From positions 1-64,000 of IMG/VR virus record IMGVR_UViG_3300043425_001539: a stretch of DNA of 64,000 bases; one strand, written 5' to 3'. The stretch comes from a virus. Made by a program: the position numbers and the translations under genes. The notes below the pieces were generated by a model. The model did not search any database, had not been told where the DNA came from, and was given only the letters and a program-made list of their open reading frames with translations. Below are positions 1 through 64,000 of this stretch, piece by piece; the stretch's first letter is position 1; every line of letters starts with the position of its first letter.

Positions 1-345
1 CTGATGTACCGTCTACACCCGAAGTTCCACTTGTGCCTGATGTGCCATCTATACCACTTGTGCCTGATGTGCCATCTATACCACTTGTGCCTGATGTGCC
101 ATCTATACCACTTGTGCCTGATGTGCCATCTATACCACTTGTGCCGTCTGTACCACTTGTACCTGAAGTGCCTGATGTACCATCTATACCTGAAGTTCCA
201 CTTGTGCCGTCTATACCTGAAGTTCCACTTGTGCCGTCTGTACCACTTGTACCTGAAGTGCCTGATGTACCATCTATACCTGAAGTTCCACTTGTGCCGT
301 CTGTACCACTTGTACCTGAAGTGCCGCTTGAACCTGATGAACTAC
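1..345 (-). repeat. Coding tandem repeats (GTSGTSG/GIDGTSG)
   Basis: Short in-frame repeats of 15-39 bases, built from ggc-aca-agt-ggt type codons, encode the glycine-repeat rod of the fibre gene. The copies are nearly identical at the DNA level, so copy number may vary by slippage or recombination. There are no unique spacers, so this is not a CRISPR array. Confidence 0.8.
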
Positions 346-1687
346 TTGATCCACCGCTTCCAGTATTACCACCTGATATAGGAATCATATCACCGTTTAA
401 AACCGACGCGGTTAACGATGTACTATAATGGTTTCTAACTACCTGATAAATCTTATGTGAAAAACGATCTATAATTATTTGGTCAGATACATAAGAAGCG
501 TCTGATAAATAATAAGAAACGCTTTGTCGTAATGTTTCTAAAATGTCTGAAACATTTTGAGACATTATTCCAAATGTTTTCCATATTTGACTTACACTAA
601 AAGGTCTTAAATTATTTGCAGCACTTGAGCCAGTATAATTTGCTGGAACAAAAACAGCCGCTAATACTAATTCATTAGAAGGAATTGCAATTTGATTATA
701 AATTGCTTCATCAGCCGCATCACCTATACCAAATATATTATTACCACCTACAGTTGAACTATTAGAAAGGGTTATAGTGTTTCCTGATACGTTTGTAACT
801 TTAGTACCAAAATCAAATCCATATCCATATATTAAATCGCCTGAGTTAACAACACCTCCACCTATTCTTGTTAAAACGTTTGATCCTGTTGAACTAGTTG
901 CATATAAACCAACATTTAAACCCAATGAATTTACAGAAATGGCAAATGATACATCAGTTGCTGATGATGCAAAAGTTGTATTGATTTGTATACCTGAAGC
1001 AGAAACAGACATTACGGTTGCCTGTGATGCAATACCGTTTCCTACTATAATATCACCAGGATTTATTCCGTACACTGATCCTGTTCCTCCTGCAAAAGTT
1101 ATAATATTTGAACCTCCTGTAACGTTTCCTATAAATGAAATAGGGCGCCCTGGAGGAGCTTCATTTCCTTGATGATAATTTATTTGTGCTGCATATTCTG
1201 TTGCATTAGAAGGCATTCCAGTAACTCCAGTGGCTGGCACAGGGTAATTTCCTGATATTGTAATAATATCAATCCTTCCATTTATTAAACTAGTGTTGGG
1301 AGCAATTTGAATATCTCCACTTGCAGATGATTGAGTGTGCCAATAAGTTCTTCCGTCAATTCTTGCTGCACCTGAATCAACAGATATCCATAAAGATCCA
1401 CCCGAAATGCCTGTACTCGGCTCTTTAACAGCAAGTCCTGAAAGAATGGAATTATTGGAATTTAATTCAATTATTTCTGAGCCATCTTGTGTGAATAATT
1501 TACCTTTACTTAGGTCAATTATTTCTTCTCCTTTATAAATTGTCTTTTCGTCAAAAGACAGCGGATCATCAATATGATTCAATCCGGGTTCAATGCTACG
1601 TGGTCTGTACCATGTAGCTGTGTCAGAAAGAAAATATTTACTTATTCTTCTAACGAATGATGTTATCAAATTAGTTTGCGTAGCCAC
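1..1687 (-). CDS. Collagen-like tail fibre or structural protein (3' end beyond window)
   Basis: A minus-strand reading frame runs from a GTG at 1687 to the left edge without a stop, so the C-terminus is missing. A TAG codon directly precedes the GTG, and no in-frame ATG lies near, so GTG is the start. The first ~440 residues are non-repetitive and rich in Gly, Ser, Thr, Asn and Ile, as in beta-structured phage fibres. From about position 350 down to 1 the frame becomes a Gly-X-Y-like run of GTSGTSG and GIDGTSG units. Such repeats occur in phage fibre and appendage proteins, where they form rod-like trimers. A host-binding or decorating fibre is an inference from composition and position next to other structural genes. 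Confidence 0.6.
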
Positions 1688-1778
1688 CTAAGATATTTTC
1701 ATTTTTTTTAATTTCATCACAAAGCTTATATTTTTAAAAATATTAAAAAAGCATGTTTGCGTATGTTTAATGCGCTTT

Positions 1779-1819
1779 AAAAAAACGCAAATTGAACGAT
1801 AACAATGTTACCGTTCAAT
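1779..1819 (-). terminator. Rho-independent terminator
   Basis: Two 13-base arms (1791-1803 and 1807-1819, one mismatch, 3-base loop) are followed on the minus strand by a T-rich tract with seven T (1779-1785). The hairpin includes the stop codon of the 28-codon gene at 1808-1894, so it closes that short transcript before the fibre gene begins at 1687. Confidence 0.65.
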
Positions 1820-1894
1820 TATTAAACCTCTAATTATTAATTTGGCTTTTTTTCTATTCTTTAAATTAATTAATCTAACTTTACAATTACACAT
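1808..1894 (-). CDS. 28-residue basic small protein
   Basis: ATG at 1894, stop TAA at 1808-1810. The predicted peptide begins MCNCKVRLIN and is rich in Lys, Arg, Leu and Ile with two cysteines near the N-terminus. It is too short for family assignment. Support comes from its setting: a perfect T4-type late promoter (TATAAATA) lies 19 bases upstream of the ATG, a normal distance for this genome, and a strong hairpin terminator overlaps the stop codon. It is therefore a self-contained late transcription unit. It could instead be a small non-coding RNA of about 100 nt. Confidence 0.4.
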   Translation of the reverse strand: MCNCKVRLINLKNRKKAKLIIRGLIIER

Positions 1895-1912
1895 GTCTTT
1901 GTCTCTTGATTT

Positions 1913-1920
1913 TATTTATA
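1913..1920 (-). promoter_or_regulatory. T4-type late promoter TATAAATA
   Basis: Exact TATAAATA on the minus strand, the -10 element recognised in T4 by the gp55-containing RNA polymerase. It lies 19 bases before the ATG of the 28-codon ORF and downstream of the gene ending at 1949. Confidence 0.6.
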
Positions 1921-1948
1921 TATCAATAAGATAAAGACAAAAAATTCT

Positions 1949-2248
1949 TTAAACAGTTTTAAATGTGGAAATTATACCGTGTACTTCAGTATTTTCAGGT
2001 GAGCCTTTTACTTCAATAACTTCTGAAACTCCTACCCAATATACGGCGCCTTCAACTAATGCATTTCCGCTAAAAGTCACAACTGATCCTCCTGATGTTT
2101 TAACTTTTAAAACTGATATGTTAGGATCCCATTTAAAAATATGCAAACCTATAATAGGGCGGCGTCCATCAGGCTTATGAACATACGATTTTTTTTCAGA
2201 AAAATACGTAGCTGTTATCGGAAAATAATTTGTTGCGAAAAAAGACAT
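1949..2248 (-). CDS. Hypothetical late protein
   Basis: The ORF encodes about 99 residues starting MSFFATNYFP from the ATG at 2248. A GTG nine bases further upstream overlaps the preceding gene, so the ATG is preferred: it lies one base after that gene's stop, a TAAxATG arrangement implying translational coupling. The middle section (VVTFSGNALVEGAVYWVGVSEV) alternates hydrophobic and polar residues and is probably beta-rich. No membrane segment or catalytic motif is visible. Position after a structural-type gene and before the fibre gene suggests a virion or assembly role, which is inference only. Confidence 0.55.
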   Translation of the reverse strand: MSFFATNYFPITATYFSEKKSYVHKPDGRRPIIGLHIFKWDPNISVLKVKTSGGSVVTFSGNALVEGAVYWVGVSEVIEVKGSPENTEVHGIISTFKTV

Positions 2249-2249
2249 A

Positions 2250-3356
2250 TTAAACACCTATTAATATCCGCATAGGAATATCAAATGAATGCGGATTTTT
2301 TAAATATACGGATTCTATAAATAAGTTATCTGTTTCAGTCACATCTTGCCCGCCTGATATAAGCATCATTTCTCCGCCAGTAATCCACTTAACAGAACTA
2401 GGACTCCAAACGTGATTAAGAATACCTTCGGTATTATTGCCTATATTAGTGTCAGTTGTAATTTGATAACCTTGAATTGATTGAATTAATGCTCTTTTAA
2501 AAGTATCCGTTGATATGTTAACTAAATCATTAGTATAAAAATGATAACCTATATGATCTTTGCTATTTCCATTCCAAGTATATAAATTATCATTACCATT
2601 TATCGAAATAGGAGAAACTTTTTGAAATTTCTCATATTCAGAAATTGATGTGTATTGAAAATATTTGACATTTGAAAGAATAATTCCTGATGAATCGGCG
2701 CAACCACATGAATCAGTATTTACTTTGTTAAATTCAGGTATTATTAGTATAATCTTTACTGCACCGTCAATATACTTGCGATACTTTTGAATTAAATTAC
2801 CAGGGTGTATATACGGAAAAGGTTCTGACCCACCAAATCCATCAATGTCAAAATAAAAAATGTGCCGATATTTAACACCTTTTTGAATAGCAGAAACAAC
2901 AAAACTTCCAACGGAAATATTTTGTGTATCAAAATTAACTAACGAATAGAGAGCGGAGTTTTGACCTACAGCGGAAGAAAGAGAGGAAGAAAAATTACCG
3001 TTTACTGTAAATTCGGTTGAACTTATTAAGTTTAATGAATCATCATATAATTCATATTTGTGTTTAGTTCCATTCCCGATTATATTAGGGGTATTAGTTA
3101 GATCAACAGAAAATTGATATTGCTCAGACAGTTCACCATATTCGGCAATCCCGCTAATATCAATTTTCTGCGTTGATCCTGCTCTAAGTATTAGTCGTTT
3201 GTCGTCATACCTATTCACAGGAATACATATTCCTTTTGTTGGAATAGCAATTTCTGTTTGTGCACCTTTTACAATTCCGTAGGACATCGGATCAATCAGT
3301 CTAAAACAACGTATTGAATAATCAGGTGGACATTTTATTTTGGGTACAACAGACAT
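2250..3356 (-). CDS. Hypothetical structural-type protein
   Basis: The 368-residue protein starts MSVVPKIKCP. It has no signal peptide, membrane segment or recognisable enzymatic motif. Composition (many Asn, Ser, Tyr, Ile; repeated short aromatic strands) resembles beta-rich phage virion proteins. It has several cysteines, including a C-G-C near the middle. It precedes the small ORF at 1949-2248 with tight spacing, and follows a run of membrane protein genes. A neck, baseplate or fibre-associated role is plausible but not shown by the sequence. Confidence 0.55.
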   Translation of the reverse strand: MSVVPKIKCPPDYSIRCFRLIDPMSYGIVKGAQTEIAIPTKGICIPVNRYDDKRLILRAGSTQKIDISGIAEYGELSEQYQFSVDLTNTPNIIGNGTKHKYELYDDSLNLISSTEFTVNGNFSSSLSSAVGQNSALYSLVNFDTQNISVGSFVVSAIQKGVKYRHIFYFDIDGFGGSEPFPYIHPGNLIQKYRKYIDGAVKIILIIPEFNKVNTDSCGCADSSGIILSNVKYFQYTSISEYEKFQKVSPISINGNDNLYTWNGNSKDHIGYHFYTNDLVNISTDTFKRALIQSIQGYQITTDTNIGNNTEGILNHVWSPSSVKWITGGEMMLISGGQDVTETDNLFIESVYLKNPHSFDIPMRILIGV

Positions 3357-3372
3357 TTTTATATATGTAATT

Positions 3373-4332
3373 TTATTCTAAAACTCCGGGCATAATTTGC
3401 GGGTGCATTCTTGCCTTATTTTTAGATTCATTGCTTTGCAAATCAATATTATTTATCTCTTCTTTTATAAGAGACTCTTGAGTTGCGGGTGCATTTTGCT
3501 GGGCGGGCTCCTCAAAAGTGTTAACATTGCTGTTATTATCAGGTTCTTGATTAAAAGATTCCTCAGCAATTTTAATTTCATTTTTAAGTTTTGAATCGCC
3601 AGCATCTTCAATAATTTCAGATACTTGAGATTTTTCAGAATCGTTGGATTGAGTTAAAGGTTTAGAAATTTCAGTTATAGAATCAGTTACGTCGCTCCAA
3701 GTAGGTTTAACAGGCTCTTCAATTATTTCAGCATTTTCAGTAGGTTTAAGACTGTCTTTAGATTTATCTTTATTTTTTAACTTTCTATTAGCGGGTTTAC
3801 CTCGCTTAGCTTTCTTAGTTTTTTTTGGACTTACTTCAGGAGAATTATCAGATATTGGTTCAGATGTTGTTAATTCGGTAATCTTTGTCTCTTCATCTTT
3901 ATCCGGACGAATATAATCAACCAATGATTTAATAAAACCTAAAGCAACTACCGGCAAAATACCTCCACTAATGATTGATAAAATTCTTTTTTGATAAATT
4001 GTCTCTTCTTCAATTAGTCCAAAAAGCTCTACCCAACTTTGATAATTTTCCAAATGAGTAAATGCATAAAACGTATTACCCATCATCTGCATCATAGTTA
4101 AAATAATAAATAAAAACCAAACAAGGGTCTTATTCATTTTATCCATTGCTATGATAGAGGCTAAAGATGCGGTTGCTCCTATTTCAAAAGCAACGGCAAG
4201 AGAAATTGCAAGCCATTCAGGATTGGATAATTTAAAAAAGTCAATTACGTGAATAGTTGAAATTATACTTACTACTAAATAAAGCGATATGAAAGTCGTA
4301 ACAATAAAGCCTTTTAGAAGTTTTTGTCTCAT
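3373..4332 (-). CDS. Four-helix integral membrane protein with long charged tail
   Basis: 319 residues. The N-terminal half shows four hydrophobic segments (roughly residues 8-30, 40-63, 69-92 and 116-138). From about residue 145 the protein becomes a hydrophilic tail of some 175 residues, first Lys-rich (KKTKKAKRGK), then rich in Glu, Asn, Ser and Pro and probably disordered. Its ATG overlaps the stop of the upstream gene (ATGA), so the two are co-translated. Function is unknown. The layout would fit a protein anchored in the host inner membrane with a large cytoplasmic tail, for example modifying host envelope or DNA anchoring. Confidence 0.6.
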   Translation of the reverse strand: MRQKLLKGFIVTTFISLYLVVSIISTIHVIDFFKLSNPEWLAISLAVAFEIGATASLASIIAMDKMNKTLVWFLFIILTMMQMMGNTFYAFTHLENYQSWVELFGLIEEETIYQKRILSIISGGILPVVALGFIKSLVDYIRPDKDEETKITELTTSEPISDNSPEVSPKKTKKAKRGKPANRKLKNKDKSKDSLKPTENAEIIEEPVKPTWSDVTDSITEISKPLTQSNDSEKSQVSEIIEDAGDSKLKNEIKIAEESFNQEPDNNSNVNTFEEPAQQNAPATQESLIKEEINNIDLQSNESKNKARMHPQIMPGVLE

Positions 4333-4622
4333 TTATTCTCAAGTATTTTAATTTCTTTGTCAATTTCAGATTGACGGTCGACGTCTAACAAACGTCTGTC
4401 GGTTGATTGAATCATACGTTTTTCTGATCGTAATCCTTCGATTTGAAGATCTTTTTGCGTTGCTACTACAGTACTTAGTGAATCAATTTTTTCTGTTAAA
4501 ACAATAAGTTTTTTATTTACTGTCTTATTTGGATTCCCGCAAGTATTAATAAAAATAACTAATAGGAATCCCAAAAAAATCAATTTAAAATTTTTGTCTA
4601 AAAATTCATTAAACTTGTTCAT
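4329..4622 (-). CDS. Small single-pass membrane protein with coiled coil
   Basis: 97 residues. One hydrophobic segment at about residues 13-27 is followed by C-G-N. The remainder is charged with heptad-like spacing of Leu, Ile and Val, so a coiled coil is likely. The I-N-T-C-G at the end of the hydrophobic stretch resembles a lipoprotein box but has Thr at -1, which is unusual, so a signal anchor is more likely. The gene overlaps the membrane protein at 3373-4332 by four bases. This pairing of a small coiled-coil membrane protein with a multipass protein recalls holin/spanin-type modules, but no lysis function can be shown. Confidence 0.5.
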   Translation of the reverse strand: MNKFNEFLDKNFKLIFLGFLLVIFINTCGNPNKTVNKKLIVLTEKIDSLSTVVATQKDLQIEGLRSEKRMIQSTDRRLLDVDRQSEIDKEIKILENK

Positions 4623-4625
4623 ATT

Positions 4626-5195
4626 TTATTGATTATTTTTAATTTCTTCAGATAGTTCTTGTTCAATTTCTTTTAGAAATTCATCCTCTCCTTCAAATGA
4701 AATACGATTCATAATAGCATCTTGAAGAGTTCCTAAGTCTCTTTCCATTTGATTAACTTCAGTCCATTCAGTTTTGTATGCAGTAAGTGCCTCATTAATT
4801 GGGCGCAATAAATTATTAATAAAAGATTCCGCTTTTTCTAAACCTTTTCCTTCTTCTTTGGTTAAAAAATAATAAAGTGCTTCAATAGTTACTGGGCCTA
4901 ATTCCAATTCATGATCAGATGTTGCAGATGTCAACTTAAAAATCTCTTCGTTTAAAACTCGGCAACCTTCAATAATACCAAGAGCTTCATTAAACTTCCA
5001 TTGTGCTTCATTCTTCAAAAAATTATGAAGAGCACGCGCGGTATCTAATCCTCCGCTGATGACATACTTTTTTTCCATCAACTCTCCGCGTTTTTTATTT
5101 AATTTGTTTTCTAAAAATTCTGCAAGTTTCTTACGATGCTCTTGCTTTTCATTGTTGGTTGATAATACAACCTTCATTTTTGTTTCTTTTCTCAT
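4626..5195 (-). CDS. Hypothetical helical protein
   Basis: 189 residues, mostly charged and predicted helical, with Glu- and Lys-rich ends (LSEEIKNNQ at the C-terminus) and no membrane segment. Two ATGs are possible: 5195 (MRKETK) and 5177 (MKVVLS). A late-promoter-like TATAAATT lies 16 bases ahead of the first, which favours it. No family is recognised. The gene is followed three bases later by the small membrane protein gene, so they probably form one transcription unit. Confidence 0.5.
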   Translation of the reverse strand: MRKETKMKVVLSTNNEKQEHRKKLAEFLENKLNKKRGELMEKKYVISGGLDTARALHNFLKNEAQWKFNEALGIIEGCRVLNEEIFKLTSATSDHELELGPVTIEALYYFLTKEEGKGLEKAESFINNLLRPINEALTAYKTEWTEVNQMERDLGTLQDAIMNRISFEGEDEFLKEIEQELSEEIKNNQ

Positions 5196-5210
5196 GTTTT
5201 TAAAATTATA

Positions 5211-5218
5211 AATTTATA
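5211..5218 (-). promoter_or_regulatory. Late-promoter variant TATAAATT
   Basis: One mismatch from TATAAATA, 16 bases upstream of the ATG at 5195, the same spacing as at the exact copies (17-24 bases). It lies between the gene ending at 5227 and the next gene, so it could give the downstream group its own late transcription. Confidence 0.35.
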
Positions 5219-5226
5219 TATTTAAG

Positions 5227-5646
5227 TTAAAAAAATTTAAAAAATAAATAAGAGATAATAGCACTGCTTGCTATGAATCCTATTATAATCCAAGTTGTTA
5301 ATATTCTGAAAATTGGATAATAAACTAATAAATACGAATCAGTAATTTTTGTAGGATCTTCAGCATCAGGTATTTGCTCCACTGAAACCGTCACAAATTC
5401 GCTTAGACCTATTTTATCCATATACTTATGGATAGGCAACATTTTGTTTTGCGCTTTAATGCGCAACACTTCAGGTGAATCTCCTTTATCTTCGGGTGAT
5501 GGATTAATTACAGTATAAACTCTGCATATCCAATCTACTCTTAAACCATGTTTATTAAAATCCACGGTATTTTTATGTTTTTTAATTATGTTTCTAGCAA
5601 TTAGAAAACCTTTAATGTCATACCAAATAAGTTTTAATCTTAACAT
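5227..5646 (-). CDS. Hypothetical protein with C-terminal membrane anchor
   Basis: 139 residues. The last 25 residues or so (LTTWIIIGFIASSAIISYLFF) form one strong membrane segment, making this a tail-anchored protein. The soluble part has no recognised motif. The ATG overlaps the stop of the sigma factor gene by seven bases, so its translation is probably coupled to it. A tail-anchored partner encoded directly after an ECF-type sigma factor invites comparison with membrane anti-sigma factors. However, no anti-sigma domain is visible, so this is only a hint from gene order. Confidence 0.5.
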   Translation of the reverse strand: MLRLKLIWYDIKGFLIARNIIKKHKNTVDFNKHGLRVDWICRVYTVINPSPEDKGDSPEVLRIKAQNKMLPIHKYMDKIGLSEFVTVSVEQIPDAEDPTKITDSYLLVYYPIFRILTTWIIIGFIASSAIISYLFFKFF

Positions 5647-6251
5647 GTTTCTTGATATCTTTTTACTAAATCAGAATTTTTTTGAATTAAATTTTGCCGA
5701 ACCAATTCACGGGCTTTGCGAATACGAGTCCTAACGGTGTTATGTTTCCAGCCAAGCTCTTCGGCTATATCTTCGTACTTTTTCTTTTGAACTTCTCTTA
5801 ATGTTAATACGATTTTATAAATATCTGGAAGTTCTTCAATAGCACTAAGTGCTTCACTGTACAATAAATCAATTGGATTTTCTTCTTGTTCGTAAACATC
5901 TTCGTGGTGTGGAGATTTCTTTTCCATATTAATTCCTTGCTCCTCCATACCTTCGTAGGAATAAATCCGTTTACGGCCACGGTGAAATAAAAGAGCTTCA
6001 TTTCGAGCAATTCGGTAAACCCATGTACTGAAGTTCCAATAAGGATCGTATTGTTCGATTTTACTCCATACCTTTGCAAAGGTTGTAGCAATTACCTCAT
6101 TGCGGTCATCTTGATTTGGTACCAATTCTCTAAGGTAATATGAGATGCTAGGCTTAAGTCTTGCATACACTCGAGAAAAATCCATTTCGGTGCGAGTATT
6201 AAAGAAAGACATACCCATTTCTTGTAATGATAATTCTTTTTCCTTTTTCAT
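5640..6251 (-). CDS. ECF-type RNA polymerase sigma factor
   Basis: 203 residues with both core sigma-70 domains. Region 2 spans about residues 25-95, with the helix containing NEVIATTFAKVW and the STWVYRIARNEAL core-binding/-10 segment. Region 4 spans about 135-187: LPDIYKIVLTLREV followed by a helix-turn-helix, YEDIAEELGWKHNTVRTRI. This layout, without regions 1 or 3, is that of extracytoplasmic-function sigma factors. It should redirect host RNA polymerase to phage promoters. It has its own TATATTTG promoter 29 bases upstream, the class also found before RNase H and ligase, so it is probably made early. It is distinct from the gp55-like factor at 27473-27817. Confidence 0.85.
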   Translation of the reverse strand: MKKEKELSLQEMGMSFFNTRTEMDFSRVYARLKPSISYYLRELVPNQDDRNEVIATTFAKVWSKIEQYDPYWNFSTWVYRIARNEALLFHRGRKRIYSYEGMEEQGINMEKKSPHHEDVYEQEENPIDLLYSEALSAIEELPDIYKIVLTLREVQKKKYEDIAEELGWKHNTVRTRIRKARELVRQNLIQKNSDLVKRYQETC

Positions 6252-6279
6252 ATAATCAGTTGTTTAATTAATTACAATA

Positions 6280-6305
6280 CAAATATACAACTAATTATTG
6301 AAATA
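6280..6305 (-). promoter_or_regulatory. Bacteroidota-type promoter (TATATTTG core)
   Basis: On the minus strand TATATTTG (6287-6280) matches the TAnnTTTG -7 consensus of Bacteroidota. It is preceded by AGTTG and by TTTCAA within a T-rich tract. The same block recurs at 22990 and 53789. It lies 29 bases before the sigma factor ATG. Confidence 0.6.
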
Positions 6306-6337
6306 AAAAAATTTTTTTCACAAAAGTTATTAACAAT

Positions 6338-6793
6338 TTAAAAATTTTTTTCGAGGTTATTAATATTACATCCGATAATTCCAGCATGACTAAAAATTTC
6401 GGATAGGTGGGAAACTTCTCTGTATTCGTTAAGCCAATAGATGTGTTTAAAACCAGCATTAACCAAAACTTTTGCACACATTTTACATGGAGAATGTGAA
6501 ATTATAATTATGTAATTTTCAGGATCAGTTTCTCGGAATTTTGCAACCAAATTAATTTCAGCATGAATCATTCCGCTTTTTCCAGGCTCAAGGCTATCTT
6601 CCTCTGTTCCAGTTGCAGGATTAATTGGAGCATTTGAATAACTTCCATTATATCCAAATGCTCCAATTTTAGAAAAATCTTTTTTTAGTGCAATGGCTCC
6701 TACTTTAAGGGAAGAAGAAACAGATAAATTTGCTATCTGATTAACTATTTCCTTAAATGATTCAATTTTCTGTAGAAACCTCTTGTCCTTCAT
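6338..6793 (-). CDS. cd: dCMP deaminase
   Basis: 151 residues of the cytidine/deoxycytidylate deaminase fold. The zinc-site motifs are present: HAE at 77-79 (zinc ligand His and catalytic Glu) and PCKMC at 102-106 (two zinc-ligand cysteines). Deamination of dCMP to dUMP feeds thymidylate synthesis, and T4 gene cd does the same job. The SPCKMCAK context is typical of the phage and bacterial dCMP enzymes rather than of cytidine or tRNA deaminases. The start overlaps the upstream gene by 32 bases, and the reading frame supports the full N-terminal helix. Its position far from the other nucleotide metabolism genes is slightly unusual. Confidence 0.85.
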   Translation of the reverse strand: MKDKRFLQKIESFKEIVNQIANLSVSSSLKVGAIALKKDFSKIGAFGYNGSYSNAPINPATGTEEDSLEPGKSGMIHAEINLVAKFRETDPENYIIIISHSPCKMCAKVLVNAGFKHIYWLNEYREVSHLSEIFSHAGIIGCNINNLEKNF

Positions 6794-7019
6794 TAACTTC
6801 TATTACATTTTGTTTAATTGTTGCAAAGAATTCGGCTACTTCTGCGTAAGGAAATTCTGATAATAGAGCAATAAAAGAATTTAATTCATCTTCAGTATAA
6901 ATAAATCCTTCGCGATTAATTAAATTCATATACGGAAAAATTGTGCCGTATTTTAATTTTTGTAACAATTCCGTTATTCTTTCTTTAAATTCTGGAGTGA
7001 CTTGAAAAGTTTTTTGCAT
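6762..7019 (-). CDS. Hypothetical small protein
   Basis: 85 residues, acidic, predicted largely helical, starting MQKTFQVTPEF. No motif is recognised. It overlaps the dCMP deaminase start by 32 bases, so the two are in one operon. The sequence FIALLSEFPYAEVAEFFATI looks like a small helical bundle or an interaction domain. Confidence 0.5.
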   Translation of the reverse strand: MQKTFQVTPEFKERITELLQKLKYGTIFPYMNLINREGFIYTEDELNSFIALLSEFPYAEVAEFFATIKQNVIEVNEGQEVSTEN

Positions 7020-7071
7020 TGTTTAAATTTTTAATATTATATTACAAAATGATGAATAGTTCTTGAAATTA

Positions 7072-7266
7072 TCAGTCTTCTAAATCCTTGTTTGTACTAC
7101 GAATAAACGGTGTAAAAAATACTTTTTGATCCTGAAATGCTTTATGAAACATTTCAAAACCTTTATCACCTTCAGCAGGCTGTGCCACATATTTAGGCGG
7201 TTCGTAGTTGCTGGTTAACCCTTCTTCAAAGTCAACAAATTTTTGTGTTTTTTTATTCTTGGTCAT
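7072..7266 (-). CDS. Hypothetical small protein
   Basis: 64 residues, hydrophilic, containing YEPPKYVAQP and a C-terminal half with several Phe residues (FEMFHKAF, VFFTPF). No domain is recognised. The ATG lies 14 bases inside the preceding coiled-coil gene (7253-7573), which indicates a shared message. It sits between the tape measure gene and the dCMP deaminase operon. Confidence 0.45.
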   Translation of the reverse strand: MTKNKKTQKFVDFEEGLTSNYEPPKYVAQPAEGDKGFEMFHKAFQDQKVFFTPFIRSTNKDLED

Positions 7267-7573
7267 GGCTTATTCCTTCTATATTTTTCTTTTTGGCAAT
7301 ATCTTTAGCTTCTGATAAATCTTGTTTCTTTTTAACAAGTTCAGCTTTTTCAATATCTAATTTTTTTAGTTTAATATCTAATTCCAAAATTTGAGCATCA
7401 TAAGATTTTTTTTCTCTAACCGCCTTTTTTCTTAATTCTATTAAATCTTCAAGCTCAGCAATTAATTGCGCCGTCGACGGTTCTTTTTCTAATTTTGTTT
7501 CCGCCTTTTCTTTATTTTCAGTAATTTCATATTTGGTTTTTTCCCAATCGGTGAATTTAACAAAATTGCTCAT
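7253..7573 (-). CDS. Hypothetical coiled-coil protein
   Basis: 106 residues dominated by Lys and Glu with heptad spacing of Leu, Ile and Ala from about residue 25 to 95, a long coiled coil. No membrane segment. It follows the tape measure gene on the same strand after 34 bases. A TATATAAACT sequence just upstream (7585-7600) resembles the late -10 element. A small helical scaffold or tail-assembly accessory is possible but not demonstrated. Confidence 0.5.
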   Translation of the reverse strand: MSNFVKFTDWEKTKYEITENKEKAETKLEKEPSTAQLIAELEDLIELRKKAVREKKSYDAQILELDIKLKKLDIEKAELVKKKQDLSEAKDIAKKKNIEGISHDQE

Positions 7574-7607
7574 TGCAAATATTTTTTTTATAGTTTATAT
7601 ATTATAA

Positions 7608-10600
7608 TTAGGTTTTGTCAATATTCCCAGATACAAATATATTTCCGTTAACCTGTATTTTAGGAGTAGAAATTATTCCCCCTTCAGATGATAAACCTTC
7701 TGATGTTGTTTCTCCTCCGCCAACAAATGAATCTAACAAATTATTAAGTTTATCAAATACGCTACTTGAAGAACCGTCAGCTCCACTTTCTTTAATCATT
7801 TTTGCCTTTTCTATTTCTACTTGAAGTTTTTGCTGCTCATATACTATTAATGCATTAAGCGCTTCTTTTAATTTTCCTACGTCAACCTTAGATATTTTTT
7901 CCGTTACATCCCCATATATTTTAAAGGATGCCGCATCTTTTTCGGTAAAGTTTTTCCAATTTTTTGTAAAAGTTCCAACATCTTTAGAAAAAGTTCCAAA
8001 CGCCTTTACGAATTTTTCAAATGGGGATACAACTGTTGTCAATCTTTCAATAACTTTAGTTAAATTTTCAAATTTTAGAATGTCCGCAGGATTTAGTTTT
8101 TCTAATCCAGGTTGTACAGCGTTTAGTGAATTGCCTAAATCAGTAAATAACGGTGTTAATGAATACTGTTTTTTAAATAAACCTCCGCCGTCATTAGAAG
8201 AGATAAGAGATTGCATTTCAATATAACTTTTGATAACCATCATCATGCTATTTGAAGCAGGAACCAACATTGATGCAACATTTGCCGCGTTATCCAATTC
8301 GGTTTTTCTTTCGGTTATCATTTTTCCTATATTAGCTATTTCAAAAATTCCATTCCCAACATTTTTAATACCTGATATACTTTCGTTAATAATATCTTTT
8401 TGCGCTATGTAAAAATTTCCAAATGATGTTAAAACATTAGGTAAAGTTGTTAATAAATTGCTAATTGATTCTATTGCTTTAGGAACCGCCTGCGCAAAAG
8501 AAATAGTTTCTACAGGAACAAGCTTACCGTTTCTTAATTCATTAATAGTTGCTTTTCCAGCGGCTAATTCCGTTATCATTTTGGCAAGTTTGGAAATTGG
8601 ATCAGTAATTTCTGAAATTCCTTCGATGCCTTTTTCAATATTACCTTTACTAAACCATCCTCCACCTTCAGCCCAACTTTTTCCAAACATTTCAAGAGGT
8701 TGTGTTAATGCTGTTAACAAAGCATTAACATTATTTCCTGCATTAACAAAATCAGCTGGCCCTAATTTAACAACATCATAAGGTACAAGTTGATTATTTT
8801 TAACTTTATACATAACCACATTTAGATTGGCCATGTCTGATACTCCTTTTGCTAAAGATCCTATAATATCGCCTACTTTAGCCGAAGCGTCAATACCTTT
8901 TTCTAAATAACCACTTTTAAATAGTCCTGAACCTTCCGCTGCAGATTTGCCAAAATCTGTTAAAGGAGCCACAAGTGCTTCTAATACTGATTTAACACCT
9001 TCGCCCGCTTTTACAAAATCAGGTGAAGATAATTTAACAATGTCATAAGGTACAAGTTGATTATTCTTAACCTTGTATTTTATGACACTTAAGTTAGCCA
9101 TCTCGGATACACCTTTTGCTATTGAACCAATTATGTTGCCAACTTTAGCTGATGCATCAATTCCTTTTTCTAAATATCCATTTTTAAATAATCCTGAACC
9201 TTCCGCAGCTGCTTGTCCAAAATCAGTTAGTGGCTGAATCAGCGCATTTAATATAGAAGCTACATTTGGCCCTACTGCTTTAATTTCTTCAGGTGTTAAT
9301 TTAACTTGTCCTTTTGCAACTAATTTTTTTTGCGAATCATCCCATTCCATTTGTGTGAATGTTAACGAAGCCATACTTTTAATTCCCATTGCGATTGATG
9401 ACAATGAAAAACCTAACATTCCAATTATAGGAATTGCCGCAACTAATTTAAGCATTCCTTGTATACCTACTCCATCTAAAGCGTTTGAAAATGCTTGTAC
9501 GGTACTTTGAACGGCATTTTTAAGTAAGACGCCATCCGTTTCTGTCCAACCTATTGTTTTAAATATCGCAAGCGATCCTGTTAATGGAATTAATGCAACT
9601 GTAGCTGGAATTAATGCTGCTGCACCTAATGCAATAAGAGGTGACATTAAACCCAATAAAGAAAGCGATTTTCCTAATTCAAGTATAGTATAAGCAAGAT
9701 TATCTGCTTGTTCTTTAGTAAAATTAGTTTTAAATAAAATAAATAAAGCTCCTGCAAAGATTACTAAGCTTCCTGCTAAAAGTGTTAAAATTCCTGCTCC
9801 TATTGCTGTAACAGGCGCAACTAATCCTAAAGCATATGCAGCTAATCCTAATACTACAATAGATGCTCCGATTACAGCTATTTTTAATGCAAGGTCCATG
9901 GGATCACCAGGAATTAAGGATAATATTAATAATGCAGCAGAAAAACCTATTAAAGGCAAAATTAAAGCGGCTAATGTAGCGCTTCCTTTGGTAATATCTC
10001 CTTTGGAATTAAGTTTTCCTATTAAATATAAAGCCCCACCGACCGCAAGTATAGATAAAGAAACCGTAATTGCCCCTAATGCAATTTTAGGAGCGAAGCT
10101 TCCTATAAATAACATGGTCAACGAAAATAAAACTGTTGTTAAACTTATCGATCTGATTGCTTTTGCACCGATCATAACTTCAGGTGTTGCCGTTTTAGCC
10201 AATACTTTTAATATAGCATTAATTGATAATATAAAAACCATAACTCCTAATGCATATAGAGGAGCGGTTATTCCAATTAATACCATTGCTAATGAAAAAG
10301 AATTAATATTGGATAAAACATATGATAATAAAGCAAGACCTAACATTGTTTTAACACTAACACTGGCAGCATTTGAAAGTATTTTTAGTAATGCTGTTAC
10401 TCCCAATGCAAATACCAATACGCCTAATGCAAATAAAGGTGCAACTAATCCTACTAATGTCATTGTTAATACAAATTTAGCCACATTTTTTGCTAAATAG
10501 TTTATTAAAACAACACCAAGAAATACTTTAGGTGACACCGCAACAGCATTAGATAATATTTTTAACATTGTGATGACTCCTAATGAAAATACCAATATTC

Positions 10601-11018
10601 CAAATGCAAATAAAGGTGCTGTGACAGCAACCAATACCATTGCTCCTACAAATTGTAAAATATTTTGACTAATTGCTGTATAAAAATTAATCATTTTTGC
10701 AGATAAATCATCGGTATCAATTCCTTCAATATTTTTTGCTGTATCTTTAATCCCTTCGGATAATGTAATAACAAATCCTTTAAGTTTATCCCCTGCTTTA
10801 GGATTAAGTTTTTCAGTTTGCTTAATTAATGTAGAAAGTGACGATGCCATTCCTCCTACTGCTGCGGCATCTTTTCCATTTTCTTTGCTTTCGTTACTTT
10901 CAACTTGTGCTTGTCCGCCGCCAACACCTTTTTTATTGGGGTTTAAATAACTTTCAATCTTGGCCGTTAAAGATACGAGTTGAGTTAGTTTATTATTTGC
11001 TTGTATGGCAACGGACAT
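7608..11018 (-). CDS. Tail tape measure-like protein
   Basis: 1136 residues, one of the longest genes here, directly downstream of the sheath, tube and tail-chaperone-like genes, which is the tape measure position in contractile-tailed phages. The N-terminal third (about residues 115-470) is a series of hydrophobic repeats of roughly 60 residues carrying the motif TAPLFAFG or VAPLFALG, with many membrane-like helices. The central part (about 570-850) has three near-identical repeats of roughly 90 residues, each including SGLFKNGYLEKGIDASAKVG or a variant and YKVKNNQLVPYD. Hydrophobic helices in tape measure proteins are thought to insert in the host membrane for DNA delivery. Call rests on size, repeats and synteny. 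Confidence 0.7.
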   Translation of the reverse strand: MSVAIQANNKLTQLVSLTAKIESYLNPNKKGVGGGQAQVESNESKENGKDAAAVGGMASSLSTLIKQTEKLNPKAGDKLKGFVITLSEGIKDTAKNIEGIDTDDLSAKMINFYTAISQNILQFVGAMVLVAVTAPLFAFGILVFSLGVITMLKILSNAVAVSPKVFLGVVLINYLAKNVAKFVLTMTLVGLVAPLFALGVLVFALGVTALLKILSNAASVSVKTMLGLALLSYVLSNINSFSLAMVLIGITAPLYALGVMVFILSINAILKVLAKTATPEVMIGAKAIRSISLTTVLFSLTMLFIGSFAPKIALGAITVSLSILAVGGALYLIGKLNSKGDITKGSATLAALILPLIGFSAALLILSLIPGDPMDLALKIAVIGASIVVLGLAAYALGLVAPVTAIGAGILTLLAGSLVIFAGALFILFKTNFTKEQADNLAYTILELGKSLSLLGLMSPLIALGAAALIPATVALIPLTGSLAIFKTIGWTETDGVLLKNAVQSTVQAFSNALDGVGIQGMLKLVAAIPIIGMLGFSLSSIAMGIKSMASLTFTQMEWDDSQKKLVAKGQVKLTPEEIKAVGPNVASILNALIQPLTDFGQAAAEGSGLFKNGYLEKGIDASAKVGNIIGSIAKGVSEMANLSVIKYKVKNNQLVPYDIVKLSSPDFVKAGEGVKSVLEALVAPLTDFGKSAAEGSGLFKSGYLEKGIDASAKVGDIIGSLAKGVSDMANLNVVMYKVKNNQLVPYDVVKLGPADFVNAGNNVNALLTALTQPLEMFGKSWAEGGGWFSKGNIEKGIEGISEITDPISKLAKMITELAAGKATINELRNGKLVPVETISFAQAVPKAIESISNLLTTLPNVLTSFGNFYIAQKDIINESISGIKNVGNGIFEIANIGKMITERKTELDNAANVASMLVPASNSMMMVIKSYIEMQSLISSNDGGGLFKKQYSLTPLFTDLGNSLNAVQPGLEKLNPADILKFENLTKVIERLTTVVSPFEKFVKAFGTFSKDVGTFTKNWKNFTEKDAASFKIYGDVTEKISKVDVGKLKEALNALIVYEQQKLQVEIEKAKMIKESGADGSSSSVFDKLNNLLDSFVGGGETTSEGLSSEGGIISTPKIQVNGNIFVSGNIDKT

Positions 11019-11033
11019 TTCACAAGTTTATTT

Positions 11034-11321
11034 TTACATTAATTTACCTAAACTTCCCAATCCGCCTGAAGGCATTTTAAACGATGTTTTAGGTAAACTT
11101 CTTTGTGCATCATTCATCATTTTTGAAGCGCTGAATGACTGCGGCATATTTTTATCATACTCTTCTTCTTGCGCTTTTCTTTGTTTATTTTCATCTTCAG
11201 CATGTTTTTTCAAATTTTCAATTAAAAATTCTGCTCTATAAAATTCCATTAGTTCAAGCTCAGATGGCTGAAGCCGCACTATTTTAAGAAGAAGAAATTC
11301 CAACTCAAACCAATTCTCCAA
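11034..11321 (-). CDS. Tail assembly / baseplate hub small protein (possible frameshift or TTG start)
   Basis: The frame encodes 95 residues if read from TTG at 11321; the first ATG is at 11249 and would give only 71 residues. The 5' end overlaps the last 17 bases of the upstream 333-residue gene in the +1 frame. The frame is open upstream to a TGA just before 11361. The protein is helical and charged (LELMEFYRAEFLIENLKKH), with a Gly-rich C-terminus. Being short, overlapping and immediately before the tape measure, it resembles the second tail-assembly chaperone (lambda G/GT) or a T4 gp51-like hub assembly factor. Start mechanism unresolved. Confidence 0.5.
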   Translation of the reverse strand: MENWFELEFLLLKIVRLQPSELELMEFYRAEFLIENLKKHAEDENKQRKAQEEEYDKNMPQSFSASKMMNDAQRSLPKTSFKMPSGGLGSLGKLM

Positions 11322-12306
11322 AGATATCTGAAATAAGGAAAATAGACTTGAATCCTCCTGGAAAGTTCAAAGGACTAACCTTTTCGCCTCCCCCCGAGCT
11401 AATATATTTTATTTGCGGATTAATATAAGAAGTTAAAATCTCAATTAGTTTGTCAAGAACAGAAATTCTTTGTATGCTCCAAGTCAAGCTATCTTGCATT
11501 GCTTTATCGTAAGCAGCTTGTGTTAATGTTTTCCATTCAGGAAATAAAAATGGAGCATATTTTACAAATGCTTTATCAAAATTCTTATTTGCTTGTTGCT
11601 TTTGTTTAATATAGCTCTTAATGAAATTCATAGTTCCTAATGTAGGTAAATATAAATTAAAAGATTCACCGTTTTTCATTCTAATTTTAAAACACTTTTC
11701 AGTAGAATCATAATAATTCATTAATCGCTCATCAGGATTAAAATAATCTAAAAGATCTTTGGTTACTTCAATTTTTTCTTCAAAACCGTCATTATCCGTA
11801 ACATTAATCATTAGTTTATTTTCTCCATTTTTAAATGTAAAGTCTCTGATGGCAAAAATTAAATAAAATCTATCTATTTCTAATAAATCTCTATAATTGC
11901 CTGGTTTCCCTGGAACTTTAATCCTGCAACATTTTTCAATAATAAAATTTAACATATCATCGGTGGATAACAAGTCATTATCATCCATTGTTGACCAATG
12001 ACGAATTTCAGCAACGCTAGCAGCACGGATAGCTACTTGTGTTGTGTCTTGATAAAATAATCCTTTAGATGGCAATGATTCCATTGGAATATTTTTCCAA
12101 CCAATCTCTGCTGCTAATAATGTATCATCTTCAATATGCAAAAACTTTTGCGCTTTGCCAATAGATGTTGGTTTTTCTTGTTGGCTTTCTTGATTTTTTG
12201 CATTTAAATCAATTTCATTTTGTTCATTTTGTTGCGCGAATAATGCAGCTTCTCGTTCAATTTTATTCTGAAGCTCATCACCGTCCATAAATTCTTTTTC
12301 GTTCAT
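11305..12306 (-). CDS. gp26-like baseplate hub / tail assembly protein
   Basis: 333 residues. The region around residues 70-115 (IPMESLPSKGLFYQDT, then VAIRAASVAEIRHWSTMDDN) has the LPS-G-x-x-Y pattern I associate with the T4 gp26-type baseplate hub family, followed by acidic helical segments. The first 50 residues are Gln/Glu-rich and probably disordered. Position between tail tube and tape measure also suits a tail chaperone. It is larger than T4 gp26 (208 residues). A GGGGGGA run near the 3' end looks like a -1 slip site but leads straight to a stop, so frameshifting there is unlikely. Confidence 0.5.
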   Translation of the reverse strand: MNEKEFMDGDELQNKIEREAALFAQQNEQNEIDLNAKNQESQQEKPTSIGKAQKFLHIEDDTLLAAEIGWKNIPMESLPSKGLFYQDTTQVAIRAASVAEIRHWSTMDDNDLLSTDDMLNFIIEKCCRIKVPGKPGNYRDLLEIDRFYLIFAIRDFTFKNGENKLMINVTDNDGFEEKIEVTKDLLDYFNPDERLMNYYDSTEKCFKIRMKNGESFNLYLPTLGTMNFIKSYIKQKQQANKNFDKAFVKYAPFLFPEWKTLTQAAYDKAMQDSLTWSIQRISVLDKLIEILTSYINPQIKYISSGGGEKVSPLNFPGGFKSIFLISDIFGELV

Positions 12307-12368
12307 ATTGATAAAATTTTATTAATAATAGTATATATCTATGTTACATTTATAAGTAAGATTAAACC

Positions 12369-12398
12369 AAAAAAGGAAAGGCACCTTTGTGCCTTTCC
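12369..12398 (-). terminator. Rho-independent terminator after tail tube gene
   Basis: GGAAAGGCAC and its exact complement (12375-12384 and 12389-12398) flank a 4-base loop, followed on the minus strand by six T. It lies 40 bases after the tail tube stop, so sheath and tube transcripts probably end here and the gp26-like gene starts a new unit. Confidence 0.85.
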
Positions 12399-12437
12399 TC
12401 TATTAAAAATACAATTTGTTTTATACAATTTGTTTTA

Positions 12438-13001
12438 TTAAAGAATAGTTTCTTCCCAGTAGTCTGCTCTAAGAGTGAATCCAGAAATTTTATAAATACC
12501 TGGTTCAGTAAAGTTTGCTTCATTTCCAAAACCTGCTATTGCAGTTGTTGGGAATACTGTTGGGAATGTTAATTGACGATAAATATCACCATTTTTATTA
12601 AAGTAATTTATTATCATTGGTCCACCTGAATAATCTCGTTTAAGACCCATACGTCCAGTAAGAGGATCATAAATAATATCACACCATTGCCGCAATGCTT
12701 TGTAAACATATGCACTATTTGCATCGTCAAGATTTACTTCAAAATCAAGAGTAATATCAACAGTTGTGCTATCAGGTGCTCCACCAGCAAACGATCTTCT
12801 TGCAAATTTATATGTTTGCTCTTGAACACCAGGAAGTTTATTTACCTCAATACCTCCAATGTTTGTAACATTTTCCATCACAAGCTGCCAATTCGATACA
12901 GCAGGTGGCGGAGTTAACAAAACTTCAAACTGTGATTGATACACAGGTTCAAATTTGTTCATCGAGGCAACCGAATTTCTATAATGTGGTAATCCTGCCA
13001 T
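12438..13001 (-). CDS. 19: Tail tube protein (T4 gp19-like)
   Basis: 187 residues, compared with 163 in T4. It has the features of the T4-type tube family: an N-terminal segment placing the chain in an inner beta-barrel (FEPVYQSQFEVLLTPPPAV), the central VDITLDFEVNLDDANSAYVYK stretch, and a C-terminal ISGFTLRADYWEE. It is immediately downstream of the tail sheath gene, the conserved order 18-19. The protein polymerises in hexameric rings to form the DNA conduit. A strong terminator follows it. Confidence 0.9.
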   Translation of the reverse strand: MAGLPHYRNSVASMNKFEPVYQSQFEVLLTPPPAVSNWQLVMENVTNIGGIEVNKLPGVQEQTYKFARRSFAGGAPDSTTVDITLDFEVNLDDANSAYVYKALRQWCDIIYDPLTGRMGLKRDYSGGPMIINYFNKNGDIYRQLTFPTVFPTTAIAGFGNEANFTEPGIYKISGFTLRADYWEETIL

Positions 13002-13031
13002 TTTATACTTTTATTTTTTTATTTTTTATAA

Positions 13032-16000
13032 TTATGCTGCGCTAAAACCGCCTGAACTAATTCCGCCTGTTTTTAGTACAGTAATTCTGTTAATGAATTT
13101 TTGTAATCCGCGAGAAGGCTCTATAGCAATATCAATTACGCCAAAGTTTTGGTCTATGATTTCTGCAGTATTATTGGTTTCATCCATGATAACAGAGTAT
13201 GCAAAAATTCCTCCACCGTTTCTGACTACATCCAAATAATTTTCAACGATTGTTTTAATTTCAAGTCGAGTAGTTGCATCATTAAATTCAAACAAATATT
13301 GTTGTAAAATTTCGATAACAGCTGTTTCGATAGTAATTAACAAGTCTCTTACGTGCAAATTATTAAATGCTGATAAAGTTCTTTGATATGCTGTTTGATT
13401 TGCAAAAATCATTGGACCAACATTTTTGACGTTGGTTATTGGGTTTAAGCCAAACGGCTCAAGATTTTCTCTATCAGACAACAGATAATCATATTCCATC
13501 CCAACAAATCTAGGGTTAGAAATTACACCTCTTCTTGGACCAGCTACGATTGCATAAGGAGTTCCATTAATAAATTTGCGAACAAAGTTATTTGAAACAT
13601 CAGCAGCGGGTGGAATACTCTTGTTTTTAGCATTCTCACGAATTATAAGATTTGGTGTAAATACGCCTATAAATTTTGCTCCTTGCTCTTCATCAGGTAA
13701 ACCCCAAACAAAAGATGGACCTAATGAAAGATTTCCTCCTGTTGAAATATAAAATGTATTTAATACAGGTGCAGGATTACCAGCCTGTGGGTCAGGCAAT
13801 TCAGTAAATCTTGGATCAGTACTTGCTTGAAATTCTGCAATTGACGGAGCATTAATAATTGCTAAACATTGCTGACGATTCTTTGCAAGGCGGCTAAGAA
13901 TTTGTTTAGACCCCATGTTTGGCTGAAGACCAAGATTGAAAGTATCAACAATATATCTAAATGTTATTACATCATCCGATGCAAGCGTTTTTGCAAGATT
14001 TGTGTTTTCAAGAACACCGTATATTTTATCAAGTTGCGCGTCGGTATTATTAGGCAAATGATAGTCGGTTAACGTAAATCCTGACAATGCAGTAAATTGG
14101 AAACGATCAGCAAATTTTTGAATTGATTGATAGCATGTAACATAAGTTAAACCGCTCGTTACCGTAGTTTTTGGCGTAACAAGTGTAGAATATTCAAAAT
14201 AAGGTACACCCGTAACAGGATCGGTTTTCTTAACTTTAGAAACTATCCGTGTCAAGAAAGTTTCAGTGTTATCCACTAAATAATCGCCAACCTCAATTTT
14301 AGCGCCGTTTGTTGAAGAAAGCTTAAACTTTTTACCTCCATCATAAAGACCCGGCGCTTCAATTTTGACGTTCTCGGATATGTTCTTTGCAATTGACGAG
14401 TAAAAAGCAACATAATTTAACGATCCGCCATCATCATATATGTTTGCATCTACGTAAGTTTCATTAACATCAGCAAATGTAGAATTTGCGGGCGTTAAAA
14501 GAGAACTGTCTGTAAACTGTTTAACGGATGCTCCTTTTAAGCCATAAGCAATACCGCTATATGCATCTACTATTCTGCTATAATTTGGTGTAGCAGCTAC
14601 ATAGTTAAATGATGAAGATCCTGATCCGTACTTAATTCTATCGCCGTCAATAACCAATTGATTATTAATATTATTAGCAAGAATTGCTCCTGGGTATGCT
14701 TCAATAATTGCATACTCAGCAATATTAGTATTATCTAAGTTAAATGCACCTGATACAACCGTTGCTGAAGTAGCCAATACTTCACCAGTAATTACCTTTC
14801 CATTTAAAAGAGTTACTTCAATAACATCGCCTAAAGTACCGCCATTAAAAGGATTACCTGTCGTTGTATCCACAACTCGTATTTTACCAAAATCAGCATC
14901 TGTTGTGTTGATTTCCCATCCTTTCAAATACCAAGAACCAGATATTGCGGTTGATGTTGTTACGTTATACAAGGTTACAAGATTTCCATTATCATCAGCA
15001 ACAGTTCCAGCAGGATTTAACAATGATACACCGTCAATTTTGCTGTAAGTATATGTAGGATTTAGGATATATGTAATTTCATCGGTTGTTGCAAGATCAG
15101 GTACTAAAAAATCTGCTTCATCAACGCTGACGTCAAGTAAAGTAATTGCTAAATCTGATGGCTGCAAGAATGAAGAAAATTCATCAGCAGCAAACCCAGC
15201 TGTACAAAATTTATCTCGATAAAAAGGAGCGCCTGTTGTTAACGTTGTTGCTACCGTAAGTTGAAACCCTCCTGTTATGCCAGTTACTGCATCAATTTCA
15301 AAATACTTAGCATATCCAGCTGCTTCAATTAAAATAATGTCGCCTGCCGCGGGAGTAAAAGATGGGAAGTTAACATTAATCTGATTTGCAATAGTTGGAA
15401 TTGTTAAAACTTCGCCTTCTTCTATATAGTTTGCAATATATGACGCATCGCTATTTAACGGATTACTCAACGGAGCAATGAAAAAATCTCCTGAATCAAT
15501 TATGTTATCTACTTTAACATAATCGCTTGGCGCTGCTGAATTGAACAAAGTATTTGTTCCATAAGTAGCAATTAATGAATTTGTATTTAATCCTCTCAAA
15601 AGAGCGTCATACATGGAAGGAGTAAATACCGTATCTGTAGGAACTGGTTTATAAACAACAAGTTGATTTAAGAATTTACCATTATTGCCTCCATAAGGAT
15701 ATGATGTTACATAAGGTTCTACAGAATCACCTGCAGTATCAAAAGGTTGAGCTAATTCATCGCCTGCTAAAGAATCTTGTCCATTGTACGAAAGAATGTT
15801 TTTAAGTGGCGTATTATATGAAAGAAAATCCAACACTTCATCAGTTGAATTTATTAATGAGTGACCTACCATATCTACTTTATAAGTAGAGTTTGCATAG
15901 TCATCAAGAGCCTTTTCATTAATGTTTAAAAACAATCCAGTAAGCGCGGTTGCTTGATTAACAATTACATCAATTGATTGATTAACGCCATTGTTATCAA

Positions 16001-16814
16001 TAAAGTTTGGTATTACACAACCTGTAAAAGTTCCAAGCAATGTTACGCCGTCAAGACTTAAAAAGTTTTCTAATTGGTTTGATTTAATGCCTCTTGCATC
16101 AAAATACTTAGACCAAACAGGATCTTTTGACAGCGAAGGTAAATCTGACCAATTTCCTTTGACTACAAATACATCAACAAAATAATCCGATACGTAATCA
16201 GTTGGATTAACGTATTCTGGAACATCGTCAGTTCCAAAATAATCTTGTGCTGTAATATTATACAACGAAGCATTTACAGATTTACGAATAATAATACTCG
16301 TTTCTTGTTGGCTTAAATTAACCAGGTTAAACAGTCTTCCTCTGTTTGCTGGTTTGCTATCAACAGTTGCCTGTAAATAATTTGTATCAGCAAACCAAAA
16401 TCTTTCTTTATTATAAAAAGAAGAAAGAAGGGCTTCTGTTACTGTTCCGTTTTCTCCAGCAGCTTCGAGTGAAAAAGACCTGTATTGAACAGCGTCTCCG
16501 CCTTCGTTTGCTGGAATGTTGTTAAGCGGAAGAAGATTGAGAGCAAATATTGGTGCTGATTGTAAGCACGTTTCAATCGCACGGTGAAAAAATGATCCAC
16601 GTTTTTCCAAGTATGCATCAATTGGTCCAAACACTCTTCGTGCTGTTGCAACGTCTCTTAAAAATACTGGAGCATTAAAAGGTCCTATACGAGAAAAACC
16701 TACCACAAGACGAACCGTTTGTGACGTAACCACTATTCTCTCAGACGCATCAAATTCTACGGTATAAACACCTGATGCCTTAAATTGGTTTAGATCAAGC
16801 GTGATTTTTGCCAT
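13032..16814 (-). CDS. 18: Tail sheath protein (T4 gp18-like), unusually long
   Basis: 1260 residues, about twice T4 gp18 (659). The N-terminus (SGVYTVEFDASERIVVTSQT and the following GFSRIGPFNAPVFLRD) and the C-terminal ~300 residues (NNFVRKFINGTPYAIVAGPRRG, then the LEPFGLNPIT and LHVRDLLITIETAVIEILQQ segments) are those of contractile sheath proteins. The conserved C-terminal core mediates the handshake with neighbouring subunits. The extra ~600 residues lie in the middle, rich in Thr, Asp, Gly and Val, and presumably form additional surface domains. It is followed 30 bases later by the tube gene. Confidence 0.9.
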   Translation of the reverse strand: MAKITLDLNQFKASGVYTVEFDASERIVVTSQTVRLVVGFSRIGPFNAPVFLRDVATARRVFGPIDAYLEKRGSFFHRAIETCLQSAPIFALNLLPLNNIPANEGGDAVQYRSFSLEAAGENGTVTEALLSSFYNKERFWFADTNYLQATVDSKPANRGRLFNLVNLSQQETSIIIRKSVNASLYNITAQDYFGTDDVPEYVNPTDYVSDYFVDVFVVKGNWSDLPSLSKDPVWSKYFDARGIKSNQLENFLSLDGVTLLGTFTGCVIPNFIDNNGVNQSIDVIVNQATALTGLFLNINEKALDDYANSTYKVDMVGHSLINSTDEVLDFLSYNTPLKNILSYNGQDSLAGDELAQPFDTAGDSVEPYVTSYPYGGNNGKFLNQLVVYKPVPTDTVFTPSMYDALLRGLNTNSLIATYGTNTLFNSAAPSDYVKVDNIIDSGDFFIAPLSNPLNSDASYIANYIEEGEVLTIPTIANQINVNFPSFTPAAGDIILIEAAGYAKYFEIDAVTGITGGFQLTVATTLTTGAPFYRDKFCTAGFAADEFSSFLQPSDLAITLLDVSVDEADFLVPDLATTDEITYILNPTYTYSKIDGVSLLNPAGTVADDNGNLVTLYNVTTSTAISGSWYLKGWEINTTDADFGKIRVVDTTTGNPFNGGTLGDVIEVTLLNGKVITGEVLATSATVVSGAFNLDNTNIAEYAIIEAYPGAILANNINNQLVIDGDRIKYGSGSSSFNYVAATPNYSRIVDAYSGIAYGLKGASVKQFTDSSLLTPANSTFADVNETYVDANIYDDGGSLNYVAFYSSIAKNISENVKIEAPGLYDGGKKFKLSSTNGAKIEVGDYLVDNTETFLTRIVSKVKKTDPVTGVPYFEYSTLVTPKTTVTSGLTYVTCYQSIQKFADRFQFTALSGFTLTDYHLPNNTDAQLDKIYGVLENTNLAKTLASDDVITFRYIVDTFNLGLQPNMGSKQILSRLAKNRQQCLAIINAPSIAEFQASTDPRFTELPDPQAGNPAPVLNTFYISTGGNLSLGPSFVWGLPDEEQGAKFIGVFTPNLIIRENAKNKSIPPAADVSNNFVRKFINGTPYAIVAGPRRGVISNPRFVGMEYDYLLSDRENLEPFGLNPITNVKNVGPMIFANQTAYQRTLSAFNNLHVRDLLITIETAVIEILQQYLFEFNDATTRLEIKTIVENYLDVVRNGGGIFAYSVIMDETNNTAEIIDQNFGVIDIAIEPSRGLQKFINRITVLKTGGISSGGFSAA

Positions 16815-16895
16815 TCTGCTTTATTTGTTATTTTTCTATTTATTTCTTTCATAAATAAATTTAATCTATATATCTTTTAGATACCCACCTTTTTT

Positions 16896-18722
16896 TCATC
16901 TTCTTCGTTTTTCATATGCATTATTTATTAATTGTTGAGTCATCTGAAAAGGATCATCGCTGAATTGTTTAACTATTCTAAATGCATCTAAGAAATCATC
17001 AGCAGCTTTGTCACCTAGCGCCATTCGTTGGTCTATTGCTTGGATTGTTTTACTCGGTATTGTATCATACATATCTTCAACCATTTCAAAATAATCAATA
17101 GAATCAAATAATGCAACCATATTAACTACTGATAACGCAACATCATCATGCGCTATCTGTGATTCATATCTGCCAACATTATTTACACCAAATGCTGAAA
17201 GTTCTTCAAAAGTTCGAGGCTCATTAATAATAATTCTTCTGTCTTTTGCATAATTTCTCATTTCTCGGAAATAAGATTCTCGATTATCTTTTTGTAGCTT
17301 TATCCCAATTTTTAATTGGTCATTTGCCATTGACTGCTTTGTGTGTAAGAATATTTCTGGGTAATAATCTTTATTTTTAGCAATCCTATCAATAATTGCA
17401 TGCCCTTTAAAGTTTATTTCCAATATTATCTTTACACTTTCATAATGGAATAGTTCAAATGTTAAAATTTCTAAAACTTTTGCAACTTCTTCAACAGAAT
17501 GTGCATTTGATCTAAATAGTCCCACTTGCAAAAGTCTAAAAAACGAAGATTCATCAGCCCAATCTTTAGTTTTTCTAATTTTTGCCGGTGATTTAGGAAT
17601 AAGCTTAAATATATTAATGATTGAGTAATCTCTGCCTACGCCATCTCCTAAATCGACAGACAAAACAAATTTATCCCCGCGTTCATCAAAATCAACAGCA
17701 GGATCAAAGTTAGGGTGCCATTTAAGCATTGCACTTAAATCCGGGTAATCTAATAAAGCATCTAATTCCACCCACCGATATTCTTTGCATGTTTTTTTCA
17801 TTAACATCAAAGTATTATGATCAAATAATAATCTAGATGACGCTAAGAATTGATTACCATATTCTTGATTAAATAATTCTTCTGAACCTAAATTGGCAAT
17901 TTCGCGTTTCTTCCAGTCTTCGTCTCTCCCAGGTACTTGCCACCAATCAACTCTAATAGGCTTAAAGTTATTATTTCCTTCAATTGCGGATTGATAAATT
18001 TCATAAAATAAATTCATACCATTTGGTGTTGATGATATGATCATTCTTGAAACTTGTGAAGATGATAGTGTTGGGTAAATTGACCTATAAAAAGGCGATA
18101 AGAAATTGCTATGAATATGAGCAAACTCATCCGCATACAGTAAGTGAATTGTAAATCCAATCGCCGCGGTTTTGGTAGTTGCTTGAGAAAATAAACGATT
18201 CCCATTATCAAATCGCATACCTGTTATACCACCTGATACTACACCAGGCTTCATAAAATATGGAAGATTTTTTAAAATCGTTTTAATTTTATCTACTATC
18301 TCATTGGTAGTTGCCAATTTATTTGCAACTACTAATATATTTCTATCAGAGTGAAATGTTACATACCAGGCAATAAAAATTGAAGACGTAACGGTTTTAC
18401 CGATCTGTCGGCTGGCAAGCATAATTACAAAACGGTTATCTTGAAATGATTCAAGCATATCTTCTTGATATGGGCGCAACGTAATTTGCCGAATTCCTTC
18501 ATCGGTCATAGAGTGACAATACTTGTTACCAAAATAAACCACATCTGATGCGCATCTTGCTAATTCTGTCATTTCTTCTCGCGTATACTCAAATACCACA
18601 TCAGCAGCTTTTGTATCAATTTTACCGTCAAAAAAAGGAGACGTATCAGCTGTTAGACCGTTTTCAATACGTTCAATTTCTTCATTAATTCTTTTAGTGT
18701 TCCATATCTTCCCTTTCGCCAT
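16896..18722 (-). CDS. 17: Terminase large subunit (T4 gp17-like)
   Basis: 608 residues, matching T4 gp17 (610). ATPase: Walker A SRQIGKT at 104-110, Walker B LLYADE at 194-199, and the SSTPNG coupling motif at 230-235. Nuclease: VDLGD at 356-360 provides the first acidic residue of the RNase H-like headful nuclease, with further acidic residues downstream (LEINFKG and AHDD). It pumps DNA into the prohead through the portal and cuts the concatemer. Its start overlaps the putative small subunit by 29 bases. No intein is present here, in contrast to several replication genes. Confidence 0.95.
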   Translation of the reverse strand: MAKGKIWNTKRINEEIERIENGLTADTSPFFDGKIDTKAADVVFEYTREEMTELARCASDVVYFGNKYCHSMTDEGIRQITLRPYQEDMLESFQDNRFVIMLASRQIGKTVTSSIFIAWYVTFHSDRNILVVANKLATTNEIVDKIKTILKNLPYFMKPGVVSGGITGMRFDNGNRLFSQATTKTAAIGFTIHLLYADEFAHIHSNFLSPFYRSIYPTLSSSQVSRMIISSTPNGMNLFYEIYQSAIEGNNNFKPIRVDWWQVPGRDEDWKKREIANLGSEELFNQEYGNQFLASSRLLFDHNTLMLMKKTCKEYRWVELDALLDYPDLSAMLKWHPNFDPAVDFDERGDKFVLSVDLGDGVGRDYSIINIFKLIPKSPAKIRKTKDWADESSFFRLLQVGLFRSNAHSVEEVAKVLEILTFELFHYESVKIILEINFKGHAIIDRIAKNKDYYPEIFLHTKQSMANDQLKIGIKLQKDNRESYFREMRNYAKDRRIIINEPRTFEELSAFGVNNVGRYESQIAHDDVALSVVNMVALFDSIDYFEMVEDMYDTIPSKTIQAIDQRMALGDKAADDFLDAFRIVKQFSDDPFQMTQQLINNAYEKRRR

Positions 18723-19371
18723 CTTTTAAGTTTTCTTTTGGTTTTGATGATGCTTTTCTTTCTGGTATTGCTTCACGCAATGTTTCAATCAAATGTCGGC
18801 TTCCTCTTATTTGAAATGTATTTTTATTTTCATTATGCGTTTCTTCGCCAGAATCAATTAAAGTAGGTTCTTCGGCTTTTTTGATGCGATAGTCCTCTTT
18901 AAGATTTTTATAATTATTTTCCATAATAACCATAAATTGCGCAAGATGTTTAACAATTTCCATTTTTGATCTCTGTAATGAAGACAGCACTTCAAATGTT
19001 CTTGGATGTAAATTCCCATTATCAATTTCCTCTAACAATTTGGTTATTGCATGTTCAGCGGTTTTCATTTGGAATAATAAATTTGAAACTGTAATTTTAT
19101 CAACTACATTTTTTTGCTGAATGTATGGGATTTCATTAATAATATACTTGTCCAAATAAAATTCGGCTATTGAATCTATAATATCATTAGCCTTTGTGTC
19201 CGTATCTATTTTTACACTTTCATAATTCATAAAGTTTGTAACGCGAGCAGGTAAAATACCTCTTGCTTCATCGACAAGATTAGTCATATCCTTTATATCG
19301 GAATTGACTAACTTTTCTAATTCATCTCGCAAATCAAGCTCTTTTCTTCGTTCTTCTGTTGGTTTTCTCAT
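18694..19371 (-). CDS. Putative terminase small subunit (gp16 position)
   Basis: 225 residues, highly charged and helical, with a coiled-coil-like centre (FQMKTAEHAITKLLEEIDNG) and a Lys/Glu-rich C-terminus. Its last 29 bases overlap the large terminase start, the arrangement of T4 genes 16 and 17. T4 gp16 is 164 residues, central coiled coil, flanked by variable ends. Sequence divergence of small terminases means this is assigned by synteny and fold character rather than by a motif. Confidence 0.6.
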   Translation of the reverse strand: MRKPTEERRKELDLRDELEKLVNSDIKDMTNLVDEARGILPARVTNFMNYESVKIDTDTKANDIIDSIAEFYLDKYIINEIPYIQQKNVVDKITVSNLLFQMKTAEHAITKLLEEIDNGNLHPRTFEVLSSLQRSKMEIVKHLAQFMVIMENNYKNLKEDYRIKKAEEPTLIDSGEETHNENKNTFQIRGSRHLIETLREAIPERKASSKPKENLKDGEREDMEH

Positions 19372-19372
19372 A

Positions 19373-21364
19373 TTATTTAGATTTTGCTATCCATGGTAAG
19401 CTTAATCGAGGAATTGCATTATCTATGATGATGCTGAATTGCGCATCTTGTACAATTGCCTGGTTAAGCATATTTATCTGTTTAATTTGCTCAGTTTCTA
19501 TTTTATCATATAACCTAACATTGGTAATAACTAAGTTTGACGCTAATAAATTATAATTCATATCAGCTGACGCATCAAGTTTATTAATTGTTTCTACAGC
19601 GCTATATATATTTTCCAAATCTGTTGTTTGTATTGGATTTGGATTTGATTCATTCCATTTTCTAACCCATAAATCAACTGACAGCTGGCGATAAAAATTA
19701 GATATATTTATAAACAAGCCATACCAATAATCTTGTACCAAATTGTTTTTAAATATAAACATTGAGGCTGTTTCGTTTCTTTGAACTATCAAATATCTAC
19801 TTGCATAAATACTAATTTTAATTCCTTTTGAATTTTCTTGTTTAAAACCATTAAACAAAATGTTTTCAAACGTCTTTTCAGCAATATATCCGCTACCAGA
19901 AGGTCCTGACCAATTAGGATAATATAAATTTAAAAATTCAATAATATTTTTTGAGACGGAAATTGTATAATTAAATCCACCAGAAACAGCGGTTGTACTT
20001 TTCCATGCCCCATATAAAGATAATCCATTAAATTTTGATATTTTAATTAAATCGCCTGCCACATATTTCCTGGTTGCAGCAAGTTTAAATGTAATATCTT
20101 GTAGATCATTATTAATTTGTCCTAATATTAATCCACCTTTAATATTATCTTTTGGAATAACTATATTTGGATTAATTTCTTTAAACCAACAACTAAAAGA
20201 CCTTTCAGCGGATTCGGGTAAATCCACATTTGCTCTATACTTAACAGCTTCAATTCGAGAGTTAACATTAAAAATTGAACGTAAATCATATTGTGATTCG
20301 GATAATAATAAAGAATAATTATTAACTTTCTGTTGTGTTATTATAAGATCATTATTTACCACTTCTCTTATTGGGTCATAATTTCTTGAACCTATCTTTG
20401 GGTCAAATTGCTGTGGATCAGTTGTTTTAATTTCAAGCAAATCTAATTCTTCTTGGAACTCTTCTTGATAACTTGTTGTAAGAACGTCAAATTCTTCTCT
20501 AAGATTTTGGGTTTCTTTGCGGTTTGCCTTGGGTTGATATTTTGTTAAACTTACTTTCCAATAAATTTCTGTTCGCATTAAATCTTTATAAAGATATGAA
20601 CTATCAACTTCATATATTCTATTTTCAAGAGGCATATAAATAATATCCCTCTTTTGCGGAGCAGTTCCTACTCCAAATAATTCCTCAAAATAATTTTTAG
20701 TAATGTGAACCTCAAATGGCATTTCAAAGTCAATGCCCATAGGGTTAAAATTTAATTTGCTATCGGGAAATTCATTTTGCGGAACAACTACTTTAATACA
20801 TTTAGGTTCATCAACATCATAGAGCGTCCATTCATTAAGAATTATGTCTTTACCTATTTCCATAGGTACGGCCCTTGCATACATTACATCAATTCCAAAC
20901 AATTGATTAATGGTAAAAGATAATTCTTTATATAAGATAACAAGAGGATTAACTTGATATGGTTTAAAAGTAAAATTTTCAATTTTTGTGATATTGCTAA
21001 TGTTACCTTTATCTGAAACTGTATAAACAGGTACAAATCCTATATAAGGATCTTGTGCTATAGGATCTTGTTCGTATGTAATTTCTATGTTATTAATAGT
21101 TATAGGACCGCCAGCAATTAATGTTATTTTAAAATCAACAAACAAATCATCATTAGGATCAAGTATAATACTATTTAAAGAACTTTGGGTAAGGTCAACC
21201 CAAGAAGACCTTACCCTATTTGTTGTGCCCCAACGCACCTCTTTTTTATATGTTCCGCTGCCCGCTATATCTTCTAACCATCCTGTAAGTTTGGTAACAT
21301 ATAAAAAAGGTGCGTCTTGCGTAAATTTAACAAAATCACCTGGGCTTGTTAGTATAGCTTGCAT
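19373..21364 (-). CDS. Large virion structural protein, unassigned
   Basis: 663 residues. The N-terminal ~130 residues are beta-rich (WLEDIAGSGTYKKEVRWGT). A later segment (RSFSCWFKEINPNIVIPKDN) resembles a concanavalin/LamG-like fold often found in fibre or baseplate proteins. No enzymatic motif. It stands between the clamp loader small subunit and the terminase small subunit, its stop one base away from the next start region. A neck, whisker or baseplate wedge protein is possible. The size would suit a T4 gp10 or gp7-like component, but I cannot pick one. Confidence 0.55.
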   Translation of the reverse strand: MQAILTSPGDFVKFTQDAPFLYVTKLTGWLEDIAGSGTYKKEVRWGTTNRVRSSWVDLTQSSLNSIILDPNDDLFVDFKITLIAGGPITINNIEITYEQDPIAQDPYIGFVPVYTVSDKGNISNITKIENFTFKPYQVNPLVILYKELSFTINQLFGIDVMYARAVPMEIGKDIILNEWTLYDVDEPKCIKVVVPQNEFPDSKLNFNPMGIDFEMPFEVHITKNYFEELFGVGTAPQKRDIIYMPLENRIYEVDSSYLYKDLMRTEIYWKVSLTKYQPKANRKETQNLREEFDVLTTSYQEEFQEELDLLEIKTTDPQQFDPKIGSRNYDPIREVVNNDLIITQQKVNNYSLLLSESQYDLRSIFNVNSRIEAVKYRANVDLPESAERSFSCWFKEINPNIVIPKDNIKGGLILGQINNDLQDITFKLAATRKYVAGDLIKISKFNGLSLYGAWKSTTAVSGGFNYTISVSKNIIEFLNLYYPNWSGPSGSGYIAEKTFENILFNGFKQENSKGIKISIYASRYLIVQRNETASMFIFKNNLVQDYWYGLFINISNFYRQLSVDLWVRKWNESNPNPIQTTDLENIYSAVETINKLDASADMNYNLLASNLVITNVRLYDKIETEQIKQINMLNQAIVQDAQFSIIIDNAIPRLSLPWIAKSK

Positions 21365-21369
21365 TTAAA

Positions 21370-21399
21370 ATGGGATACTATTTTTTCTATATATCCCAT
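21370..21399 (-). other. Hairpin between clamp loader small subunit and structural gene
   Basis: ATGGGATA and TATCCCAT (21370-21377 and 21392-21399) form an 8-bp stem six bases before the start codon at 21364, followed by TTTT. It may act as a weak terminator for the replication transcript, or as a translational control element for the next gene. Confidence 0.35.
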
Positions 21400-21412
21400 A
21401 AAGAAAATCAAT

Positions 21413-21829
21413 TTACTGAGTAACCATTTTTTCAAAATTGCGTAGCTCTTCTTCAAATGCATTACCTAAAAGTTTTAATGCATCATCAACATCTTTACGG
21501 GAAATTTTATTATATTCACAATACAGCTGAATTGCTTGGTCGGATATAGGTTGTTCAGCTTTCTTTTTTGCTTCTTTAGCCTTTGCAGTTTTTACATACA
21601 TCCAGCCAGGAGTTTTATTATAAATCTTGCTTAGGTTTTCTTGCCAATAAGTTACCGTTTGTCCAGGATTAATTTTAATATGATTAAAGTACCCTGCTTG
21701 AACAGGGTACTTGATACTCATAAAGCGATTAATCATAAAAAAATGTTTGGCCCTATCATTCAATTTGGTTTTGTGAAATTCAGCCGGCTTAGAAAACATT
21801 GTATTAATAAATCCAAATAAATCGCTCAT
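21413..21829 (-). CDS. 62: Clamp loader small subunit (T4 gp62-like)
   Basis: 138 residues, shorter than T4 gp62 (187). The pattern FFMINRFMSIKYPVQA, then FNHIKINPGQTVTYW and TPGWMYVKTAKAK, with a C-terminal helical part (YNKISRKDVDDALKLLG), matches what I know of the clamp loader subunit A family in T4-like phages. It would complete the gp44/62 complex that loads the sliding clamp. In T4, 62 and 44 are adjacent; here RNase H and two small genes lie between them. Assignment is by pattern and context. Confidence 0.6.
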   Translation of the reverse strand: MSDLFGFINTMFSKPAEFHKTKLNDRAKHFFMINRFMSIKYPVQAGYFNHIKINPGQTVTYWQENLSKIYNKTPGWMYVKTAKAKEAKKKAEQPISDQAIQLYCEYNKISRKDVDDALKLLGNAFEEELRNFEKMVTQ

Positions 21830-21859
21830 GTATATTATATTCTTTTGATTAAAAAGGTT

Positions 21860-22966
21860 TTAAAAATTGAATTGGGAAAAGATATCTGCCTCAATAGGTT
21901 TGCCGTTACTAACAAAACGTGTTCCTTCTAGCAAAGAGTTCATATCATAGGAGCGTGAACCCAAATCTTTATATTCTTGATTTATCGAAATTTTAAATTT
22001 TTCTTGAATATCTGAAGGGATTATACGTTCATCAAGAAATACCAATTGTAAATTTCTTACTAATCTTGATTTAATAACTTCAGAAGGAGCTGAATGTTTA
22101 CAAGTAGTTTCAATTGCCTTTGCAACTTCAGTTGCACGATTAGGTAAATCAAATACGTCATCAACATTTTTTGACATATTTAAAATATCATACATTCTTT
22201 TTGCTTTTGATGCAGTCACTCGATAAGTTTTGTTATCTTTAGTCCAAGACCAAATAGGAGGAACTGCATCACCAGCATCTCCTGTAATAACCTTTTCAAA
22301 TATAATGTATTTGTGATCAATTTCTTCAAGTGGCATTGAACCAAGCGCATCTGAAATGATATCTTTGGAGCGATTCATATATGTGTTTGCATCAAAAAGA
22401 TTATATTCTTCGGATTGCAGCCAGGATTGAAAACCCAATGATGAAGTTATTTTGCGACTTTTGGAATTTGGGTTATACACAACCACAAAATTTTTGTCAT
22501 TATGTTTAACACATTGTGTTAAATCCCGATCGCCAGTAATAATTACTGCGTCTGATCCTTCGTTAAAAAAATGATTAGCCCACAAAAACATTAAATCATC
22601 GCCTTCAGCGCGTTCTTCTCGGGAAATAATAATATTTTTAGATTTTAGAATTTCTGCAAATTCATTCATGCAGCCATAAAAAGCATCCCAATCTATAGAT
22701 GAAGATTTTTCTTCTCGATGTCCTTTATATGCGCCATCTTCAATTTCAATATCCTTACGCCAAGATTTTGAATCAATTGTAAAAACTATTTTATTTGGAT
22801 TACCAAAAACACGAACAGCGTGTGAAAAATCAGTTGCAACTTTTCGAACAAACATTTCTTGCTCTTTCTTGCTTTCCAAAACCTTTCCTTTTGAAGCGTA
22901 CCCACCAAATATGAATAGCGTTTTATAAAAGAGGTAATTTCCGTCTATAATTAAATTTAATGCCAT
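21860..22966 (-). CDS. rnh: Ribonuclease H / 5'-3' exonuclease (T4 Rnh-like)
   Basis: 368 residues of the FEN-1/T4 RNase H nuclease family. The acidic metal sites are visible: LIIDGNY near the N-terminus, FTIDSKSWRK, the EGDD in RAEGDDLMFLWA, and ITGDRDLTQC. It removes RNA primers and flaps on the lagging strand. T4 Rnh is 305 residues. It has its own TATATTTG promoter 24 bases upstream of the ATG, so it is likely to be expressed early, and it is followed by the gp62-like gene after 30 bases. Confidence 0.85.
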   Translation of the reverse strand: MALNLIIDGNYLFYKTLFIFGGYASKGKVLESKKEQEMFVRKVATDFSHAVRVFGNPNKIVFTIDSKSWRKDIEIEDGAYKGHREEKSSSIDWDAFYGCMNEFAEILKSKNIIISREERAEGDDLMFLWANHFFNEGSDAVIITGDRDLTQCVKHNDKNFVVVYNPNSKSRKITSSLGFQSWLQSEEYNLFDANTYMNRSKDIISDALGSMPLEEIDHKYIIFEKVITGDAGDAVPPIWSWTKDNKTYRVTASKAKRMYDILNMSKNVDDVFDLPNRATEVAKAIETTCKHSAPSEVIKSRLVRNLQLVFLDERIIPSDIQEKFKISINQEYKDLGSRSYDMNSLLEGTRFVSNGKPIEADIFSQFNF

Positions 22967-22989
22967 TATTTATATTTTTTTTATTATTA

Positions 22990-23015
22990 CAAATATACAA
23001 ACTTTAATTGAAATA
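22990..23015 (-). promoter_or_regulatory. Bacteroidota-type promoter (TATATTTG core)
   Basis: TATATTTG at 22997-22990 on the minus strand, preceded by TTTG and TTTCAAT in a T-rich tract. It is nearly identical to the blocks at 6280 and 53789 and lies 24 bases before the RNase H start. Confidence 0.6.
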
Positions 23016-23039
23016 AAAAAATTTTTTCAAAAAAAGTTA

Positions 23040-23282
23040 TTAACAATAGTTCCACTTTTTCATAACATTCCTGATTGTGGATTCAAGATGTTTTTTTAAG
23101 ACTGGCATTTCATTTACTGCAGGCAAAGAACCTCGAAATATTAGTTCTCTTTGTAAAGAGCCGTTGCGATCCACTAAATAAATATAAATTCTTGCGCCTA
23201 TTTTTGCAATATCAAATTTATTTTTTGAAAGAGCTGGGTATACTTCTGTTATGTATTTTTTAACATCTGATACTCTATTCAT
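23040..23282 (-). CDS. Hypothetical small protein
   Basis: 80 residues, basic, alternating helix and strand (FDIAKIGARIYIYLVDRNGS). The ATG overlaps the stop of the KTSC-domain gene (ATGA), so the two are co-translated. It ends just before the RNase H promoter. No family recognised. Confidence 0.5.
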   Translation of the reverse strand: MNRVSDVKKYITEVYPALSKNKFDIAKIGARIYIYLVDRNGSLQRELIFRGSLPAVNEMPVLKKHLESTIRNVMKKWNYC

Positions 23283-23563
23283 AATTTTTCGACATTTTCA
23301 CCTTTTGGATATTTGTTTCTAATATTTGACACGAAAAAATTACCTTTTGATTCGGAATTTAAAAAATCCAAATATAATTCTTTATTAAATTTTTTATATT
23401 TATATCGAGCATCATTACTAAATGTTATAATAAATTCTTCAAGTTCTTCAGAATATTCGGTTGTCTTAAGCAATGAAGATTCCCATGTACATTTTTCAAA
23501 TCCATTGATAAATTCAGTTGAATGAGCTGAATTAGGAATAGCATTAGTGTCAGCTTTTTGCAT
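23279..23563 (-). CDS. KTSC domain protein
   Basis: About 94 residues from ATG 23563, which lies five bases after the gp44 stop; an alternative ATG at 23593 overlaps gp44 by 25 bases. The C-terminal ~60 residues follow the KTSC domain pattern: LEEFIITFSNDARYKYKKF, then LYLDFLNSESKGNFF and IRNKYP. KTSC is a small domain found in phage proteins and at the ends of some tRNA synthetases and helicases, possibly nucleic-acid binding. Its place within the clamp loader operon suggests a replication-linked role, not proven. Confidence 0.65.
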   Translation of the reverse strand: MQKADTNAIPNSAHSTEFINGFEKCTWESSLLKTTEYSEELEEFIITFSNDARYKYKKFNKELYLDFLNSESKGNFFVSNIRNKYPKGENVEKL

Positions 23564-23568
23564 AATAT

Positions 23569-24519
23569 TTATTGGTTTAAAATTATTTGACATTCATAAA
23601 CGGCAGCAAGCATAGAAATTGCAGGATCAATGACATGTACTCGCTGTGATTGATAGTGAGCAACTTTAATTAAAATTTGGGGTATTCTTGCAGATTTTCC
23701 TGGGTGGTTATCACGTATAAAATCAGGCAATTCATTTCCTAAAGCAAACAAGACATCATCAACTTTTGACGAATAATTTGTCATTAAGAATTTATAATTT
23801 TCTTGCGGATCACCTGTTTTACAGACGAGTTCAAAAACATCACGGAAAGAGTAATTTAATTTTTTAACATCAGTAACTTCAATTTTTTTAACTCCTTGAA
23901 TTACAAATGATTGTATCTTATTTATAATCGAACGCATATCAGGAAAATTTCTTTTGACAAATTCCACAATAGCATCCTTTTCAATCTCAATTCCACAAGA
24001 TTTAAAAATTGTCCATGATCGTTTAATAAATTCGACCATTACTTCTTTTTCTTCCTCTTTGGAAATAAAATCAAAATTTACACATGTAAAACGGGATTGC
24101 ACTGGATCAGGAACTTTATTAATATAATTACAAGTACCAATAAAGCGAGCGGTTGTTGCAAATTTTTCAATAGTTGCTCTCAATGCTTTATAAAATTGAT
24201 CCGATGCACCATCCATCTCATCAAGAATCACAACTTTGTATAATTCTCCGCCATCAAGCAAACTTATAGTTGAACACCAATTTGTAATTTTTTCGCGAAT
24301 GATGTCAACCGAACTTTCATCTGAGACATTAATGTATAAATACGGATACTTATCGGCTAGTACTTTTGCCAAAGACGTTTTTCCTAAACCTGGTGATCCG
24401 TAAAATAAATAGTTTTGATGTAAAACTCCATCGCCGATTGATTTTCTAATCCTTGCAGGCAAAATCATTTGTTCCAATGATTTTGGCCTGTACTTTTCTG
24501 TGAATAATTCTCCAATCAT
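23569..24519 (-). CDS. 44: Clamp loader large subunit (T4 gp44-like)
   Basis: 316 residues (T4 gp44: 319), an AAA+ ATPase of the RFC/gp44 group. Walker A GSPGLGKT at 41-48, Walker B DEMD at 100-103, and the arginine finger SRF at 142-144 are all present. It opens the gp45-like ring (gene at 44608-45351) and loads it on primer ends. An AGAATATAA promoter-like element lies 22 bases before the ATG, and a strong terminator beyond that isolates it from the portal gene. Confidence 0.92.
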   Translation of the reverse strand: MIGELFTEKYRPKSLEQMILPARIRKSIGDGVLHQNYLFYGSPGLGKTSLAKVLADKYPYLYINVSDESSVDIIREKITNWCSTISLLDGGELYKVVILDEMDGASDQFYKALRATIEKFATTARFIGTCNYINKVPDPVQSRFTCVNFDFISKEEEKEVMVEFIKRSWTIFKSCGIEIEKDAIVEFVKRNFPDMRSIINKIQSFVIQGVKKIEVTDVKKLNYSFRDVFELVCKTGDPQENYKFLMTNYSSKVDDVLFALGNELPDFIRDNHPGKSARIPQILIKVAHYQSQRVHVIDPAISMLAAVYECQIILNQ

Positions 24520-24540
24520 TTTTTTATTTATTTTTGATAA

Positions 24541-24550
24541 TTATATTCTA
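24541..24550 (-). promoter_or_regulatory. GAATATAA promoter-like motif before gene 44
   Basis: TAGAATATAA on the minus strand, 22 bases from the ATG. The same GAATATAA core stands 17-29 bases ahead of UvsX-middle, polymerase C-part, gp52 and dUTPase, all replication genes, suggesting an early or middle promoter class. Confidence 0.35.
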
Positions 24551-24576
24551 AATAGTATACTTAGTTCTTATTGAAT

Positions 24577-24615
24577 AAAAAAAACGTATGAATTTATATC
24601 CATACGTTTTTTATT
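24577..24615 (-). terminator. Rho-independent terminator after portal gene
   Basis: AAAACGTATG and CATACGTTTT (24581-24590 and 24601-24610) pair around a 10-base loop, followed on the minus strand by a run of T. It lies 16 bases after the portal stop codon and separates the head genes from the clamp loader unit. Confidence 0.8.
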
Positions 24616-24630
24616 AATAATTAACTAATA

Positions 24631-26244
24631 TTAGAAGCCCATATCATCGCCTGCCTGGCTTTGTAAATCTTGTTGTTTTTTCATATATTCAAGATCCTCA
24701 ATATCTTTTTGTTTTTTGAGTCTTTCATTTTCGTCAATATCTGATTTATCTAATTTCATATATTTTTCAATAATAAATTTAGGAACAAAATAAGGAACAT
24801 CAACATCCATACCTGTGGCATCTTTTCTCTTATCCATAATTTGCATCAGAGAATTTGCAAAATCAACTCTCTTAGTCATAATTTCCATTTCTTTAAGTTC
24901 CTCAAACAAGTTATCTTTGTTAAACTTAATACCAAGCGCTGACTTAAATAACTCATCTTCTGCTAATTCAGGATATAATAAACCCATTTGTATAAATAAA
25001 GGCTTTAGCAAAATCTCTTGATAAATTGATCTTAACCTATTAACAAATCTTCCAAACCTAATTTCTTCGCGATCGATTGCATCAGCTGAAAAATTTACGT
25101 TGCCTGAATTTCCTTTGTCAAATCTAGACACTGGAACTTTAGAATCTTCTATTAATTTATCTTTAAAATACTTGAGAGCATCAGTATCACTTAAATCATA
25201 ACCGTCTCCGCCGATAGTTTCAATTTCAGGTTGTTCGCCATTTTTTGATGGAAACAAATAATTTTTATAAAATTGCATCGATGGCTGTCCATTAACCGAA
25301 AGTTCACCTGAATCAAAATTTAAGGAAATGTCCTCTTTGTACATTGACATTAATTCAGCCAAAGATTCTTTTGCTTTTTGAGGAGATTTGGTGCCAATTG
25401 GAATAACCATTTTTAATCTAAACGAACTATTCATTATATTCCAAATAATTCGGCTATTTTCCATTATGCGCAAAAGATTAAATGATCGAACCATTCTTTC
25501 CACATATGAAACCCTACTTACAAAATTTCCTTTTGCGTAAGAAATGTAAATTATTTGCGAATCAAGCAAAACTCTTTTCATTGAAGGGATATCTTCATAC
25601 TGTACCCATATTTTTTTATATGAGCCATCTCCACCTTTTTCAACGCCTGGTCTTAATGAAATTGGGTCAAGTTCTTTAAAGCCTATAATATTTTTTCCTT
25701 CAGGATCATATATAATTTCAAATGCAACGAATCCATCTATTAAAAGTTGACGAAAATACGACCAGGAATCATGACCTTGATTAAAATTAAAATGTGCATA
25801 TATTTTTTTAAACTGTGACCAAATTTCATTAATAATATCTTCCATATTATCAGGTGACACAATTTCTTTAACCTTTGCAACATCAGGTTGGCAAAAATAA
25901 TTTCCCGAATCAAATACAATTGCTTCATCTGATACGGTATCAAGAATAAATTCTATTTCAGGATTCATTGCAAATTTTCTAAGATACTCTCTTCTTGATT
26001 TATAATCTTTATCAAAAAAGGCAATAAATTTTTTCTGACCTACGTCAGATAATGCAAGAGAGTATAAAAATTCTTCTGGTAAATATCCTTGATTTCCAAA
26101 TTCAGCTTCTGTTACACCAATTGCTCTGGATTGCCTAATGACCATGTCGTCATACTGCATACCAAGATTTGCCAATTTTCTTAAACTTTTTGATAGCTGA
26201 CCAAAAACAGGATTAACGCCCGCGCGATCTATAAAACCCGCCAT
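24631..26244 (-). CDS. 20: Portal protein (T4 gp20-like)
   Basis: 537 residues (T4 gp20: 524). The stem and wing regions of T4-type portals are recognisable: DFxxDYKSRREYLRKFA-like N-terminal part (FFDKDYKSRREYLRKFAMNP), the SWSYFRQLLIDGFVAFEIIY segment, VSRVSYVERMVRSFNLLRIM, and the conserved SRFDKGN with GNVNFSADAIDREEIRFGRF. Twelve copies form the ring at the head vertex through which the gp17-like terminase pumps DNA. Its ATG follows an A-rich leader without a Shine-Dalgarno sequence. Confidence 0.93.
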   Translation of the reverse strand: MAGFIDRAGVNPVFGQLSKSLRKLANLGMQYDDMVIRQSRAIGVTEAEFGNQGYLPEEFLYSLALSDVGQKKFIAFFDKDYKSRREYLRKFAMNPEIEFILDTVSDEAIVFDSGNYFCQPDVAKVKEIVSPDNMEDIINEIWSQFKKIYAHFNFNQGHDSWSYFRQLLIDGFVAFEIIYDPEGKNIIGFKELDPISLRPGVEKGGDGSYKKIWVQYEDIPSMKRVLLDSQIIYISYAKGNFVSRVSYVERMVRSFNLLRIMENSRIIWNIMNSSFRLKMVIPIGTKSPQKAKESLAELMSMYKEDISLNFDSGELSVNGQPSMQFYKNYLFPSKNGEQPEIETIGGDGYDLSDTDALKYFKDKLIEDSKVPVSRFDKGNSGNVNFSADAIDREEIRFGRFVNRLRSIYQEILLKPLFIQMGLLYPELAEDELFKSALGIKFNKDNLFEELKEMEIMTKRVDFANSLMQIMDKRKDATGMDVDVPYFVPKFIIEKYMKLDKSDIDENERLKKQKDIEDLEYMKKQQDLQSQAGDDMGF

Positions 26245-26287
26245 ATTTTTTGTTTAGTTTTGTTTTATTTATTTCTAAAAAATAATA

Positions 26288-26980
26288 TTATTTTTTGTTC
26301 TTATTTAATGTTTGATTTTTAAATACAGTGTAATCTGCATAAATTTGAGCAGGACTTTTTCCTTCTATTTCGCGAGGAACATAAAATGGTATCATACTCC
26401 AATCTTCAATTTCAATTAATACTGGGTTTAAAATTCCTGTTATATCATAATTTCTAATAATAAATGTCAATGGAATTTTTCCTTGATTTACAAAAACTTT
26501 GGTCATAAATGTCCAATCGCTTAAATAACGAGCAATATTTTTTGCTTGCCCTATCAATCCTTTATCAGAATCTCGTTCAGCGTTCAATAAGTTGTTTTTA
26601 AAAACTTTATAATATGTATCAAGCAATTCAACTTTTTGAAGTTCAGGCACAAAATTAAGATTAATCCCTTGAAGAATAACTCTATTTGTTGTTTTTGCTA
26701 AAAATGTATTCATTACTAAAAGCATTGGTCTTGTATCATAATAACTTAAAACATCCTTTGTAATAGGATCAGGATATCTAAATGTATAAATTGAGCCTGG
26801 TAAGAAAAAATTAATTTTTCTTGCTATGAATCGAGATTCTTCTTCTATAATCCAATAATTCTCAAACGGATTTTTTACATACTTGTCTTCAAAAAACTGA
26901 AATGCTTCTTTTCTTATACCAGTTTTTTGATTTGAGATATAAAAATTTTTAATATCTATATGTTCATCGTTTTCTATCAC
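26288..26980 (-). CDS. Conserved head/neck-region protein, function unassigned
   Basis: 230 residues. The stretch SIYTFRYPDPITKDVLSYYD followed by TRPMLLVM and later GINLNFVPELQK has a pattern (aromatic-Asp, Pro-Leu, then Gly-hn-Leu-n-aromatic-Pro) that I recall from conserved T4-like virion or packaging-region proteins of unassigned role. Start overlaps the gp4-like gene stop (ATGA) and the gene ends 43 bases before the portal start, so it belongs to the head operon. Confidence 0.55.
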   Translation of the reverse strand: MIENDEHIDIKNFYISNQKTGIRKEAFQFFEDKYVKNPFENYWIIEEESRFIARKINFFLPGSIYTFRYPDPITKDVLSYYDTRPMLLVMNTFLAKTTNRVILQGINLNFVPELQKVELLDTYYKVFKNNLLNAERDSDKGLIGQAKNIARYLSDWTFMTKVFVNQGKIPLTFIIRNYDITGILNPVLIEIEDWSMIPFYVPREIEGKSPAQIYADYTVFKNQTLNKNKK

Positions 26981-27465
26981 TGTTGTTCAAACAAGAATTT
27001 TTCTGTTACTATTACAAATTTATACCCCACTGATTCTGCATACTTTTTTGCATATTGAAATTTGGCACGATTAGTTATCCAAGTCTGTAAAGAATAATTG
27101 TAATTTTTTAGTCTTTTTATTGTTTGACTCCCGCTTTCCATAACAGGTTTAGCAAGACTTGCTTCAGGTTTAACTTCAACTAAATAATCTTCTTCTTTAT
27201 CTCCTTTTTTAACCTTTGCATAAAAATCAATATAATAAGTATGCTCTTTGTTATCTATTGGACTAATGTATTTAATCCCTAAAGGTTCTGAAGACCACTT
27301 AATAATATTTTCGCTATCATCACAATACTTACAAAATCTATATTCCCAGGATGACCTGTAAATAATTTTAGTGGGGTCTCCAATATATTTGTCCGGGTTA
27401 TTTAAAACATAATAACCTTGACGATATGTACTTTTTTTTGATGGCTTATTATTTTTAATGCTCAT
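26977..27465 (-). CDS. 4: Head completion protein (T4 gp4-like nuclease fold)
   Basis: 162 residues (T4 gp4: 150). It has the hallmark opening YRQGYYVLNNPDKYIGDPTK followed by IIYRSSWEYRFCKYCD and IKWSSEPLGIKY. It then has a nuclease-like core with a metal-binding Asp (YYIDFY) and VEVKPE, the D...ExK arrangement of the TnsA-like PD-(D/E)XK fold. In T4, gp4 (also called gp50/65) stabilises filled heads before tail joining. It lies next to the gp55-like gene, eight bases after its stop. Confidence 0.88.
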   Translation of the reverse strand: MSIKNNKPSKKSTYRQGYYVLNNPDKYIGDPTKIIYRSSWEYRFCKYCDDSENIIKWSSEPLGIKYISPIDNKEHTYYIDFYAKVKKGDKEEDYLVEVKPEASLAKPVMESGSQTIKRLKNYNYSLQTWITNRAKFQYAKKYAESVGYKFVIVTEKFLFEQQ

Positions 27466-27472
27466 TATTGCC

Positions 27473-27817
27473 TTATAGACTATAAAGGTTTTCGTTACTT
27501 AATGAAAGTTTATCAACGTCTCTAATAGGATGTAATTTTTTCCAACCTTTTGCAAAACCATTTTTAATTATTTGAGTGTAATAAGCAAAAGGATAATTTG
27601 ATTTAGCTGGGTCAAAACTTCGCCAATATTTAATTACATCCATAAGAGCAAACGCAATAACATCTTTGCGGTCTTCTTCGTTTTTGTATTTTAATTTTTT
27701 GGACGACTCTTTTGCCATTAATTGAAGCATTTCAATCGCACGAGGTGTTAATTCATCTTTTTCTTTTGATAAAAGAATTTCTTTTTTAAATTCTTCCGGG
27801 TCTACATAATTTGCCAT
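27473..27817 (-). CDS. 55: Late sigma factor (T4 gp55-like), short
   Basis: 114 residues, shorter than T4 gp55 (185). The pattern LTPRAIEMLQLMAKESSKKL, EDRKDVIAFALMDVIKYWRS, FDP, then PFAYYTQIIKNGFAKGWKKL corresponds to the reduced sigma region 2 of gp55-type late factors: core-binding helices followed by the -10 recognition segment. T4 gp55 directs RNA polymerase to TATAAATA, and that exact element occurs in this window at 1913, 30042, 39157 and 48243. The C-terminal sliding-clamp-binding tail of gp55 is very short here. Confidence 0.75.
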   Translation of the reverse strand: MANYVDPEEFKKEILLSKEKDELTPRAIEMLQLMAKESSKKLKYKNEEDRKDVIAFALMDVIKYWRSFDPAKSNYPFAYYTQIIKNGFAKGWKKLHPIRDVDKLSLSNENLYSL

Positions 27818-27823
27818 AGTTAG

Positions 27824-28423
27824 TTAGTTTATTGAACCGCTTGCTAATGTTTCGGATTCAGAGTCTATTGATGATAAAAATGATTTAAAATCTGATATTG
27901 ATTTATCAATAAAATCATGTGAAATATCAGAGTTATCTTTAATAAATGTTTTTAATTCTTCCAATGAAAAAAGAACTTCTCCAGCTTTGTCTCCGACAGC
28001 AGCAAGTAATGCGCCTGATTTATCAGGTTTATTTTCTGAAGTTTTTGGATTGGATTTAACATCCGTTTCAGAATTATATACTCCAGTTTCATAAAGGTTC
28101 TTTTTCTCTAATATATTAATTGGTTGTAAAAAGCTCTTTTTAATTAACTTTTTTTTTCCTGCACCATAAACTATTTCCACATCGTCATTATCTCCACGGC
28201 TAGTAAAATCAAGAGCTTTCATTTTTACTTCTTCCCCATACCCGGGAATTAATATTTTAGCTCTTACATAATCATCAGCCTCCCTAATCCCAACTGAGGC
28301 GCCGTCAACTTGAGTGGTTATTTCAAGATCGTTTCCTGGTTGGGATTGGGAGGCTGGTTTATGATTTTTTAAATCAGCAGGTTTAACATCATACGTTCTG
28401 CCAGACTCGTCTTCAACTGTCAC
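27824..28423 (-). CDS. C-terminal part of a frameshifted head-region protein
   Basis: 199 residues if read from GTG at 28423, the only in-frame start-type codon. The frame is open further upstream, reaching back through the A9 run that ends the preceding gene. Read as a continuation after a -1 shift, the junction gives VGDTAEYLKKKVTVIGATQ and then NRTVTVEDESGRTYDVKPAD, which looks like one uninterrupted small beta-barrel. Starting at GTG would cut that domain in half. The rest is a linker and a helical C-terminus. I therefore regard it as the 3' portion of the 28456-30018 gene, joined by programmed frameshift or divided by a sequencing error. Function unknown. Confidence 0.5.
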   Translation of the reverse strand: MTVEDESGRTYDVKPADLKNHKPASQSQPGNDLEITTQVDGASVGIREADDYVRAKILIPGYGEEVKMKALDFTSRGDNDDVEIVYGAGKKKLIKKSFLQPINILEKKNLYETGVYNSETDVKSNPKTSENKPDKSGALLAAVGDKAGEVLFSLEELKTFIKDNSDISHDFIDKSISDFKSFLSSIDSESETLASGSIN

Positions 28424-28455
28424 AGTTCTATTTGCCTGTGTTGCTCCAATTACTG

Positions 28456-30018
28456 TTACTTTTTTTTTAAATATTCTGCGGTATCTCCAACGGAATAACC
28501 TACGCCTTCAGATATTTTTGTAATAGAATTAATTTTGGACTGATTATTATAATATTCTTTCTTAAGAATATCTATCTCTTCTTCGATTGCTTCTATTAAT
28601 TCCTTAATCTCAGGTGAACTTAAAATGCTTTCATTTTGTCCTTCAAGCATTTTTTTACGTTTTTCTAAAAATTGAATTGCTTCAGAATATTCAGACTTCT
28701 TGTTTTCTAATACTGAAAGCTGTCTTTTTTCGGGCGACATCATTTCATTAAATGTCAAAGATAAATCATAATTAACAAATTCAAGAATATGATTACGCGA
28801 TTGGTGTGCTGTGCAGTTTGGGTGAAACAGATTTTCGTTCATTAAAGTATCAACCGTGTTTATGTGCATTGTATTGCCACACTTAAACACATCTGCTCTG
28901 CGATTTGGGTATGCCTTTGAATAAATTGATTTAACATAATCAATCTCAAAGATGTTATTCCAATTTTCAACAATTGCATGGACAGAACGAAGAATACCTA
29001 TCTCTGCAGAATTAAACATACCAGAAGTCAAATAAATTTTACTAAATTCAGCAGGAGACGTAGTCTTCTCATTAACCGAAATTGTAAGATCACCTGTTTC
29101 GGATTCGGATATAACTAATTTTTTGTCCTTTGAAAAAATCTTAATGTTATTTTCACTAACCTCAACATTAGACTGATTGATGAAATTAGCAAGCCCAATA
29201 AACTCTTCAGGTAAATGCGCAACTTCGTTTTCTGTAAGAGGAGTTATATCATTTCCTCTTTTTCTGAAAGCTTTTCCTTGTACTGCAAAAATTTCTGATT
29301 CGTTGGTTATAATAACCGGCGAATAAACTTTTTTAACAACAGCATCATTACTTGTTGCCTTAATTTCAAAAGTTTTTGCTGATTCAACTATAATATTATA
29401 AAGTTTTTTAATAGTTGGATCAAAAAGATATTTATTTAGCTTTTCTAATAATACTGATCTTGCTGAAGCTGTTCTTTTTGCCAAATAATCATCTATTTCA
29501 GGCTGAACTGTAGGTAAAATATAATTTGACTTGGATATCTTTGCTTCATATATAGATTTATGAATTTTGATATCTTCCGCATATTTATTTGCATTTGTTT
29601 TAATTGAGTTAATGGATTCAAGAACAGATGGTTCAAAATCAAATGGTTTTAATGCAGAAATAAATTGTTCATACACCAGCCATTCGGGTTGATTTCCTAA
29701 TGAAGATACTTTTTCAAGAACATACCGCAAAGGCATATTTTGAGATGTATTAATTTTTCCCAATTCAGCTATTGCATTTCTTACTCCTAGATTATTAATT
29801 GCAATATCTGAAAATTCAAATATAGCGCCTTCATCATTAAGTTTACTAATAAATTCTTCGGCAATAACACTTTCCATTTTTTCCATTACGGATGCTGGCA
29901 ATTCAAGTGCAGCGTATTCATTGAATTTACTAATTGCTGCCTTGCAGGACTCTAACACAGATGTTGATTCTGTTCGCTCCATTAGGCTTTCTATTCTTTT
30001 CTTCAAATTTTTTGACAT
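28456..30018 (-). CDS. Head/neck-region structural or scaffold-type protein
   Basis: 520 residues from ATG 30018 (MSKNLKKRIE). The frame extends 60 bases further, but a perfect late promoter TATAAATA lies at 30042-30049, 24 bases before this ATG, so the longer start is unlikely. The protein is mostly helical: an N-terminal helical region, a middle domain with HINTVD and HPNCTAHQSRNHI, and a C-terminal coiled coil (about residues 440-500). It stops at an A9 run where a -1 shift would add about 210 residues. Located between gp15-like and gp55-like genes. No homologue recognised; an internal or scaffold protein is a guess. Confidence 0.55.
   Translation of the reverse strand: MSKNLKKRIESLMERTESTSVLESCKAAISKFNEYAALELPASVMEKMESVIAEEFISKLNDEGAIFEFSDIAINNLGVRNAIAELGKINTSQNMPLRYVLEKVSSLGNQPEWLVYEQFISALKPFDFEPSVLESINSIKTNANKYAEDIKIHKSIYEAKISKSNYILPTVQPEIDDYLAKRTASARSVLLEKLNKYLFDPTIKKLYNIIVESAKTFEIKATSNDAVVKKVYSPVIITNESEIFAVQGKAFRKRGNDITPLTENEVAHLPEEFIGLANFINQSNVEVSENNIKIFSKDKKLVISESETGDLTISVNEKTTSPAEFSKIYLTSGMFNSAEIGILRSVHAIVENWNNIFEIDYVKSIYSKAYPNRRADVFKCGNTMHINTVDTLMNENLFHPNCTAHQSRNHILEFVNYDLSLTFNEMMSPEKRQLSVLENKKSEYSEAIQFLEKRKKMLEGQNESILSSPEIKELIEAIEEEIDILKKEYYNNQSKINSITKISEGVGYSVGDTAEYLKKK
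28460..28472 (-). promoter_or_regulatory. Candidate -1 ribosomal slippery site
   Basis: On the minus strand the reading is UAU UUA AAA AAA AAG UAA. It contains two canonical heptamers in frame, U UUA AAA and A AAA AAG (the dnaX slip site), directly before the stop codon. A -1 shift would continue into the 27824-28423 frame. Confidence 0.5.
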
Positions 30019-30041
30019 GTTTATAAAGATTTTTTTCTCTG

Positions 30042-30049
30042 TATTTATA
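30042..30049 (-). promoter_or_regulatory. T4-type late promoter TATAAATA
   Basis: Exact late -10 element on the minus strand, 24 bases before the ATG at 30018. It decides the start codon of that gene. Confidence 0.7.
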
Positions 30050-30085
30050 TATTTCAACTTTTTTAGGCAAACCTTCACATAGGCG

Positions 30086-31711
30086 CTATTTTATAATTAT
30101 TTCAGCGTCTATATGAGAAAGTTGAAATTTAATATTTGTATTTTTTAATGTTACTTGATTGTTTAATTTTAATCTATTATTTACGATATCTATTTCTTCA
30201 ATAATAGTATCATCTGGGATTCCTAATCCTGTTACCCCCAAACCTATTTTTATATAACCTTGGATATTTAATTCAAAAACCGTTGGGTTAATATTAGATA
30301 TGTAGTAAGTATCCTCGACAATAGTTGTGTTATCTATATCACCAATAAAATCTATATTTTTGGATAAAACATCATATACAGACGTATTAAAGGCATCTTC
30401 TATTTTAATATAAATTCTAGTCTCTGGTGTCACAGGAAAACCTCCGCCTGGATTTATAATTTCAAATCCGATTATACCACCATTTCCATCTACATTTGCG
30501 GATATTAATGGATCATCAGTTAAAATTGGTTGGGAAAAAGGTTTTGAAACAATTGACACATTTATGTTATCTTCTCCAATATAAGCAAGTCCTGGATTAA
30601 ATATTATTATATTTTCTACTTCGCCAAGTCCTCCTATGATTGCTCGCAAACGAGAATCATAGCCAGTGTCTGATATTACATTTACCGCTAAATTATCTGA
30701 TTCTATTTGTTGTCCACTTTCATCAAAATATGGCAAAACCCATTCAAAAAAACCTGTATTTTTAAGATTAGTAACTATAGGAATCCATTCTTCGGTATTG
30801 CTAAGTTTATAATACAAATTAACAATAGGTATTGAACCTGTATTAACCCAAGATAATGGTAAAGTGCCTGCTGAAAAAAATGTATCCTTTGCAGCTGGCG
30901 CAGTAAACTCTAAATAATACGGCGGATTATCTTTTTCTCTTGCTGGATATATTCTTAAACCAATTCCGTTTGACGCAGAATTTAATGATTTTTGTCCAAG
31001 AATAAGTTTTCCGCCTTCGGATGGTTGCGGATTAATTTGTGTCATTCTGTTAGAATCTAAACGTTCTGTAGTAGGATCAGTAACAGGATAATAAGTTTCA
31101 ACAGAAACGGCAAAAATAAATTTTACTTTATTTTCATCTTGATAAGAAAATTCAAAAGTTTTGTCTATACCTAAATCATCAGAAAATCCAGCTTGACAAG
31201 GCACTCTAAAACCTTTAAATAAAATAGAAAAAACTTGTGTATTATAAAAAGTTTCTAAAATTGCTTGTTGTATTTTATATGCATCTAATACTGTATCAGT
31301 TGTAACTTCTATTTCAAATTCTAAATTAAGAGGCAAAGAATTTAAAAAAGCATTAAATCTTTGCAATTTTCCATTAACCTCTTTTACATAAGTACCACGG
31401 ACAAATCTATGTGTCATTGCTGTTGTGACAATGCTATTACTTTTGAGAGTAACAGATCCTCTTGGTATAACATCATAATTGCCGTCAGCCATTCTTGGGT
31501 GTTTGCAGTCATTCCAATGAGTAAAAAAATCTTGTAAAAATCTTTCATCTCCACCCATATTAGGCAAAAAAGGAACACCTATAATTTCTGCAACAGTATC
31601 CGATAACACATTTTCATATTGGATGCGCGAATTAAGTAGATTTATTAATCCTACTATAACTGCTCTCGTATGAACATTATCCGTGTTGTACTTATGTAAA
31701 AATTGACCCAT
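30086..31711 (-). CDS. Neck / tail terminator protein (T4 gp15-like N-terminal region)
   Basis: 541 residues. The first ~230 residues follow the T4 gp15 plan: VIVGLINLLNSRIQYENV, IGVPF, then a long stretch with PRGSVTL, LPLNLEFEIEVTTDTVLDA, YKIQQAILETFYNTQVF and ending near VETYYPV. This corresponds to the tail sheath terminator that caps the tail and joins it to the neck. T4 gp15 has 272 residues; here ~300 further residues, beta-rich and rich in Asn and Ile, are added and may decorate the collar. Assignment is by pattern, not by alignment. Confidence 0.5.
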   Translation of the reverse strand: MGQFLHKYNTDNVHTRAVIVGLINLLNSRIQYENVLSDTVAEIIGVPFLPNMGGDERFLQDFFTHWNDCKHPRMADGNYDVIPRGSVTLKSNSIVTTAMTHRFVRGTYVKEVNGKLQRFNAFLNSLPLNLEFEIEVTTDTVLDAYKIQQAILETFYNTQVFSILFKGFRVPCQAGFSDDLGIDKTFEFSYQDENKVKFIFAVSVETYYPVTDPTTERLDSNRMTQINPQPSEGGKLILGQKSLNSASNGIGLRIYPAREKDNPPYYLEFTAPAAKDTFFSAGTLPLSWVNTGSIPIVNLYYKLSNTEEWIPIVTNLKNTGFFEWVLPYFDESGQQIESDNLAVNVISDTGYDSRLRAIIGGLGEVENIIIFNPGLAYIGEDNINVSIVSKPFSQPILTDDPLISANVDGNGGIIGFEIINPGGGFPVTPETRIYIKIEDAFNTSVYDVLSKNIDFIGDIDNTTIVEDTYYISNINPTVFELNIQGYIKIGLGVTGLGIPDDTIIEEIDIVNNRLKLNNQVTLKNTNIKFQLSHIDAEIIIK

Positions 31712-31722
31712 TTAATTATATA

Positions 31723-33642
31723 TCATCCAATCTTTTCTATGTTTAAGTTGGAAAAACCGTTATTTTTAATAATATCCACCTTATAATCAAATATTTCCGT
31801 AGGTAATTGTGAGTGATTAATTACAAATATGTTTAAATTTAATTCTCTGCATGTTTTATGTAAAACTTTTAAAATGTGATATATCCCATCTGAGTCTATT
31901 GAAGAAAATATTTCATCTAAATAAATTAAGTTTAAACCTGCAAATTTAGTTTTCATTAGTCGTATTAAAGCAATTAAAACCGCAAAATCAACTTTTTTGC
32001 GTTCACCTGTGCTTAATTGTTCCGCTGAAACTTTAAATCCTAGATGTTGAATATCAACGTCAAATTCTTCATTAAAACTTACTCTATAGTCCATGTTTAA
32101 ATCATTTAATACTTTTTTGATCTCAACATTTAATACAGGTAAAATTCTTTTTAATGCTGATACTTTTACTCCTTTGTCTCCAAAGATGTCTTCTATAATT
32201 TTGTAAAAATTTGCCTTTTTTTCATCAACAGTTTTTCTTTGTATTGCTTCATTTTTTTTATTTGAATTGTCATTAATTATATTCTTTAATGATTGCGTTT
32301 GTTCATCAACTGCATGATTTTCTTTTAATAAATTAATTTCATTGGTATAAGAATATAATTGGGATGATGCATTTATTTTTTTATTATTTAATTCTGAATA
32401 CGCAGATTTAATTTTTTCTTTGCGTTCAGATAATTCTTTTATTTTTTCTCGAGTTTCCTCTATAATTTTTCTAGAACTTTCATCTCTTTTGATATATTCA
32501 TGCAATAAAAATTTGTGATGCTCGGTTGTTAAATCCGACTCGCAAGTGGGACATTTACCATTTTCATATAATCTTATTTTTTCAGTACATATGTGAATTT
32601 CCGTTTTATGACCATTTATGATATTTTCCCATTCTTTTAAAGTTGCTTCTACATCGTTATTCTTTTCTTTTATTTGTTTTAAATTTTCATCGGCATTCTT
32701 TATAAACTCATTTAGTTTTTGTATTTTCTCTAATAGGATAGTTTTCTTTTCTTCGCTTGCTTCTTTAATTTTTTGATTTAATAATTCAAGTTCATTTACT
32801 GATGCCGTTATATTGCGTTCTATCACCGAAATTTCTGTGTCTATCAAATCTATTTGTTCTTTCATTGTTTTGATTTGATACTTAACTTTCCATTTAATAC
32901 TTCCTAAAACCTCTAATCCAAACAACCTGTCTATAATCATTCGTTTATCGTGTACACCCATACTGATAAAACTCTTAAAATCATTAATGGACAAAGATAC
33001 CATATTATTAAATACATAGTACGGAACCCCTAAAATTTCGTCTTCTAAAAAATCTTGAACATTCTTTTTTCCTGCTTGGTCATATTCAATACCATTAACA
33101 TAAACCTTAAAAATACTTGGTGCAATTCCTCTTTCTATAACAACATGTGTACTTGAATTTTTTTCTACTTCTATTTTAACATATAAAGCATTATTAAACC
33201 TATTAGGTAATTCTTTTAATTTTTTGCCATCAACTTTTCCGTACAATCCAAATTTAATAACATCCGAAAGAGTAGAATTGTGTGATACAATATTATTTGC
33301 AAAAAATTCATGAACAGTATCAACTTCTATGTCATACAAATCATCTTTGTAATTTAATATATCGTTTGCAACTATTTCTTCTAATCCATGCTCTGTTTCT
33401 ATATAATCTCCTATTTTTAAATGTTTTACTTTAACCCATTCATTTTTCCAAAGTAAATGATCAGGTGAAGTTTTAATAAATTTTCCAGAAACTAATTTAA
33501 CACAATGAACTTCAGAATTTCTTGCTGTTATATCAATAGCTTTAATATCACGTTTCCCATATCGAGTTTTAACTTTAATACCTTCTATTTTTTCATTTTC
33601 AAAATGAATAAAATCGTATAAATCTTTTAGCGTGCAATTCAT
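31723..33642 (-). CDS. 46: gp46 recombination ATPase, C-part, preceded by split intein C-half
   Basis: 639 residues. Residues 1-122 are intein: block B-like KTSPDHLLW, then KVKHLKIGDYI, and the C-terminal splice motif FFANNIVSHN. The extein starts with Ser at 123 (STLSDVIKFGLYG), which completes the P-loop begun by the N-part: GSNGAGK + ST. The extein has a Rad50-type zinc hook (CPTC near residue 365) between coiled coils, the signature LSTGERKKVDFA and Walker B LIYLDEIFSSID. Assembled gp46 is 41 + 517 = 558 residues (T4: 560). With gp47 it resects DNA ends for recombination. The ATG at 33642 lies inside the 3' end of the endonuclease gene. Confidence 0.92.
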   Translation of the reverse strand: MNCTLKDLYDFIHFENEKIEGIKVKTRYGKRDIKAIDITARNSEVHCVKLVSGKFIKTSPDHLLWKNEWVKVKHLKIGDYIETEHGLEEIVANDILNYKDDLYDIEVDTVHEFFANNIVSHNSTLSDVIKFGLYGKVDGKKLKELPNRFNNALYVKIEVEKNSSTHVVIERGIAPSIFKVYVNGIEYDQAGKKNVQDFLEDEILGVPYYVFNNMVSLSINDFKSFISMGVHDKRMIIDRLFGLEVLGSIKWKVKYQIKTMKEQIDLIDTEISVIERNITASVNELELLNQKIKEASEEKKTILLEKIQKLNEFIKNADENLKQIKEKNNDVEATLKEWENIINGHKTEIHICTEKIRLYENGKCPTCESDLTTEHHKFLLHEYIKRDESSRKIIEETREKIKELSERKEKIKSAYSELNNKKINASSQLYSYTNEINLLKENHAVDEQTQSLKNIINDNSNKKNEAIQRKTVDEKKANFYKIIEDIFGDKGVKVSALKRILPVLNVEIKKVLNDLNMDYRVSFNEEFDVDIQHLGFKVSAEQLSTGERKKVDFAVLIALIRLMKTKFAGLNLIYLDEIFSSIDSDGIYHILKVLHKTCRELNLNIFVINHSQLPTEIFDYKVDIIKNNGFSNLNIEKIG

Positions 33643-33979
33643 AAATATTTTTTAAATTGTTTAAAAATTCATCAACATCGTCAGTATCCCAAACATATAA
33701 TAAAATAAAACCATTTTGTTCGGCTAATATTTTTTTACTATTATCATATAACATAGATTCTTCAGGAGTTTGATTGGAATAAAGTGATCGCCAAGAATCG
33801 TTATGTTTTTCTTTATTAAAATGAAATTTAGAACCTTGAAATTCTATTATAATTTTTTTAGACCTAATACAAAAATCGTAAAAAAATATTTTATTTTTTA
33901 ATTCTGCCCAAATATACCATTCTCTCTTGTCATTATATCCAAAAAAAATTTCATCATCAGAAATTCCGCTGTTTAACAA
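33599..33979 (-). CDS. Vsr-like homing endonuclease inside the split gp46 intein
   Basis: 126 residues in the same frame as the gp46 N-part and separated from it by a single TAA; the first codon after that stop is TTG, the only plausible start. The sequence is a compact Vsr-like nuclease: KKIIIEFQGSKFHFN (catalytic Glu and following His), an Asp in ESMLYDNSKK, and LLYVWDTDD. It matches the C-terminal domain of the endonuclease at 40420-41559 but lacks that protein's ~250-residue N-terminal region. Endonucleases of this EDxHD type are associated with split inteins in fractured phage genes. The 3' end overlaps the gp46 C-part by 44 bases. Confidence 0.7.
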   Translation of the reverse strand: MLNSGISDDEIFFGYNDKREWYIWAELKNKIFFYDFCIRSKKIIIEFQGSKFHFNKEKHNDSWRSLYSNQTPEESMLYDNSKKILAEQNGFILLYVWDTDDVDEFLNNLKNIYELHAKRFIRFYSF

Positions 33980-34198
33980 TTAAACGGGTTCTCTATTTTT
34001 AAGAAATTTTTTAAACCTTTCTTCTTTATCTTTATCATCAAAGAAAATTTCTATATTAGTTTCTTTATCTAAACATTTACCTGCTCCATTACTTCCTAAA
34101 ACTATATAAAAATTTCCTTGGTTTTCATCAAATACTATTTGCTGTGCATTATTTCCATAACTACCAAAATTTTTCCAGGAAATGCTTTTAATTTTCAT
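33980..34198 (-). CDS. 46: gp46 N-part fused to a very short intein N-half
   Basis: 72 residues. Residues 1-41 (MKIKSISWKNFGSYG... to GSNGAGK) are the N-terminus of an SMC/Rad50-type ATPase up to the P-loop lysine. Residues 42-72 start with Cys (CLDKETNIEI) and form a 31-residue intein N-half containing only block A. The complementary C-half, with block B onward, starts the gene at 31723-33642. Splicing in trans would restore the Walker A motif. This split between blocks A and B is atypical; most split inteins break near the endonuclease insertion site. Transcribed directly after gp47 (11-base gap). Confidence 0.88.
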   Translation of the reverse strand: MKIKSISWKNFGSYGNNAQQIVFDENQGNFYIVLGSNGAGKCLDKETNIEIFFDDKDKEERFKKFLKNREPV

Positions 34199-34209
34199 AT
34201 TTAATATTT

Positions 34210-35316
34210 TTAGTTTTCATTACTTCGCTTTTCTTCCAATTCAAGAAGCGCATCGTAATATAATTTTTTACTTACTTTAATTAATTTTTCTTTGATTACA
34301 TCTGAATATTGTAAATTTTCTATATGTCTTTCGATTAAAAACGGCAAATTAATTTCACCCGTCTCAATATTTTCTGTGTTATTGCCATCTTCTATTCTTT
34401 GTTCTTCTTCAGTTACTATATTATGATTAATTTTTCTATAACCGCTAAATTTTTCTGTAAATGCTGCAAATGGGAATTTTAATGACCATTGCGGAGTTAC
34501 CATAATATCAATAAAATTATTTTTAAAAAGTCCTCTGAGGTCATCTAATGTTTGTTCAAGGAGCCATTCAAGTTTGTAACGCAAAAATTTTGGAGAATAA
34601 TCATTAATGAATTGTATTTCTTCATCATTTTCCAAATCATACAGCCAAATACTTTTAGTGTTTCCCGAATCTGAACGAGTAAGTTCATAAGGGCAACCAA
34701 GCATTCTTATGTTGTTTGTTTTTTGCGCGTAGTGAATATGCCCTGAGTAGACTTTTTTGAACGATTTAAAAATTTCGGCTTCGTTTCCTTCATCAATTTT
34801 TGTGAAACGATTAAAAGATAAACCGCGAATATCAGTATGGCAAAAGAGGATGTCTGATGCATTTTCAGGATTTTGGATTATTTCTTTAATATCTTCATGC
34901 TTTTCAACCCACGGCAAGAAAAACACTTTTTTCTTGCCAAACATCATATGCTCAGGTTTTTCAATTACGGTTATGTTATCAACATTACGAAATACTTTTA
35001 ATGAATTAATTTCATTTGAGTATTTCATAAAAATATCATGGTTACCTATAATCATATAGACCGGCATAATTTTTGCTATATCCTCAAAAATTGAAATACC
35101 TTTGTTTAATACATATAGGTTAATTGACTGCCGCGAATCAAATACGTCTCCACAATGTACAACCACATCTCCCGGTTTTCCTTCTTTTTGTAAAAGTGGA
35201 ATAAAAAAATTTTTAAAATAATCATCTATGATATCCATCCATTCTCGCGAATTTGAACGAACACCTAAATGCGTATCCGATATTAAAAAAATCCGTTTTA
35301 CGTCTTTTTTTATCAT
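34210..35316 (-). CDS. 47: gp47 recombination endonuclease subunit (Mre11-like)
   Basis: 368 residues (T4 gp47: 339), a calcineurin-like phosphoesterase of the SbcD/Mre11 group. Metal-binding motifs: SDTHLG near residue 14, HCGDVFDS, IIGNHD, LFCHTDI and SGHIHYAQ. It forms the gp46/gp47 exonuclease complex used for end resection, recombination-dependent replication and host DNA breakdown. The gene is intact, unlike its partner gp46. Confidence 0.93.
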   Translation of the reverse strand: MIKKDVKRIFLISDTHLGVRSNSREWMDIIDDYFKNFFIPLLQKEGKPGDVVVHCGDVFDSRQSINLYVLNKGISIFEDIAKIMPVYMIIGNHDIFMKYSNEINSLKVFRNVDNITVIEKPEHMMFGKKKVFFLPWVEKHEDIKEIIQNPENASDILFCHTDIRGLSFNRFTKIDEGNEAEIFKSFKKVYSGHIHYAQKTNNIRMLGCPYELTRSDSGNTKSIWLYDLENDEEIQFINDYSPKFLRYKLEWLLEQTLDDLRGLFKNNFIDIMVTPQWSLKFPFAAFTEKFSGYRKINHNIVTEEEQRIEDGNNTENIETGEINLPFLIERHIENLQYSDVIKEKLIKVSKKLYYDALLELEEKRSNEN

Positions 35317-35317
35317 A

Positions 35318-35743
35318 TTAAAATAATCTATAAATTTTTCGTTTTTTAAAAATTCCGTATTTAAGGTCCAATTCTTTTAAAAGTTTTTCTTTATATGCGG
35401 GAGATAGCTCATCATATAAAACATCATAAGATATACTCATAAATTCCGCAATATTAATAAATCTTTCAATTGCCGTAATTGCTTCGGTTTCCTTTAATCT
35501 TTCATCAAAATAATAATAAATTTGCGCAACTTCACTTCTTGGTACTTTTTTACTTTTATTATATTCATCGTAAAATTCAGAAGATATAAAGATTTGGTAT
35601 AAATCTTTTTGTAGCTGATTTTCTATGTATTCTTCAAAAAAATCTTTAGGCCTATGAATATCATTTACTTCAATTTTTCCAAATTGTTCAAATTCTAAAT
35701 CGCCTGTATTATAACGGTTATTAAATATTTTATCTTCTTTCAT
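35318..35743 (-). CDS. Hypothetical protein between gp41 and gp47
   Basis: 141 residues, acidic, mostly helical, with a basic C-terminus (KKRKIYRLF). The ATG overlaps the gp41 stop (TAATG) and the gene ends one base before gp47 begins, so it is embedded in the replication and recombination operon. No motif recognised. The location makes a helicase loader, primase-associated or recombination accessory function thinkable but unproven; no gp61-like primase is seen elsewhere in the window. Confidence 0.5.
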   Translation of the reverse strand: MKEDKIFNNRYNTGDLEFEQFGKIEVNDIHRPKDFFEEYIENQLQKDLYQIFISSEFYDEYNKSKKVPRSEVAQIYYYFDERLKETEAITAIERFINIAEFMSISYDVLYDELSPAYKEKLLKELDLKYGIFKKRKIYRLF

Positions 35744-37044
35744 TATTCTGTGATTATTGTTGAGTCTGGATCTTCTACAATTCGCATGTAGTCATAATTA
35801 ATTAAAAATTTTCTACGTGAATTTTTATATCCATCATCACGATTTGCAATAAGTTTTAAAATGTATTCACGATTAGCGTGCATAATCTCATCTTGTATGA
35901 TACCAAACATTGCATCAACTGTATGCCCAAGTGCAGCTGACTCCGAAATGTTTGTTGCATTTAAATCAGTGCTGCCAAAGCCTGATCTATTAATCTGTGT
36001 TGCTGTGATAATTGCCCAATCATTTCGCATTGCCATTGCTCGTAAGTCTTCAGCAATTTGTTTGATTTTCATATACATATTTTCTGAATTGGGATTTCTC
36101 CAATTCTTTAAGATATTAATATAGTCAAGGACAATTACTTTAAATTTTATTCCTTTGGTTTCTTCCATTTTTTGGAGATACATTTCAATATCAGGAACGC
36201 CAGCCGATGAAGTAGGAAATTCTTTTACGTATAATTTACCAGGAACTTGTAAACTATCATAACCTATCTGTGTTAGCTTTTTCTTCATCATAACTTTGTC
36301 TTCAGCAGCCTTAGCATATTCCTTCATGTTTACATTCAGTAAATTTGCACCCAGACGTTTAACCAATTTACGATCACGCATTTCTAATGAAAGAACCGCT
36401 GTGTTATATCCAAGTCTTACGCAATTAGCTGCAATATTTGCCAGCCAAATAGATTTTCCGATTTTCATTTCACCGATATAGCAAAATAACGCTTTTGAAT
36501 AAAATCCACCGCCAAGGACAAGATCAATATATGAAAACCCAGAACTAAAAGTATCTGATGTAGGCTGAATATGTGAATCGGGATTAAAGAAATCAAGTCC
36601 TTCATCAAATCCAAATTGAATATTATTTCTTTCTGTGATAATATTCTTTGCATTTTGCACAACATCCTTGACATTATCAACAGAAACTTTTGTTGTTTTT
36701 AAATATGTTATTAAGTCAAGAACGGAAATGTCAAGATTTTTATATTCAATCCACGATTCAGCTGTTTGCTGCAGCCAATCGTCATCATATTCTTTAAGAT
36801 TAACGTCAAATAAAGATTCGATTTTTGAAGGCACCAAATCTCCGTCGATGCCTTTTACTTTAGTTAATTCAACTATTTGAGACTTAGTTGGAATAGAATT
36901 ATACTTTTCAGTAAATTCTTTGGTTATATCATATATTTTTTTAATATCATCAGTTTCAAAAAATCTATTATTAACAACAGATATTAATTCTTTTCTTGAA
37001 AGAAGATAATGAAAAAATATTTTTTCTAAATGTACAGCTACCAT
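35743..37044 (-). CDS. 41: Replicative DNA helicase (T4 gp41, DnaB family)
   Basis: 433 residues (T4 gp41: 475). An N-terminal helical domain (residues 1-160) is followed by the RecA-like ATPase. The latter has P-loop GEMKIGKS at 191-198, AVLSLEM, the Walker B VIVLDYINIL, and ATQINRSG with a downstream DAMFGI and arginine-rich segment. It unwinds the fork as a hexamer. A TATAAATT element lies immediately before the ATG. Although gp41 is a known target of split inteins in other phages, this copy is uninterrupted. Confidence 0.93.
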   Translation of the reverse strand: MVAVHLEKIFFHYLLSRKELISVVNNRFFETDDIKKIYDITKEFTEKYNSIPTKSQIVELTKVKGIDGDLVPSKIESLFDVNLKEYDDDWLQQTAESWIEYKNLDISVLDLITYLKTTKVSVDNVKDVVQNAKNIITERNNIQFGFDEGLDFFNPDSHIQPTSDTFSSGFSYIDLVLGGGFYSKALFCYIGEMKIGKSIWLANIAANCVRLGYNTAVLSLEMRDRKLVKRLGANLLNVNMKEYAKAAEDKVMMKKKLTQIGYDSLQVPGKLYVKEFPTSSAGVPDIEMYLQKMEETKGIKFKVIVLDYINILKNWRNPNSENMYMKIKQIAEDLRAMAMRNDWAIITATQINRSGFGSTDLNATNISESAALGHTVDAMFGIIQDEIMHANREYILKLIANRDDGYKNSRRKFLINYDYMRIVEDPDSTIITE

Positions 37045-37077
37045 ATTAATTTATATACATTGAATAACTAATTGTTT

Positions 37078-37401
37078 TTAGGACCAAGGATTATTAATAA
37101 CTTGATATTGCATTTCAGGTTTTTTACCTGACGTCAAACCTATTCTTTGTAAAAAAGCGCCTGGGCAATCTTCCGGATCAGCTGCATAATCCAAAAATCC
37201 TGAAAGCTCACTAATAGTGCCTACACCGTCTTTCATGTAAGGCCACACTTGAGACGGTGTAAAAGGACTATTTAGTTCTTCTTTGTCTGATAAGTTACTA
37301 AGAAGCATATATGTTAAATCAGTGTGTGATGGAAAGCTTTCCATCTCTTTATACACATTTAACAAATATTTAATAGGTAATTTGTTTTGATTAATCTTCA
37401 T
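37078..37401 (-). CDS. Hypothetical protein in the T4 gene 40 position
   Basis: About 107 residues from ATG 37401 (MKINQNKLPI); an ATG at 37407 is also possible. The frame extends further upstream, but that part is antisense-free overlap with the UvsX C-part and has a different composition, so it is not used. Contains WPYMKDGVGTISELSGFLDY and ends NNPWS. In T4 a small gene (40) also lies between uvsX and 41. I see no sequence evidence that the two are related. Confidence 0.5.
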   Translation of the reverse strand: MKINQNKLPIKYLLNVYKEMESFPSHTDLTYMLLSNLSDKEELNSPFTPSQVWPYMKDGVGTISELSGFLDYAADPEDCPGAFLQRIGLTSGKKPEMQYQVINNPWS

Positions 37402-38140
37402 TTTCATCTTCAAAAATATCTCCAATAATTTCGTCGTCTTCAATTTGATTAACGTCGCCAATATTTGGAAGCATAAACATTTTTTTGATAATTTTTTCGT
37501 CAAGCTCTTCTAATACTTCTTTAGTAATAACTCTTGAAGTAAATAAATCCTGTGGTTTAATTTCTTCGCACAAATGTCTGACTGCAATGGTACGTGCCGT
37601 TGGCTTATCTTCAAAATAAAAAACTGTTTCTGTTCCGTCTTCGTTAGTTTTGACGAATCTTGTTGACTCAATTATATCTTTTTTCTCATGTCCTTTTGCA
37701 TACGTTTTTTCAAATTCTTTTTGTGTAATTAGTTTACCTTTTTGAATCCCGCAATTTTCCCAATTTATGTATTCTTCTAATCCAACATAAGGATTCATTC
37801 CTTTATAAAAGGAAATATGGAATTTAATAGGTAAAGGACGAGCAAATCTATTTTTAGCTGGTTTTGAAGTTACGATAATTCCAGTTTTCATGGCAAAACC
37901 GTTAGAACCAACTGCTCCTTCTTTAAGGCCAGCTTTTGATAATTGAACTATGATTGATGCATTGTATATAGCTCCGCCGCCACCTGAAATTGTTTGTCCT
38001 GGAATAAAAGAACCGATTGAATTATGCATAATGACACCTTCTTTAGAAATATAATGGTGCTCATCTGCAACTTCAATATCATATACTGTGTTCAAGTTGC
38101 CTTGTTCTTTTTTAAGAAGTTTTAGTTTTTTCATATTCAT
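37391..38140 (-). CDS. uvsX: UvsX C-part preceded by split intein C-half
   Basis: 249 residues. Residues 1-40 are a conventional intein C-half: VYDIEVADEHHYISKEGVIM then HN. The extein begins with Ser 41 (SIGSFIPGQTISGGGG), which continues the UvsX chain ending FIFTNHTYA in the middle part. Downstream are AIYNASIIVQLSK, the C-terminal region typical of UvsX, and an acidic tail (EDDEIIGDIFEDENED), which in T4 UvsX contacts gp32/UvsY. The ATG (38140 or 38134) overlaps the endonuclease gene by 29 bases. Assembled UvsX is 68 + 140 + 209 = 417 residues (T4: 391). Confidence 0.92.
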   Translation of the reverse strand: MNMKKLKLLKKEQGNLNTVYDIEVADEHHYISKEGVIMHNSIGSFIPGQTISGGGGAIYNASIIVQLSKAGLKEGAVGSNGFAMKTGIIVTSKPAKNRFARPLPIKFHISFYKGMNPYVGLEEYINWENCGIQKGKLITQKEFEKTYAKGHEKKDIIESTRFVKTNEDGTETVFYFEDKPTARTIAVRHLCEEIKPQDLFTSRVITKEVLEELDEKIIKKMFMLPNIGDVNQIEDDEIIGDIFEDENED

Positions 38141-39149
38141 TTATTTTTAATTGTAATTCTTCATATGTTATGGAATTAGTTGCGCCTTTTGATAAATTTT
38201 CCACGAATGGAATAAATTCAAGATTTGCAATATGGGAAGCTATTAAAGGGTCTATACACATCTCAAAACAAGATCTGATTGACAAGCTATGATCTATGTG
38301 ATACATCATTTTTCCTCTTTTTATTTCCCAATTATTGCCAAATTTTGCGTTTCCATGGTTGATTAAAGTTTCTTCTGTTAATATTCTAACTAATTTTATA
38401 TATTCATTAAGAGTTAATATTTCTTGATTTATGAGTTTTTCAGATATAAATTTAACATCTTCAATGTCTATACCAAGTTTGGATGCCAACATTTTTCTTT
38501 TAAAAATGTCTACATGCATAGGATTACTTGTGTTATATTTTTGATTAAATGATGATAACCATTTTTCTTTAACATTTTTGTCTGACAGCGGATTTGGACC
38601 ACCGTATTTTTCTTTACATGTATTTTTTGCTTTTTCCTTAACAATGTCACTTTTTTGTGCTATTTCATTTCCGTACTTTATTTTCCAAGTTTTTGCTCTA
38701 GACTCTTTAAATCCTTCTATTTTAAAATTATGATTTACGCCGTATTTTTCTTGTAAGGTATTTTTTCGCTTCGTTTTAATTTCATTTTTTTCCGTCTCGC
38801 TAAGCATTGAATAAGTATTTGAATAAGATTCAGATCGTTTTCTTTTTATTTCTAAATCTTTAGCTTGATTAAATGCTCGACAAGAATGACTACAAAACAT
38901 TTTTTTCCCGCCGTCATTTATCAGAGTATTACATTCTTTACATATATTCATTTCTGTTAATTCATTAAGAATATACGTTATCCTAATTTTAATATCGGTG
39001 TCAGAATTACAAAAAGATGTATTTTCTATTATTAGATTATGTAAATCTTTTCTTTTATATAATTCTTTTTTAACATTTCCTAAATTAGAAGTATTTTTGT
39101 TTTTTTCTAATACAATTTTCCAATTATTTTCTGTAATGTGAAGTTTCAT
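38112..39149 (-). CDS. Free-standing HNH-type homing endonuclease in second UvsX split intein
   Basis: 345 residues lying between UvsX-middle and UvsX-C. It has a zinc-finger pair (CKECNTLI ... FCSHSC) near residue 95. A series of KYG repeats follows (TLQEKYGVNHNF, WKIKYG, CKEKYGGPNP, FNQKYNTSNP) of the type that reads DNA in modular phage endonucleases. The C-terminal HNH-like core is HIDHSLSIRSCFEMCIDPL, ANLEFIPFVENLSKGA. Its expected target is the uninterrupted uvsX of related phages. Its ATG is in the stem of a hairpin whose loop holds a late promoter (39138-39183), indicating that translation is blocked on read-through mRNA and allowed late. Confidence 0.8.
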   Translation of the reverse strand: MKLHITENNWKIVLEKNKNTSNLGNVKKELYKRKDLHNLIIENTSFCNSDTDIKIRITYILNELTEMNICKECNTLINDGGKKMFCSHSCRAFNQAKDLEIKRKRSESYSNTYSMLSETEKNEIKTKRKNTLQEKYGVNHNFKIEGFKESRAKTWKIKYGNEIAQKSDIVKEKAKNTCKEKYGGPNPLSDKNVKEKWLSSFNQKYNTSNPMHVDIFKRKMLASKLGIDIEDVKFISEKLINQEILTLNEYIKLVRILTEETLINHGNAKFGNNWEIKRGKMMYHIDHSLSIRSCFEMCIDPLIASHIANLEFIPFVENLSKGATNSITYEELQLKINEYEKTKTS

Positions 39150-39183
39150 AAGTTTTTATTTATATATCTCCATGAAACTTCAC
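39138..39183 (-). promoter_or_regulatory. Hairpin with loop-borne late promoter controlling the endonuclease
   Basis: GTGAAGTTTCAT (39138-39149) and ATGAAACTTCAC (39172-39183) are perfect complements, 12 bp. The loop of 22 bases carries TATAAATA on the minus strand (39164-39157). The endonuclease ATG (39149-39147) is in the downstream arm. Transcripts from upstream genes fold and hide the ATG; transcripts starting in the loop cannot. Confidence 0.75.
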
Positions 39184-39203
39184 AAATCATACATTTAGTT
39201 TCT

Positions 39204-40409
39204 TTATTGAGTTTGCTGCAAAATAAAATCACCTTCATTTAATTCATCTGCAGTTTTCCAGGAAGTCTCTTTATTCGGATCTTCATCCACAAGAAATTTA
39301 TGTAAAGGAGAACACTCAATTTCAATATTGTCTTCAAAAAATAATTTAACTGTTCTTGTTTTATCATATTTAAAAGTGTTTAACACCTCTTTACCGCCGT
39401 AAACAGTCATAACGGTATCACCTATTTTAATTTCATTAAGTTGTTTAATTTCGCCATTACCCATCATAATTTCTGTATCGCCTAAGGCACAAGCATATGT
39501 GTGATTTGTGAATATAAACGGGATTTTAAATTCTGCAAGATCTGTAGTAATCACACGGAAAAGTGATCTTAGATCTTGTTGTTTTGTCATATCCTTTTTT
39601 TCACTTCCTGATGCTGCATCTGCTTTTTCTTTGGTTGTTGCAAGATTTCCTAAAGAATCAAGAACCAATAAAATTTTAGGTAATTCTGCTCCTTTATCTT
39701 TTGCTTTTTTAAGTTGGTCACAAAGATTAGAAACAAAATGTCGTACTTCAAGTGATGTACTTACAGGTTGATACCGAACTCCTTCAGGGTCTATTCCAAA
39801 GTTACGCATAGTAGTTTCATCAACCGCAGCTTCTGAGTCACAGTATATAATATGATATCCCATTTTTTGGGCTTCACGGCAAGCATTCAAGGTTAAGAAT
39901 GTTTTTCCTGTGTTATGTGAAGATATACCGTCGCCGGCCCAATACCTATGATTTTCATGAAGCACCTCCCAGTCATATACTTCTTCTGTTCTTGTTGCAG
40001 AACATTTTTTTACATTATAAAAGCCATCTTTAGTTAAAACAGAATCCTTTGTTGTTAAATCTTCTGCTTTTTTCCAGCCATTTAATGTTTCATAAAGATG
40101 ATCTTGTGAAGATTCGCATACATAATTATTTTCTAATTCTAATTTGTATATTTTTCTTGGTTTCTTAATATAAAAGTTTCCAATAGGTTGATAACCGTCT
40201 GGTGTATCAATAAAAATTGCCGAATCTTTTAAAGATACTAATTCTCCAGCTGTAATTTCTATTGAATTTTCTTCAGCATGTAAATTAAATCTCTGTATAA
40301 TTTCATTATCCGATAAATGATCAAAATTTTCTTTAGGATAACAAAATTTTAATTCTTCGCGTAAAATTTCAGGGTCATAAATTGCTTTTTCTGTTTCAAG
40401 ATTTTGCAT
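39204..40409 (-). CDS. uvsX: UvsX middle part flanked by two split-intein halves
   Basis: 401 residues in three sections. Residues 1-166 are the C-half of intein 1: block B-like ESSQDHLYET with LNGWKKAEDL, ending YWAGDGISSHN. Residues 167-306 are UvsX: TGKTFLTLNACREAQ completes the P-loop, followed by IIYCDSEAAVDETT, the Walker B LLVLDSLGNL and IPFIFTNHTYA. Residues 307-401 are the N-half of intein 2: CALGDTEIMM, IKIGDTVMT, IECSPLHKFLV and ELNEGDFI. Splicing must occur at both ends to give active recombinase. A TTGAATATAA promoter-like element precedes the ATG by 22 bases, inside the end of the neighbouring endonuclease gene region. Confidence 0.93.
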   Translation of the reverse strand: MQNLETEKAIYDPEILREELKFCYPKENFDHLSDNEIIQRFNLHAEENSIEITAGELVSLKDSAIFIDTPDGYQPIGNFYIKKPRKIYKLELENNYVCESSQDHLYETLNGWKKAEDLTTKDSVLTKDGFYNVKKCSATRTEEVYDWEVLHENHRYWAGDGISSHNTGKTFLTLNACREAQKMGYHIIYCDSEAAVDETTMRNFGIDPEGVRYQPVSTSLEVRHFVSNLCDQLKKAKDKGAELPKILLVLDSLGNLATTKEKADAASGSEKKDMTKQQDLRSLFRVITTDLAEFKIPFIFTNHTYACALGDTEIMMGNGEIKQLNEIKIGDTVMTVYGGKEVLNTFKYDKTRTVKLFFEDNIEIECSPLHKFLVDEDPNKETSWKTADELNEGDFILQQTQ

Positions 40410-40419
40410 ATAGTGTATT

Positions 40420-41559
40420 TTATTTTAAATTTATATTCAATAAGTTTTTGATAGTTTCTTGATTATTTCTTTGATAATCCCAAACTACAAAATATAAAAA
40501 TCCAGCTTCTTCTGCAATACGTTTTTTTTCTTTATCTTTTTGCAATGATTCTTCATAAGTATAAATAGGATTTTTCCAATTTTCTTTTGACTTGTTAGAA
40601 TCAGCGTGCCAAAAACTTCCGTGATATTCAATAATTATCTTTTTTTCAGGAATGACAAAGTCATAAAAATAAATCTTTTTATTTACGTTATCATATAAAA
40701 AATATTCATTTTTTCCGTATAAACAATTAAGATTTATAAAGTAATTTTTTTCTATTTCTTTAAAGAAAATATATGATTCAGTTGAAAAAAATTTGTTTCT
40801 TTTTATTCTTTTACAAATTATTTCTAATTTTTCATCATCTGGTTTATTTGCCCAATTCTTTTTAAATAAGTCTATTCTTTTTTCATATCTTTTTATACCT
40901 TCGTCATAACCGTATTTTTTTACATATGCTTGAAGAGATGTTGTAGTTTGTCTTTCTTTTAATGCATTTTTTGCATCTTCAAGTGTTAAACCGCGTTCCA
41001 AATAAAAACTTAACTGTCTATCAGAAACAGCTTTCCCAAGTTTTTTATACAAAGTATTTTTTATTTTACCTGCGCGTGAACATCTATTAAAAATTTTTTG
41101 TTTAGCCTCTTCTTGCGTTAGACCCTGATTTTTTACAAGCCAATCTGCATTTAAACCATTACCTTTTCTTTTGTTTATTTCTGCTTTTTCTTCTTTTGTT
41201 TTTTTGGAAAGCGTTGCTTGTATTTTTGCAGCAATCTCAGGCGTACAGGTTGATTGTCTTTTCTTAATTTTTTCAATTGCTTGAGCTTTACTCCATCCTC
41301 TGTCTATCCAATAATTAATATTTAATTGGGTTGCAGAAAAAAAACCAATCATTGATAAACAAATTCTGCTTGCCTGTTTTTTTTCGATCTGAACATAATT
41401 ATCAAGATAACGTTGATACATTTTCTCAAATTCGTTTGTGTCTGCATCATAATTAAAATTTGAAACAAGCTGTCTTACATACTTGATATAATCATCGTAA
41501 GACAGCTTGTTTTTAAAAATGCTCAACGGATTTTTACTCTTCGATTGTGTACCTTTCAT
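40420..41559 (-). CDS. Free-standing Vsr-like homing endonuclease in first UvsX split intein
   Basis: 379 residues from ATG 41559; it overlaps the end of UvsX-N by 26 bases. Residues 1-250 are basic and helical with repeated segments resembling short DNA-binding modules (WIDRGWSKAQAIEKIKKRQS, WLVKNQGLTQEEAKQKI, YLERGLTLEDAKNALKERQ). The last ~125 residues are a Vsr-like nuclease: KKIIIEYHGSFWHADSNKSK, then KDKEKKRIAEEAGFLY and VVWDYQ. This is the EDxHD-type endonuclease group found with split inteins in fractured phage genes. The probable target is uninterrupted uvsX at the P-loop codons. No hairpin is seen at its start; it may be translated by coupling to UvsX-N. Confidence 0.8.
   Translation of the reverse strand: MKGTQSKSKNPLSIFKNKLSYDDYIKYVRQLVSNFNYDADTNEFEKMYQRYLDNYVQIEKKQASRICLSMIGFFSATQLNINYWIDRGWSKAQAIEKIKKRQSTCTPEIAAKIQATLSKKTKEEKAEINKRKGNGLNADWLVKNQGLTQEEAKQKIFNRCSRAGKIKNTLYKKLGKAVSDRQLSFYLERGLTLEDAKNALKERQTTTSLQAYVKKYGYDEGIKRYEKRIDLFKKNWANKPDDEKLEIICKRIKRNKFFSTESYIFFKEIEKNYFINLNCLYGKNEYFLYDNVNKKIYFYDFVIPEKKIIIEYHGSFWHADSNKSKENWKNPIYTYEESLQKDKEKKRIAEEAGFLYFVVWDYQRNNQETIKNLLNINLK
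40431..40440 (-). promoter_or_regulatory. TTGAATATAA promoter-like motif
   Basis: Exact TTGAATATAA on the minus strand, extended as TTGAATATAAATTTAAA, 22 bases before the ATG of UvsX-middle. Identical or near-identical elements lie before polymerase C-part (43279), gp52 (47433) and dUTPase (61191). Confidence 0.4.
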
Positions 41560-41818
41560 CAAATGTGCGGGTTTTCAGTATATATACTTTAACCTTTTCA
41601 TTTTTTGGCAAACATCCTGATTCACCCGCAAAACATATTGATCTTGAGTTTGGGATGCCTCCAAAGAGAGAGCCAGTTAATTGCGCATTTAACATAAAAT
41701 TGCCCGTAGGAATATATTCATCAATTTTAGAAAAAGTGTTGTGAGTGATGATCGATCCTTTAGGATTAATTTTTGACAGCGCTGAATCTAATTCAGAAAA
41801 AGAAAATGATTTAGCCAT
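41534..41818 (-). CDS. uvsX: UvsX N-part fused to a 26-residue intein N-half
   Basis: 94 residues. Residues 1-68 are the N-terminus of a RecA/UvsX-type recombinase (TGNFMLNAQLTGSLFGGIPN, then SICFAGESG), ending inside the P-loop. Residues 69-94 begin with Cys (CLPKNEKVKVYILKTRTF) and are the whole N-half of intein 1. The C-half opens UvsX-middle, whose extein TGKTFL restores GESGTGKT. Like the gp46 intein, this one is split unusually early, between blocks A and B. UvsX forms filaments on single-stranded DNA for strand exchange. Confidence 0.92.
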   Translation of the reverse strand: MAKSFSFSELDSALSKINPKGSIITHNTFSKIDEYIPTGNFMLNAQLTGSLFGGIPNSRSICFAGESGCLPKNEKVKVYILKTRTFDERYTIEE

Positions 41819-41820
41819 TT

Positions 41821-42084
41821 TTAGTTTATAGTATTTTTAAATTCTTGTAATGTTTTTTGTAGATTTGTATGTGAACTTGTTAAAGTTTGTTTGATTGATA
41901 AATATTCACTTTCAGGTAAAACGCTGGTATTAATAGTTTCAATGTATGAATCTCCTATTTCAATTGGTATGATATAGGACTCGGTATAAATATCAGGTTT
42001 TGAATGTAAATCTATATAGTTTACCAATTCATAATTTGAAAGATTATTAACATTTACATAGTGTATAAGAATTTCTTTTCTCAT
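41821..42084 (-). CDS. Hypothetical small protein between polymerase and UvsX
   Basis: 87 residues, acidic, with alternating strands and helices (YIIPIEIGDSYIETINTSVL). The ATG overlaps the polymerase C-part stop by one base and the gene ends two bases before UvsX-N, so all three are in one message. No motif recognised. Confidence 0.5.
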   Translation of the reverse strand: MRKEILIHYVNVNNLSNYELVNYIDLHSKPDIYTESYIIPIEIGDSYIETINTSVLPESEYLSIKQTLTSSHTNLQKTLQEFKNTIN

Positions 42085-43262
42085 TAAAACAATTGTGTTC
42101 TGACAATTAATTCCGGTGAAAGCGCAGGTAAACCCATTGCAACTATAAAGCGATTAATAGGATCAATAATACATCGTGCAAATTGCGCATCATAATCAAC
42201 CGGTGGTGCAATTTCTACAGGATAATTACCAGGCAAATATCCAAATACGTTTTCCCCGCCATCATTATTTTTTGCATAATAGAATCTAACCTTGTCGCCG
42301 CTTTTAATTAATTGATACTTATTTTTCCATTTACTATTATTGATTAAAAAATTATGATATCCTGAAGCACGAACGTGCATTGGACAATGGTCATTAATTA
42401 CTAATTTTTTTCTATCATCAGCAATTCCTTTTTCATAATCTCCTATGCTTGAAGACATAGAAATATTTTCAATGTTATCCAACATAAATGTTTCTTTTTC
42501 CCGTTTAAGAATTTCTGTAAATTTGCGTAAATTTAATGATTTACGTTCTCTTAGGATAACTTCAAGCAATTCTTTTAACTTTTTTCTTGCAAATGCTGGT
42601 GTTGAAGATTGAGCAATCTCCACGCCTGTTGCTTTAATTTTTTGTTGTGAATTATAAAAAATTCCGCCATTTGCACCACCTTTCCAAGCAAGATCTAATA
42701 CATATTTCTTTTTCTTTAAAAAGATTCCTGAATATGAAAGGGTTTCCATTTCCAAATCTTGAATATTTTCTGTGCCTGATTTTTTAGCCATAGATTCAAA
42801 ATTTTTCTCAAGATATTCTTTAAGACGATTTTCATAAATCATCATAATTAGTTTTCTTGTATCTTCTTTCCAATCACAGCCATTGACAATTTCTTGTAAA
42901 GTTATATAACAAGAATCCGTGTCTCCATAAACAGCAACCTCATCTTTTACCGGGTTTACTGTGTTTAATCCTAGTAATTCATGAAGCTTTTTATCTTTAT
43001 GCCAAAATTCTAAAAAATAACGATTAATAATTCTGCTTGTAAATTTAATCATTTCTTGTCCTTGTAAAGTAATAGCTTCAGCTACTTTTACGTTATAACC
43101 AACAAAATAAGTTGATGCTAATGCTCCATAACAACTATTAATAAAGATTTTTACAGATTGTTCCTCATTTTTTTTAAGATTCATTAAATATGTTAACCTT
43201 TCTATTTCCGATAAAATTTCTTCTCTAGTTGCAGAAGAAGGATCAATTTTACAGTATTTCAT
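42084..43262 (-). CDS. 43B: DNA polymerase B family, C-terminal part (T4 gp43 second half)
   Basis: 392 residues comprising the palm and thumb: motif B within VKIFINSCYGAL (residues 37-48), motif C YGDTDS at 112-117 with catalytic aspartates, then KKKYVLDLAWKGG and the thumb. The exonuclease domain and motif A are encoded separately at 59281-60657. The halves sum to 850 residues (T4 gp43: 898). No intein residues occur at either end, so the holoenzyme must assemble non-covalently, as in T4-like phages with 43A/43B. A GAATATAA motif is 17 bases before the ATG. The start region is duplicated at 44429-44548. Confidence 0.93.
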   Translation of the reverse strand: MKYCKIDPSSATREEILSEIERLTYLMNLKKNEEQSVKIFINSCYGALASTYFVGYNVKVAEAITLQGQEMIKFTSRIINRYFLEFWHKDKKLHELLGLNTVNPVKDEVAVYGDTDSCYITLQEIVNGCDWKEDTRKLIMMIYENRLKEYLEKNFESMAKKSGTENIQDLEMETLSYSGIFLKKKKYVLDLAWKGGANGGIFYNSQQKIKATGVEIAQSSTPAFARKKLKELLEVILRERKSLNLRKFTEILKREKETFMLDNIENISMSSSIGDYEKGIADDRKKLVINDHCPMHVRASGYHNFLINNSKWKNKYQLIKSGDKVRFYYAKNNDGGENVFGYLPGNYPVEIAPPVDYDAQFARCIIDPINRFIVAMGLPALSPELIVRTQLF

Positions 43263-43278
43263 TAAAAATTGTTTAAAT

Positions 43279-43288
43279 TTATATTCAT
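43279..43288 (-). promoter_or_regulatory. GAATATAA promoter-like motif before polymerase C-part
   Basis: ATGAATATAA followed by ATTTAAA on the minus strand, 17 bases from the ATG, one base different from the TTGAATATAA copies at 40431, 47433 and 61191. Confidence 0.35.
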
Positions 43289-43389
43289 TATTTATTAAAT
43301 AGTTTTTTTTAAAAATATCACCAAATTAATGTTTTTTTCATTTGTGTGTTTTATGTTTTTTATATATAAACAAAAATAATATCATAGAA

Positions 43390-44463
43390 ATGTTTAAAGA
43401 ACTTATTACAAATCACTTAAAAGAATTCGGCACGCTAAAAGGATTTCAGCAAAAATATAAAGATTTAATTAAAACCGAAATTATAAACTACCATTCATTT
43501 CAAGAATTTGCTTATTTTCAATATTATGAATTAACAGAACGACCTAAATGTAATTGTGGTTCAAGCGTTTCTTTTCGTGGCTTTGCAAACGGTTATTTAA
43601 AATTTTGTAAACCATGTGGGTTAAAACAAAAATGGATAAACTATGAAAAACCAAACATCAAAGAAGTTAAAAAATGTTTAAATTGCAATAATGAATATGA
43701 ATTCAAGCCAAGAAAAAAAGAACGTTTATTCTGTTCAACTAAATGTTCAGCAAAATATATGCACGAAAATATGAGTAAAGAAAATAAAGAAATGCGTGTA
43801 TCAAAAATTAAAAAAACCAATTTATTAAAATATGGCAGTGAGTGGGTAGTTAATTCAGAATACACAAAAAATAAAACATTTGAAAAACATGGATATTACT
43901 ATCCATTCCAATCGGAAAAAATTTTAAATAAATGTACTGAAACACACAAAAAACTTACAGGATATACAAATCCTTTACATAATCCGTTGACTGTAAAAAA
44001 AATGATTGATACTAAAATGGATAAATATGGAGATTTGCTTAAACCAATATATTCATATAAAGATTTTATTTTACCGTCTGGGACTACAATTAAAGTACAA
44101 GGATATGAAGATCTTGCTATTAATTATTTACTTAAATATTATAAAGAATCGGATATCATAATAGGGCGCGCCCAAATTGAAAAATACACAGGTCCTTTAA
44201 CATATACATCAGGTAATAAAATTCATAGGTATTATCCTGATATTTATATTGCATCAAAAAACTTAGTAATTGAAGTAAAATCCAAATATACTTTTAATTT
44301 GCATAAAGAAAAACTCAATTTTGTATATGACAATTTAAAAAAAGGCCCATTAACATTTCATATATTTATTTTTAATAGTAGAAATGCCAATGAACCTATT
44401 ATTATAGAATCAATTGATGAATTGTGTGTTAGATCTTTACCGCCTGCTCCTCATTTTTTTTAA
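43390..44463 (+). CDS. Free-standing homing endonuclease (PD-(D/E)XK-like) beside polymerase gene
   Basis: 357 residues from ATG 43390 (MFKELITNHL), the only substantial gene on the plus strand in this region. The frame begins 48 bases earlier, but a TATATAAAC late-like element at 43364-43372 favours the ATG at 43390. Zinc-binding pairs are visible (CNCG ... CKPCG; CLNCNNEY ... FCSTKCS), followed by KYG-type repeats (NLLKYGSEWVVNS, FEKHGYYYPFQS, MDKYGDLLKP). The C-terminal nuclease core is YYPDIYIASKNLVIEVKSKY, a D...ExK motif. Its last 35 bases run antisense to the polymerase fragment at 44429-44548, so it arrived with or within polymerase sequence. Confidence 0.8.
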   Translation: MFKELITNHLKEFGTLKGFQQKYKDLIKTEIINYHSFQEFAYFQYYELTERPKCNCGSSVSFRGFANGYLKFCKPCGLKQKWINYEKPNIKEVKKCLNCNNEYEFKPRKKERLFCSTKCSAKYMHENMSKENKEMRVSKIKKTNLLKYGSEWVVNSEYTKNKTFEKHGYYYPFQSEKILNKCTETHKKLTGYTNPLHNPLTVKKMIDTKMDKYGDLLKPIYSYKDFILPSGTTIKVQGYEDLAINYLLKYYKESDIIIGRAQIEKYTGPLTYTSGNKIHRYYPDIYIASKNLVIEVKSKYTFNLHKEKLNFVYDNLKKGPLTFHIFIFNSRNANEPIIIESIDELCVRSLPPAPHFF

Positions 44464-44548
44464 GATTCATTAAATTGGTTAATCTTGATATTTCAGCTTT
44501 TATTTCATCAATGCTGGAATTATTAGGATCTATTTGGCAATATTTCAT
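44429..44548 (-). pseudogene. Diverged duplicate of the 5' end of the polymerase C-part gene
   Basis: From ATG 44548 the frame reads 39 residues and stops at TAA 44429. It aligns without gaps to residues 1-39 of the intact C-part (both start MKYC and share LMNLKKNEEQ and VKI), with 27 of 39 identical. Homology ends exactly before the FINSCYG of polymerase motif B. Beyond that point the DNA is the 3' end of the plus-strand endonuclease. It looks like the left flank of a polymerase gene interrupted at motif B by the endonuclease. It may still be translated as a short peptide. Confidence 0.8.
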
Positions 44549-44569
44549 ATTTATAATTTTTATAAACTT

Positions 44570-44600
44570 AGCGGTTCTTGTTTATTTGACAAGAACCGCT
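44570..44600 (-). terminator. Hairpin after sliding clamp gene
   Basis: AGCGGTTCTTGT and ACAAGAACCGCT (44570-44581 and 44589-44600) form a perfect 12-bp stem with a 7-base loop, eight bases after the clamp stop codon. The tract that follows on the minus strand (AAGTTTATAAAAATT) is only moderately T-rich, so it may be a terminator or an mRNA-stabilising hairpin. Confidence 0.55.
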
Positions 44601-44607
44601 GTTTAAA

Positions 44608-45351
44608 TTATTCTGCTTTACCAATAATCATTTTGGTGTCAGATTCTATTGAGTGAAAAATTAAGCGGTCCTCGGAAAGATAAACCATTGTATCTTCTTT
44701 ATCCAAAAAAGCAAATTGGTTTTTATAAACCGACACAGATATGTCTGCTGATTTATTTTCAATTTGACCAATATTAAGATTAAAGCTTTTACCTGATACT
44801 ATTACATTTCCTTTTTTTACTCCAAGAGTTAAAAGCTTTTGGTCGGAATCAATACCAGCTAAGCTATTAATTTTGGATTGAATTTCTTTAGTAAGAACAA
44901 ATGAAATTTCTGAAGATGAAGAATCGGCAATTTTGTCCATCATTTCATCCGTGATATAGGTAAAAAGCCTTAAACTTGCACATTGAAAGTTGATGTCCAA
45001 TGATTCATTTTTAAGATTAATATCTGTTCCTACATTTCCGTCTGATGTTGATTCTTGGTGTAGCTCAAAGTTAATTGCGCTGTTACCAAAATGCGAAAAA
45101 GCTTTCATCATTCGTTCAACAGAAAATAGACCAAATTTGACATCTTCGTCAAATGCATCATCATTGCTAAACATTCGCCCAATTGGTATCTTTGAAGATT
45201 TAACAACTGATCTTTCAGGTGTATGCGTTTTTGCTTTTAAATAACCGTCTTCAACTTCAAGTAAAAGGTTTGATGAAACGGGTGAAAATCTTTTTAAGAA
45301 ATTTGTTAGCTCTTCGGTTGAAGTAAGTTGTAAAGATTTAGTACTTTTCAT
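44608..45351 (-). CDS. 45: Sliding clamp (T4 gp45-like)
   Basis: 247 residues (T4 gp45: 228). The N-terminal segment LTSTEELTNFLKRFSPVSSN with LLLEVEDGYLKAKTHTPERS, and the central strands (FGLFSVERMMKAFSHFG), fit the two-domain T4 clamp. The trimeric ring tethers polymerase to DNA and in T4 also activates late transcription with gp55 and gp33. It is encoded in the replication block, with the clamp loader some 20 kb away. Confidence 0.8.
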   Translation of the reverse strand: MKSTKSLQLTSTEELTNFLKRFSPVSSNLLLEVEDGYLKAKTHTPERSVVKSSKIPIGRMFSNDDAFDEDVKFGLFSVERMMKAFSHFGNSAINFELHQESTSDGNVGTDINLKNESLDINFQCASLRLFTYITDEMMDKIADSSSSEISFVLTKEIQSKINSLAGIDSDQKLLTLGVKKGNVIVSGKSFNLNIGQIENKSADISVSVYKNQFAFLDKEDTMVYLSEDRLIFHSIESDTKMIIGKAE

Positions 45352-45395
45352 TGCGTATAATTTTAATTATTTTATTCATATTTAAACATATAGTT

Positions 45396-46013
45396 TTAAA
45401 TTATCTGATCTATTAATCCGTATTTTAAACATTGTTTAGAGTTCCACCAAATATCATGTGAAAGTATTTTATCTAAATCTTTAGCAGGAATTTTTGTTTT
45501 TGCTGTATACCATTCCTTTATGGTTTTCATAATGTTATCATTGCTTGTCATCTGATCTTTAAGTCTACTATATTTTCCCCAATGTACATCACTTAATTCA
45601 TGAATTAACATATATGAATTTTTTCTCATTAATCTTTTTGCTCCTGCTGTTGATATAATAGTTGCACCAGATGCTGCAGCTCCTTCAATTACTGTTATAA
45701 CTGGCGTTAATGAAGAAATGCGTTCAATCGTATCCGCAATTGCAAATGATGAAAAAACTTCGCCACCCATAGAATTTATATGTAAAAATATAGGCGCGGG
45801 TGATCCTACTTCTTGCATTGATGAAAATGCGGTGGGCGCTAATCTCATTGATAGTTCATGCAAGGCGCGATTAAGAGCCATTGCTGATGATTCATCCACT
45901 CCGCCATAAAACCAAACGTGGTCACCTATAACCGAAACTGCTTGATGCGTAGATAAGTCTGAATCATAATCATTCTTTTTTAAATTTAATAAATTTGTGT
46001 TTTGTGTAATCAT
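45396..46013 (-). CDS. clpP: ClpP-like serine protease
   Basis: 205 residues of the ClpP/crotonase fold. The oxyanion region is IFLHINSMGGEVFSSFAIAD. The catalytic Ser is in EGAAASGATIIS, the catalytic His in SYMLIHELS, and an Asp in LDKILSHDIWW completes the triad. No ClpX-type partner is encoded nearby. In many phages a ClpP-like enzyme serves as prohead protease. T4 uses gp21 instead, and no gp21-like gene is seen in this window, so head maturation is one possibility and regulatory proteolysis another. The ATG overlaps the gp52 stop (ATGA). Confidence 0.85.
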   Translation of the reverse strand: MITQNTNLLNLKKNDYDSDLSTHQAVSVIGDHVWFYGGVDESSAMALNRALHELSMRLAPTAFSSMQEVGSPAPIFLHINSMGGEVFSSFAIADTIERISSLTPVITVIEGAAASGATIISTAGAKRLMRKNSYMLIHELSDVHWGKYSRLKDQMTSNDNIMKTIKEWYTAKTKIPAKDLDKILSHDIWWNSKQCLKYGLIDQII

Positions 46014-47404
46014 AGTTCGTCTTCTTCTTCATTTTGCTGGAATATTTCAATACCATCAATTTCGTCTTCTTCAGACTCAAATAAATTTACTGATGATATT
46101 GATCTATTAGTTGTTGCTCTGCTTAATGCTGTGTCTTCAGCTTTTTCAAAATCTTTAATTGCTTCAGATAATTCTTTTTCTTGTTTTTTAATTTCCTCTT
46201 TTAGGAATGCAATTCTTTCTCGCGTTCTTGTAAGTTCTTCTTCGGTTAATGTTTTTAACAAAATTGAATCAAGACGACGTCTAATATGAGAATGATTAAC
46301 TGTTAACTCGGTTAAAAAATCATTTACTTCTGAATCTGAACGCATTTTATTTTTGTTATTTAACATAAAGATAAAATACTTTTCTTTGAATGTCAAAAAT
46401 AATAATTCATCATCATTCAGATTTTTGTAATGTTGAATCCGTTTAACTCGTAAATCCGCTAATCTATAACGATAGTCATTGATATAATCTTCAATTCTAT
46501 CATATTCAATAACTAAGCCATCTTTAACAAAGACGGGTGTTTCTGTGATAAGCATTTTAACACTTTTATCTACAGCTTCTAAAAATACTGGCCACTCTTC
46601 TTTGTTACCCGTAAAATTTAAAATAACATCAATATTTGTGGAAGAATTATTAATCATTTTTACAGAATGTTTTTCAAGAATTGTTTCCAATTTCTTTAAA
46701 AAACTGCTATACTTCATCAATGGAGGCAATTCTAAAATCCTGATTGATTTTACGTCTTCATTTACTTGAAGACTTCCTTCAATCAACCAAGTTTTGTTCA
46801 TCCCTTTATACCTCTTGATTTTGCCTTTAAAGTTTTTAAACTTAGGAATAATTTCTTTGGATTTGCCTTCAAGAAATTTTTGAACATCTTCCAAATCCCT
46901 GGGCAACACTGTTGTTTTATACCCGACGGCTATACCAATAATCATATTAGTGATACCGATTGGCATATCTAACCATAAAGGATCCCAAGATCCTTCTTCA
47001 TTTTTAACATTTAAAAATTCACTCTTACGAATTAATTCTGCAATTCTTGGATTGATTTTAATTGAAGTGTAACGCGCAGCGGATGCTTCGTGATTAATAG
47101 GTGTACCAAAAAAACCATCACCTAACAAAAGTTGTTCGCTATTTCCAAATGGACGAGCTAATTTATTAATTGCGCCTGTTAATGACTTATCACCGTGGTG
47201 ATATCCATCAGATATACAAGATCCGACCAGTGATATAGTTTTATTATAATTATGAGGTGCATTAATTAGGATAAATCGTTGTACGTTTGTTAAAGCGTCG
47301 TAAAAGGAAGGGATTCCTCGATTTTCTAATACATATAAAGCATAATTTCTAAAATTAACATCAATTTGCTTTGATATGTTTAATGGATATGATTTAGTTT
47401 TCAA
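46010..47404 (-). CDS. 52: DNA topoisomerase II medium subunit (T4 gp52-like)
   Basis: 464 residues (T4 gp52: 442), the breakage-reunion subunit equivalent to GyrA/ParC. The catalytic tyrosine lies in HEASAARYTSIK, the tower region follows (YKTTVLPRDLEDVQKF), and the C-terminus is a coiled coil with an acidic tail. The start appears to be TTG at 47404; no in-frame ATG precedes the conserved YPLNISKQIDVNFRNYALYV region. A TTGAATATAA element is 29 bases upstream. It works with the gp39-like subunit encoded at 48284-50125. Confidence 0.92.
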   Translation of the reverse strand: MKTKSYPLNISKQIDVNFRNYALYVLENRGIPSFYDALTNVQRFILINAPHNYNKTISLVGSCISDGYHHGDKSLTGAINKLARPFGNSEQLLLGDGFFGTPINHEASAARYTSIKINPRIAELIRKSEFLNVKNEEGSWDPLWLDMPIGITNMIIGIAVGYKTTVLPRDLEDVQKFLEGKSKEIIPKFKNFKGKIKRYKGMNKTWLIEGSLQVNEDVKSIRILELPPLMKYSSFLKKLETILEKHSVKMINNSSTNIDVILNFTGNKEEWPVFLEAVDKSVKMLITETPVFVKDGLVIEYDRIEDYINDYRYRLADLRVKRIQHYKNLNDDELLFLTFKEKYFIFMLNNKNKMRSDSEVNDFLTELTVNHSHIRRRLDSILLKTLTEEELTRTRERIAFLKEEIKKQEKELSEAIKDFEKAEDTALSRATTNRSISSVNLFESEEDEIDGIEIFQQNEEEDEL

Positions 47405-47432
47405 AATATTGATAAGTTTAATATTGTTAAAT

Positions 47433-47442
47433 TTATATTCAA
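47433..47442 (-). promoter_or_regulatory. TTGAATATAA promoter-like motif before gene 52
   Basis: Exact TTGAATATAA, followed by ATTTAAC on the minus strand, 29 bases before the TTG start. It lies just after the terminator at 47463-47495, as expected for a new transcription start. Confidence 0.45.
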
Positions 47443-47462
47443 TAATTTTTTAAAGTTCTTAC

Positions 47463-47495
47463 AAAAAAACAGAGGAATTTAAAATTCCTCTGTTT
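47463..47495 (-). terminator. Rho-independent terminator after acidic protein gene
   Basis: A perfect inverted repeat (47467-47480 and 47482-47495, core AACAGAGGAATT) is followed on the minus strand by seven T. It lies 14 bases after the stop of the acidic repeat protein gene. Confidence 0.85.
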
Positions 47496-47508
47496 AGACG
47501 AGATATAT

Positions 47509-47835
47509 TTAGATTGAATCCAATCCCAAATCTTCAACCTCTTTTTCTTTTTTGTTTTTCTTTTTTACTTTTTTAGAATCTTCCTCTTCAGAATCTTCTT
47601 CCTCTTCAGAATCTTCTTCCTCTTCAGAATCTTCTTCCTCTTTAGAATCTTCTTCCTCTTTAGAATCTTCTTCCTCTTTAGAATCTTCTTCCTCTTCAGA
47701 ATCTTCTTCCTTTTCAGAATCTTCTTCCTCTTCAGAATCTTCTACGTTTTTTTTCACAAGGTCTTCTTCCTCTTCAGACAATTTATTTTTCTCAAACTCT
47801 GTTATAAAGTCGCCGAAGCTTTTTAAATGTTTCAT
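47509..47835 (-). CDS. Acidic repeat protein with capsid-targeting-like N-terminus
   Basis: 108 residues. It begins MKHLKSFGDFITE, sharing the MK-x-hydrophobic-K-x-F-x-x-F-(I/L)-x-E start with four other genes here. That resembles the T4 capsid-targeting sequence (MKTYQEFIAE) removed by the prohead protease after (I/L)xE. From about residue 20 to 85 it is nine or so hexapeptide repeats of Ser-Glu/Lys-Glu-Glu-Glu-Asp, ending in a basic KKVKKKNKKEKE. Such an extremely acidic body could mimic DNA or neutralise basic proteins in the head. Function is inferred from the N-terminus only. Confidence 0.6.
   Translation of the reverse strand: MKHLKSFGDFITEFEKNKLSEEEEDLVKKNVEDSEEEEDSEKEEDSEEEEDSKEEEDSKEEEDSKEEEDSEEEEDSEEEEDSEEEDSKKVKKKNKKEKEVEDLGLDSI
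47578..47743 (-). repeat. 18-bp coding tandem repeat
   Basis: About nine copies of an 18-base unit reading gat-tct-gaa-gag-gaa-gaa on the minus strand encode the DSEEEE repeats. Copies differ mainly by single bases (gaa to aaa). They are contiguous with no spacers and are likely to expand and contract. Confidence 0.85.
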
Positions 47836-47866
47836 ATTTATTATTTTTGTTTTTAATTAAAGCATC

Positions 47867-48226
47867 TTATTTTAAAGACAGTAAGTACTTTAGTTTTTGA
47901 ATATCCGCAATAACTTCATCTTTAATATTTGCTAATTCTGAATCTTGTTGCGCCATAAAAGTATTATTCATAAAATCTTCAAACGATTCAATAAATGCAT
48001 CAATTTTAAGATTATCATAATCTGCAAGGGTTATTTGCCTAACTCCATCAAACTTAGGTCTCTTATACTTTCCGCTATAAACTTCAACTATTCTGTCAAA
48101 TTTATCGCTTAAGCTTTCATAGGTTTCACCAAATGCTTTATGTTCTGCATACGAAGTAGTTTGCCAATGTAAAATTTTAAGCTGTCCTTGAATTTGGACA
48201 ATATTTGCAAGTAAGTCCTTTTCCAT
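47867..48226 (-). CDS. Ferritin/Dps-like helical protein
   Basis: 119 residues, all helical. The segment GQLKILHWQTTSYAEHKAFG followed by TYESLSDKFDRIVEVYSGKY has the spacing of His, Glu and Asp typical of ferritin-like four-helix bundles, as in a family of small phage proteins with Dps-like character. DNA binding or metal oxidation is possible but not shown. A perfect TATAAATA late promoter is 17 bases before the ATG, so it is made late, consistent with a packaged or assembly role. Confidence 0.6.
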   Translation of the reverse strand: MEKDLLANIVQIQGQLKILHWQTTSYAEHKAFGETYESLSDKFDRIVEVYSGKYKRPKFDGVRQITLADYDNLKIDAFIESFEDFMNNTFMAQQDSELANIKDEVIADIQKLKYLLSLK

Positions 48227-48242
48227 TTTATTTTTGTATTTT

Positions 48243-48250
48243 TATTTATA
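48243..48250 (-). promoter_or_regulatory. T4-type late promoter TATAAATA
   Basis: Exact TATAAATA on the minus strand, 17 bases before the ATG at 48226, in the short gap between gene 39 and the ferritin-like gene. Confidence 0.7.
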
Positions 48251-48283
48251 TATCATTTTTGTGGCAAAGCTTATTAATAATTA

Positions 48284-50125
48284 TTAAATTCTTCCTTCAA
48301 GCCACTTTTTTCTTTTGTCTGATGATACACCAAATGCAATGTCAATAAATTTTCCAGCTGACCTATCTTGTCTTACTTTGAACATTTTTCTTTCAGCCAT
48401 AATTACTTGCCAATCTTCAATGCTTAAAGATCCTAAACCTTTTAAATATCGAACTCCTTTATAAGCTTGTCCGCTTTTTTCAAATTCACCCCATTCTTGC
48501 AATGAATAAAAATATTTGCGTTTATTATTTACTTCGGCTGAAACAAGAGGAGTTATTAAAATATTTAATTTGCCTTGCTCAATTACTTGAGGAAACCATT
48601 TATAAAAAAGATTAATTACCAAAGATGCAATATGTCCAATTCCATCAGGATCCCAATCAGTTGCAATTGCAATGTTGGCAAAAGAACATTTACTTCCGTC
48701 TTTAGGTTCAAGATTTAAGATATTCATTAAATCAATAATTTCATTGTTTGTACTTAAATCTGATAGACTCCTTGCATTTTTAATTTTTCCTTTTAATGAA
48801 TAAACAGCATCAACTCGCGGATCTCTTTTTTGTAAAATTGAACCCATAGCCGAAGACCCTTCTACAATAAATAAAGTTCCTTTACTTCCTGACGGCGGAA
48901 AATACTTGTCGCTGATTTTCTTTGCTGCTGCTCTCTTTTTACTTTTGATTGCATTTAAATCTTGTTTAAGATTACGCTCGTCAATTTTCTTCTTTACATT
49001 TTCATAAAATTCTGATCTTAATACTCCATTTTTTAGTTTTTTATAAAATTCTTTTTCAAGTAAAGGTTGAATTTCCCACCGGCCTGCAGCATATTTAGTT
49101 TTATTTTGATCCGCAAATCTAACCAATTTAGGAGGTACATTTAAAACTAAAAATGTATCATAAAAGTGATGGCCTAATTGATAGTCAAGCATTTCGTTGA
49201 TCCAATCAATAAATATTTTTTGATGAATGCCTGTGCAGATAGCGCCATTCACAAAAGATGCGCTTGCGCCGTTTTCATATTTTTCCCAAGCAAAAAATAT
49301 TCCCAATTTGGTTTTAAACATAAGTGCATTATCAGGCAAAAAAGGCAAATTAAGATCAAGCTTCTCGCCATCAAACACAAATTCAATTTCCAAATTGGAA
49401 ATTACCGGGTCTTCCTTTTTAAGGAATTGCCGAAAAATAAACATTGTATGCAAATACTCTTTATCCCATGTGCAATTTTTAAAAACATCTTTTCTTGGAA
49501 TATAAGTTACTGTTGTTCCTGTAACAGCATTCTTTTTCTTTTCGGTTTTCTCTTCTTTGTCTTTGACAAATTTTGTCCAATGAACTTCAAAATGAACCTC
49601 ATTATTTGTGGTTGATACACTAAATTCATCAGACAACATATTAACCAATGCAGCGCCTACGCCGTTTGTTCCGATAAGAGAGTCTGATGAATTTTCGTTA
49701 TAAAAATTTGAACCTGCTCGCAACATTGACATTGCTGTCTCAACATTTGATTGTCCTGTTTTAGGATTAGGCTTTTCTGCATTTATAAATCCGCTTCCAG
49801 TATCTGTTACGGTTACCTGATTTGTTTTGGAATTTATTTCTACCGTAATCTTCGGCATTGTGCCTTTCATTCTTTTTGCTTCGTCAAAAGCATTGTCTAC
49901 AATCTCATTGAGCATTTTGTAGAATCCAACTGAAACAATTTTATTTTTTTCTACAAGTTTGCCATTTTCCACAATTTGAACTTTTTCTTCTGTCTTTTCT
50001 ACACTTCCTATATACATAGTTGGTCTAGCAAGACAGTGTTCAAAATCGCTTAATGCAACTATGGTTTTATTGTCATATTTTGACCTTTTTTCTTTTTCTA
50101 AATCCTTCGGATCTTTATTTGCCAT
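48284..50125 (-). CDS. 39: DNA topoisomerase II large subunit (T4 gp39-like)
   Basis: 613 residues. The GHKL ATPase is at the N-terminus (NEIVDNAFDEAKR, TVTDTGSGF, and the Gly-rich GTNGVGAALVNML), followed by a transducer. The TOPRIM domain has EGSSAMGS and ATDWDPDGIGH, the metal-binding DxD. It is the GyrB/ParE-type partner of the gp52-like subunit; T4 type II topoisomerase consists of gp39, gp60 and gp52. Here ATPase and TOPRIM are in one chain, so there is no gene 60-style break. Confidence 0.95.
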   Translation of the reverse strand: MANKDPKDLEKEKRSKYDNKTIVALSDFEHCLARPTMYIGSVEKTEEKVQIVENGKLVEKNKIVSVGFYKMLNEIVDNAFDEAKRMKGTMPKITVEINSKTNQVTVTDTGSGFINAEKPNPKTGQSNVETAMSMLRAGSNFYNENSSDSLIGTNGVGAALVNMLSDEFSVSTTNNEVHFEVHWTKFVKDKEEKTEKKKNAVTGTTVTYIPRKDVFKNCTWDKEYLHTMFIFRQFLKKEDPVISNLEIEFVFDGEKLDLNLPFLPDNALMFKTKLGIFFAWEKYENGASASFVNGAICTGIHQKIFIDWINEMLDYQLGHHFYDTFLVLNVPPKLVRFADQNKTKYAAGRWEIQPLLEKEFYKKLKNGVLRSEFYENVKKKIDERNLKQDLNAIKSKKRAAAKKISDKYFPPSGSKGTLFIVEGSSAMGSILQKRDPRVDAVYSLKGKIKNARSLSDLSTNNEIIDLMNILNLEPKDGSKCSFANIAIATDWDPDGIGHIASLVINLFYKWFPQVIEQGKLNILITPLVSAEVNNKRKYFYSLQEWGEFEKSGQAYKGVRYLKGLGSLSIEDWQVIMAERKMFKVRQDRSAGKFIDIAFGVSSDKRKKWLEGRI

Positions 50126-50184
50126 AATTTATTTTTTTGTTATTTTTAAGATGCTATTTTCTTGTTGTTATAATTATATCACAC

Positions 50185-50223
50185 AAAAGAAAAAAGTTCT
50201 GTAGAAGTCATCTACAGAACTTT
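50185..50223 (-). terminator. Rho-independent terminator
   Basis: AAAGTTCTGTAGA and its complement (50193-50205 and 50211-50223) pair around a 5-base loop. On the minus strand TTTTTTCTTTT follows. It lies 24 bases after the stop at 50247 and before gene 39. Confidence 0.85.
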
Positions 50224-50246
50224 GTATCTTAAATATTTTAAATATT

Positions 50247-50702
50247 TTAATTTTCAGAAAGAGTAACCATGTATCTATACATAAATCCTTTAATCTCCAT
50301 TGATTTACCTATTTGACTGGATTTAAAACCCATTGCTTTTAATCGGCTAATAACACCATCCCTGCCTCTGTTAGTCTCACAACGATAAATCAATCTACGT
50401 TCTCCATTATATTCTACCAATTCTTGAGTGTTTGCACCTATTTCCCAAGCATCTTTTGTAAGTAATTCTTCAAATTTGGGGTCTTTGGCAAATTTGTTGC
50501 TTTCATTGATAAATTTATCATATTCCTGTCCGTAGCCATTACTTGTTAGAATATCTTCAACATCTTCTAATGAATAATTGTTTGGCAATTCTTTTTTAAG
50601 CCAAGATAAGCTTGGATTTGCTTTAATGATTTTATTTACCAATTTTTCTGGTGTAATTTTTCCTTCGTTGATAAAACTGTCAAAATCTTTAATGGGTTTC
50701 AT
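50247..50702 (-). CDS. Small protein with capsid-targeting-like N-terminus
   Basis: 151 residues from ATG 50702 (MKPIKDFDSFINEGKI). The frame is open for another 180 bases upstream, but that stretch overlaps the nuclease gene and lacks coding character, whereas the internal start matches the conserved MK...F..F(I/L)NE opening of neighbouring genes. The rest is helical and charged, with KDAWEIGANTQELVEYNGER and RLKAMGFKSSQIGKSMEIKG. If the N-terminus is a capsid-targeting peptide, cleavage would be expected after INE. Terminated by a strong hairpin. Confidence 0.6.
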   Translation of the reverse strand: MKPIKDFDSFINEGKITPEKLVNKIIKANPSLSWLKKELPNNYSLEDVEDILTSNGYGQEYDKFINESNKFAKDPKFEELLTKDAWEIGANTQELVEYNGERRLIYRCETNRGRDGVISRLKAMGFKSSQIGKSMEIKGFMYRYMVTLSEN

Positions 50703-50718
50703 GCTTGTGTTTTTTTTA

Positions 50719-51288
50719 TTAAACATTTCTTTTTCTAAAGGTCCAAGGACTAACTTTAATTCCTTTTTGACCCCATAGACCAAGTTTTTGTTTTTTTGCA
50801 TTTTTTTGTAATTCTTTAAGTTTCTCTCTTTCTTCTTTAGGCATTTCTTTACCCGGATCATAAAACCAAGCATACCCATTTTCAATTAAGTACTCCGATA
50901 AATCTTTACCGTTTACATAAATTTTTGCAACCATTCTGTCATAAATATCAGCATACATAGGAACTACATAAACGCATTCTCCTTTAATTTTTTCTCTTAC
51001 ATGATCGCCAGCTTCCCTGCCAAAAATTTGGGTTTTTCTTACATAAGGAGAATAAACTTCTGGGCAATCTGCTGCATACAATCTTACCCAAACAAATGTA
51101 TTTGTGGTAGAAGTATCAAACTTAATTTTGTAACTGTCACCATCATGGACAGCAAAAACTTTTGCATTAGTTGCTATGCTGTCGGATTGAGTGTAGACTG
51201 TTGTGTCGGTTGCTATACTGTCAGTTTGTGCATAAGCTGTTACAGTTGAAAAAATAGATAATAATAAAATTTTTAGTAAGTTTTTCAT
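50719..51288 (-). CDS. Exported staphylococcal-nuclease-like enzyme
   Basis: 189 residues. Residues 1-20 are a classic signal peptide (KNLLKILLLSIFSTVTAYA, probable cleavage before Gln). After a Ser/Thr/Asp-rich spacer the SNase fold follows: VFAVHDGDSYKIKFD, VRLYAADCPEVYSPY with the catalytic Arg and Glu, YDRMVAKIYVNGKDLSEYLI with the second Arg, and YAWFYDPGKE. It should degrade DNA or RNA outside the cytoplasm, in the periplasm or after lysis. Its neighbours are small candidate head proteins, which makes an exported enzyme in this place unexpected. Confidence 0.85.
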   Translation of the reverse strand: MKNLLKILLLSIFSTVTAYAQTDSIATDTTVYTQSDSIATNAKVFAVHDGDSYKIKFDTSTTNTFVWVRLYAADCPEVYSPYVRKTQIFGREAGDHVREKIKGECVYVVPMYADIYDRMVAKIYVNGKDLSEYLIENGYAWFYDPGKEMPKEEREKLKELQKNAKKQKLGLWGQKGIKVSPWTFRKRNV

Positions 51289-51309
51289 AAATGTTTTTTT
51301 TTTTTATTT

Positions 51310-51600
51310 TTAATCGACTACAAATACTAAGTAAACTTTGCCATCTGTATTACGCCATCCAATGTAAGGAATATCAGCGTTTTCAAGTTCTTTTGCCATT
51401 CTATTTGATTGAGTCTGAATTTTTACATCAACGAATGCAAGATCCTCAGGAAATGCATTATTATCTTCCATAAAATTATTAAGTAAATTATCAACGCCTG
51501 TTATATTCATATCTGAGTATTCATTGGCATTCCACTTATTTTTGAATTGCTGGCCTTTTCCTTCATTCAAGAAGGCTTCACATTCTTTGATGTGTTTCAT
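51310..51600 (-). CDS. Small protein with capsid-targeting-like N-terminus (paralogue A)
   Basis: 96 residues starting MKHIKECEAFLNEGKG. It is closely related to the next gene (51614-51916) along its whole length: both have FKNKW or LKNKW, then D..I.G.D, NNFMEDNNA or NTFMEDNNA, and a C-terminal YLVFVVD. The first 13 residues follow the MK-x-I-K-x-F/C-x-x-F-L-N-E pattern, with L-N-E matching the LxE prohead protease site of T4. The body is about 80 residues, alpha/beta. Putative internal head protein. Confidence 0.6.
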   Translation of the reverse strand: MKHIKECEAFLNEGKGQQFKNKWNANEYSDMNITGVDNLLNNFMEDNNAFPEDLAFVDVKIQTQSNRMAKELENADIPYIGWRNTDGKVYLVFVVD

Positions 51601-51613
51601 AATTTTTTTATTT

Positions 51614-51916
51614 TTAATCGACTACAAATACCAAATAATCTTCATCGTCATCAGCATTATGCCAATCAATATAAGGAAGATTAGCTGTTTCGAGCTCTTT
51701 TGTCATTTGCTTAACCTGAGATTGAGATTTCATTGTTACATTAACAAATGCAACGTCATCAGGTGAAGCATTGTTATCTTCCATAAAAGTATTAAGTAGG
51801 TCAACATCATCACCTATTATGCTCATGTCCCAATACTCATCGGCATCCCATTTATTTTTTAAATGTTCGCCTTTTCCTTCGTTCAAGAAGGATTCAAATT
51901 CTTTGATATGTTTCAT
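51614..51916 (-). CDS. Small protein with capsid-targeting-like N-terminus (paralogue B)
   Basis: 100 residues from ATG 51916 (MKHIKEFESFLNEGKG). The frame opens 27 bases earlier, but this ATG matches the paralogue's start and a TATAAAAT late-like element lies 14 bases before it. Full-length similarity to 51310-51600 and only 13 bases between them point to tandem duplication. The divergence of the two copies suggests it is not recent. Putative internal head protein, on the basis of the N-terminal motif. Confidence 0.6.
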   Translation of the reverse strand: MKHIKEFESFLNEGKGEHLKNKWDADEYWDMSIIGDDVDLLNTFMEDNNASPDDVAFVNVTMKSQSQVKQMTKELETANLPYIDWHNADDDEDYLVFVVD

Positions 51917-51939
51917 ATTTTTTAATTTTATTTTATATA

Positions 51940-53766
51940 TCATTTTATTTCTGAATATAACATAATTTTCATACCTTTTTTGTTTGCCGTTGACATTTTT
52001 GAGCTTGAGGATGCCAAATCATCGGTAAACAAAACTTTTGCATCTTTTATACCTGCGTGGTAATAACCTTTTGATTTTGCAAATTCTAAAAATTCTTCTT
52101 TTGTTTTAAATCCAGCTGATTTAGGAGAACCTGTAAATTCACAAGGAATCATATCATCTGCAATTTTTTCAGGCATAACTATTTCCAAAAACTTTGAAAG
52201 ATTTTGAACTGCACTTTCATATTTCTCTCTCTTTTTTTCACCTTGGCCAAATCCTGATATTACTGTTTTTTCCAAACCTGCAAAATTATATTTTACACCT
52301 GAGAGCATATTTCCAATTTGCTTTGCTGATGAATATCCCATTCCAGGAAATCCTAACATTAATACAACATCAGCAGGTTTAAGTGTTTTGATTTTGGCAA
52401 TTTCGTTAAACATATTATCAACAGTTTTACCAGGCTTGAGATCACTGTTTGCATATAAATGTTGTTTGGTAAATTTAGTAGGATCAAGTATTTCAACAGC
52501 TGATCTATATCCTGCTTTCCAAAGTTGTTTAATCATTGCTCCACCGACGCCATCAATTCCTAATTGTTGAACTCCTTGAGCAAACATATTATAAGCAATG
52601 TTTTCACAAGTAGGATTAACACACATTAAGTGAATTCCTTGTGTGTGTAATTCTGAGCCACATTTGCAAGTTTTAGGAACAATTAGATTATTGCGAGATC
52701 CTTGAACAACAACCCGAGTAATTTGAGGAATAATGTCTCCGGATTTTGCGATCGCAACAGTTGCACCCGGAAAAGCTCCTTTAGATAATAAATATCCGTA
52801 ATTAAATAAAGCGGCGCGGGAAACGGTTGTTCCGTCAAGTTCAACAGGTTCCATTACAGCAACCGGTGTTACTTCACCTGTTTTGCCGTATTGCCAAGAT
52901 ATTCCAGTTATTTTGGTTATTGCTTCTTTAGGTGGGAATTTAATTGCAACCGCCCAATTTGGATCATGTGAATTTTCTCCCCACACAGGACGAATTTCTT
53001 CGGGCGCCTTAATTACAAATCCGTCTAATTGATATTCACAAGTATTACGGTATTTTAACATTTTTTCATACACATCAGCAAAGTTTGTTGCCTGATTTTT
53101 AAATGTGTATGGTTGATATTTAAAATTCAAAGAAGATGTATCAGTATAAATAACATTCTCGTTTTCGTGGATTTTAACCTCGACAGGAATAAAATCCAAA
53201 TCAGCAATAACACTTGTAGGATTTTCGTCGCGGTTTAAAACACCAGCAACATAATTTCTTGGATTTTTAAAATCGGAATATTTTTGATTAAATGTAGCAA
53301 TTTTAATTACAACCTCACCGCGTACCTCCACAATACCTTTTACATCGATGCTGTCTGGAACATTGTGCTTTACCTTTTCTGTAATATCTCTGCCTTTATT
53401 GCCATTTCCTCGTGACAATATTTGTATCAACTTACCATCTTGATATATGACGTTTGCGGCGTTGCCGTCATATTTTGGAGAAAACTCAAATTCAACTTTA
53501 CCAAATTGTTTCATCCAATTGGACGCTGATTCAATTGGCGGTTTTCCCGACAAAGATGCTTGATATTTTGATAATGAAAGCATCGGAGATGGGTGGGAAT
53601 ATTTTGCCTTACGATCTGATGCTCCTACTTTATGTGGAGCATCAGATCCAAGTAATAGCAATTGTTTTTCTATGTGGTCAAATTCATCGTCAGAAACAAT
53701 AGGCGTCCCAGCATAATAGGCATCTTTTGCTTCAAAGTAAAGTTGTTCTAATTGAAACCTTTCCAT
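51940..53766 (-). CDS. ligA: NAD-dependent DNA ligase
   Basis: 608 residues from ATG 53766 (MERFQLEQLYFEAKDAYYAG); a TTG 33 bases upstream is inside the promoter and not used. Domains: an Ia-like N-terminal part with YYAGTPIVSDDEFD, adenylation domain with the nucleotidyl lysine in KYDGN, SRGNGNKGRDIT, EVRGEVVI and DGFVIK, OB fold, a four-cysteine zinc finger (CKCG ... CVNPTC), helix-hairpin-helix region (LGIDGVGGAMIKQLWKAG, MLGFPGMGYSSAKQIG) and a C-terminal BRCT. T4 itself uses an ATP-dependent ligase, so this is of bacterial type. Preceded by a TATATTTG promoter 23 bases upstream. Confidence 0.93.
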   Translation of the reverse strand: MERFQLEQLYFEAKDAYYAGTPIVSDDEFDHIEKQLLLLGSDAPHKVGASDRKAKYSHPSPMLSLSKYQASLSGKPPIESASNWMKQFGKVEFEFSPKYDGNAANVIYQDGKLIQILSRGNGNKGRDITEKVKHNVPDSIDVKGIVEVRGEVVIKIATFNQKYSDFKNPRNYVAGVLNRDENPTSVIADLDFIPVEVKIHENENVIYTDTSSLNFKYQPYTFKNQATNFADVYEKMLKYRNTCEYQLDGFVIKAPEEIRPVWGENSHDPNWAVAIKFPPKEAITKITGISWQYGKTGEVTPVAVMEPVELDGTTVSRAALFNYGYLLSKGAFPGATVAIAKSGDIIPQITRVVVQGSRNNLIVPKTCKCGSELHTQGIHLMCVNPTCENIAYNMFAQGVQQLGIDGVGGAMIKQLWKAGYRSAVEILDPTKFTKQHLYANSDLKPGKTVDNMFNEIAKIKTLKPADVVLMLGFPGMGYSSAKQIGNMLSGVKYNFAGLEKTVISGFGQGEKKREKYESAVQNLSKFLEIVMPEKIADDMIPCEFTGSPKSAGFKTKEEFLEFAKSKGYYHAGIKDAKVLFTDDLASSSSKMSTANKKGMKIMLYSEIK

Positions 53767-53788
53767 ATTTGTTTGAATAATTATATTA

Positions 53789-53815
53789 CAAATATACAAC
53801 TATTTGTTGAATAAA
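53789..53815 (-). promoter_or_regulatory. Bacteroidota-type promoter (TATATTTG core)
   Basis: TATATTTG at 53796-53789 on the minus strand, preceded by AGTTG and TTCAACAAAT in a T-rich tract. Third copy of the block seen at 6280 and 22990, 23 bases before the ligase ATG. Confidence 0.6.
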
Positions 53816-53869
53816 AAAAATTTTTAGGTAACTTTTTTTCTTAAAAAGTGTTAAAATTTTCTATAAGAT

Positions 53870-54544
53870 TTAATCTAATTTAAGAATAATATTTTTTAGC
53901 TTAGCACAGTTTTCATATTCTTCGCTTTCAACATACATATCTATCATTTGATTCAATGTAAGAATCATATCATTTATATTTTTGACAGTTACTAATATGT
54001 CTTCATCTTCATATAAAATTAAATCTTTTAATATGTCAATTTCCGATGTTGTAATAAATTCAAATATTGACCTAAAAAAATCTTTTATTTCTTTTTCCTG
54101 CTCGTTAAGATTAGGATCATATATCCATTCTTCTTTAATACTTATGGAATTTAAAATATCATCAACTTCATATGAATTTTCGATGTCCGATTCTTGCATA
54201 AGTTGTTTAAGTATTAATACAGATTGTACGGTTAATAAAAAACTATTGTCTATTTCTGATGATGAATGGCTTAATTCTGTATCTTTGCACAAACCCCATT
54301 CAATAGGTAATTGCTGTGAAGGTATAACCAAAACTTCTCCACGTAAAGACATATTAAAAACGTCAGATGCAATTTTATTAATAGGGCCTTCTTTTAATGA
54401 TTCATTATAAATTATCCAAACAGGCCCAATTTTGATTGGAGCAACCCATCCTTTAATTAATTCATTTAATCCACCAACGTCAAAACAGTCTGATGGCGGA
54501 TTGACTGTTTTGACGATGGATTCAGTTGTTATTAAAACTGCCAT
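53870..54544 (-). CDS. Hypothetical protein with UVR-like C-terminal motif
   Basis: 224 residues. The N-terminal ~85 residues (GLNELIKGWVAPIKIGPVWI, IYNESLKEGPINKIASDVFN, GEVLVIPSQQ) resemble the DUF3846 type of small phage domains. The C-terminal end (MIDMYVESEEYENCAKLKN) looks like the UVR coiled-coil hairpin of UvrB/UvrC, a protein-protein contact motif. It follows the NrdA C-part after 22 bases. No enzymatic residues. Function unknown; the UVR-like hairpin may mediate interaction with a host or phage ATPase. Confidence 0.55.
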   Translation of the reverse strand: MAVLITTESIVKTVNPPSDCFDVGGLNELIKGWVAPIKIGPVWIIYNESLKEGPINKIASDVFNMSLRGEVLVIPSQQLPIEWGLCKDTELSHSSSEIDNSFLLTVQSVLILKQLMQESDIENSYEVDDILNSISIKEEWIYDPNLNEQEKEIKDFFRSIFEFITTSEIDILKDLILYEDEDILVTVKNINDMILTLNQMIDMYVESEEYENCAKLKNIILKLD

Positions 54545-54566
54545 AAATTATTTGTTATTTTCGTAA

Positions 54567-55646
54567 TCATCCTTCACAACTTACGCAATCTGGGTCAGTT
54601 GCTCTTGCTGCTATATCACCTCGTAATACACTTTCTGTCCTTGTATAATATAAAGTTTTAATACCTTGTCGCCAAGCTTCCATATGTACTTGGTTAATCC
54701 ATTTAGGTTCAGCGCTTGAAGGGAAGGCAAGATTTAAAGAGACAGATTGATCTATGTATTGTTGTCGTATCCCAGCTTGCTTGACTAAATCCAATTGATT
54801 AATTTCTTTAAATGTCTTAAATACATCTTTAACCATATTGCATCTGTTTTGCTCATCTTGAGTTAATTCGTTAAAATTACACACCTTTCCGTCAAGAAAA
54901 CACCAGGAATCCAAAAAGTCCAGTCCTTGAATAGAACCGCCGTCCACAAAAATTTGATCCCAAACTTCTTTGGTATTTTTACCAATTCCTTCAAGTACTT
55001 TTTCAAGTTCGTGGTTTTTTCTAATAAAAGTTCCTTTTGCAGTTTGCTCAGTAAAAACATTGGCAGCCCAAGGCTCAATACCTGAAGATACGTTTCCACT
55101 TAATTTGGAATTTGACACAGTTGGAGCAACAGCACGTAAATGTGTATTTCTAAATCCTGTGTCTTTGCACCATAAAGGTTCACCGTATTCGTTTGCCAAA
55201 TCTCTACTTGCTCTTTCGCTTTCAATTTTTAATTGTGAAAAAATTCTGCGAGTTTCAAACTGAGCCTGTAGGCCTTCAAAAGGAATTCCGTTTTGTTGCA
55301 AATATGTATGCCATCCAAGTACGCCTAATCCTAATGCTCTTCCTTTTTCAGCTGATCTTACAGCATTTTCAAAGCCTTTCATATTTTTGGCTTTTTGTAT
55401 AAATTCCTCTAAAACTCCATCCAAAAACCAAGTAGCTGTATACATCAAATCCGTATCTTTCCACTCGTTGTATTTAGCAAGATTGAGAGAACTTAAACAA
55501 CAAACAAAAGAGTGCGATTCATCAGTGAAAAGCACAATTTCACTACAATTATGGACTAATATATCATTAGCATAAAAGTTTTTATTTTCAGCAACTGTTA
55601 TATCATAAACCGGTTCACGTTTTGTTGTTTTTTTAATTTTTAACAT
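54567..55646 (-). CDS. nrdA: Ribonucleotide reductase large subunit, C-part, preceded by split intein C-half
   Basis: 359 residues. Residues 1-33 are the intein C-half (EPVYDITVAENKNFYANDIL, VHN). The extein begins at Cys 34 (CSEIVLFTDES), which corresponds to the thiyl-radical cysteine of class I reductases (E. coli C439 in NLC-x-E-I). SFVCCLSSLNL holds the redox partner (C462 equivalent). TLYYTRTES has the two radical-transfer tyrosines, and CVSC at the end is the swivelling C-terminal pair. Together with the N-part it gives a 598-residue subunit, shorter than T4 NrdA (754). Confidence 0.92.
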   Translation of the reverse strand: MLKIKKTTKREPVYDITVAENKNFYANDILVHNCSEIVLFTDESHSFVCCLSSLNLAKYNEWKDTDLMYTATWFLDGVLEEFIQKAKNMKGFENAVRSAEKGRALGLGVLGWHTYLQQNGIPFEGLQAQFETRRIFSQLKIESERASRDLANEYGEPLWCKDTGFRNTHLRAVAPTVSNSKLSGNVSSGIEPWAANVFTEQTAKGTFIRKNHELEKVLEGIGKNTKEVWDQIFVDGGSIQGLDFLDSWCFLDGKVCNFNELTQDEQNRCNMVKDVFKTFKEINQLDLVKQAGIRQQYIDQSVSLNLAFPSSAEPKWINQVHMEAWRQGIKTLYYTRTESVLRGDIAARATDPDCVSCEG

Positions 55647-57055
55647 GTTTCAACTTTATTTTTTATTTTTATAAATTCAAATTGATCTAAATGAGTTTCT
55701 AAATTTTCTTTTAATTTTTGTGAAAATCTAGAAGAATTTGAATTTTCTTCAATTATCCTAGATTCATTTATATTATACTTTATCTCTGCAATACATTTAT
55801 CGTTTATTATTAAATAAAACATTACTTCACCCCAGTCTGGTTCAACTGTATAAAAGAACAAACCGTTACTAATAAAATAGCTTTTGGTTGGCAAATTCTT
55901 TATTATTTCATTTCTAGTAAGTCCTATAGAAATTCCCTTATTAGGTTCTATATTTTCCATTTCATGTGTTTTTTGATATATTTCCATTTCTTTCATTTTT
56001 TTAAAGTCTTTTATTGATAAGCCTTCTATGTTTGTTAGAAAAATATAATTATGATACTTTGCAGAAAACATAACACAATCTTGTATTTTTTCAAAATTTG
56101 ATTCATCTCTAATATATCCTTTTAATTCTATTAAATATTCTTCGTTATCAATATTAATAATAAAATCTGGCGTATATAATTTAGAGCCAATGCAAATAGT
56201 TACATTTTCATAAGACCAACTTTCTAATATATTTTCATTTGGTTTAATTATTTTTTCTATAAACTCAGATTCTAAAGAAGATCTAGTAATAAAAGGTTCT
56301 GTATTAAGGCATTTTTTAAAATCTGCGTTGTTAAATTCTGTTCTTTTAAATATTGGATTACCCATTGAATTTGAACCCATTATTGAATGATATGTCCCTA
56401 TTATAGAATTTATAATTTTATATGCCTCATCTAAATTACTGTCGGTTAAGTTTTTTAAGATATCTTTATCATAATATTTTTTATAAGCTTCTTTATTCCA
56501 AAAGTTTTGTATTTTAGATAATTTATATTCATCGCTATTAACTATCTTTCGTCGAAACTGCGAATAAATTTTATCTACATTTTCATTGGAGACGCCATCC
56601 AAGAAATATCCTTTATTTGATAAAACCAATCTTTTCCAATCTGTAGTATTAAATTCTTTATCGTAAGATTTTCGTTTATCTGTCCAATTATCCTTCTTAT
56701 TTTTTAAATTAGGTCTACCTTTAAGTTTTTTAGAGTGATCTGGTCTTCTTTTACCTCTAAATGAATGTCCCCTATTATAATTAGCATCTTTTACATCATG
56801 TCTAAATGTTATATTATCAAAAATTTTGTATTTGTTATCATCAACTTCAGATTTACAAACTTTTAAGAAATCATCTAATGTTAAGATTTTATTTTTTATA
56901 ATATACTTTAGTACATAAAAATATTTATCTTTATAGACTTTCTTACAAATATGTATAATACTTGAATCTATTAAATCTTCAATTTTTTCAATATTTTTTT
57001 TGATAGTTAATACAGATAGTTTTTTATACCCTTGTAATACTTCTAAAGTGTTCAT
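55640..57055 (-). CDS. Free-standing homing endonuclease in split NrdA intein (PD-(D/E)XK-like)
   Basis: 471 residues from ATG 57055 (MNTLEVLQ), between NrdA-N and NrdA-C. The N-terminal part contains a NUMOD3-like DNA-binding motif (GHSFRGKRRPDHSKKLKGRP). The central nuclease core is KLYTPDFIINIDNEEYLIEL followed by KGY, a D...ExK arrangement preceded by an acidic residue. The C-terminal ~150 residues are unassigned. The stop overlaps NrdA-C by seven bases. The ATG is hidden in a 14-bp hairpin (57045-57104) with a late-like promoter in the loop. Expected target: uninterrupted nrdA at the radical-cysteine codon region. Confidence 0.75.
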   Translation of the reverse strand: MNTLEVLQGYKKLSVLTIKKNIEKIEDLIDSSIIHICKKVYKDKYFYVLKYIIKNKILTLDDFLKVCKSEVDDNKYKIFDNITFRHDVKDANYNRGHSFRGKRRPDHSKKLKGRPNLKNKKDNWTDKRKSYDKEFNTTDWKRLVLSNKGYFLDGVSNENVDKIYSQFRRKIVNSDEYKLSKIQNFWNKEAYKKYYDKDILKNLTDSNLDEAYKIINSIIGTYHSIMGSNSMGNPIFKRTEFNNADFKKCLNTEPFITRSSLESEFIEKIIKPNENILESWSYENVTICIGSKLYTPDFIINIDNEEYLIELKGYIRDESNFEKIQDCVMFSAKYHNYIFLTNIEGLSIKDFKKMKEMEIYQKTHEMENIEPNKGISIGLTRNEIIKNLPTKSYFISNGLFFYTVEPDWGEVMFYLIINDKCIAEIKYNINESRIIEENSNSSRFSQKLKENLETHLDQFEFIKIKNKVETC

Positions 57056-57104
57056 GACCAATATAAATTTTATTTATGTTATATATTCAAGTCATGAACA
57101 CTTT
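57045..57104 (-). promoter_or_regulatory. Hairpin with loop-borne late-like promoter controlling the endonuclease
   Basis: AAAGTGTTCATGAC (57045-57058) and GTCATGAACACTTT (57091-57104) pair perfectly over 14 bp. The 32-base loop has CATAAATA on the minus strand (57078-57071), one mismatch from the late consensus, and TTGAATATATAA further upstream. The endonuclease ATG (57055-57053) is in the stem. Confidence 0.7.
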
Positions 57105-57109
57105 TTTAC

Positions 57110-58240
57110 TTAATTTGTAATTAAAATGTCATCTTCCAATAAATCTTTTGCCTCTACCCAACCTCTTTGTGTAAATAATTTATGATTAGCTGTGCATTTT
57201 ATTGTTTTATTATTATCTAAATCTTCAATTTCATATACTTCAGCTGAATCATCAGTCATACCAAAATCGGTTATTAATTTCCATTCATTTATGTTAGTAT
57301 CAATATTACGTGATAGCGTATAAATTTGATCTTCTAATTTAAGTATTTCACCAATTTCATCTATTCTTACTTTATGAATTTCATCACTTATTTTAATATC
57401 AATTATCGTATCACCTGTCACACAAATATTAGTCATAAATACTTTTAGACCGTTTTTCTTATATGATTCGGGGTTTTGTTTATTGACATTGCCTTTAAAC
57501 ATAATATAAGGTTCACCGGTCGCTTTTCTTTTTTGCAAAAGTTTGCCCCATTTACGGCGTGCTTCGGTATCACCATCTAATAATTTGCGCATAAATTTAT
57601 CACCAACAACTGCGCATTGATGCATATTTAATGATTGGCGATTAACATCACCTTTAGGTTCTCGTGTTTCCAACCAATCTTCAAAATCTTTATGCTCAAT
57701 ATTAATATTTGTACTTGCTGCGCCTCTTCTTACAGCACCTTGATTGGTTGCAAGAATTGTTGAATCATAAATTTTGCAAAAAGGAACCACTCCATCTGAT
57801 GTTCCATTACCCGTTATTTTTGATCCAGCAGGTCTGATTTGATTAATACCAATACCTACTCCACCTCCATGTTTTGCAAGCAACATTAGTTCCAAATTTT
57901 TAGAACCTATTTCATAAATACTATCGCCAACATCAATCCCAAAACAACTAATAGGTAATCCTCTATCTGTTCCCATATTTGACAAAACTGGTGATGCCAA
58001 GCCTAGCCAGCCTTTCCAAATATAATCAAAAAATTTAGTAGCAAGGTGTGGCTTTCCTAATCTTTTAGCAACAGTGGTAGAAACCCGCCAATAAGCATCT
58101 TTAGGTTTTTCTCCCGCTAAAAGATATCCTTTGGATATTGTGTTAACATAAATTTCTGTTGCGCCCCAATCAGGAATATCAACTCCAAGTTCCCAGCCCA
58201 ACATATCTAATAATTCTTGTACTTTTTCGTTATTCATCAT
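57110..58240 (-). CDS. nrdA: Ribonucleotide reductase large subunit, N-part, fused to intein N-half
   Basis: 376 residues. Residues 1-272 are NrdA: LASPVLSNMGTDRGLPISCF with the first redox cysteine, GGGVGIGINQIRPAG, GAVRRGAASTNINIEHKDF and a terminal VFMTNI. There is no N-terminal ATP cone, so allosteric activity control is absent. Residues 273-376 are the intein N-half: CVTGDTIIDI, IYTLSRNI, block B-like TIKCTANHKLFTQRGWVEAK and DLLEDDILITN. Splicing joins MTNI to CSEI of the C-part. This is a conventionally split intein. It follows NrdB by 16 bases. Confidence 0.93.
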   Translation of the reverse strand: MMNNEKVQELLDMLGWELGVDIPDWGATEIYVNTISKGYLLAGEKPKDAYWRVSTTVAKRLGKPHLATKFFDYIWKGWLGLASPVLSNMGTDRGLPISCFGIDVGDSIYEIGSKNLELMLLAKHGGGVGIGINQIRPAGSKITGNGTSDGVVPFCKIYDSTILATNQGAVRRGAASTNINIEHKDFEDWLETREPKGDVNRQSLNMHQCAVVGDKFMRKLLDGDTEARRKWGKLLQKRKATGEPYIMFKGNVNKQNPESYKKNGLKVFMTNICVTGDTIIDIKISDEIHKVRIDEIGEILKLEDQIYTLSRNIDTNINEWKLITDFGMTDDSAEVYEIEDLDNNKTIKCTANHKLFTQRGWVEAKDLLEDDILITN

Positions 58241-58256
58241 ATTTTATTTTTTCTTT

Positions 58257-59279
58257 TTAAAACCAATCATCTGCATTCCAATTTTCATTTTCGTTTGCTT
58301 TACTATAATCGGTAGATCTTAAAGCAAAGAAATCCGTCCAAGTAACGCCTCCTGTCAAATGATAAAACCAATCCAAATTAGAGGCTTTTTCTTCGTCAAA
58401 TTCAAAATAATCAGCACTGCCTTTAACAGAATTATATCCCAATTCGTTAAGTTTTTCGTTAACTCTTTTAGTGATAAATTCTTTTAAATCACTTGCCTTA
58501 AGATTTTCCAAATCGCCCATCTCAAAAATTTTATCAATAAATTTATGTTCCAATTCTCTGATTAACTTAGCTGCTTTAAAAACATCTTCTTTAGCTTCGT
58601 CCAATAATTCAGGATATTCTTCACACATATGTCTAAATAATTGACAGCCCATTCTTGAATGTAAAGATTCATCTCTAACACTCCATTTCATTTGCTGTCC
58701 GATTCCTTTTAGCATATCTCCTCTCATTTGGAATGAGTATAAAACCGCAAATGAAGAATATAACGCAACCCCTTCTGCAAAAGCTGAAAAAATAGCTAAA
58801 CTGCGAGCAACTTCAACTCTTGCTTGTGGGTTCGTTGCTAAATCATTAGGAGTCCAATCAGCTGTTGTGCTGGTTAATAATTCAAACCTTTCTTTCATTG
58901 TTTCATCATGTAGAAAGCCTTCAAAATTGTCTAATCCCAATGTTTCATTTAAGTATGAATAAGCTCGGGCATGAATAGTTTCAAAATATCCAAATGCCAT
59001 TGCCATTTCTTTAATTTCATGTTTAGGAAACCACCTAGTTACCATTCCAGTCCAATAATCTGATACCGCGCATTCAGTTTGCGCAAAGCCTAATAGAATA
59101 TTCCCGACTAAATGTTTTTCTTCTTTGGTCAATTTTTCATTCCAATCCTTAATATCTGCGCCCATTGGAATTTCGGTGTGCATCCAAAATGCTTGACTTT
59201 GTGGCATCCAGCCGTTCAAATCATATTCAGGATATTCAAATGGTTTATAAGGAATTCTTTCTGTAAATAGCTTACTCAT
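58257..59279 (-). CDS. nrdB: Ribonucleotide reductase small subunit
   Basis: 340 residues. Di-iron ligands are in AQTECAVSDYW (first carboxylate), FETIHARAYSYL (Glu, His and, four residues on, the radical tyrosine), IFSAFAEGVALYSSF (Glu) and VRDESLHSRMG (Glu, His). The C-terminus ends NENENWNADDWF, an acidic aromatic tail that docks on NrdA. It provides the tyrosyl radical for reduction of ribonucleotides. Uninterrupted, unlike its partner nrdA, and one base from the polymerase N-part stop. Confidence 0.93.
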   Translation of the reverse strand: MSKLFTERIPYKPFEYPEYDLNGWMPQSQAFWMHTEIPMGADIKDWNEKLTKEEKHLVGNILLGFAQTECAVSDYWTGMVTRWFPKHEIKEMAMAFGYFETIHARAYSYLNETLGLDNFEGFLHDETMKERFELLTSTTADWTPNDLATNPQARVEVARSLAIFSAFAEGVALYSSFAVLYSFQMRGDMLKGIGQQMKWSVRDESLHSRMGCQLFRHMCEEYPELLDEAKEDVFKAAKLIRELEHKFIDKIFEMGDLENLKASDLKEFITKRVNEKLNELGYNSVKGSADYFEFDEEKASNLDWFYHLTGGVTWTDFFALRSTDYSKANENENWNADDWF

Positions 59280-59280
59280 A

Positions 59281-60657
59281 TTATTTTATATATTTTTTAA
59301 GTTGTTCAATTTCATCTTCAATATCCATATATTCTTTTTTTGCCTTTTTTCTTTTACCGTAGTAATTTGCAAGAATCGTTCTAAACACCGAGTCCTCTTC
59401 CTTTTTAAACAAAGCTCCTGACGACGTTTTAATATATTTATCTACGTCAACTTCTTCATTTTTATCGACGTTGTATAGATATGATTCCGGAGATATATTC
59501 CATTGCCTCATTATTGAAGGATAAAGAGACGCAAAGTCAAACGATGCAACCCATTCATATATTCCTGTTTTGGGATCAACGACAAAAGCTCCTTCATAGT
59601 GTTCCTTCTTTTTAGTTATTTTATCCGTTTTAGGAAAAACCTTACCTCTTGACCAATTTTCGCGTGCCATTGCAGCTTCAGCCATCCAAATTGGGGAAAA
59701 TGCCCGATTTGCTTCAACTTGGGTAATATTTCCAAGCAGCAAAAAAGTTTGCATTGTGTTAATTTTTTCATCGATCATTTCAACCAATTTGGTATCAACC
59801 GCATTATAGAAAATATATGTTTCAAAATCATTTTCATACATATCTTGCAAAGTGCCTGGATATTTAATTTTATTTATTCCCAGCGCTGCTTTTGCTACAT
59901 AGTCCAATGTGTTATTTTCTTTGATATCAATAACCCGATCCCATTTTTTATATACATCAAGATAGTCAACAACAAGTCGGTGAACAGGAAACTGTAAATC
60001 ACCTGCTAATTTGTATGTTGGTGAACATGCTGAGATGTCAATGTTTAATCTTTTGCATCGAGTAATTAAATATGTCCAGTCAAAACCAATAAAATTCCAT
60101 CCAGTCAAAAGTGGCATTTTTGGAACTGCTTTCAAGAAAAAAGAAGAAAGCATATCATATTCGGTTTTAAAATATAGATAATTAAAATCTACTTTTTGAT
60201 TGATATGTTCCTCAATTTTTTTCTTGATGTTAAATATTTGTTCAGCAGTTAATTGCTTTGTTCCCATCGAGATTACTTTTTCTTTATGACAAAAGGTAAT
60301 TGCAGTGACAGGAGTTTTTGCCAATTCTGGTTTAGGCCATTCATCGCCTACAAAGACCTCAATATCAATAAAGAATTTTTTGGGAACATTATTTGAATAA
60401 ATGTTTTTGGTGCGTTCTTCAGGTAATGAAAGTAAAAATTCTTCAATTCTCCATTTACTTAAGAATTTAGTTTTTTTCTTCTTTACAGGTTTGCCGTCCC
60501 AGGACATAACTCCTGGGAACGGTTTATCATTTCCTGTGCAATATTCCCATTCAAACATTTCTTCCATTGGAACAGATATCCTATCAAGAGCAACATCACC
60601 ATTTTCATTAAAATAAGAAATTGTAAGTGTTGAATCTTTTTGTTCAATATCAATCAT
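59281..60657 (-). CDS. 43A: DNA polymerase B family, N-terminal part (T4 gp43 first half)
   Basis: 458 residues containing the N-terminal domain, the 3'-5' exonuclease and the first part of the palm. Exo I FFIDIE at 95-100, Exo II GWNFIGFDW at 186-194, Exo III YNAVDTK at 284-290, polymerase motif A DFASLYPS at 374-381. It ends EQLKKYIK, in the finger region, with no cysteine or intein sequence. The rest of the polymerase is at 42084-43262, 16 kb further along the same strand. It is co-transcribed with nrdB (one-base gap). Confidence 0.93.
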   Translation of the reverse strand: MIDIEQKDSTLTISYFNENGDVALDRISVPMEEMFEWEYCTGNDKPFPGVMSWDGKPVKKKKTKFLSKWRIEEFLLSLPEERTKNIYSNNVPKKFFIDIEVFVGDEWPKPELAKTPVTAITFCHKEKVISMGTKQLTAEQIFNIKKKIEEHINQKVDFNYLYFKTEYDMLSSFFLKAVPKMPLLTGWNFIGFDWTYLITRCKRLNIDISACSPTYKLAGDLQFPVHRLVVDYLDVYKKWDRVIDIKENNTLDYVAKAALGINKIKYPGTLQDMYENDFETYIFYNAVDTKLVEMIDEKINTMQTFLLLGNITQVEANRAFSPIWMAEAAMARENWSRGKVFPKTDKITKKKEHYEGAFVVDPKTGIYEWVASFDFASLYPSIMRQWNISPESYLYNVDKNEEVDVDKYIKTSSGALFKKEEDSVFRTILANYYGKRKKAKKEYMDIEDEIEQLKKYIK

Positions 60658-60688
60658 GGTTTATATTTTTAGATGTTAAAATGAAAAA

Positions 60689-61171
60689 TTAGTATCCGTT
60701 TTTTTGCCTTTCGCGATTATGCTCATTTTTGGACATATACATATTATACATTTCCTGCGAAGTCATTCCGATAGAAGCGGCATAATTCATAAAGAAATGC
60801 AACATATCCACAATCTCAAATTTGCATTCCAGTTGGTCATCAATAGACAAATCAGAAAATTTTAAATTGGCATATTTATTGTAATCTTTTTTCCAACGTT
60901 TCCAAACAGCTGACCCACCTGAAGAAACACCGCCCAAAGAATCTGTTGCTTCATGAATTTCATCGATCATTGCGTGATTATTCATGTGCCAAAAATTCAT
61001 TATATCCCTAAGAGACATATTTTCAAAGTCATAACCATAAACATTTTTTTGAGTTTCAGCTTGAAGATTTAAAATATCGCCCAAAGTATCTGTAAATTCG
61101 TTTGATTCAATTGCTTTGGACCAAAGGTCATCAATTTTTAAATGCGAACAAGTATTATCTGTATTTGCCAT
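60689..61171 (-). CDS. dut: dUTPase, dimeric all-alpha type
   Basis: 160 residues. The metal-binding helices of the dimeric dUTPase/MazG-like group are visible: MNNHAMIDEIHEATDSLGG with an ExxE(x)D pattern, then LECKFEIVDMLHFFMNYAAS with another E..D. After these comes the C-terminal Y..YMSKNEHNRERQKNGY, typical of the dimeric dUTPases. It hydrolyses dUTP (and dUDP) to dUMP, keeping uracil out of DNA and supplying thymidylate synthesis together with the dCMP deaminase. A TTGAATATAA motif lies 20 bases upstream of the ATG. Confidence 0.8.
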   Translation of the reverse strand: MANTDNTCSHLKIDDLWSKAIESNEFTDTLGDILNLQAETQKNVYGYDFENMSLRDIMNFWHMNNHAMIDEIHEATDSLGGVSSGGSAVWKRWKKDYNKYANLKFSDLSIDDQLECKFEIVDMLHFFMNYAASIGMTSQEMYNMYMSKNEHNRERQKNGY

Positions 61172-61190
61172 ATTATTATAGTGTTTGTTT

Positions 61191-61200
61191 TTATATTCAA
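61191..61200 (-). promoter_or_regulatory. TTGAATATAA promoter-like motif before dUTPase
   Basis: Exact TTGAATATAA on the minus strand, 20 bases before the ATG, at the head of the dUTPase, polymerase, NrdB, NrdA operon. Confidence 0.45.
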
Positions 61201-61325
61201 TTATTATACTTAGTTCTTTTTTAAGAATAATGTTGGTTTGAAAACTTTTTTTTAAATGCGTATATAACCTATACGTTGTTTAGGTTGGTGAGATACTTAT
61301 ACTAAGCTACTTATTACAAGTTAAA

Positions 61326-61373
61326 CTTAAAGAATAACTTAATTAAGATCTTAAAGAAAGACTTAAAGTATTG
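61326..61373 (+). repeat. Four direct repeats with 12-bp period
   Basis: CTTAA occurs at 61326, 61338, 61350 and 61362, exactly 12 bases apart; three of the four copies read CTTAAAG. The period is close to one helical turn, as in operator or iteron arrays bound cooperatively by a regulator. No binding protein is identified. Confidence 0.5.
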
Positions 61374-61410
61374 ACATCTTGACATTACCATCTTTATGAT
61401 TTATGTCTTA

Positions 61411-61442
61411 TTGTCATAAAAATAGGATTTGCACAATCTTTG
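61411..61442 (+). promoter_or_regulatory. Host-type (Bacteroidota) promoter for hsp20
   Basis: TTG (61411-61413) and AATCTTTG (61435-61442) with 21 bases between match the TTTG / TATCTTTG layout of Bacteroidota primary sigma promoters. It lies 37 bases upstream of the ATG at 61479. Confidence 0.5.
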
Positions 61443-61478
61443 CAGATAATAAATAAAAAAAAACAAATTTTATACATT

Positions 61479-61838
61479 ATGGCACATCATTTTCATTCAA
61501 CCAAACTTTACGATCCGTACTCGCTTTTCAGCGTTTCATCAAACACAACTACTTACCCTTCGCCAAAGGCAATGAAAACTGATGATGGGTGGGTGCAGGA
61601 AATTATTTTACCTGGTTTTACTAAAGAAGAAATTAAAATTACAGTTGAGCAAGATTACTTTGTAGTTGAGGCTGAAACCGAACGCGAATTACCTACAACA
61701 CTTAATCAAAAAGTAACCAAAACATTTTTAGCTGATGACATTGATCCTGAGTCTGTTATCGCTACTTTGGAAAACGGTATTCTTAAAATCATGTTTTCAT
61801 TGACAAAACAGCCAGGAAAAGTAATCACAGTTAGTTAA
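61479..61838 (+). CDS. hsp20: Small heat-shock protein (Hsp20/alpha-crystallin)
   Basis: 119 residues from ATG 61479 (MAHHFHSTKL); the frame opens 39 bases earlier, but that part overlaps the leader and is Lys/Ile-rich. The alpha-crystallin domain is clear: GWVQEIILPGFTKEEIKITV, then FVVEAETERELP, TKTFLADDIDPESVIATLEN with the conserved GILKI. T4-like cyanophages also carry hsp20 genes. It prevents aggregation of unfolded proteins and may assist assembly. It is one of only two plus-strand genes, with a host-type promoter and its own terminator, so it is independently controlled. Confidence 0.9.
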   Translation: MAHHFHSTKLYDPYSLFSVSSNTTTYPSPKAMKTDDGWVQEIILPGFTKEEIKITVEQDYFVVEAETERELPTTLNQKVTKTFLADDIDPESVIATLENGILKIMFSLTKQPGKVITVS

Positions 61839-61856
61839 ACAATTTGTTTTAAAAAG

Positions 61857-61896
61857 TAAAGCCTCGAGAAACTTAAAGTTTCTCGAGGCTTTTTTA
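61857..61896 (+). terminator. Strong terminator, probably bidirectional
   Basis: AAGCCTCGAGAAACTT (61859-61874) pairs perfectly with 61876-61891, followed on the plus strand by TTTTTTATT. The minus-strand side reads TTACTTTTTAAAA, so it may also end the convergent AAA ATPase gene (stop at 61914). Confidence 0.9.
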
Positions 61897-61913
61897 TTGT
61901 TAATCTGATTATT

Positions 61914-63287
61914 TTATAGATATCTTTCAGCCATCCTTGCCCAGTTTTTCATACCCAAGCTCTTGAATCCGGCGGCTTTTACAAAGGTTCTCATTGAAAC
62001 ATCTTTTGCCCGTTTCATAAATTCATATACTTCCAATTTATCTTCAATAGACATATCACGTGGTTCCATGTGTGGGAGTAATAAACGAATTCTTTCCATC
62101 AGAGTTACGTCGTCTGGGTTTACGTCAACCAAAATTGATCTTGAACGAATTGCGCCATCGGGATCCGCTTTATCTTTTGGTAAATTTGATATAAATACAA
62201 CTCGTCCTGCAAACTCAAAATAAGCTGGGATCATACCACCTTCAACAGCATTCCATTCTGCCTCAGGATCATTTTCGTAATCTTTAGGATCAAATACTAT
62301 AGATGATTTTTTAAGATATGAAATTCTTCTAACCTTTTTAGTGTCAAGCGCAGCTTTTAGGATGTTACGTCCTGTTTCGTCTCTAAACACAGAATCACAA
62401 TCATCAAAAACCAAAACTTTATTGCGGTATTGGAACATCTTCTTATACATCATAATTACTGAAACCGCACCGGAAACAATAATGTAATCTTCATCCTCGA
62501 CAAGGCCTTCATCTTTTAATGCACGTTCAACACTGAAAGTTTTACCTGTACCTGCTCTACCAGAAATAAACAATGAATTAAATCCACCTGCAGCAAGTCT
62601 TCGCGTAATTTCGTAAATGTCTTCAAGAGTTTCGTCCAACAGTTTTACTTTATCTTCCAATAGCATTTCATTACGCTTTACCGCTGGAATTTTTTCTGTG
62701 GTTGATGTTACACCCTTTCTTACCTGCAAGATCATTCCGTATGAAATGCCCATACTTTTTGAAATGTCTGCAGCGCTCTCGCCTTGTTCCAATCTTGATT
62801 GGATTTCAGATTGTTCATCAGGTGACAAAGGTTTACGTGCTTCATACAAAGAAGATTCAACCAATTTATCAATTGATTTAGCGTAAGATGGATCATTAAT
62901 CAATCTTACAAATTCACTTAACAGAGAAACGATTGGAAAATTTTCACTTGATACAGAAAAATCTGCAACTCCAGAATTAGGCTTTGAAAGATATTCCAAA
63001 GTACCTATAATTCCTCTGCGTCCGCCACCATAAATTTTTACGCATGACAAATCCTTATCACTAAACAACATAACAACTGGTGTGTTATGATCATCATATC
63101 CAATAAACGGAAACAAAACGAATGCTTTGCCTGTCTTTTTGTTTAAAAAGGATTTTATAATTTCCGATGCTTGATTTAATTTAGGTTCTATATCAGTCTG
63201 AGACCTTCCTAAATTTTCGTTCATGCTATCAGAAGAATGCAAATCTCCGGAAATAAATTCCTCGAATAGTTGAATGTAATTCTTCAT
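61914..63287 (-). CDS. AAA-type ATPase with helix-turn-helix
   Basis: 457 residues. Residues 1-15 (MKNYIQLFEEFIS) resemble the capsid-targeting-like start of other genes here, but lack the E of the (I/L)xE site. A helix-turn-helix at about 157-190 (GESAADISKSMGISYGMILQ) precedes the ATPase: Walker A SGRAGTGKT ending at 250, Walker B VLVFDDCD at 291-298, a sensor-like FISNLP and AIRSRSI arginines. The FDDCDSVFRDE stretch resembles phage proteins that act on DNA during packaging or replication. A DNA-associated motor or remodeller is inferred; substrate unknown. Terminated by the shared hairpin at 61857-61896. Confidence 0.7.
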   Translation of the reverse strand: MKNYIQLFEEFISGDLHSSDSMNENLGRSQTDIEPKLNQASEIIKSFLNKKTGKAFVLFPFIGYDDHNTPVVMLFSDKDLSCVKIYGGGRRGIIGTLEYLSKPNSGVADFSVSSENFPIVSLLSEFVRLINDPSYAKSIDKLVESSLYEARKPLSPDEQSEIQSRLEQGESAADISKSMGISYGMILQVRKGVTSTTEKIPAVKRNEMLLEDKVKLLDETLEDIYEITRRLAAGGFNSLFISGRAGTGKTFSVERALKDEGLVEDEDYIIVSGAVSVIMMYKKMFQYRNKVLVFDDCDSVFRDETGRNILKAALDTKKVRRISYLKKSSIVFDPKDYENDPEAEWNAVEGGMIPAYFEFAGRVVFISNLPKDKADPDGAIRSRSILVDVNPDDVTLMERIRLLLPHMEPRDMSIEDKLEVYEFMKRAKDVSMRTFVKAAGFKSLGMKNWARMAERYL

Positions 63288-63335
63288 TTAATTTTTTTTT
63301 ATTTTTATTATATATTTTGATTAAAATTTATTTTT

Positions 63336-63659
63336 TTATTTTTTTGGCTTAAACCCCGCGTCTCTTGCCTCTTTTGCTAAATCAGCATCAGCTTTACCCC
63401 AGGTACCTTCACCGCCAGTTAAAAAACTGTTTACTCGTGCATAACCCCATTGCTCCTGTCCTGCTCCAGGTCTATGCCCGCTTTTCCATGCTGCCATGCC
63501 TCTTCGCATAACTGCTCGAATTATTCCGATAGGAGCGCCTGATTCTTCGCTTTTCTTTTTGAGCGCTTTTTCGATATCGGGATTATCAATAGGACTTCTG
63601 TCAGTTGATTGTTGCTTTTCTTCAAGCAGCCAAGATTCATATGTTTTTGTGTATTCCAA
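63336..63659 (-). CDS. Small phage protein of the DUF5824 type
   Basis: 107 residues; the first codon is TTG at 63659 and no ATG is available in frame. Begins (M)EYTKTYESWLLEEKQ, another relative of the MK...F..F(I/L)xE opening with L-L-E in the protease-site position. The remainder, VMRRGMAAWKSGHRPGAGQE and WGYARVNSFLTGG, matches a small domain widespread in phage genomes (I recall it as DUF5824), with conserved Arg, Trp and His-Arg-Pro. Function unknown; possibly packaged in the head. Confidence 0.6.
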   Translation of the reverse strand: MEYTKTYESWLLEEKQQSTDRSPIDNPDIEKALKKKSEESGAPIGIIRAVMRRGMAAWKSGHRPGAGQEQWGYARVNSFLTGGEGTWGKADADLAKEARDAGFKPKK

Positions 63660-63673
63660 AACAATTATAATTT

Positions 63674-64000
63674 TTATTTGAATTTATGAATTAATCCTAG
63701 AACACCCGAAACGTAATTTGCAGTATCTCTTATTAATTCCTTTTCATCTTCTGTAAATTCGTGAATATCTTTGACAAATTCAACTCCCATTGCCCCGTGT
63801 AATTTGCCAGTTGGGGTTTTTAAAGAAACTATAAATAAAGATTGACAACCCGTTGACTCAGCTGTATCTCTTAATCCAAAGGATTTTTGATTTTCGTCGC
63901 TTATGTCATTTATACATAATTCCTCATTATCATGAATTTCTTTAAGTGCTCGACTAAAAAAACTTGTTGGCACATTTTGAAATTTATCTCTAATAGTAGA
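63674..64000 (-). CDS. GAF-like domain protein (5' end beyond window)
   Basis: The frame is open to the right edge, so the N-terminus is missing; a GTG at 63973 is not convincing as a start since the upstream codons (DKFQNVPTSFF) continue the same style. The visible 108 residues include STGCQSLFIVSLKTPTGKLH, GAMGVEF, and FTEDEKELIRDTANYVSGVL, the end of a GAF domain (small-molecule or signalling fold), with its closing helix. Ligand and partner unknown. Confidence 0.55.
   Translation of the reverse strand, partial: STIRDKFQNVPTSFFSRALKEIHDNEELCINDISDENQKSFGLRDTAESTGCQSLFIVSLKTPTGKLHGAMGVEFVKDIHEFTEDEKELIRDTANYVSGVLGLIHKFK

Follow-up and report, generated by a model that had tools for sequence, protein, structure and literature searches.

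A late promoter probably retained after gene loss ahead of a fibre gene in a T4-type phage

A late promoter, a 28-codon open reading frame (ORF) and a hairpin located directly upstream of a collagen-like fibre gene in a T4-type phage are probably the scar of a lost gene, of which the late promoter has been retained. In related phages, the same promoter, between the same neighbours, appears from sequence comparison to belong to a conserved gene of ~138 codons. Such a case would illustrate how a promoter can persist after its gene has been lost and mimic a self-contained mini-gene.

Genomic context

The stretch of DNA analysed here (hereafter, the window) is taken from a virus record of 238,475 bases, of which it covers the first 64 kb; the record has a G+C content of 31.9%, and nearly all genes are on the minus strand. 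The terminase encoded in the window is distantly related to T4-type terminases, among them those of Sphingomonas phage PAU, Prevotella Lak phages and metagenomic phages, and the 238-kb record is that of a T4-type phage. The short unit lies on the minus strand between g102 (1949–2257) and the fibre gene starting at 1687. A second contig of 49 kb, which carries the identical twin of the locus (L014), is identical over 5 kb, so that a chimeric assembly is less likely. The features of the locus are as follows:

1–1687, minus strand: collagen-like fibre gene, starting with GTG and continuing beyond the window edge; the downstream neighbour in every relative
1688–1722, minus strand: putative 3' relic of the UvrB/C-motif gene (..DEIKKNEN..), ~30 bases, frameshifted, with its stop codon abutting the fibre GTG
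1790–1820, minus strand: hairpin AATTGAACGGTAAC-ATT-GTTATCGTTCAATT, overlapping the stop codon of the 28-codon ORF; single copy in the genome
1808–1894, minus strand: 28-codon ORF MCNCKVRLINLKNRKKAKLIIRGLIIER, with its ATG at the position where the UvrB/C-motif gene starts in relatives
1917–1924, minus strand: late promoter box GATATATA (context ATTGATATATAAATAAA), a genome-wide upstream motif ranked second by the weight matrix and found at the same place in 11 related loci
1931–1941, minus strand: TTTGTCT, left arm of a weak inverted repeat of 7 bp that flanks the promoter, the right arm (AGACAAA) lying between the box and the ATG
1949–2257, minus strand: g102, upstream neighbour, 61% identical in the related locus L004, with conserved gene order
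2250–3356, minus strand: g368, upstream neighbour, 72% identical in L004, with conserved gene order

The N terminus of the fibre protein is conserved as well (77% identity to L004). The part of the fibre gene at window positions 1–360 encodes collagen-like GTSGTSG(I/T)DGTS repeats, and the gene runs off the record; the fibre genes of relatives contain long SGTSGSS or GPTGPTG repeats.

A variant late promoter motif

A sequence-only reading of this DNA had placed a perfect late promoter, TATAAATA, at 1913–1920. This octamer is present there (1920–1913, minus strand), but is not enriched in the genome, with 64 copies on both strands versus 80 for a reversed control, and was rejected as the late promoter of this phage. 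We sought the late motif as words enriched within 60 bases before genes. The word GATATATA, along with neighbouring words, came out enriched, yielding the motif GATATATA[AG]. GATATATA is on the coding strand in 32 of its 34 copies, the TATATA boxes cluster ~15–35 bases ahead of gene starts, and in a 36-kb contig of a relative all eight copies of GATATATA are found on one strand. The box at 1924–1917 overlaps the octamer with an offset of 4 bases. When a weight matrix was trained on other genes, with this site left out, the box ranked second among all positions of the genome, and its score was matched by no position in three simulated genomes. The promoter claimed previously thus stands, whereas its register and motif have to be corrected. 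The ATG at 1894 follows 30 bases after the box, which is the usual distance in this genome, and both the late promoter at 1924–1917 and its spacing to the start codon are well supported.

The window also encodes a gp55-like late sigma factor (27473–27817; PHROG 234, late sigma factor, E = 1.6e-13), which has 235 relatives in IMG/VR and presumably reads the GATATATA box. Alongside it, there is a second, ECF-like sigma factor with regions 2 and 4 (5640–6251). As in the late promoters recognized by T4 gp55 (PMC2988020), a single 8-bp TATA-like box lies near the gene, is followed by AT-rich DNA, and is accompanied by a gp55-type sigma factor encoded in the genome. Unlike in T4, however, the predicted consensus is GATATATA[AG] rather than TATAAATA. 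The late box of phage Aeh1 deviates from that of T4 too, with a/gC at positions −13/−12 (PMC2988020). The box of the present phage would accordingly be a variant consensus that works like the T4 late promoter, and the T4 precedent (PMC2988020) would place the transcription start near 1911. The likely late motif of this group of T4-type phages is thereby corrected from TATAAATA to GATATATA[AG], with which late transcription units could be mapped across many uncultured relatives.

The equivalent locus in related phages

The comparison set consisted of 15 IMG/VR loci that hold a relative of the N terminus of the fibre gene; several of these are near copies, such that about six lineages are represented. 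In 13 of the 15 loci, a gene of ~138 codons is located directly upstream of the fibre gene and ends at the fibre start, with the start of the fibre gene tightly coupled to the upstream stop codon. The two loci that lack this gene are L014 and L120. The GATATATA[AG] box is found ahead of the gene in 11 of the 13 loci, at 27–32 bases from the conserved start methionine (Met-7 being taken in L004). The encoded proteins, which show 51–59% identity to the L004 protein, end in a UvrB/UvrC motif (Pfam PF02151, E = 1.5e-6). A search with the predicted structure (model pLDDT of 81) yielded no significant fold match. In L120, a different ORF (L120:3382–4001) occupies the place of the UvrB/C-motif gene ahead of the fibre gene, indicating that this slot has been altered more than once.

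Absence of the gene and a putative relic

The UvrB/C-motif gene was not found in the 238-kb record by either tblastn or profile search. Relocation of the gene within the record was considered and rejected, the only candidate being a UVR-like tail, matched weakly at 53.9 kb (E of about 1). The window sequence immediately preceding the fibre start, ..GATGAAATTAAAAAAAATGAAAATATCTTAG, resembles the one with which the L004 gene ends (GACGAGATCAAAAATAACATAGGTATATCTTAA, encoding DEIKNNIGIS followed by a stop codon). In alignments to L004 anchored at the fibre start, only 0.1–0.4% of random genome segments of 20–30 bases were as good. Against the other relatives, the anchored match was weaker, with 0.8–15% of random segments as good, depending on length. 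Free local alignment of the same stretch was not significant, significance being reached only with the anchor, and we therefore refer to this relic as putative. The possibility that the 28-codon ORF is what remains of the start of the lost gene was rejected, given that 99 of 200 shuffled sequences scored as well against the family profile and the DNA comparison was not significant either. With no detectable homology between the 5' part of the ORF and the lost gene, the latter is tied to the locus only by the position of the promoter and the weak 3' relic.

Under the scenario that we favour, the ancestor had the order g102, late promoter GATATATA, a UvrB/UvrC-motif gene of ~138 codons and a fibre gene starting at the stop codon of the latter. 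The middle gene would then have been lost in this lineage, rather than gained elsewhere, leaving behind a short 3' relic and the promoter with an ATG at the ancestral spacing, and the gap would now be filled by the hairpin and a 28-codon frame of chance or residual origin. Several considerations weigh against this scenario. The UvrB/C-motif gene may lie outside the record, which is possibly incomplete, and the slot may simply be variable, as L120 with its other ORF illustrates. Furthermore, an unusually long hairpin is left unexplained by a mere scar. In our best reading, the short ORF is incidental.

The short ORF, the hairpin and transcription of the fibre gene

The ATG at 1894 and the 28-codon frame (1894–1808) described in the sequence-only reading are both present, and the hairpin (1820–1790; 14 pairs, loop of three) does overlap the end of this frame, with the stop codon located inside its left arm. 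The T tract that was thought to share in this overlap lies beyond the stem, which is followed by TGCG and only then by seven T residues, four bases off; in the other intergenic hairpins of the genome, the T run comes directly after the stem. The 1-kb region contains one terminator-like site versus 0.4 expected, and there are about eight intergenic terminator-like hairpins in the 238 kb, including this one, which is unusually long for this genome. The hairpin is beyond chance. Being present in a single copy in the genome, it was rejected as a repeated element, and in the absence of an exact match in a collection of bacterial genomes, it was also rejected as a host-derived terminator.

The late promoters able to serve the fibre gene, namely, the 1924 box and, less strong, a AATATATAA box near 5225, are both upstream of the hairpin, and between 1924 and the fibre start there is no other late promoter (best score of 2.4 bits versus 17.5, overlapping registers aside). 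Hence, if the fibre is made late, the polymerase would have to pass the hairpin, which favours a leader with a leaky hairpin over a closed 110-nt unit. The late RNA polymerase would start near 1911, producing an RNA on which the 28 codons may be translated. The hairpin would probably act as a partial terminator at most, with the polymerase continuing into the fibre gene, for which the 1924 box would be the nearest late promoter. Given the displaced T tract and the lack of another nearby late promoter for the fibre gene, the notion of a self-contained unit is not supported, and the unit is probably a leader for the fibre mRNA.

Neither the 28-codon peptide nor the hairpin is conserved, as far as this can be assessed among the searched records and relatives, both being seen elsewhere only in the identical contig, and the codon usage of the ORF is not gene-like; a functional micropeptide or a ~110-nt small RNA, as originally envisaged, thus finds no backing. 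It is unlikely that the ORF is a new-born or acquired late gene for a basic 28-aa peptide with a Cys-x-Cys start, acting late in infection. A top-ranked late promoter precedes its ATG at the modal distance, the start context, although intermediate, is within the top 16–25% of non-start ATGs, and the genome has other short late ORFs of 59–63 codons. The size of the ORF and the ease with which gene finders would miss it are also reminiscent of small phage proteins (reviewed in PMC11323111), but, unlike these, it has no conservation or translation support. Among real gene starts, its codon score falls at the 6th percentile, and it is close to the average for ORFs that are not genes. The peptide has no match in 50,697 phage records and is absent from the loci of relatives except for the identical twin, the only other copy of the ORF being in the contig identical over 5 kb. 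A match of the peptide to PHROG 17736 (E = 0.04) was taken as chance, and blastn matches of the region in phages were dismissed as short, AT-rich and due to chance. Moreover, a rough estimate from base composition suggests that, in such AT-rich DNA, a chance ORF of this size and distance would follow a few per cent of promoters. Birth of a gene at the inherited promoter, whereby the loss of a conserved structural-operon gene was followed by de novo emergence of a 28-aa peptide or small RNA with a new hairpin end, appears quite unlikely.

A late RNA of ~130 nt, extending from near 1911 to the hairpin and T tract and acting as RNA, is improbable. The fold of the region is stronger than those of shuffled sequences (z = −3.55) and the hairpin is terminator-like, but the low energy stems largely from the hairpin itself, the T tract begins four bases past the stem, and there is no Rfam match for the region. 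In addition, relatives lack the hairpin, the next gene abutting there, and termination at this site would deprive the fibre gene of its upstream late promoters. We give still less credence to a regulatory leader in which the short ORF, as an upstream ORF, and the hairpin, as an attenuator, tune fibre expression. Such a role would fit the location of both elements between the promoter nearest to the fibre gene and the gene itself, as well as the coupling of the fibre start to the upstream stop codon in relatives; however, the arrangement is found in one lineage only, is not conserved and comes with no demonstrated alternative structures. On this balance, the gene-loss scar is the reading that we retain.

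Additional promoters and other features

In T4, the late promoters of genes e, soc, 49 and I-TevI are located inside hairpins that sequester the ribosome-binding site (PMC3014915). Similarly, several late promoters of the present genome lie between the arms of inverted repeats, including repeats of 13 bp at window 39161–39168, 20 bp at G000 107987 and 10 bp at G000 177880. Unlike in the T4 genes, the repeat at the 1924 box is only 7 bp long and not significant (p ~0.09 versus shuffles), and was dropped as a feature of the locus. The promoter at 39161 precedes a DUF7487 ORF (38112–39149), which adjoins an apparent piece of a UvsX/RecA gene (39204–40409, by eye). At window 16877, a 20-codon ORF, MKEINRKITNKAEWQKSRLI, is located between a late promoter and a probable tail sheath gene, overlapping the start of the latter.

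In the G000 region at ~193–237 kb (L011–L013), a repeated element, ..AAAAAGTATGTATATTTGTATATAA, is found ahead of many small ORFs. Within this element, TATATTTG fits the Bacteroidota −7 box TAnnTTTG, and the copies are probably early promoters read by a host sigma factor. Finally, on visual inspection of the translations, several core genes of replication and nucleotide metabolism are seemingly split by intein-like or homing-endonuclease-like segments (window 31723–33642, 37391–38140, 39204–40409, 54567–55646 and 57110–58240).

What the first reader, a model, noticed from the sequence alone, without database searches (positions are those of the whole stretch)
37391..41818. UvsX recombinase encoded in three pieces joined by two split inteins
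Seen: UvsX-N (68 residues) ends GESG before Cys; UvsX-middle starts after SSHN with TGKTFL and ends NHTYA before Cys; UvsX-C starts after MHN with SIGSF. Joined, they give a continuous recombinase of 417 residues with an intact P-loop GESGTGKT. Two homing endonucleases (Vsr-like and HNH-like) lie in the two gaps. Known: split inteins with intervening endonucleases ('fractured genes') were described from marine phage metagenomes (for example gp41, NrdJ, IMPDH), generally with one break per gene. One essential protein needing two orthogonal trans-splicing reactions from three messages is rarer. The two inteins differ in architecture, which should prevent cross-splicing.
Basis: partly seen in the sequence, partly recalled or inferred. 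Interest (0 to 1): 0.95.

Follow-up and report, generated by a model that had tools for sequence, protein, structure and literature searches.

The report
Phage recombinase assembled from three pieces
A phage's essential DNA-recombination enzyme (UvsX) is encoded as three separate genes that two different self-splicing 'split inteins' are predicted to stitch into one protein, and the same three-piece arrangement turns up in several other phage lineages.

Summary
On the minus strand, UvsX is encoded as three ORFs (68 + 140 + 209 extein residues, 417 joined). Intein 1 (26-aa IntN, 166-aa IntC) interrupts Walker A (GESG|TGKT); intein 2 (95-aa IntN, 40-aa IntC) interrupts the start of the L2 DNA-binding loop (NHTYA|SIG). 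A nuclease-like gene lies in each gap. All splicing residues are present and no other UvsX is in the 238-kb record. Relatives with uninterrupted UvsX show exact empty sites: L031 lacks both inserts of its three-piece relative L021 (~88% DNA identity), and one 97-98% identical pair differs at site 2. Intein 1 belongs to the VidaL family of atypical split inteins; AlphaFold of a natural contiguous relative best matches VidaL (PDB 6vgv).

New beyond the finding: three-piece UvsX recurs (L021, L142, L146, L153, L173), the last two using a third site in L2; parsimony on the extein tree needs at least 5 changes. The same genome also carries split inteins in gp46 (P-loop) and NrdA, so four pairs must work side by side. 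Splicing itself is inferred, not shown. The parts are of known kinds; a natural double trans-splice looks new.

The parts
41615..41818 (-). UvsX N-extein, 68 aa, ends GESG (first half of Walker A)
   Evidence: (phrog_97 positions 19-84)
41534..41614 (-). IntN of intein 1, 26 aa (CLPKNEKVKVYILKTRTFDERYTIEE) plus stop; short 'atypical' N-half with Cys1
   Evidence: other site-1 IntN halves are 15-33 aa
40420..41562 (-). Putative homing endonuclease 1 (380 aa from TTG), Vsr-like C-terminal domain; start overlaps IntN1
   Evidence: Vsr E=0.005, below cut-off; E286, D301, E312, H319, D343 invariant in 8 homologues
39912..40409 (-). IntC of intein 1, 166 aa including a ~48-aa helical N-terminal segment; ends ...SSHN
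   Evidence: family profile matches VidaL intein 6vgv, E=1e-33
39492..39911 (-). UvsX middle extein, 140 aa, TGKTFL...NHTYA (second half of Walker A to start of L2)
   Evidence: (phrog_97 83-224, 7e-25)
39204..39491 (-). IntN of intein 2, 95 aa (CALGDTE...LQQTQ) plus stop; canonical split
   Evidence: (Intein_splicing, protein-level E=1e-12)
38112..39149 (-). Putative homing endonuclease 2 (345 aa), DUF7487 / phrog_3339 homing endonuclease, HNH-like C-terminus; overlaps IntC2 ORF by 29 nt
   Evidence: DUF7487 3e-15; phrog_3339 5e-12
38021..38140 (-). IntC of intein 2, 40 aa, ends MHN
   Evidence: (Intein_splicing profile positions 130-155)
37391..38020 (-). UvsX C-extein, 209 aa, starts SIGSF (Ser+1), plus stop
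33980..34198 (-). Same genome, separate split gene: gp46 (Rad50-like) N piece, 41-aa extein ending GSNGAGK plus 31-aa IntN
31723..33642 (-). gp46 C piece: 122-aa IntC ending VSHN, then STLSDVIKFGLYGK...; short nuclease-like ORF 33599-33979 (DUF559, below cut-off) between the pieces
57110..58240 (-). NrdA N piece ending MTNI, then 104-aa IntN (canonical split)
54567..55646 (-). NrdA C piece: 33-aa IntC ending VHN, then CSEIVLF...; 473-aa ORF 55640-57061 between the pieces

Best explanation
This is a doubly fractured gene. Two unrelated split inteins, each with a free-standing nuclease-like gene in its gap, occupy two sites in uvsX: Walker A and the start of the L2 DNA-binding loop. Three separate polypeptides are made. 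IntN1 (on UvsX-N) pairs only with IntC1 (on UvsX-M), and IntN2 (on UvsX-M) only with IntC2 (on UvsX-C). Each pair folds into a Hint domain and trans-splices by the class 1 route (Cys1 N-S shift, transfer to Thr+1 or Ser+1, Asn cyclisation). The result is one scarless 417-residue UvsX. Because site 1 cuts the ATP-binding loop and site 2 the DNA-binding loop, no fragment should be active alone. The nucleases probably drove homing into uvsX; the inteins then persist because only exact removal restores the enzyme. Cross-pairing is disfavoured by architecture: IntN1+IntC2 make only 66 residues with no block B, while IntN2 and IntC1 duplicate each other's middle. Shown by sequence: pieces, junctions, motifs, empty sites, constraint. 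Inferred: expression, pairing, splicing, homing.
For: Exact in-frame junctions and joined 417-aa UvsX. Walker A/L2 placement against RecA and phage UvsX structures. Full splicing residues: Cys1, block B His, block F Asp and His, terminal His-Asn, Thr+1/Ser+1. Empty-site tests: L031 v L021, 87-93% DNA identity, lacks exactly both inserts; L028 v L022, 97-98% identical, differs by the 437-bp site-2 insert. Selection: dN/dS about 0.2 for IntC1 core and IntN2; pN/pS 0.22 for IntN1 and 0.09 for IntC2. Inteins outlast nucleases: HEG2 decayed in L021, absent in L022; L142 has no nuclease at either site. Natural contiguous relative L145 folds as a Hint domain (pLDDT 91), best PDB match VidaL, TM 0.85 normalised to target; profile v VidaL E=1e-33. 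No intact UvsX. No Rfam intron in window 30-60 kb. Recurrence.
Against: No splicing, expression or endonuclease data. The record has no end repeats, so an intact copy outside it is not strictly excluded. dS is near saturation between window and L021, so dN/dS values are rough. Nuclease activities rest on weak or by-eye similarity. Non-covalent reassembly is known for other split phage enzymes (NrdA of Aeh1, gp43 of phage 25; PMC2988022).
Confidence: 0.9

Rival explanations
1. The inteins are dead or inefficient and the three UvsX fragments (with intein tails) reassemble non-covalently into a working recombinase, as with split NrdA of phage Aeh1.
For: Non-covalent split phage enzymes exist (PMC2988022); this phage's own PolB is split with no intein half seen on its C piece.
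Against: All catalytic residues are kept and all four halves are under purifying selection. Breaks lie inside Walker A and at L2, with 26-166 foreign residues attached, which makes unspliced function unlikely.
Confidence: 0.06
2. Decaying gene or assembly artefact: uvsX is a pseudogene here and an intact copy or the host RecA does the work.
For: Record may be incomplete (no end repeats).
Against: Identical second record; other three-piece UvsX in L021, L142, L146, L153, L173; strong constraint on exteins (dN/dS 0.05-0.10); no other UvsX in 238 kb.
Confidence: 0.03
3. The interruptions are removed at RNA level (group I/II introns or trans-splicing RNAs) rather than at protein level.
For: Homing endonucleases also sit in phage group I introns (established knowledge).
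Against: No Rfam match in window 30-60 kb; Hint motifs and extein-intein reading frames are continuous at all four boundaries.
Confidence: 0.01

Closest known systems
'Fractured genes' with split inteins and free-standing endonucleases (Dassa et al. 2009, NAR, PMC2677866; paper not held, content from own knowledge)
   Same: Conserved phage DNA-metabolism gene broken by a split intein with an endonuclease gene, often Vsr-related, in the gap
   Different: Described with one break per gene; here one gene has two breaks with two unrelated split inteins and needs two trans-splicing reactions
VidaL atypical split intein (PDB 6vgv/6vgw; 16-aa IntN per PMC13014065)
   Same: Intein 1 belongs to the same sequence and structure family (E=1e-33; top Foldseek hit). 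From memory, one VidaL intein comes from a UvsX gene ('VidaL UvsX-2')
   Different: Split about 10 residues later (26-aa IntN) and the IntC carries an extra two-helix segment of ~45 aa that the VidaL alignment lacks
AceL-TerL / GOS-TerL atypical split inteins (25 and 37 aa IntN; PMC11766414)
   Same: Short natural IntN of similar length, very long IntC
   Different: Different host gene; VidaL is the closer match in the PDB searches, which hold no TerL intein that was matched
Two-piece UvsX of cultured Pseudomonas phages PA5oct, Paride and relatives (Wroclawvirus)
   Same: UvsX split at exactly site 1 by a VidaL-type intein with a nuclease-like ORF between
   Different: Only one break, 17-aa IntN; not annotated as an intein in the records
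Salicola phage SCTP-2 gp204
   Same: UvsX with two inteins, the first at site 1 and homologous to intein 1
   Different: Both are contiguous (cis) inteins in one ORF; the second sits at another site in L2

Membership tests
Split intein (class 1), intein 1 | Cys1, block B TxxH-type His, block F, terminal His-Asn, Cys/Ser/Thr +1 | tested here: met
   C1; SSQDH; VYDWEVLHENHRYW; SSHN; T+1
Split intein (class 1), intein 1 | Hint fold | tested here: met
   Natural contiguous homologue L145: pLDDT 90.7, top PDB hits all inteins; window halves themselves could not be co-folded
Split intein (class 1), intein 2 | Same motif set with canonical split at the endonuclease site | tested here: met
   C1; SPLH; VYDIEVADEHHY; MHN; S+1; Pfam Intein_splicing in both halves, the C half only weakly (E=0.008)
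Split intein (both) | Actual protein trans-splicing | not testable with these tools
   Needs expression and mass spectrometry
VidaL-family atypical split intein (intein 1) | Sequence and fold homology to VidaL | tested here: met
   Profile v 6vgv E=1e-33; Foldseek rank 1
VidaL-family atypical split intein (intein 1) | Split directly after beta-strand 2 (16-aa IntN) | tested here: not met
   IntN is 26 aa; relatives range 15-33 aa. Same intein family, different split point
Fractured gene | Host gene broken by a split intein, endonuclease gene in the gap, exact empty sites in relatives | tested here: met
Fractured gene | Gene broken in two | tested here: not met
   Broken in three; hence a variant
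UvsX recombinase | RecA-fold core with Walker A, L1/L2 regions when pieces are joined | tested here: met
   phrog_97; PDB UvsX 9gbg E=2e-51 and RecA matches with profile A1
Vsr-like (EDxHD) homing endonuclease, ORF 40420-41562 | Vsr-related catalytic core | tested here: inconclusive
   Pfam Vsr E=0.005 below cut-off; E/D/E/H/D invariant in 8 homologues; AlphaFold pLDDT 61, unusable
HNH-like homing endonuclease, ORF 38112-39149 | Member of an annotated homing-endonuclease family with HNH motif | tested here: inconclusive
   phrog_3339 homing endonuclease 5e-12 and DUF7487; HNH motif (HIDHSLSI...NLEFIPF..N) by eye only

The most novel reading that the evidence does not exclude
UvsX in several phage lineages is kept in three pieces for a reason: double trans-splicing acts as a delay or dosage control on recombinase assembly, so the tripartite state is selected and not merely tolerated. 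Tripartite loci that have lost one or both nucleases yet remain split (L142, L146, L021) leave this open.
Probability: 0.12. Interest if true: 0.9.

Novelty: new variant of a known kind. Interest (0 to 1): 0.68.

Why it matters
If splicing is confirmed, one essential protein needs two natural, orthogonal trans-splicing reactions in one cytoplasm, and evolution has reached this state repeatedly. The set of relatives (empty, one split, two splits, contiguous, with and without nuclease) is a ready natural series for testing how genes fracture and whether inteins can be lost. It also supplies naturally co-existing split-intein pairs (four in this genome) for protein engineering, where orthogonality is a limiting factor, and cultured phages (Paride, PA5oct) in which the site-1 reaction can be tested directly.

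Tried and rejected
Searched for an intact UvsX or RecA in the record: none. The fractured-genes paper is not held; text searches for 'split intein' + UvsX, and for natural three-fragment trans-splicing, returned nothing on point. The first IntC1 scan with two sequences found only the two known loci; the wider profile found 41. Bacterial and archaeal genome contigs: none. RNA-intron rival: no Rfam match. A T4-late-promoter-like TATAAATA precedes HEG2 (39157-39164), but the motif is only mildly enriched (23 v 15 expected), so it was not used. Read-through joining was excluded by insert lengths and stops. Looked for a TnpB homologue inside other inteins: the closest relative stands alone.
Full report
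OBSERVATION. The window is bases 1-64000 of a 238,475-bp virus record. Five ORFs on the minus strand span 41818 down to 37391: UvsX-N, ORF 1, UvsX-M, ORF 2, UvsX-C. Splitting them at the Cys1 and His-Asn boundaries gives extein pieces of 68, 140 and 209 residues that join to 417. The N and M pieces match consecutive stretches of the UvsX family profile (19-84, then 83-224), and all three join without gap or overlap against intact relatives.

WHERE THE BREAKS LIE. Against RecA and phage UvsX structures, break 1 falls inside the ATP-binding P-loop (GESG|TGKT; RecA GPES|SGKT). Break 2 falls just after the strand carrying the RecA Gln194-equivalent, at the start of the DNA-binding loop L2 (FTNHTYA|SIG; RecA FINQIRM|KIG; the RecA residue numbering is from own knowledge). 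No single piece holds a complete ATP site and DNA-binding loop. That the fragments are inactive alone is inference.

THE INTEINS. Intein 1 has a 26-residue IntN and a 166-residue IntC; intein 2 has 95 and 40. Both carry Cys1, a block B His, a block F Asp/His and a terminal His-Asn, with Thr+1 and Ser+1 respectively. Between the window and its relative L021, dN/dS is about 0.22 for the IntC1 core and IntN2, pN/pS is 0.22 for IntN1 and 0.09 for IntC2, against 0.05-0.10 for exteins and 0.37 for ORF 1. Synonymous sites are near saturation, so these are rough, but none looks like neutral decay. Only the extra N-terminal segment of IntC1 is relaxed (0.64).

EMPTY SITES. Contig L031 has an uninterrupted UvsX and is 87-93% identical at DNA level to L021, which has the three-piece form; the alignment breaks at the two junctions, with inserts of about 1.7 and 0.75 kb. 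L028 and L022 are 97-98% identical and differ by a 437-bp insert at site 2 and a second, 2.3-kb insert in the gp41 helicase, which ORF reading shows to be another split intein at Walker A. Sites can therefore be gained or lost within close relatives.

NUCLEASES. ORF 1 (40420-41562) has a weak Vsr match (E=0.005, below cut-off) and five acidic/His residues (E286, D301, E312, H319, D343) invariant in eight homologues from split-intein gaps; from memory this resembles the EDxHD homing-endonuclease signature. Its predicted structure was poor, so 'Vsr-like' is likely but not shown. ORF 2 (38112-39149) matches phrog_3339 homing endonuclease and DUF7487. In L021 ORF 2 is cut to 97 residues while the intein stays intact; L022 has no nuclease at site 2; L142 has none at either site. 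The inteins outlast their nucleases.

INTEIN 1 IS VIDAL-TYPE. A scan with the IntC1 family (queried with the adjoining UvsX sequence) found 41 viral loci, nearly all with the intein at the UvsX P-loop and with IntN halves of 15-33 residues where separate. Four relatives are contiguous: L145, L155, L172 and Salicola phage SCTP-2. AlphaFold of the contiguous L145 intein (pLDDT 90.7) is a Hint domain whose best PDB match is VidaL (6vgv, TM 0.85 normalised to the target), and the family profile matches VidaL at E=1e-33. In the model the natural split point lies in the coil between the first strands and a two-helix segment (helices 22-41 and 50-63) that VidaL lacks. A 53%-identical IntC splits the P-loop of a PhoH-like protein in a 462-kb phage, so the family also occurs in a different P-loop protein.

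THREE-PIECE UVSX RECURS. Besides the window (and its identical record L020) and L021, two-break UvsX occurs in L142 and L146 (sites 1+2), in L173-175 (sites 1+3, where site 3 lies in L2: SGG|C...HN|SGF; L168 is the same type with the contig ending early), and in L153 (site 1 plus KGGQ|C...SSN|CME). On an extein tree of 52 rows, the sites 1+2 state needs four separate changes even when only well-supported branches count, and the tripartite state overall needs five (L153 is not in that tree). Changes can be gains or losses and some rows are long-branched (L146, L154), so 'at least four or five changes' is the safe statement. In every case a short-IntN intein at site 1 is combined with a canonically split intein at the second site; since site-1 inteins always have that architecture, this is not independent evidence for selection on orthogonality, but it does make cross-pairing structurally unlikely.

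LOAD IN THE SAME GENOME. gp46 (Rad50-like) is split at GSNGAGK|STL by another short-IntN intein (31 + 122 aa), and NrdA by a canonical one (104 + 33 aa). Four split-intein pairs must therefore coexist. Pairwise similarity among IntN halves is at most modest, and among IntC halves it is that expected of distant Hint domains.

MECHANISM. Shown by sequence: pieces, junctions, motifs, empty sites, constraint, fold of a natural homologue. Inferred: three polypeptides are translated, each IntN meets its own IntC, and two class 1 trans-splicing reactions give scarless 417-residue UvsX. Short IntN1 plus IntC2 (66 residues, no block B) cannot build a Hint domain, and IntN2 and IntC1 carry overlapping middles. 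In engineered systems, overlapping halves of the same intein and short-peptide atypical halves can cross-react (PMC7090010), so orthogonality should be tested, not assumed.

RIVALS. Non-covalent assembly (as in Aeh1 NrdA, PMC2988022) is the main rival; conservation of every splicing residue argues against it. Pseudogene or artefact is opposed by recurrence and by extein constraint. RNA splicing is opposed by the lack of any Rfam match and by continuous reading into Hint domains.

NOVELTY. Fractured genes, VidaL-type inteins and (from memory) UvsX as an intein host are known kinds. I found no description of a natural protein needing two split inteins (the library holds only open-licence papers and lacks the 2009 paper). 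I rate this a new variant of a known kind, with the recurrence as the most interesting part.

Noticed in passing
L026 6779-8020: A TnpB-like gene (Cas12f1-like TNB domain, E=2e-21) lies between the two halves of the site-2 split intein of UvsX, in the place usually held by a homing endonuclease; an 80%-identical TnpB in L127 stands alone. Possible TnpB serving or hitch-hiking in a split intein.
   Followed up: partly
L137 599-3861 (LR756500.1): PhoH-like protein fractured at Walker A (GKAG|TGKT) by an intein 53% identical to UvsX intein 1, with a nuclease-like ORF between: the same intein family in a different P-loop ATPase.
   Followed up: partly
L135, L136 (PA5oct NC_071039.1, Paride OR805295.1): Cultured Pseudomonas phages have UvsX split at site 1 by an unannotated VidaL-type intein; the records list two 'UvsX-like recombinase' genes, or a hypothetical protein plus one UvsX.
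   Followed up: partly
L022 7759-11359; L026 9488-11678; L035 7707-10508: Relatives have gp41 helicase split at Walker A (e.g. GEMKIGK|C...HN|SIWLAN) by another short-IntN split intein, with a nuclease-like ORF in L022 and L035; the window's gp41 (35743-37044) is intact.
   Followed up: partly
window 42084-43262 and 59287-60417: Family B DNA polymerase is split into N and C genes about 16 kb apart; no intein half was seen on the C piece; stand-alone C pieces are also seen next to uvsX in relatives L021, L022 and L072.
   Followed up: partly
G000:C1 75249-76988 (L002): Contiguous mini-intein inserted at a K|TDG motif resembling the nucleotidyltransferase/ligase active site, in a 579-aa protein with no other significant Pfam family.
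   Followed up: no
L026 4059-5789: PolB C-piece with a contiguous intein at YGDTD|S, the catalytic motif.
   Followed up: no
window, starts of ORFs at 41818, 40409, 38140, 34198: No Shine-Dalgarno-like sequence; A-rich stretches precede the starts, which with the similarity of UvsX to Prevotella Lak phages hints at a Bacteroidota host.
   Followed up: no
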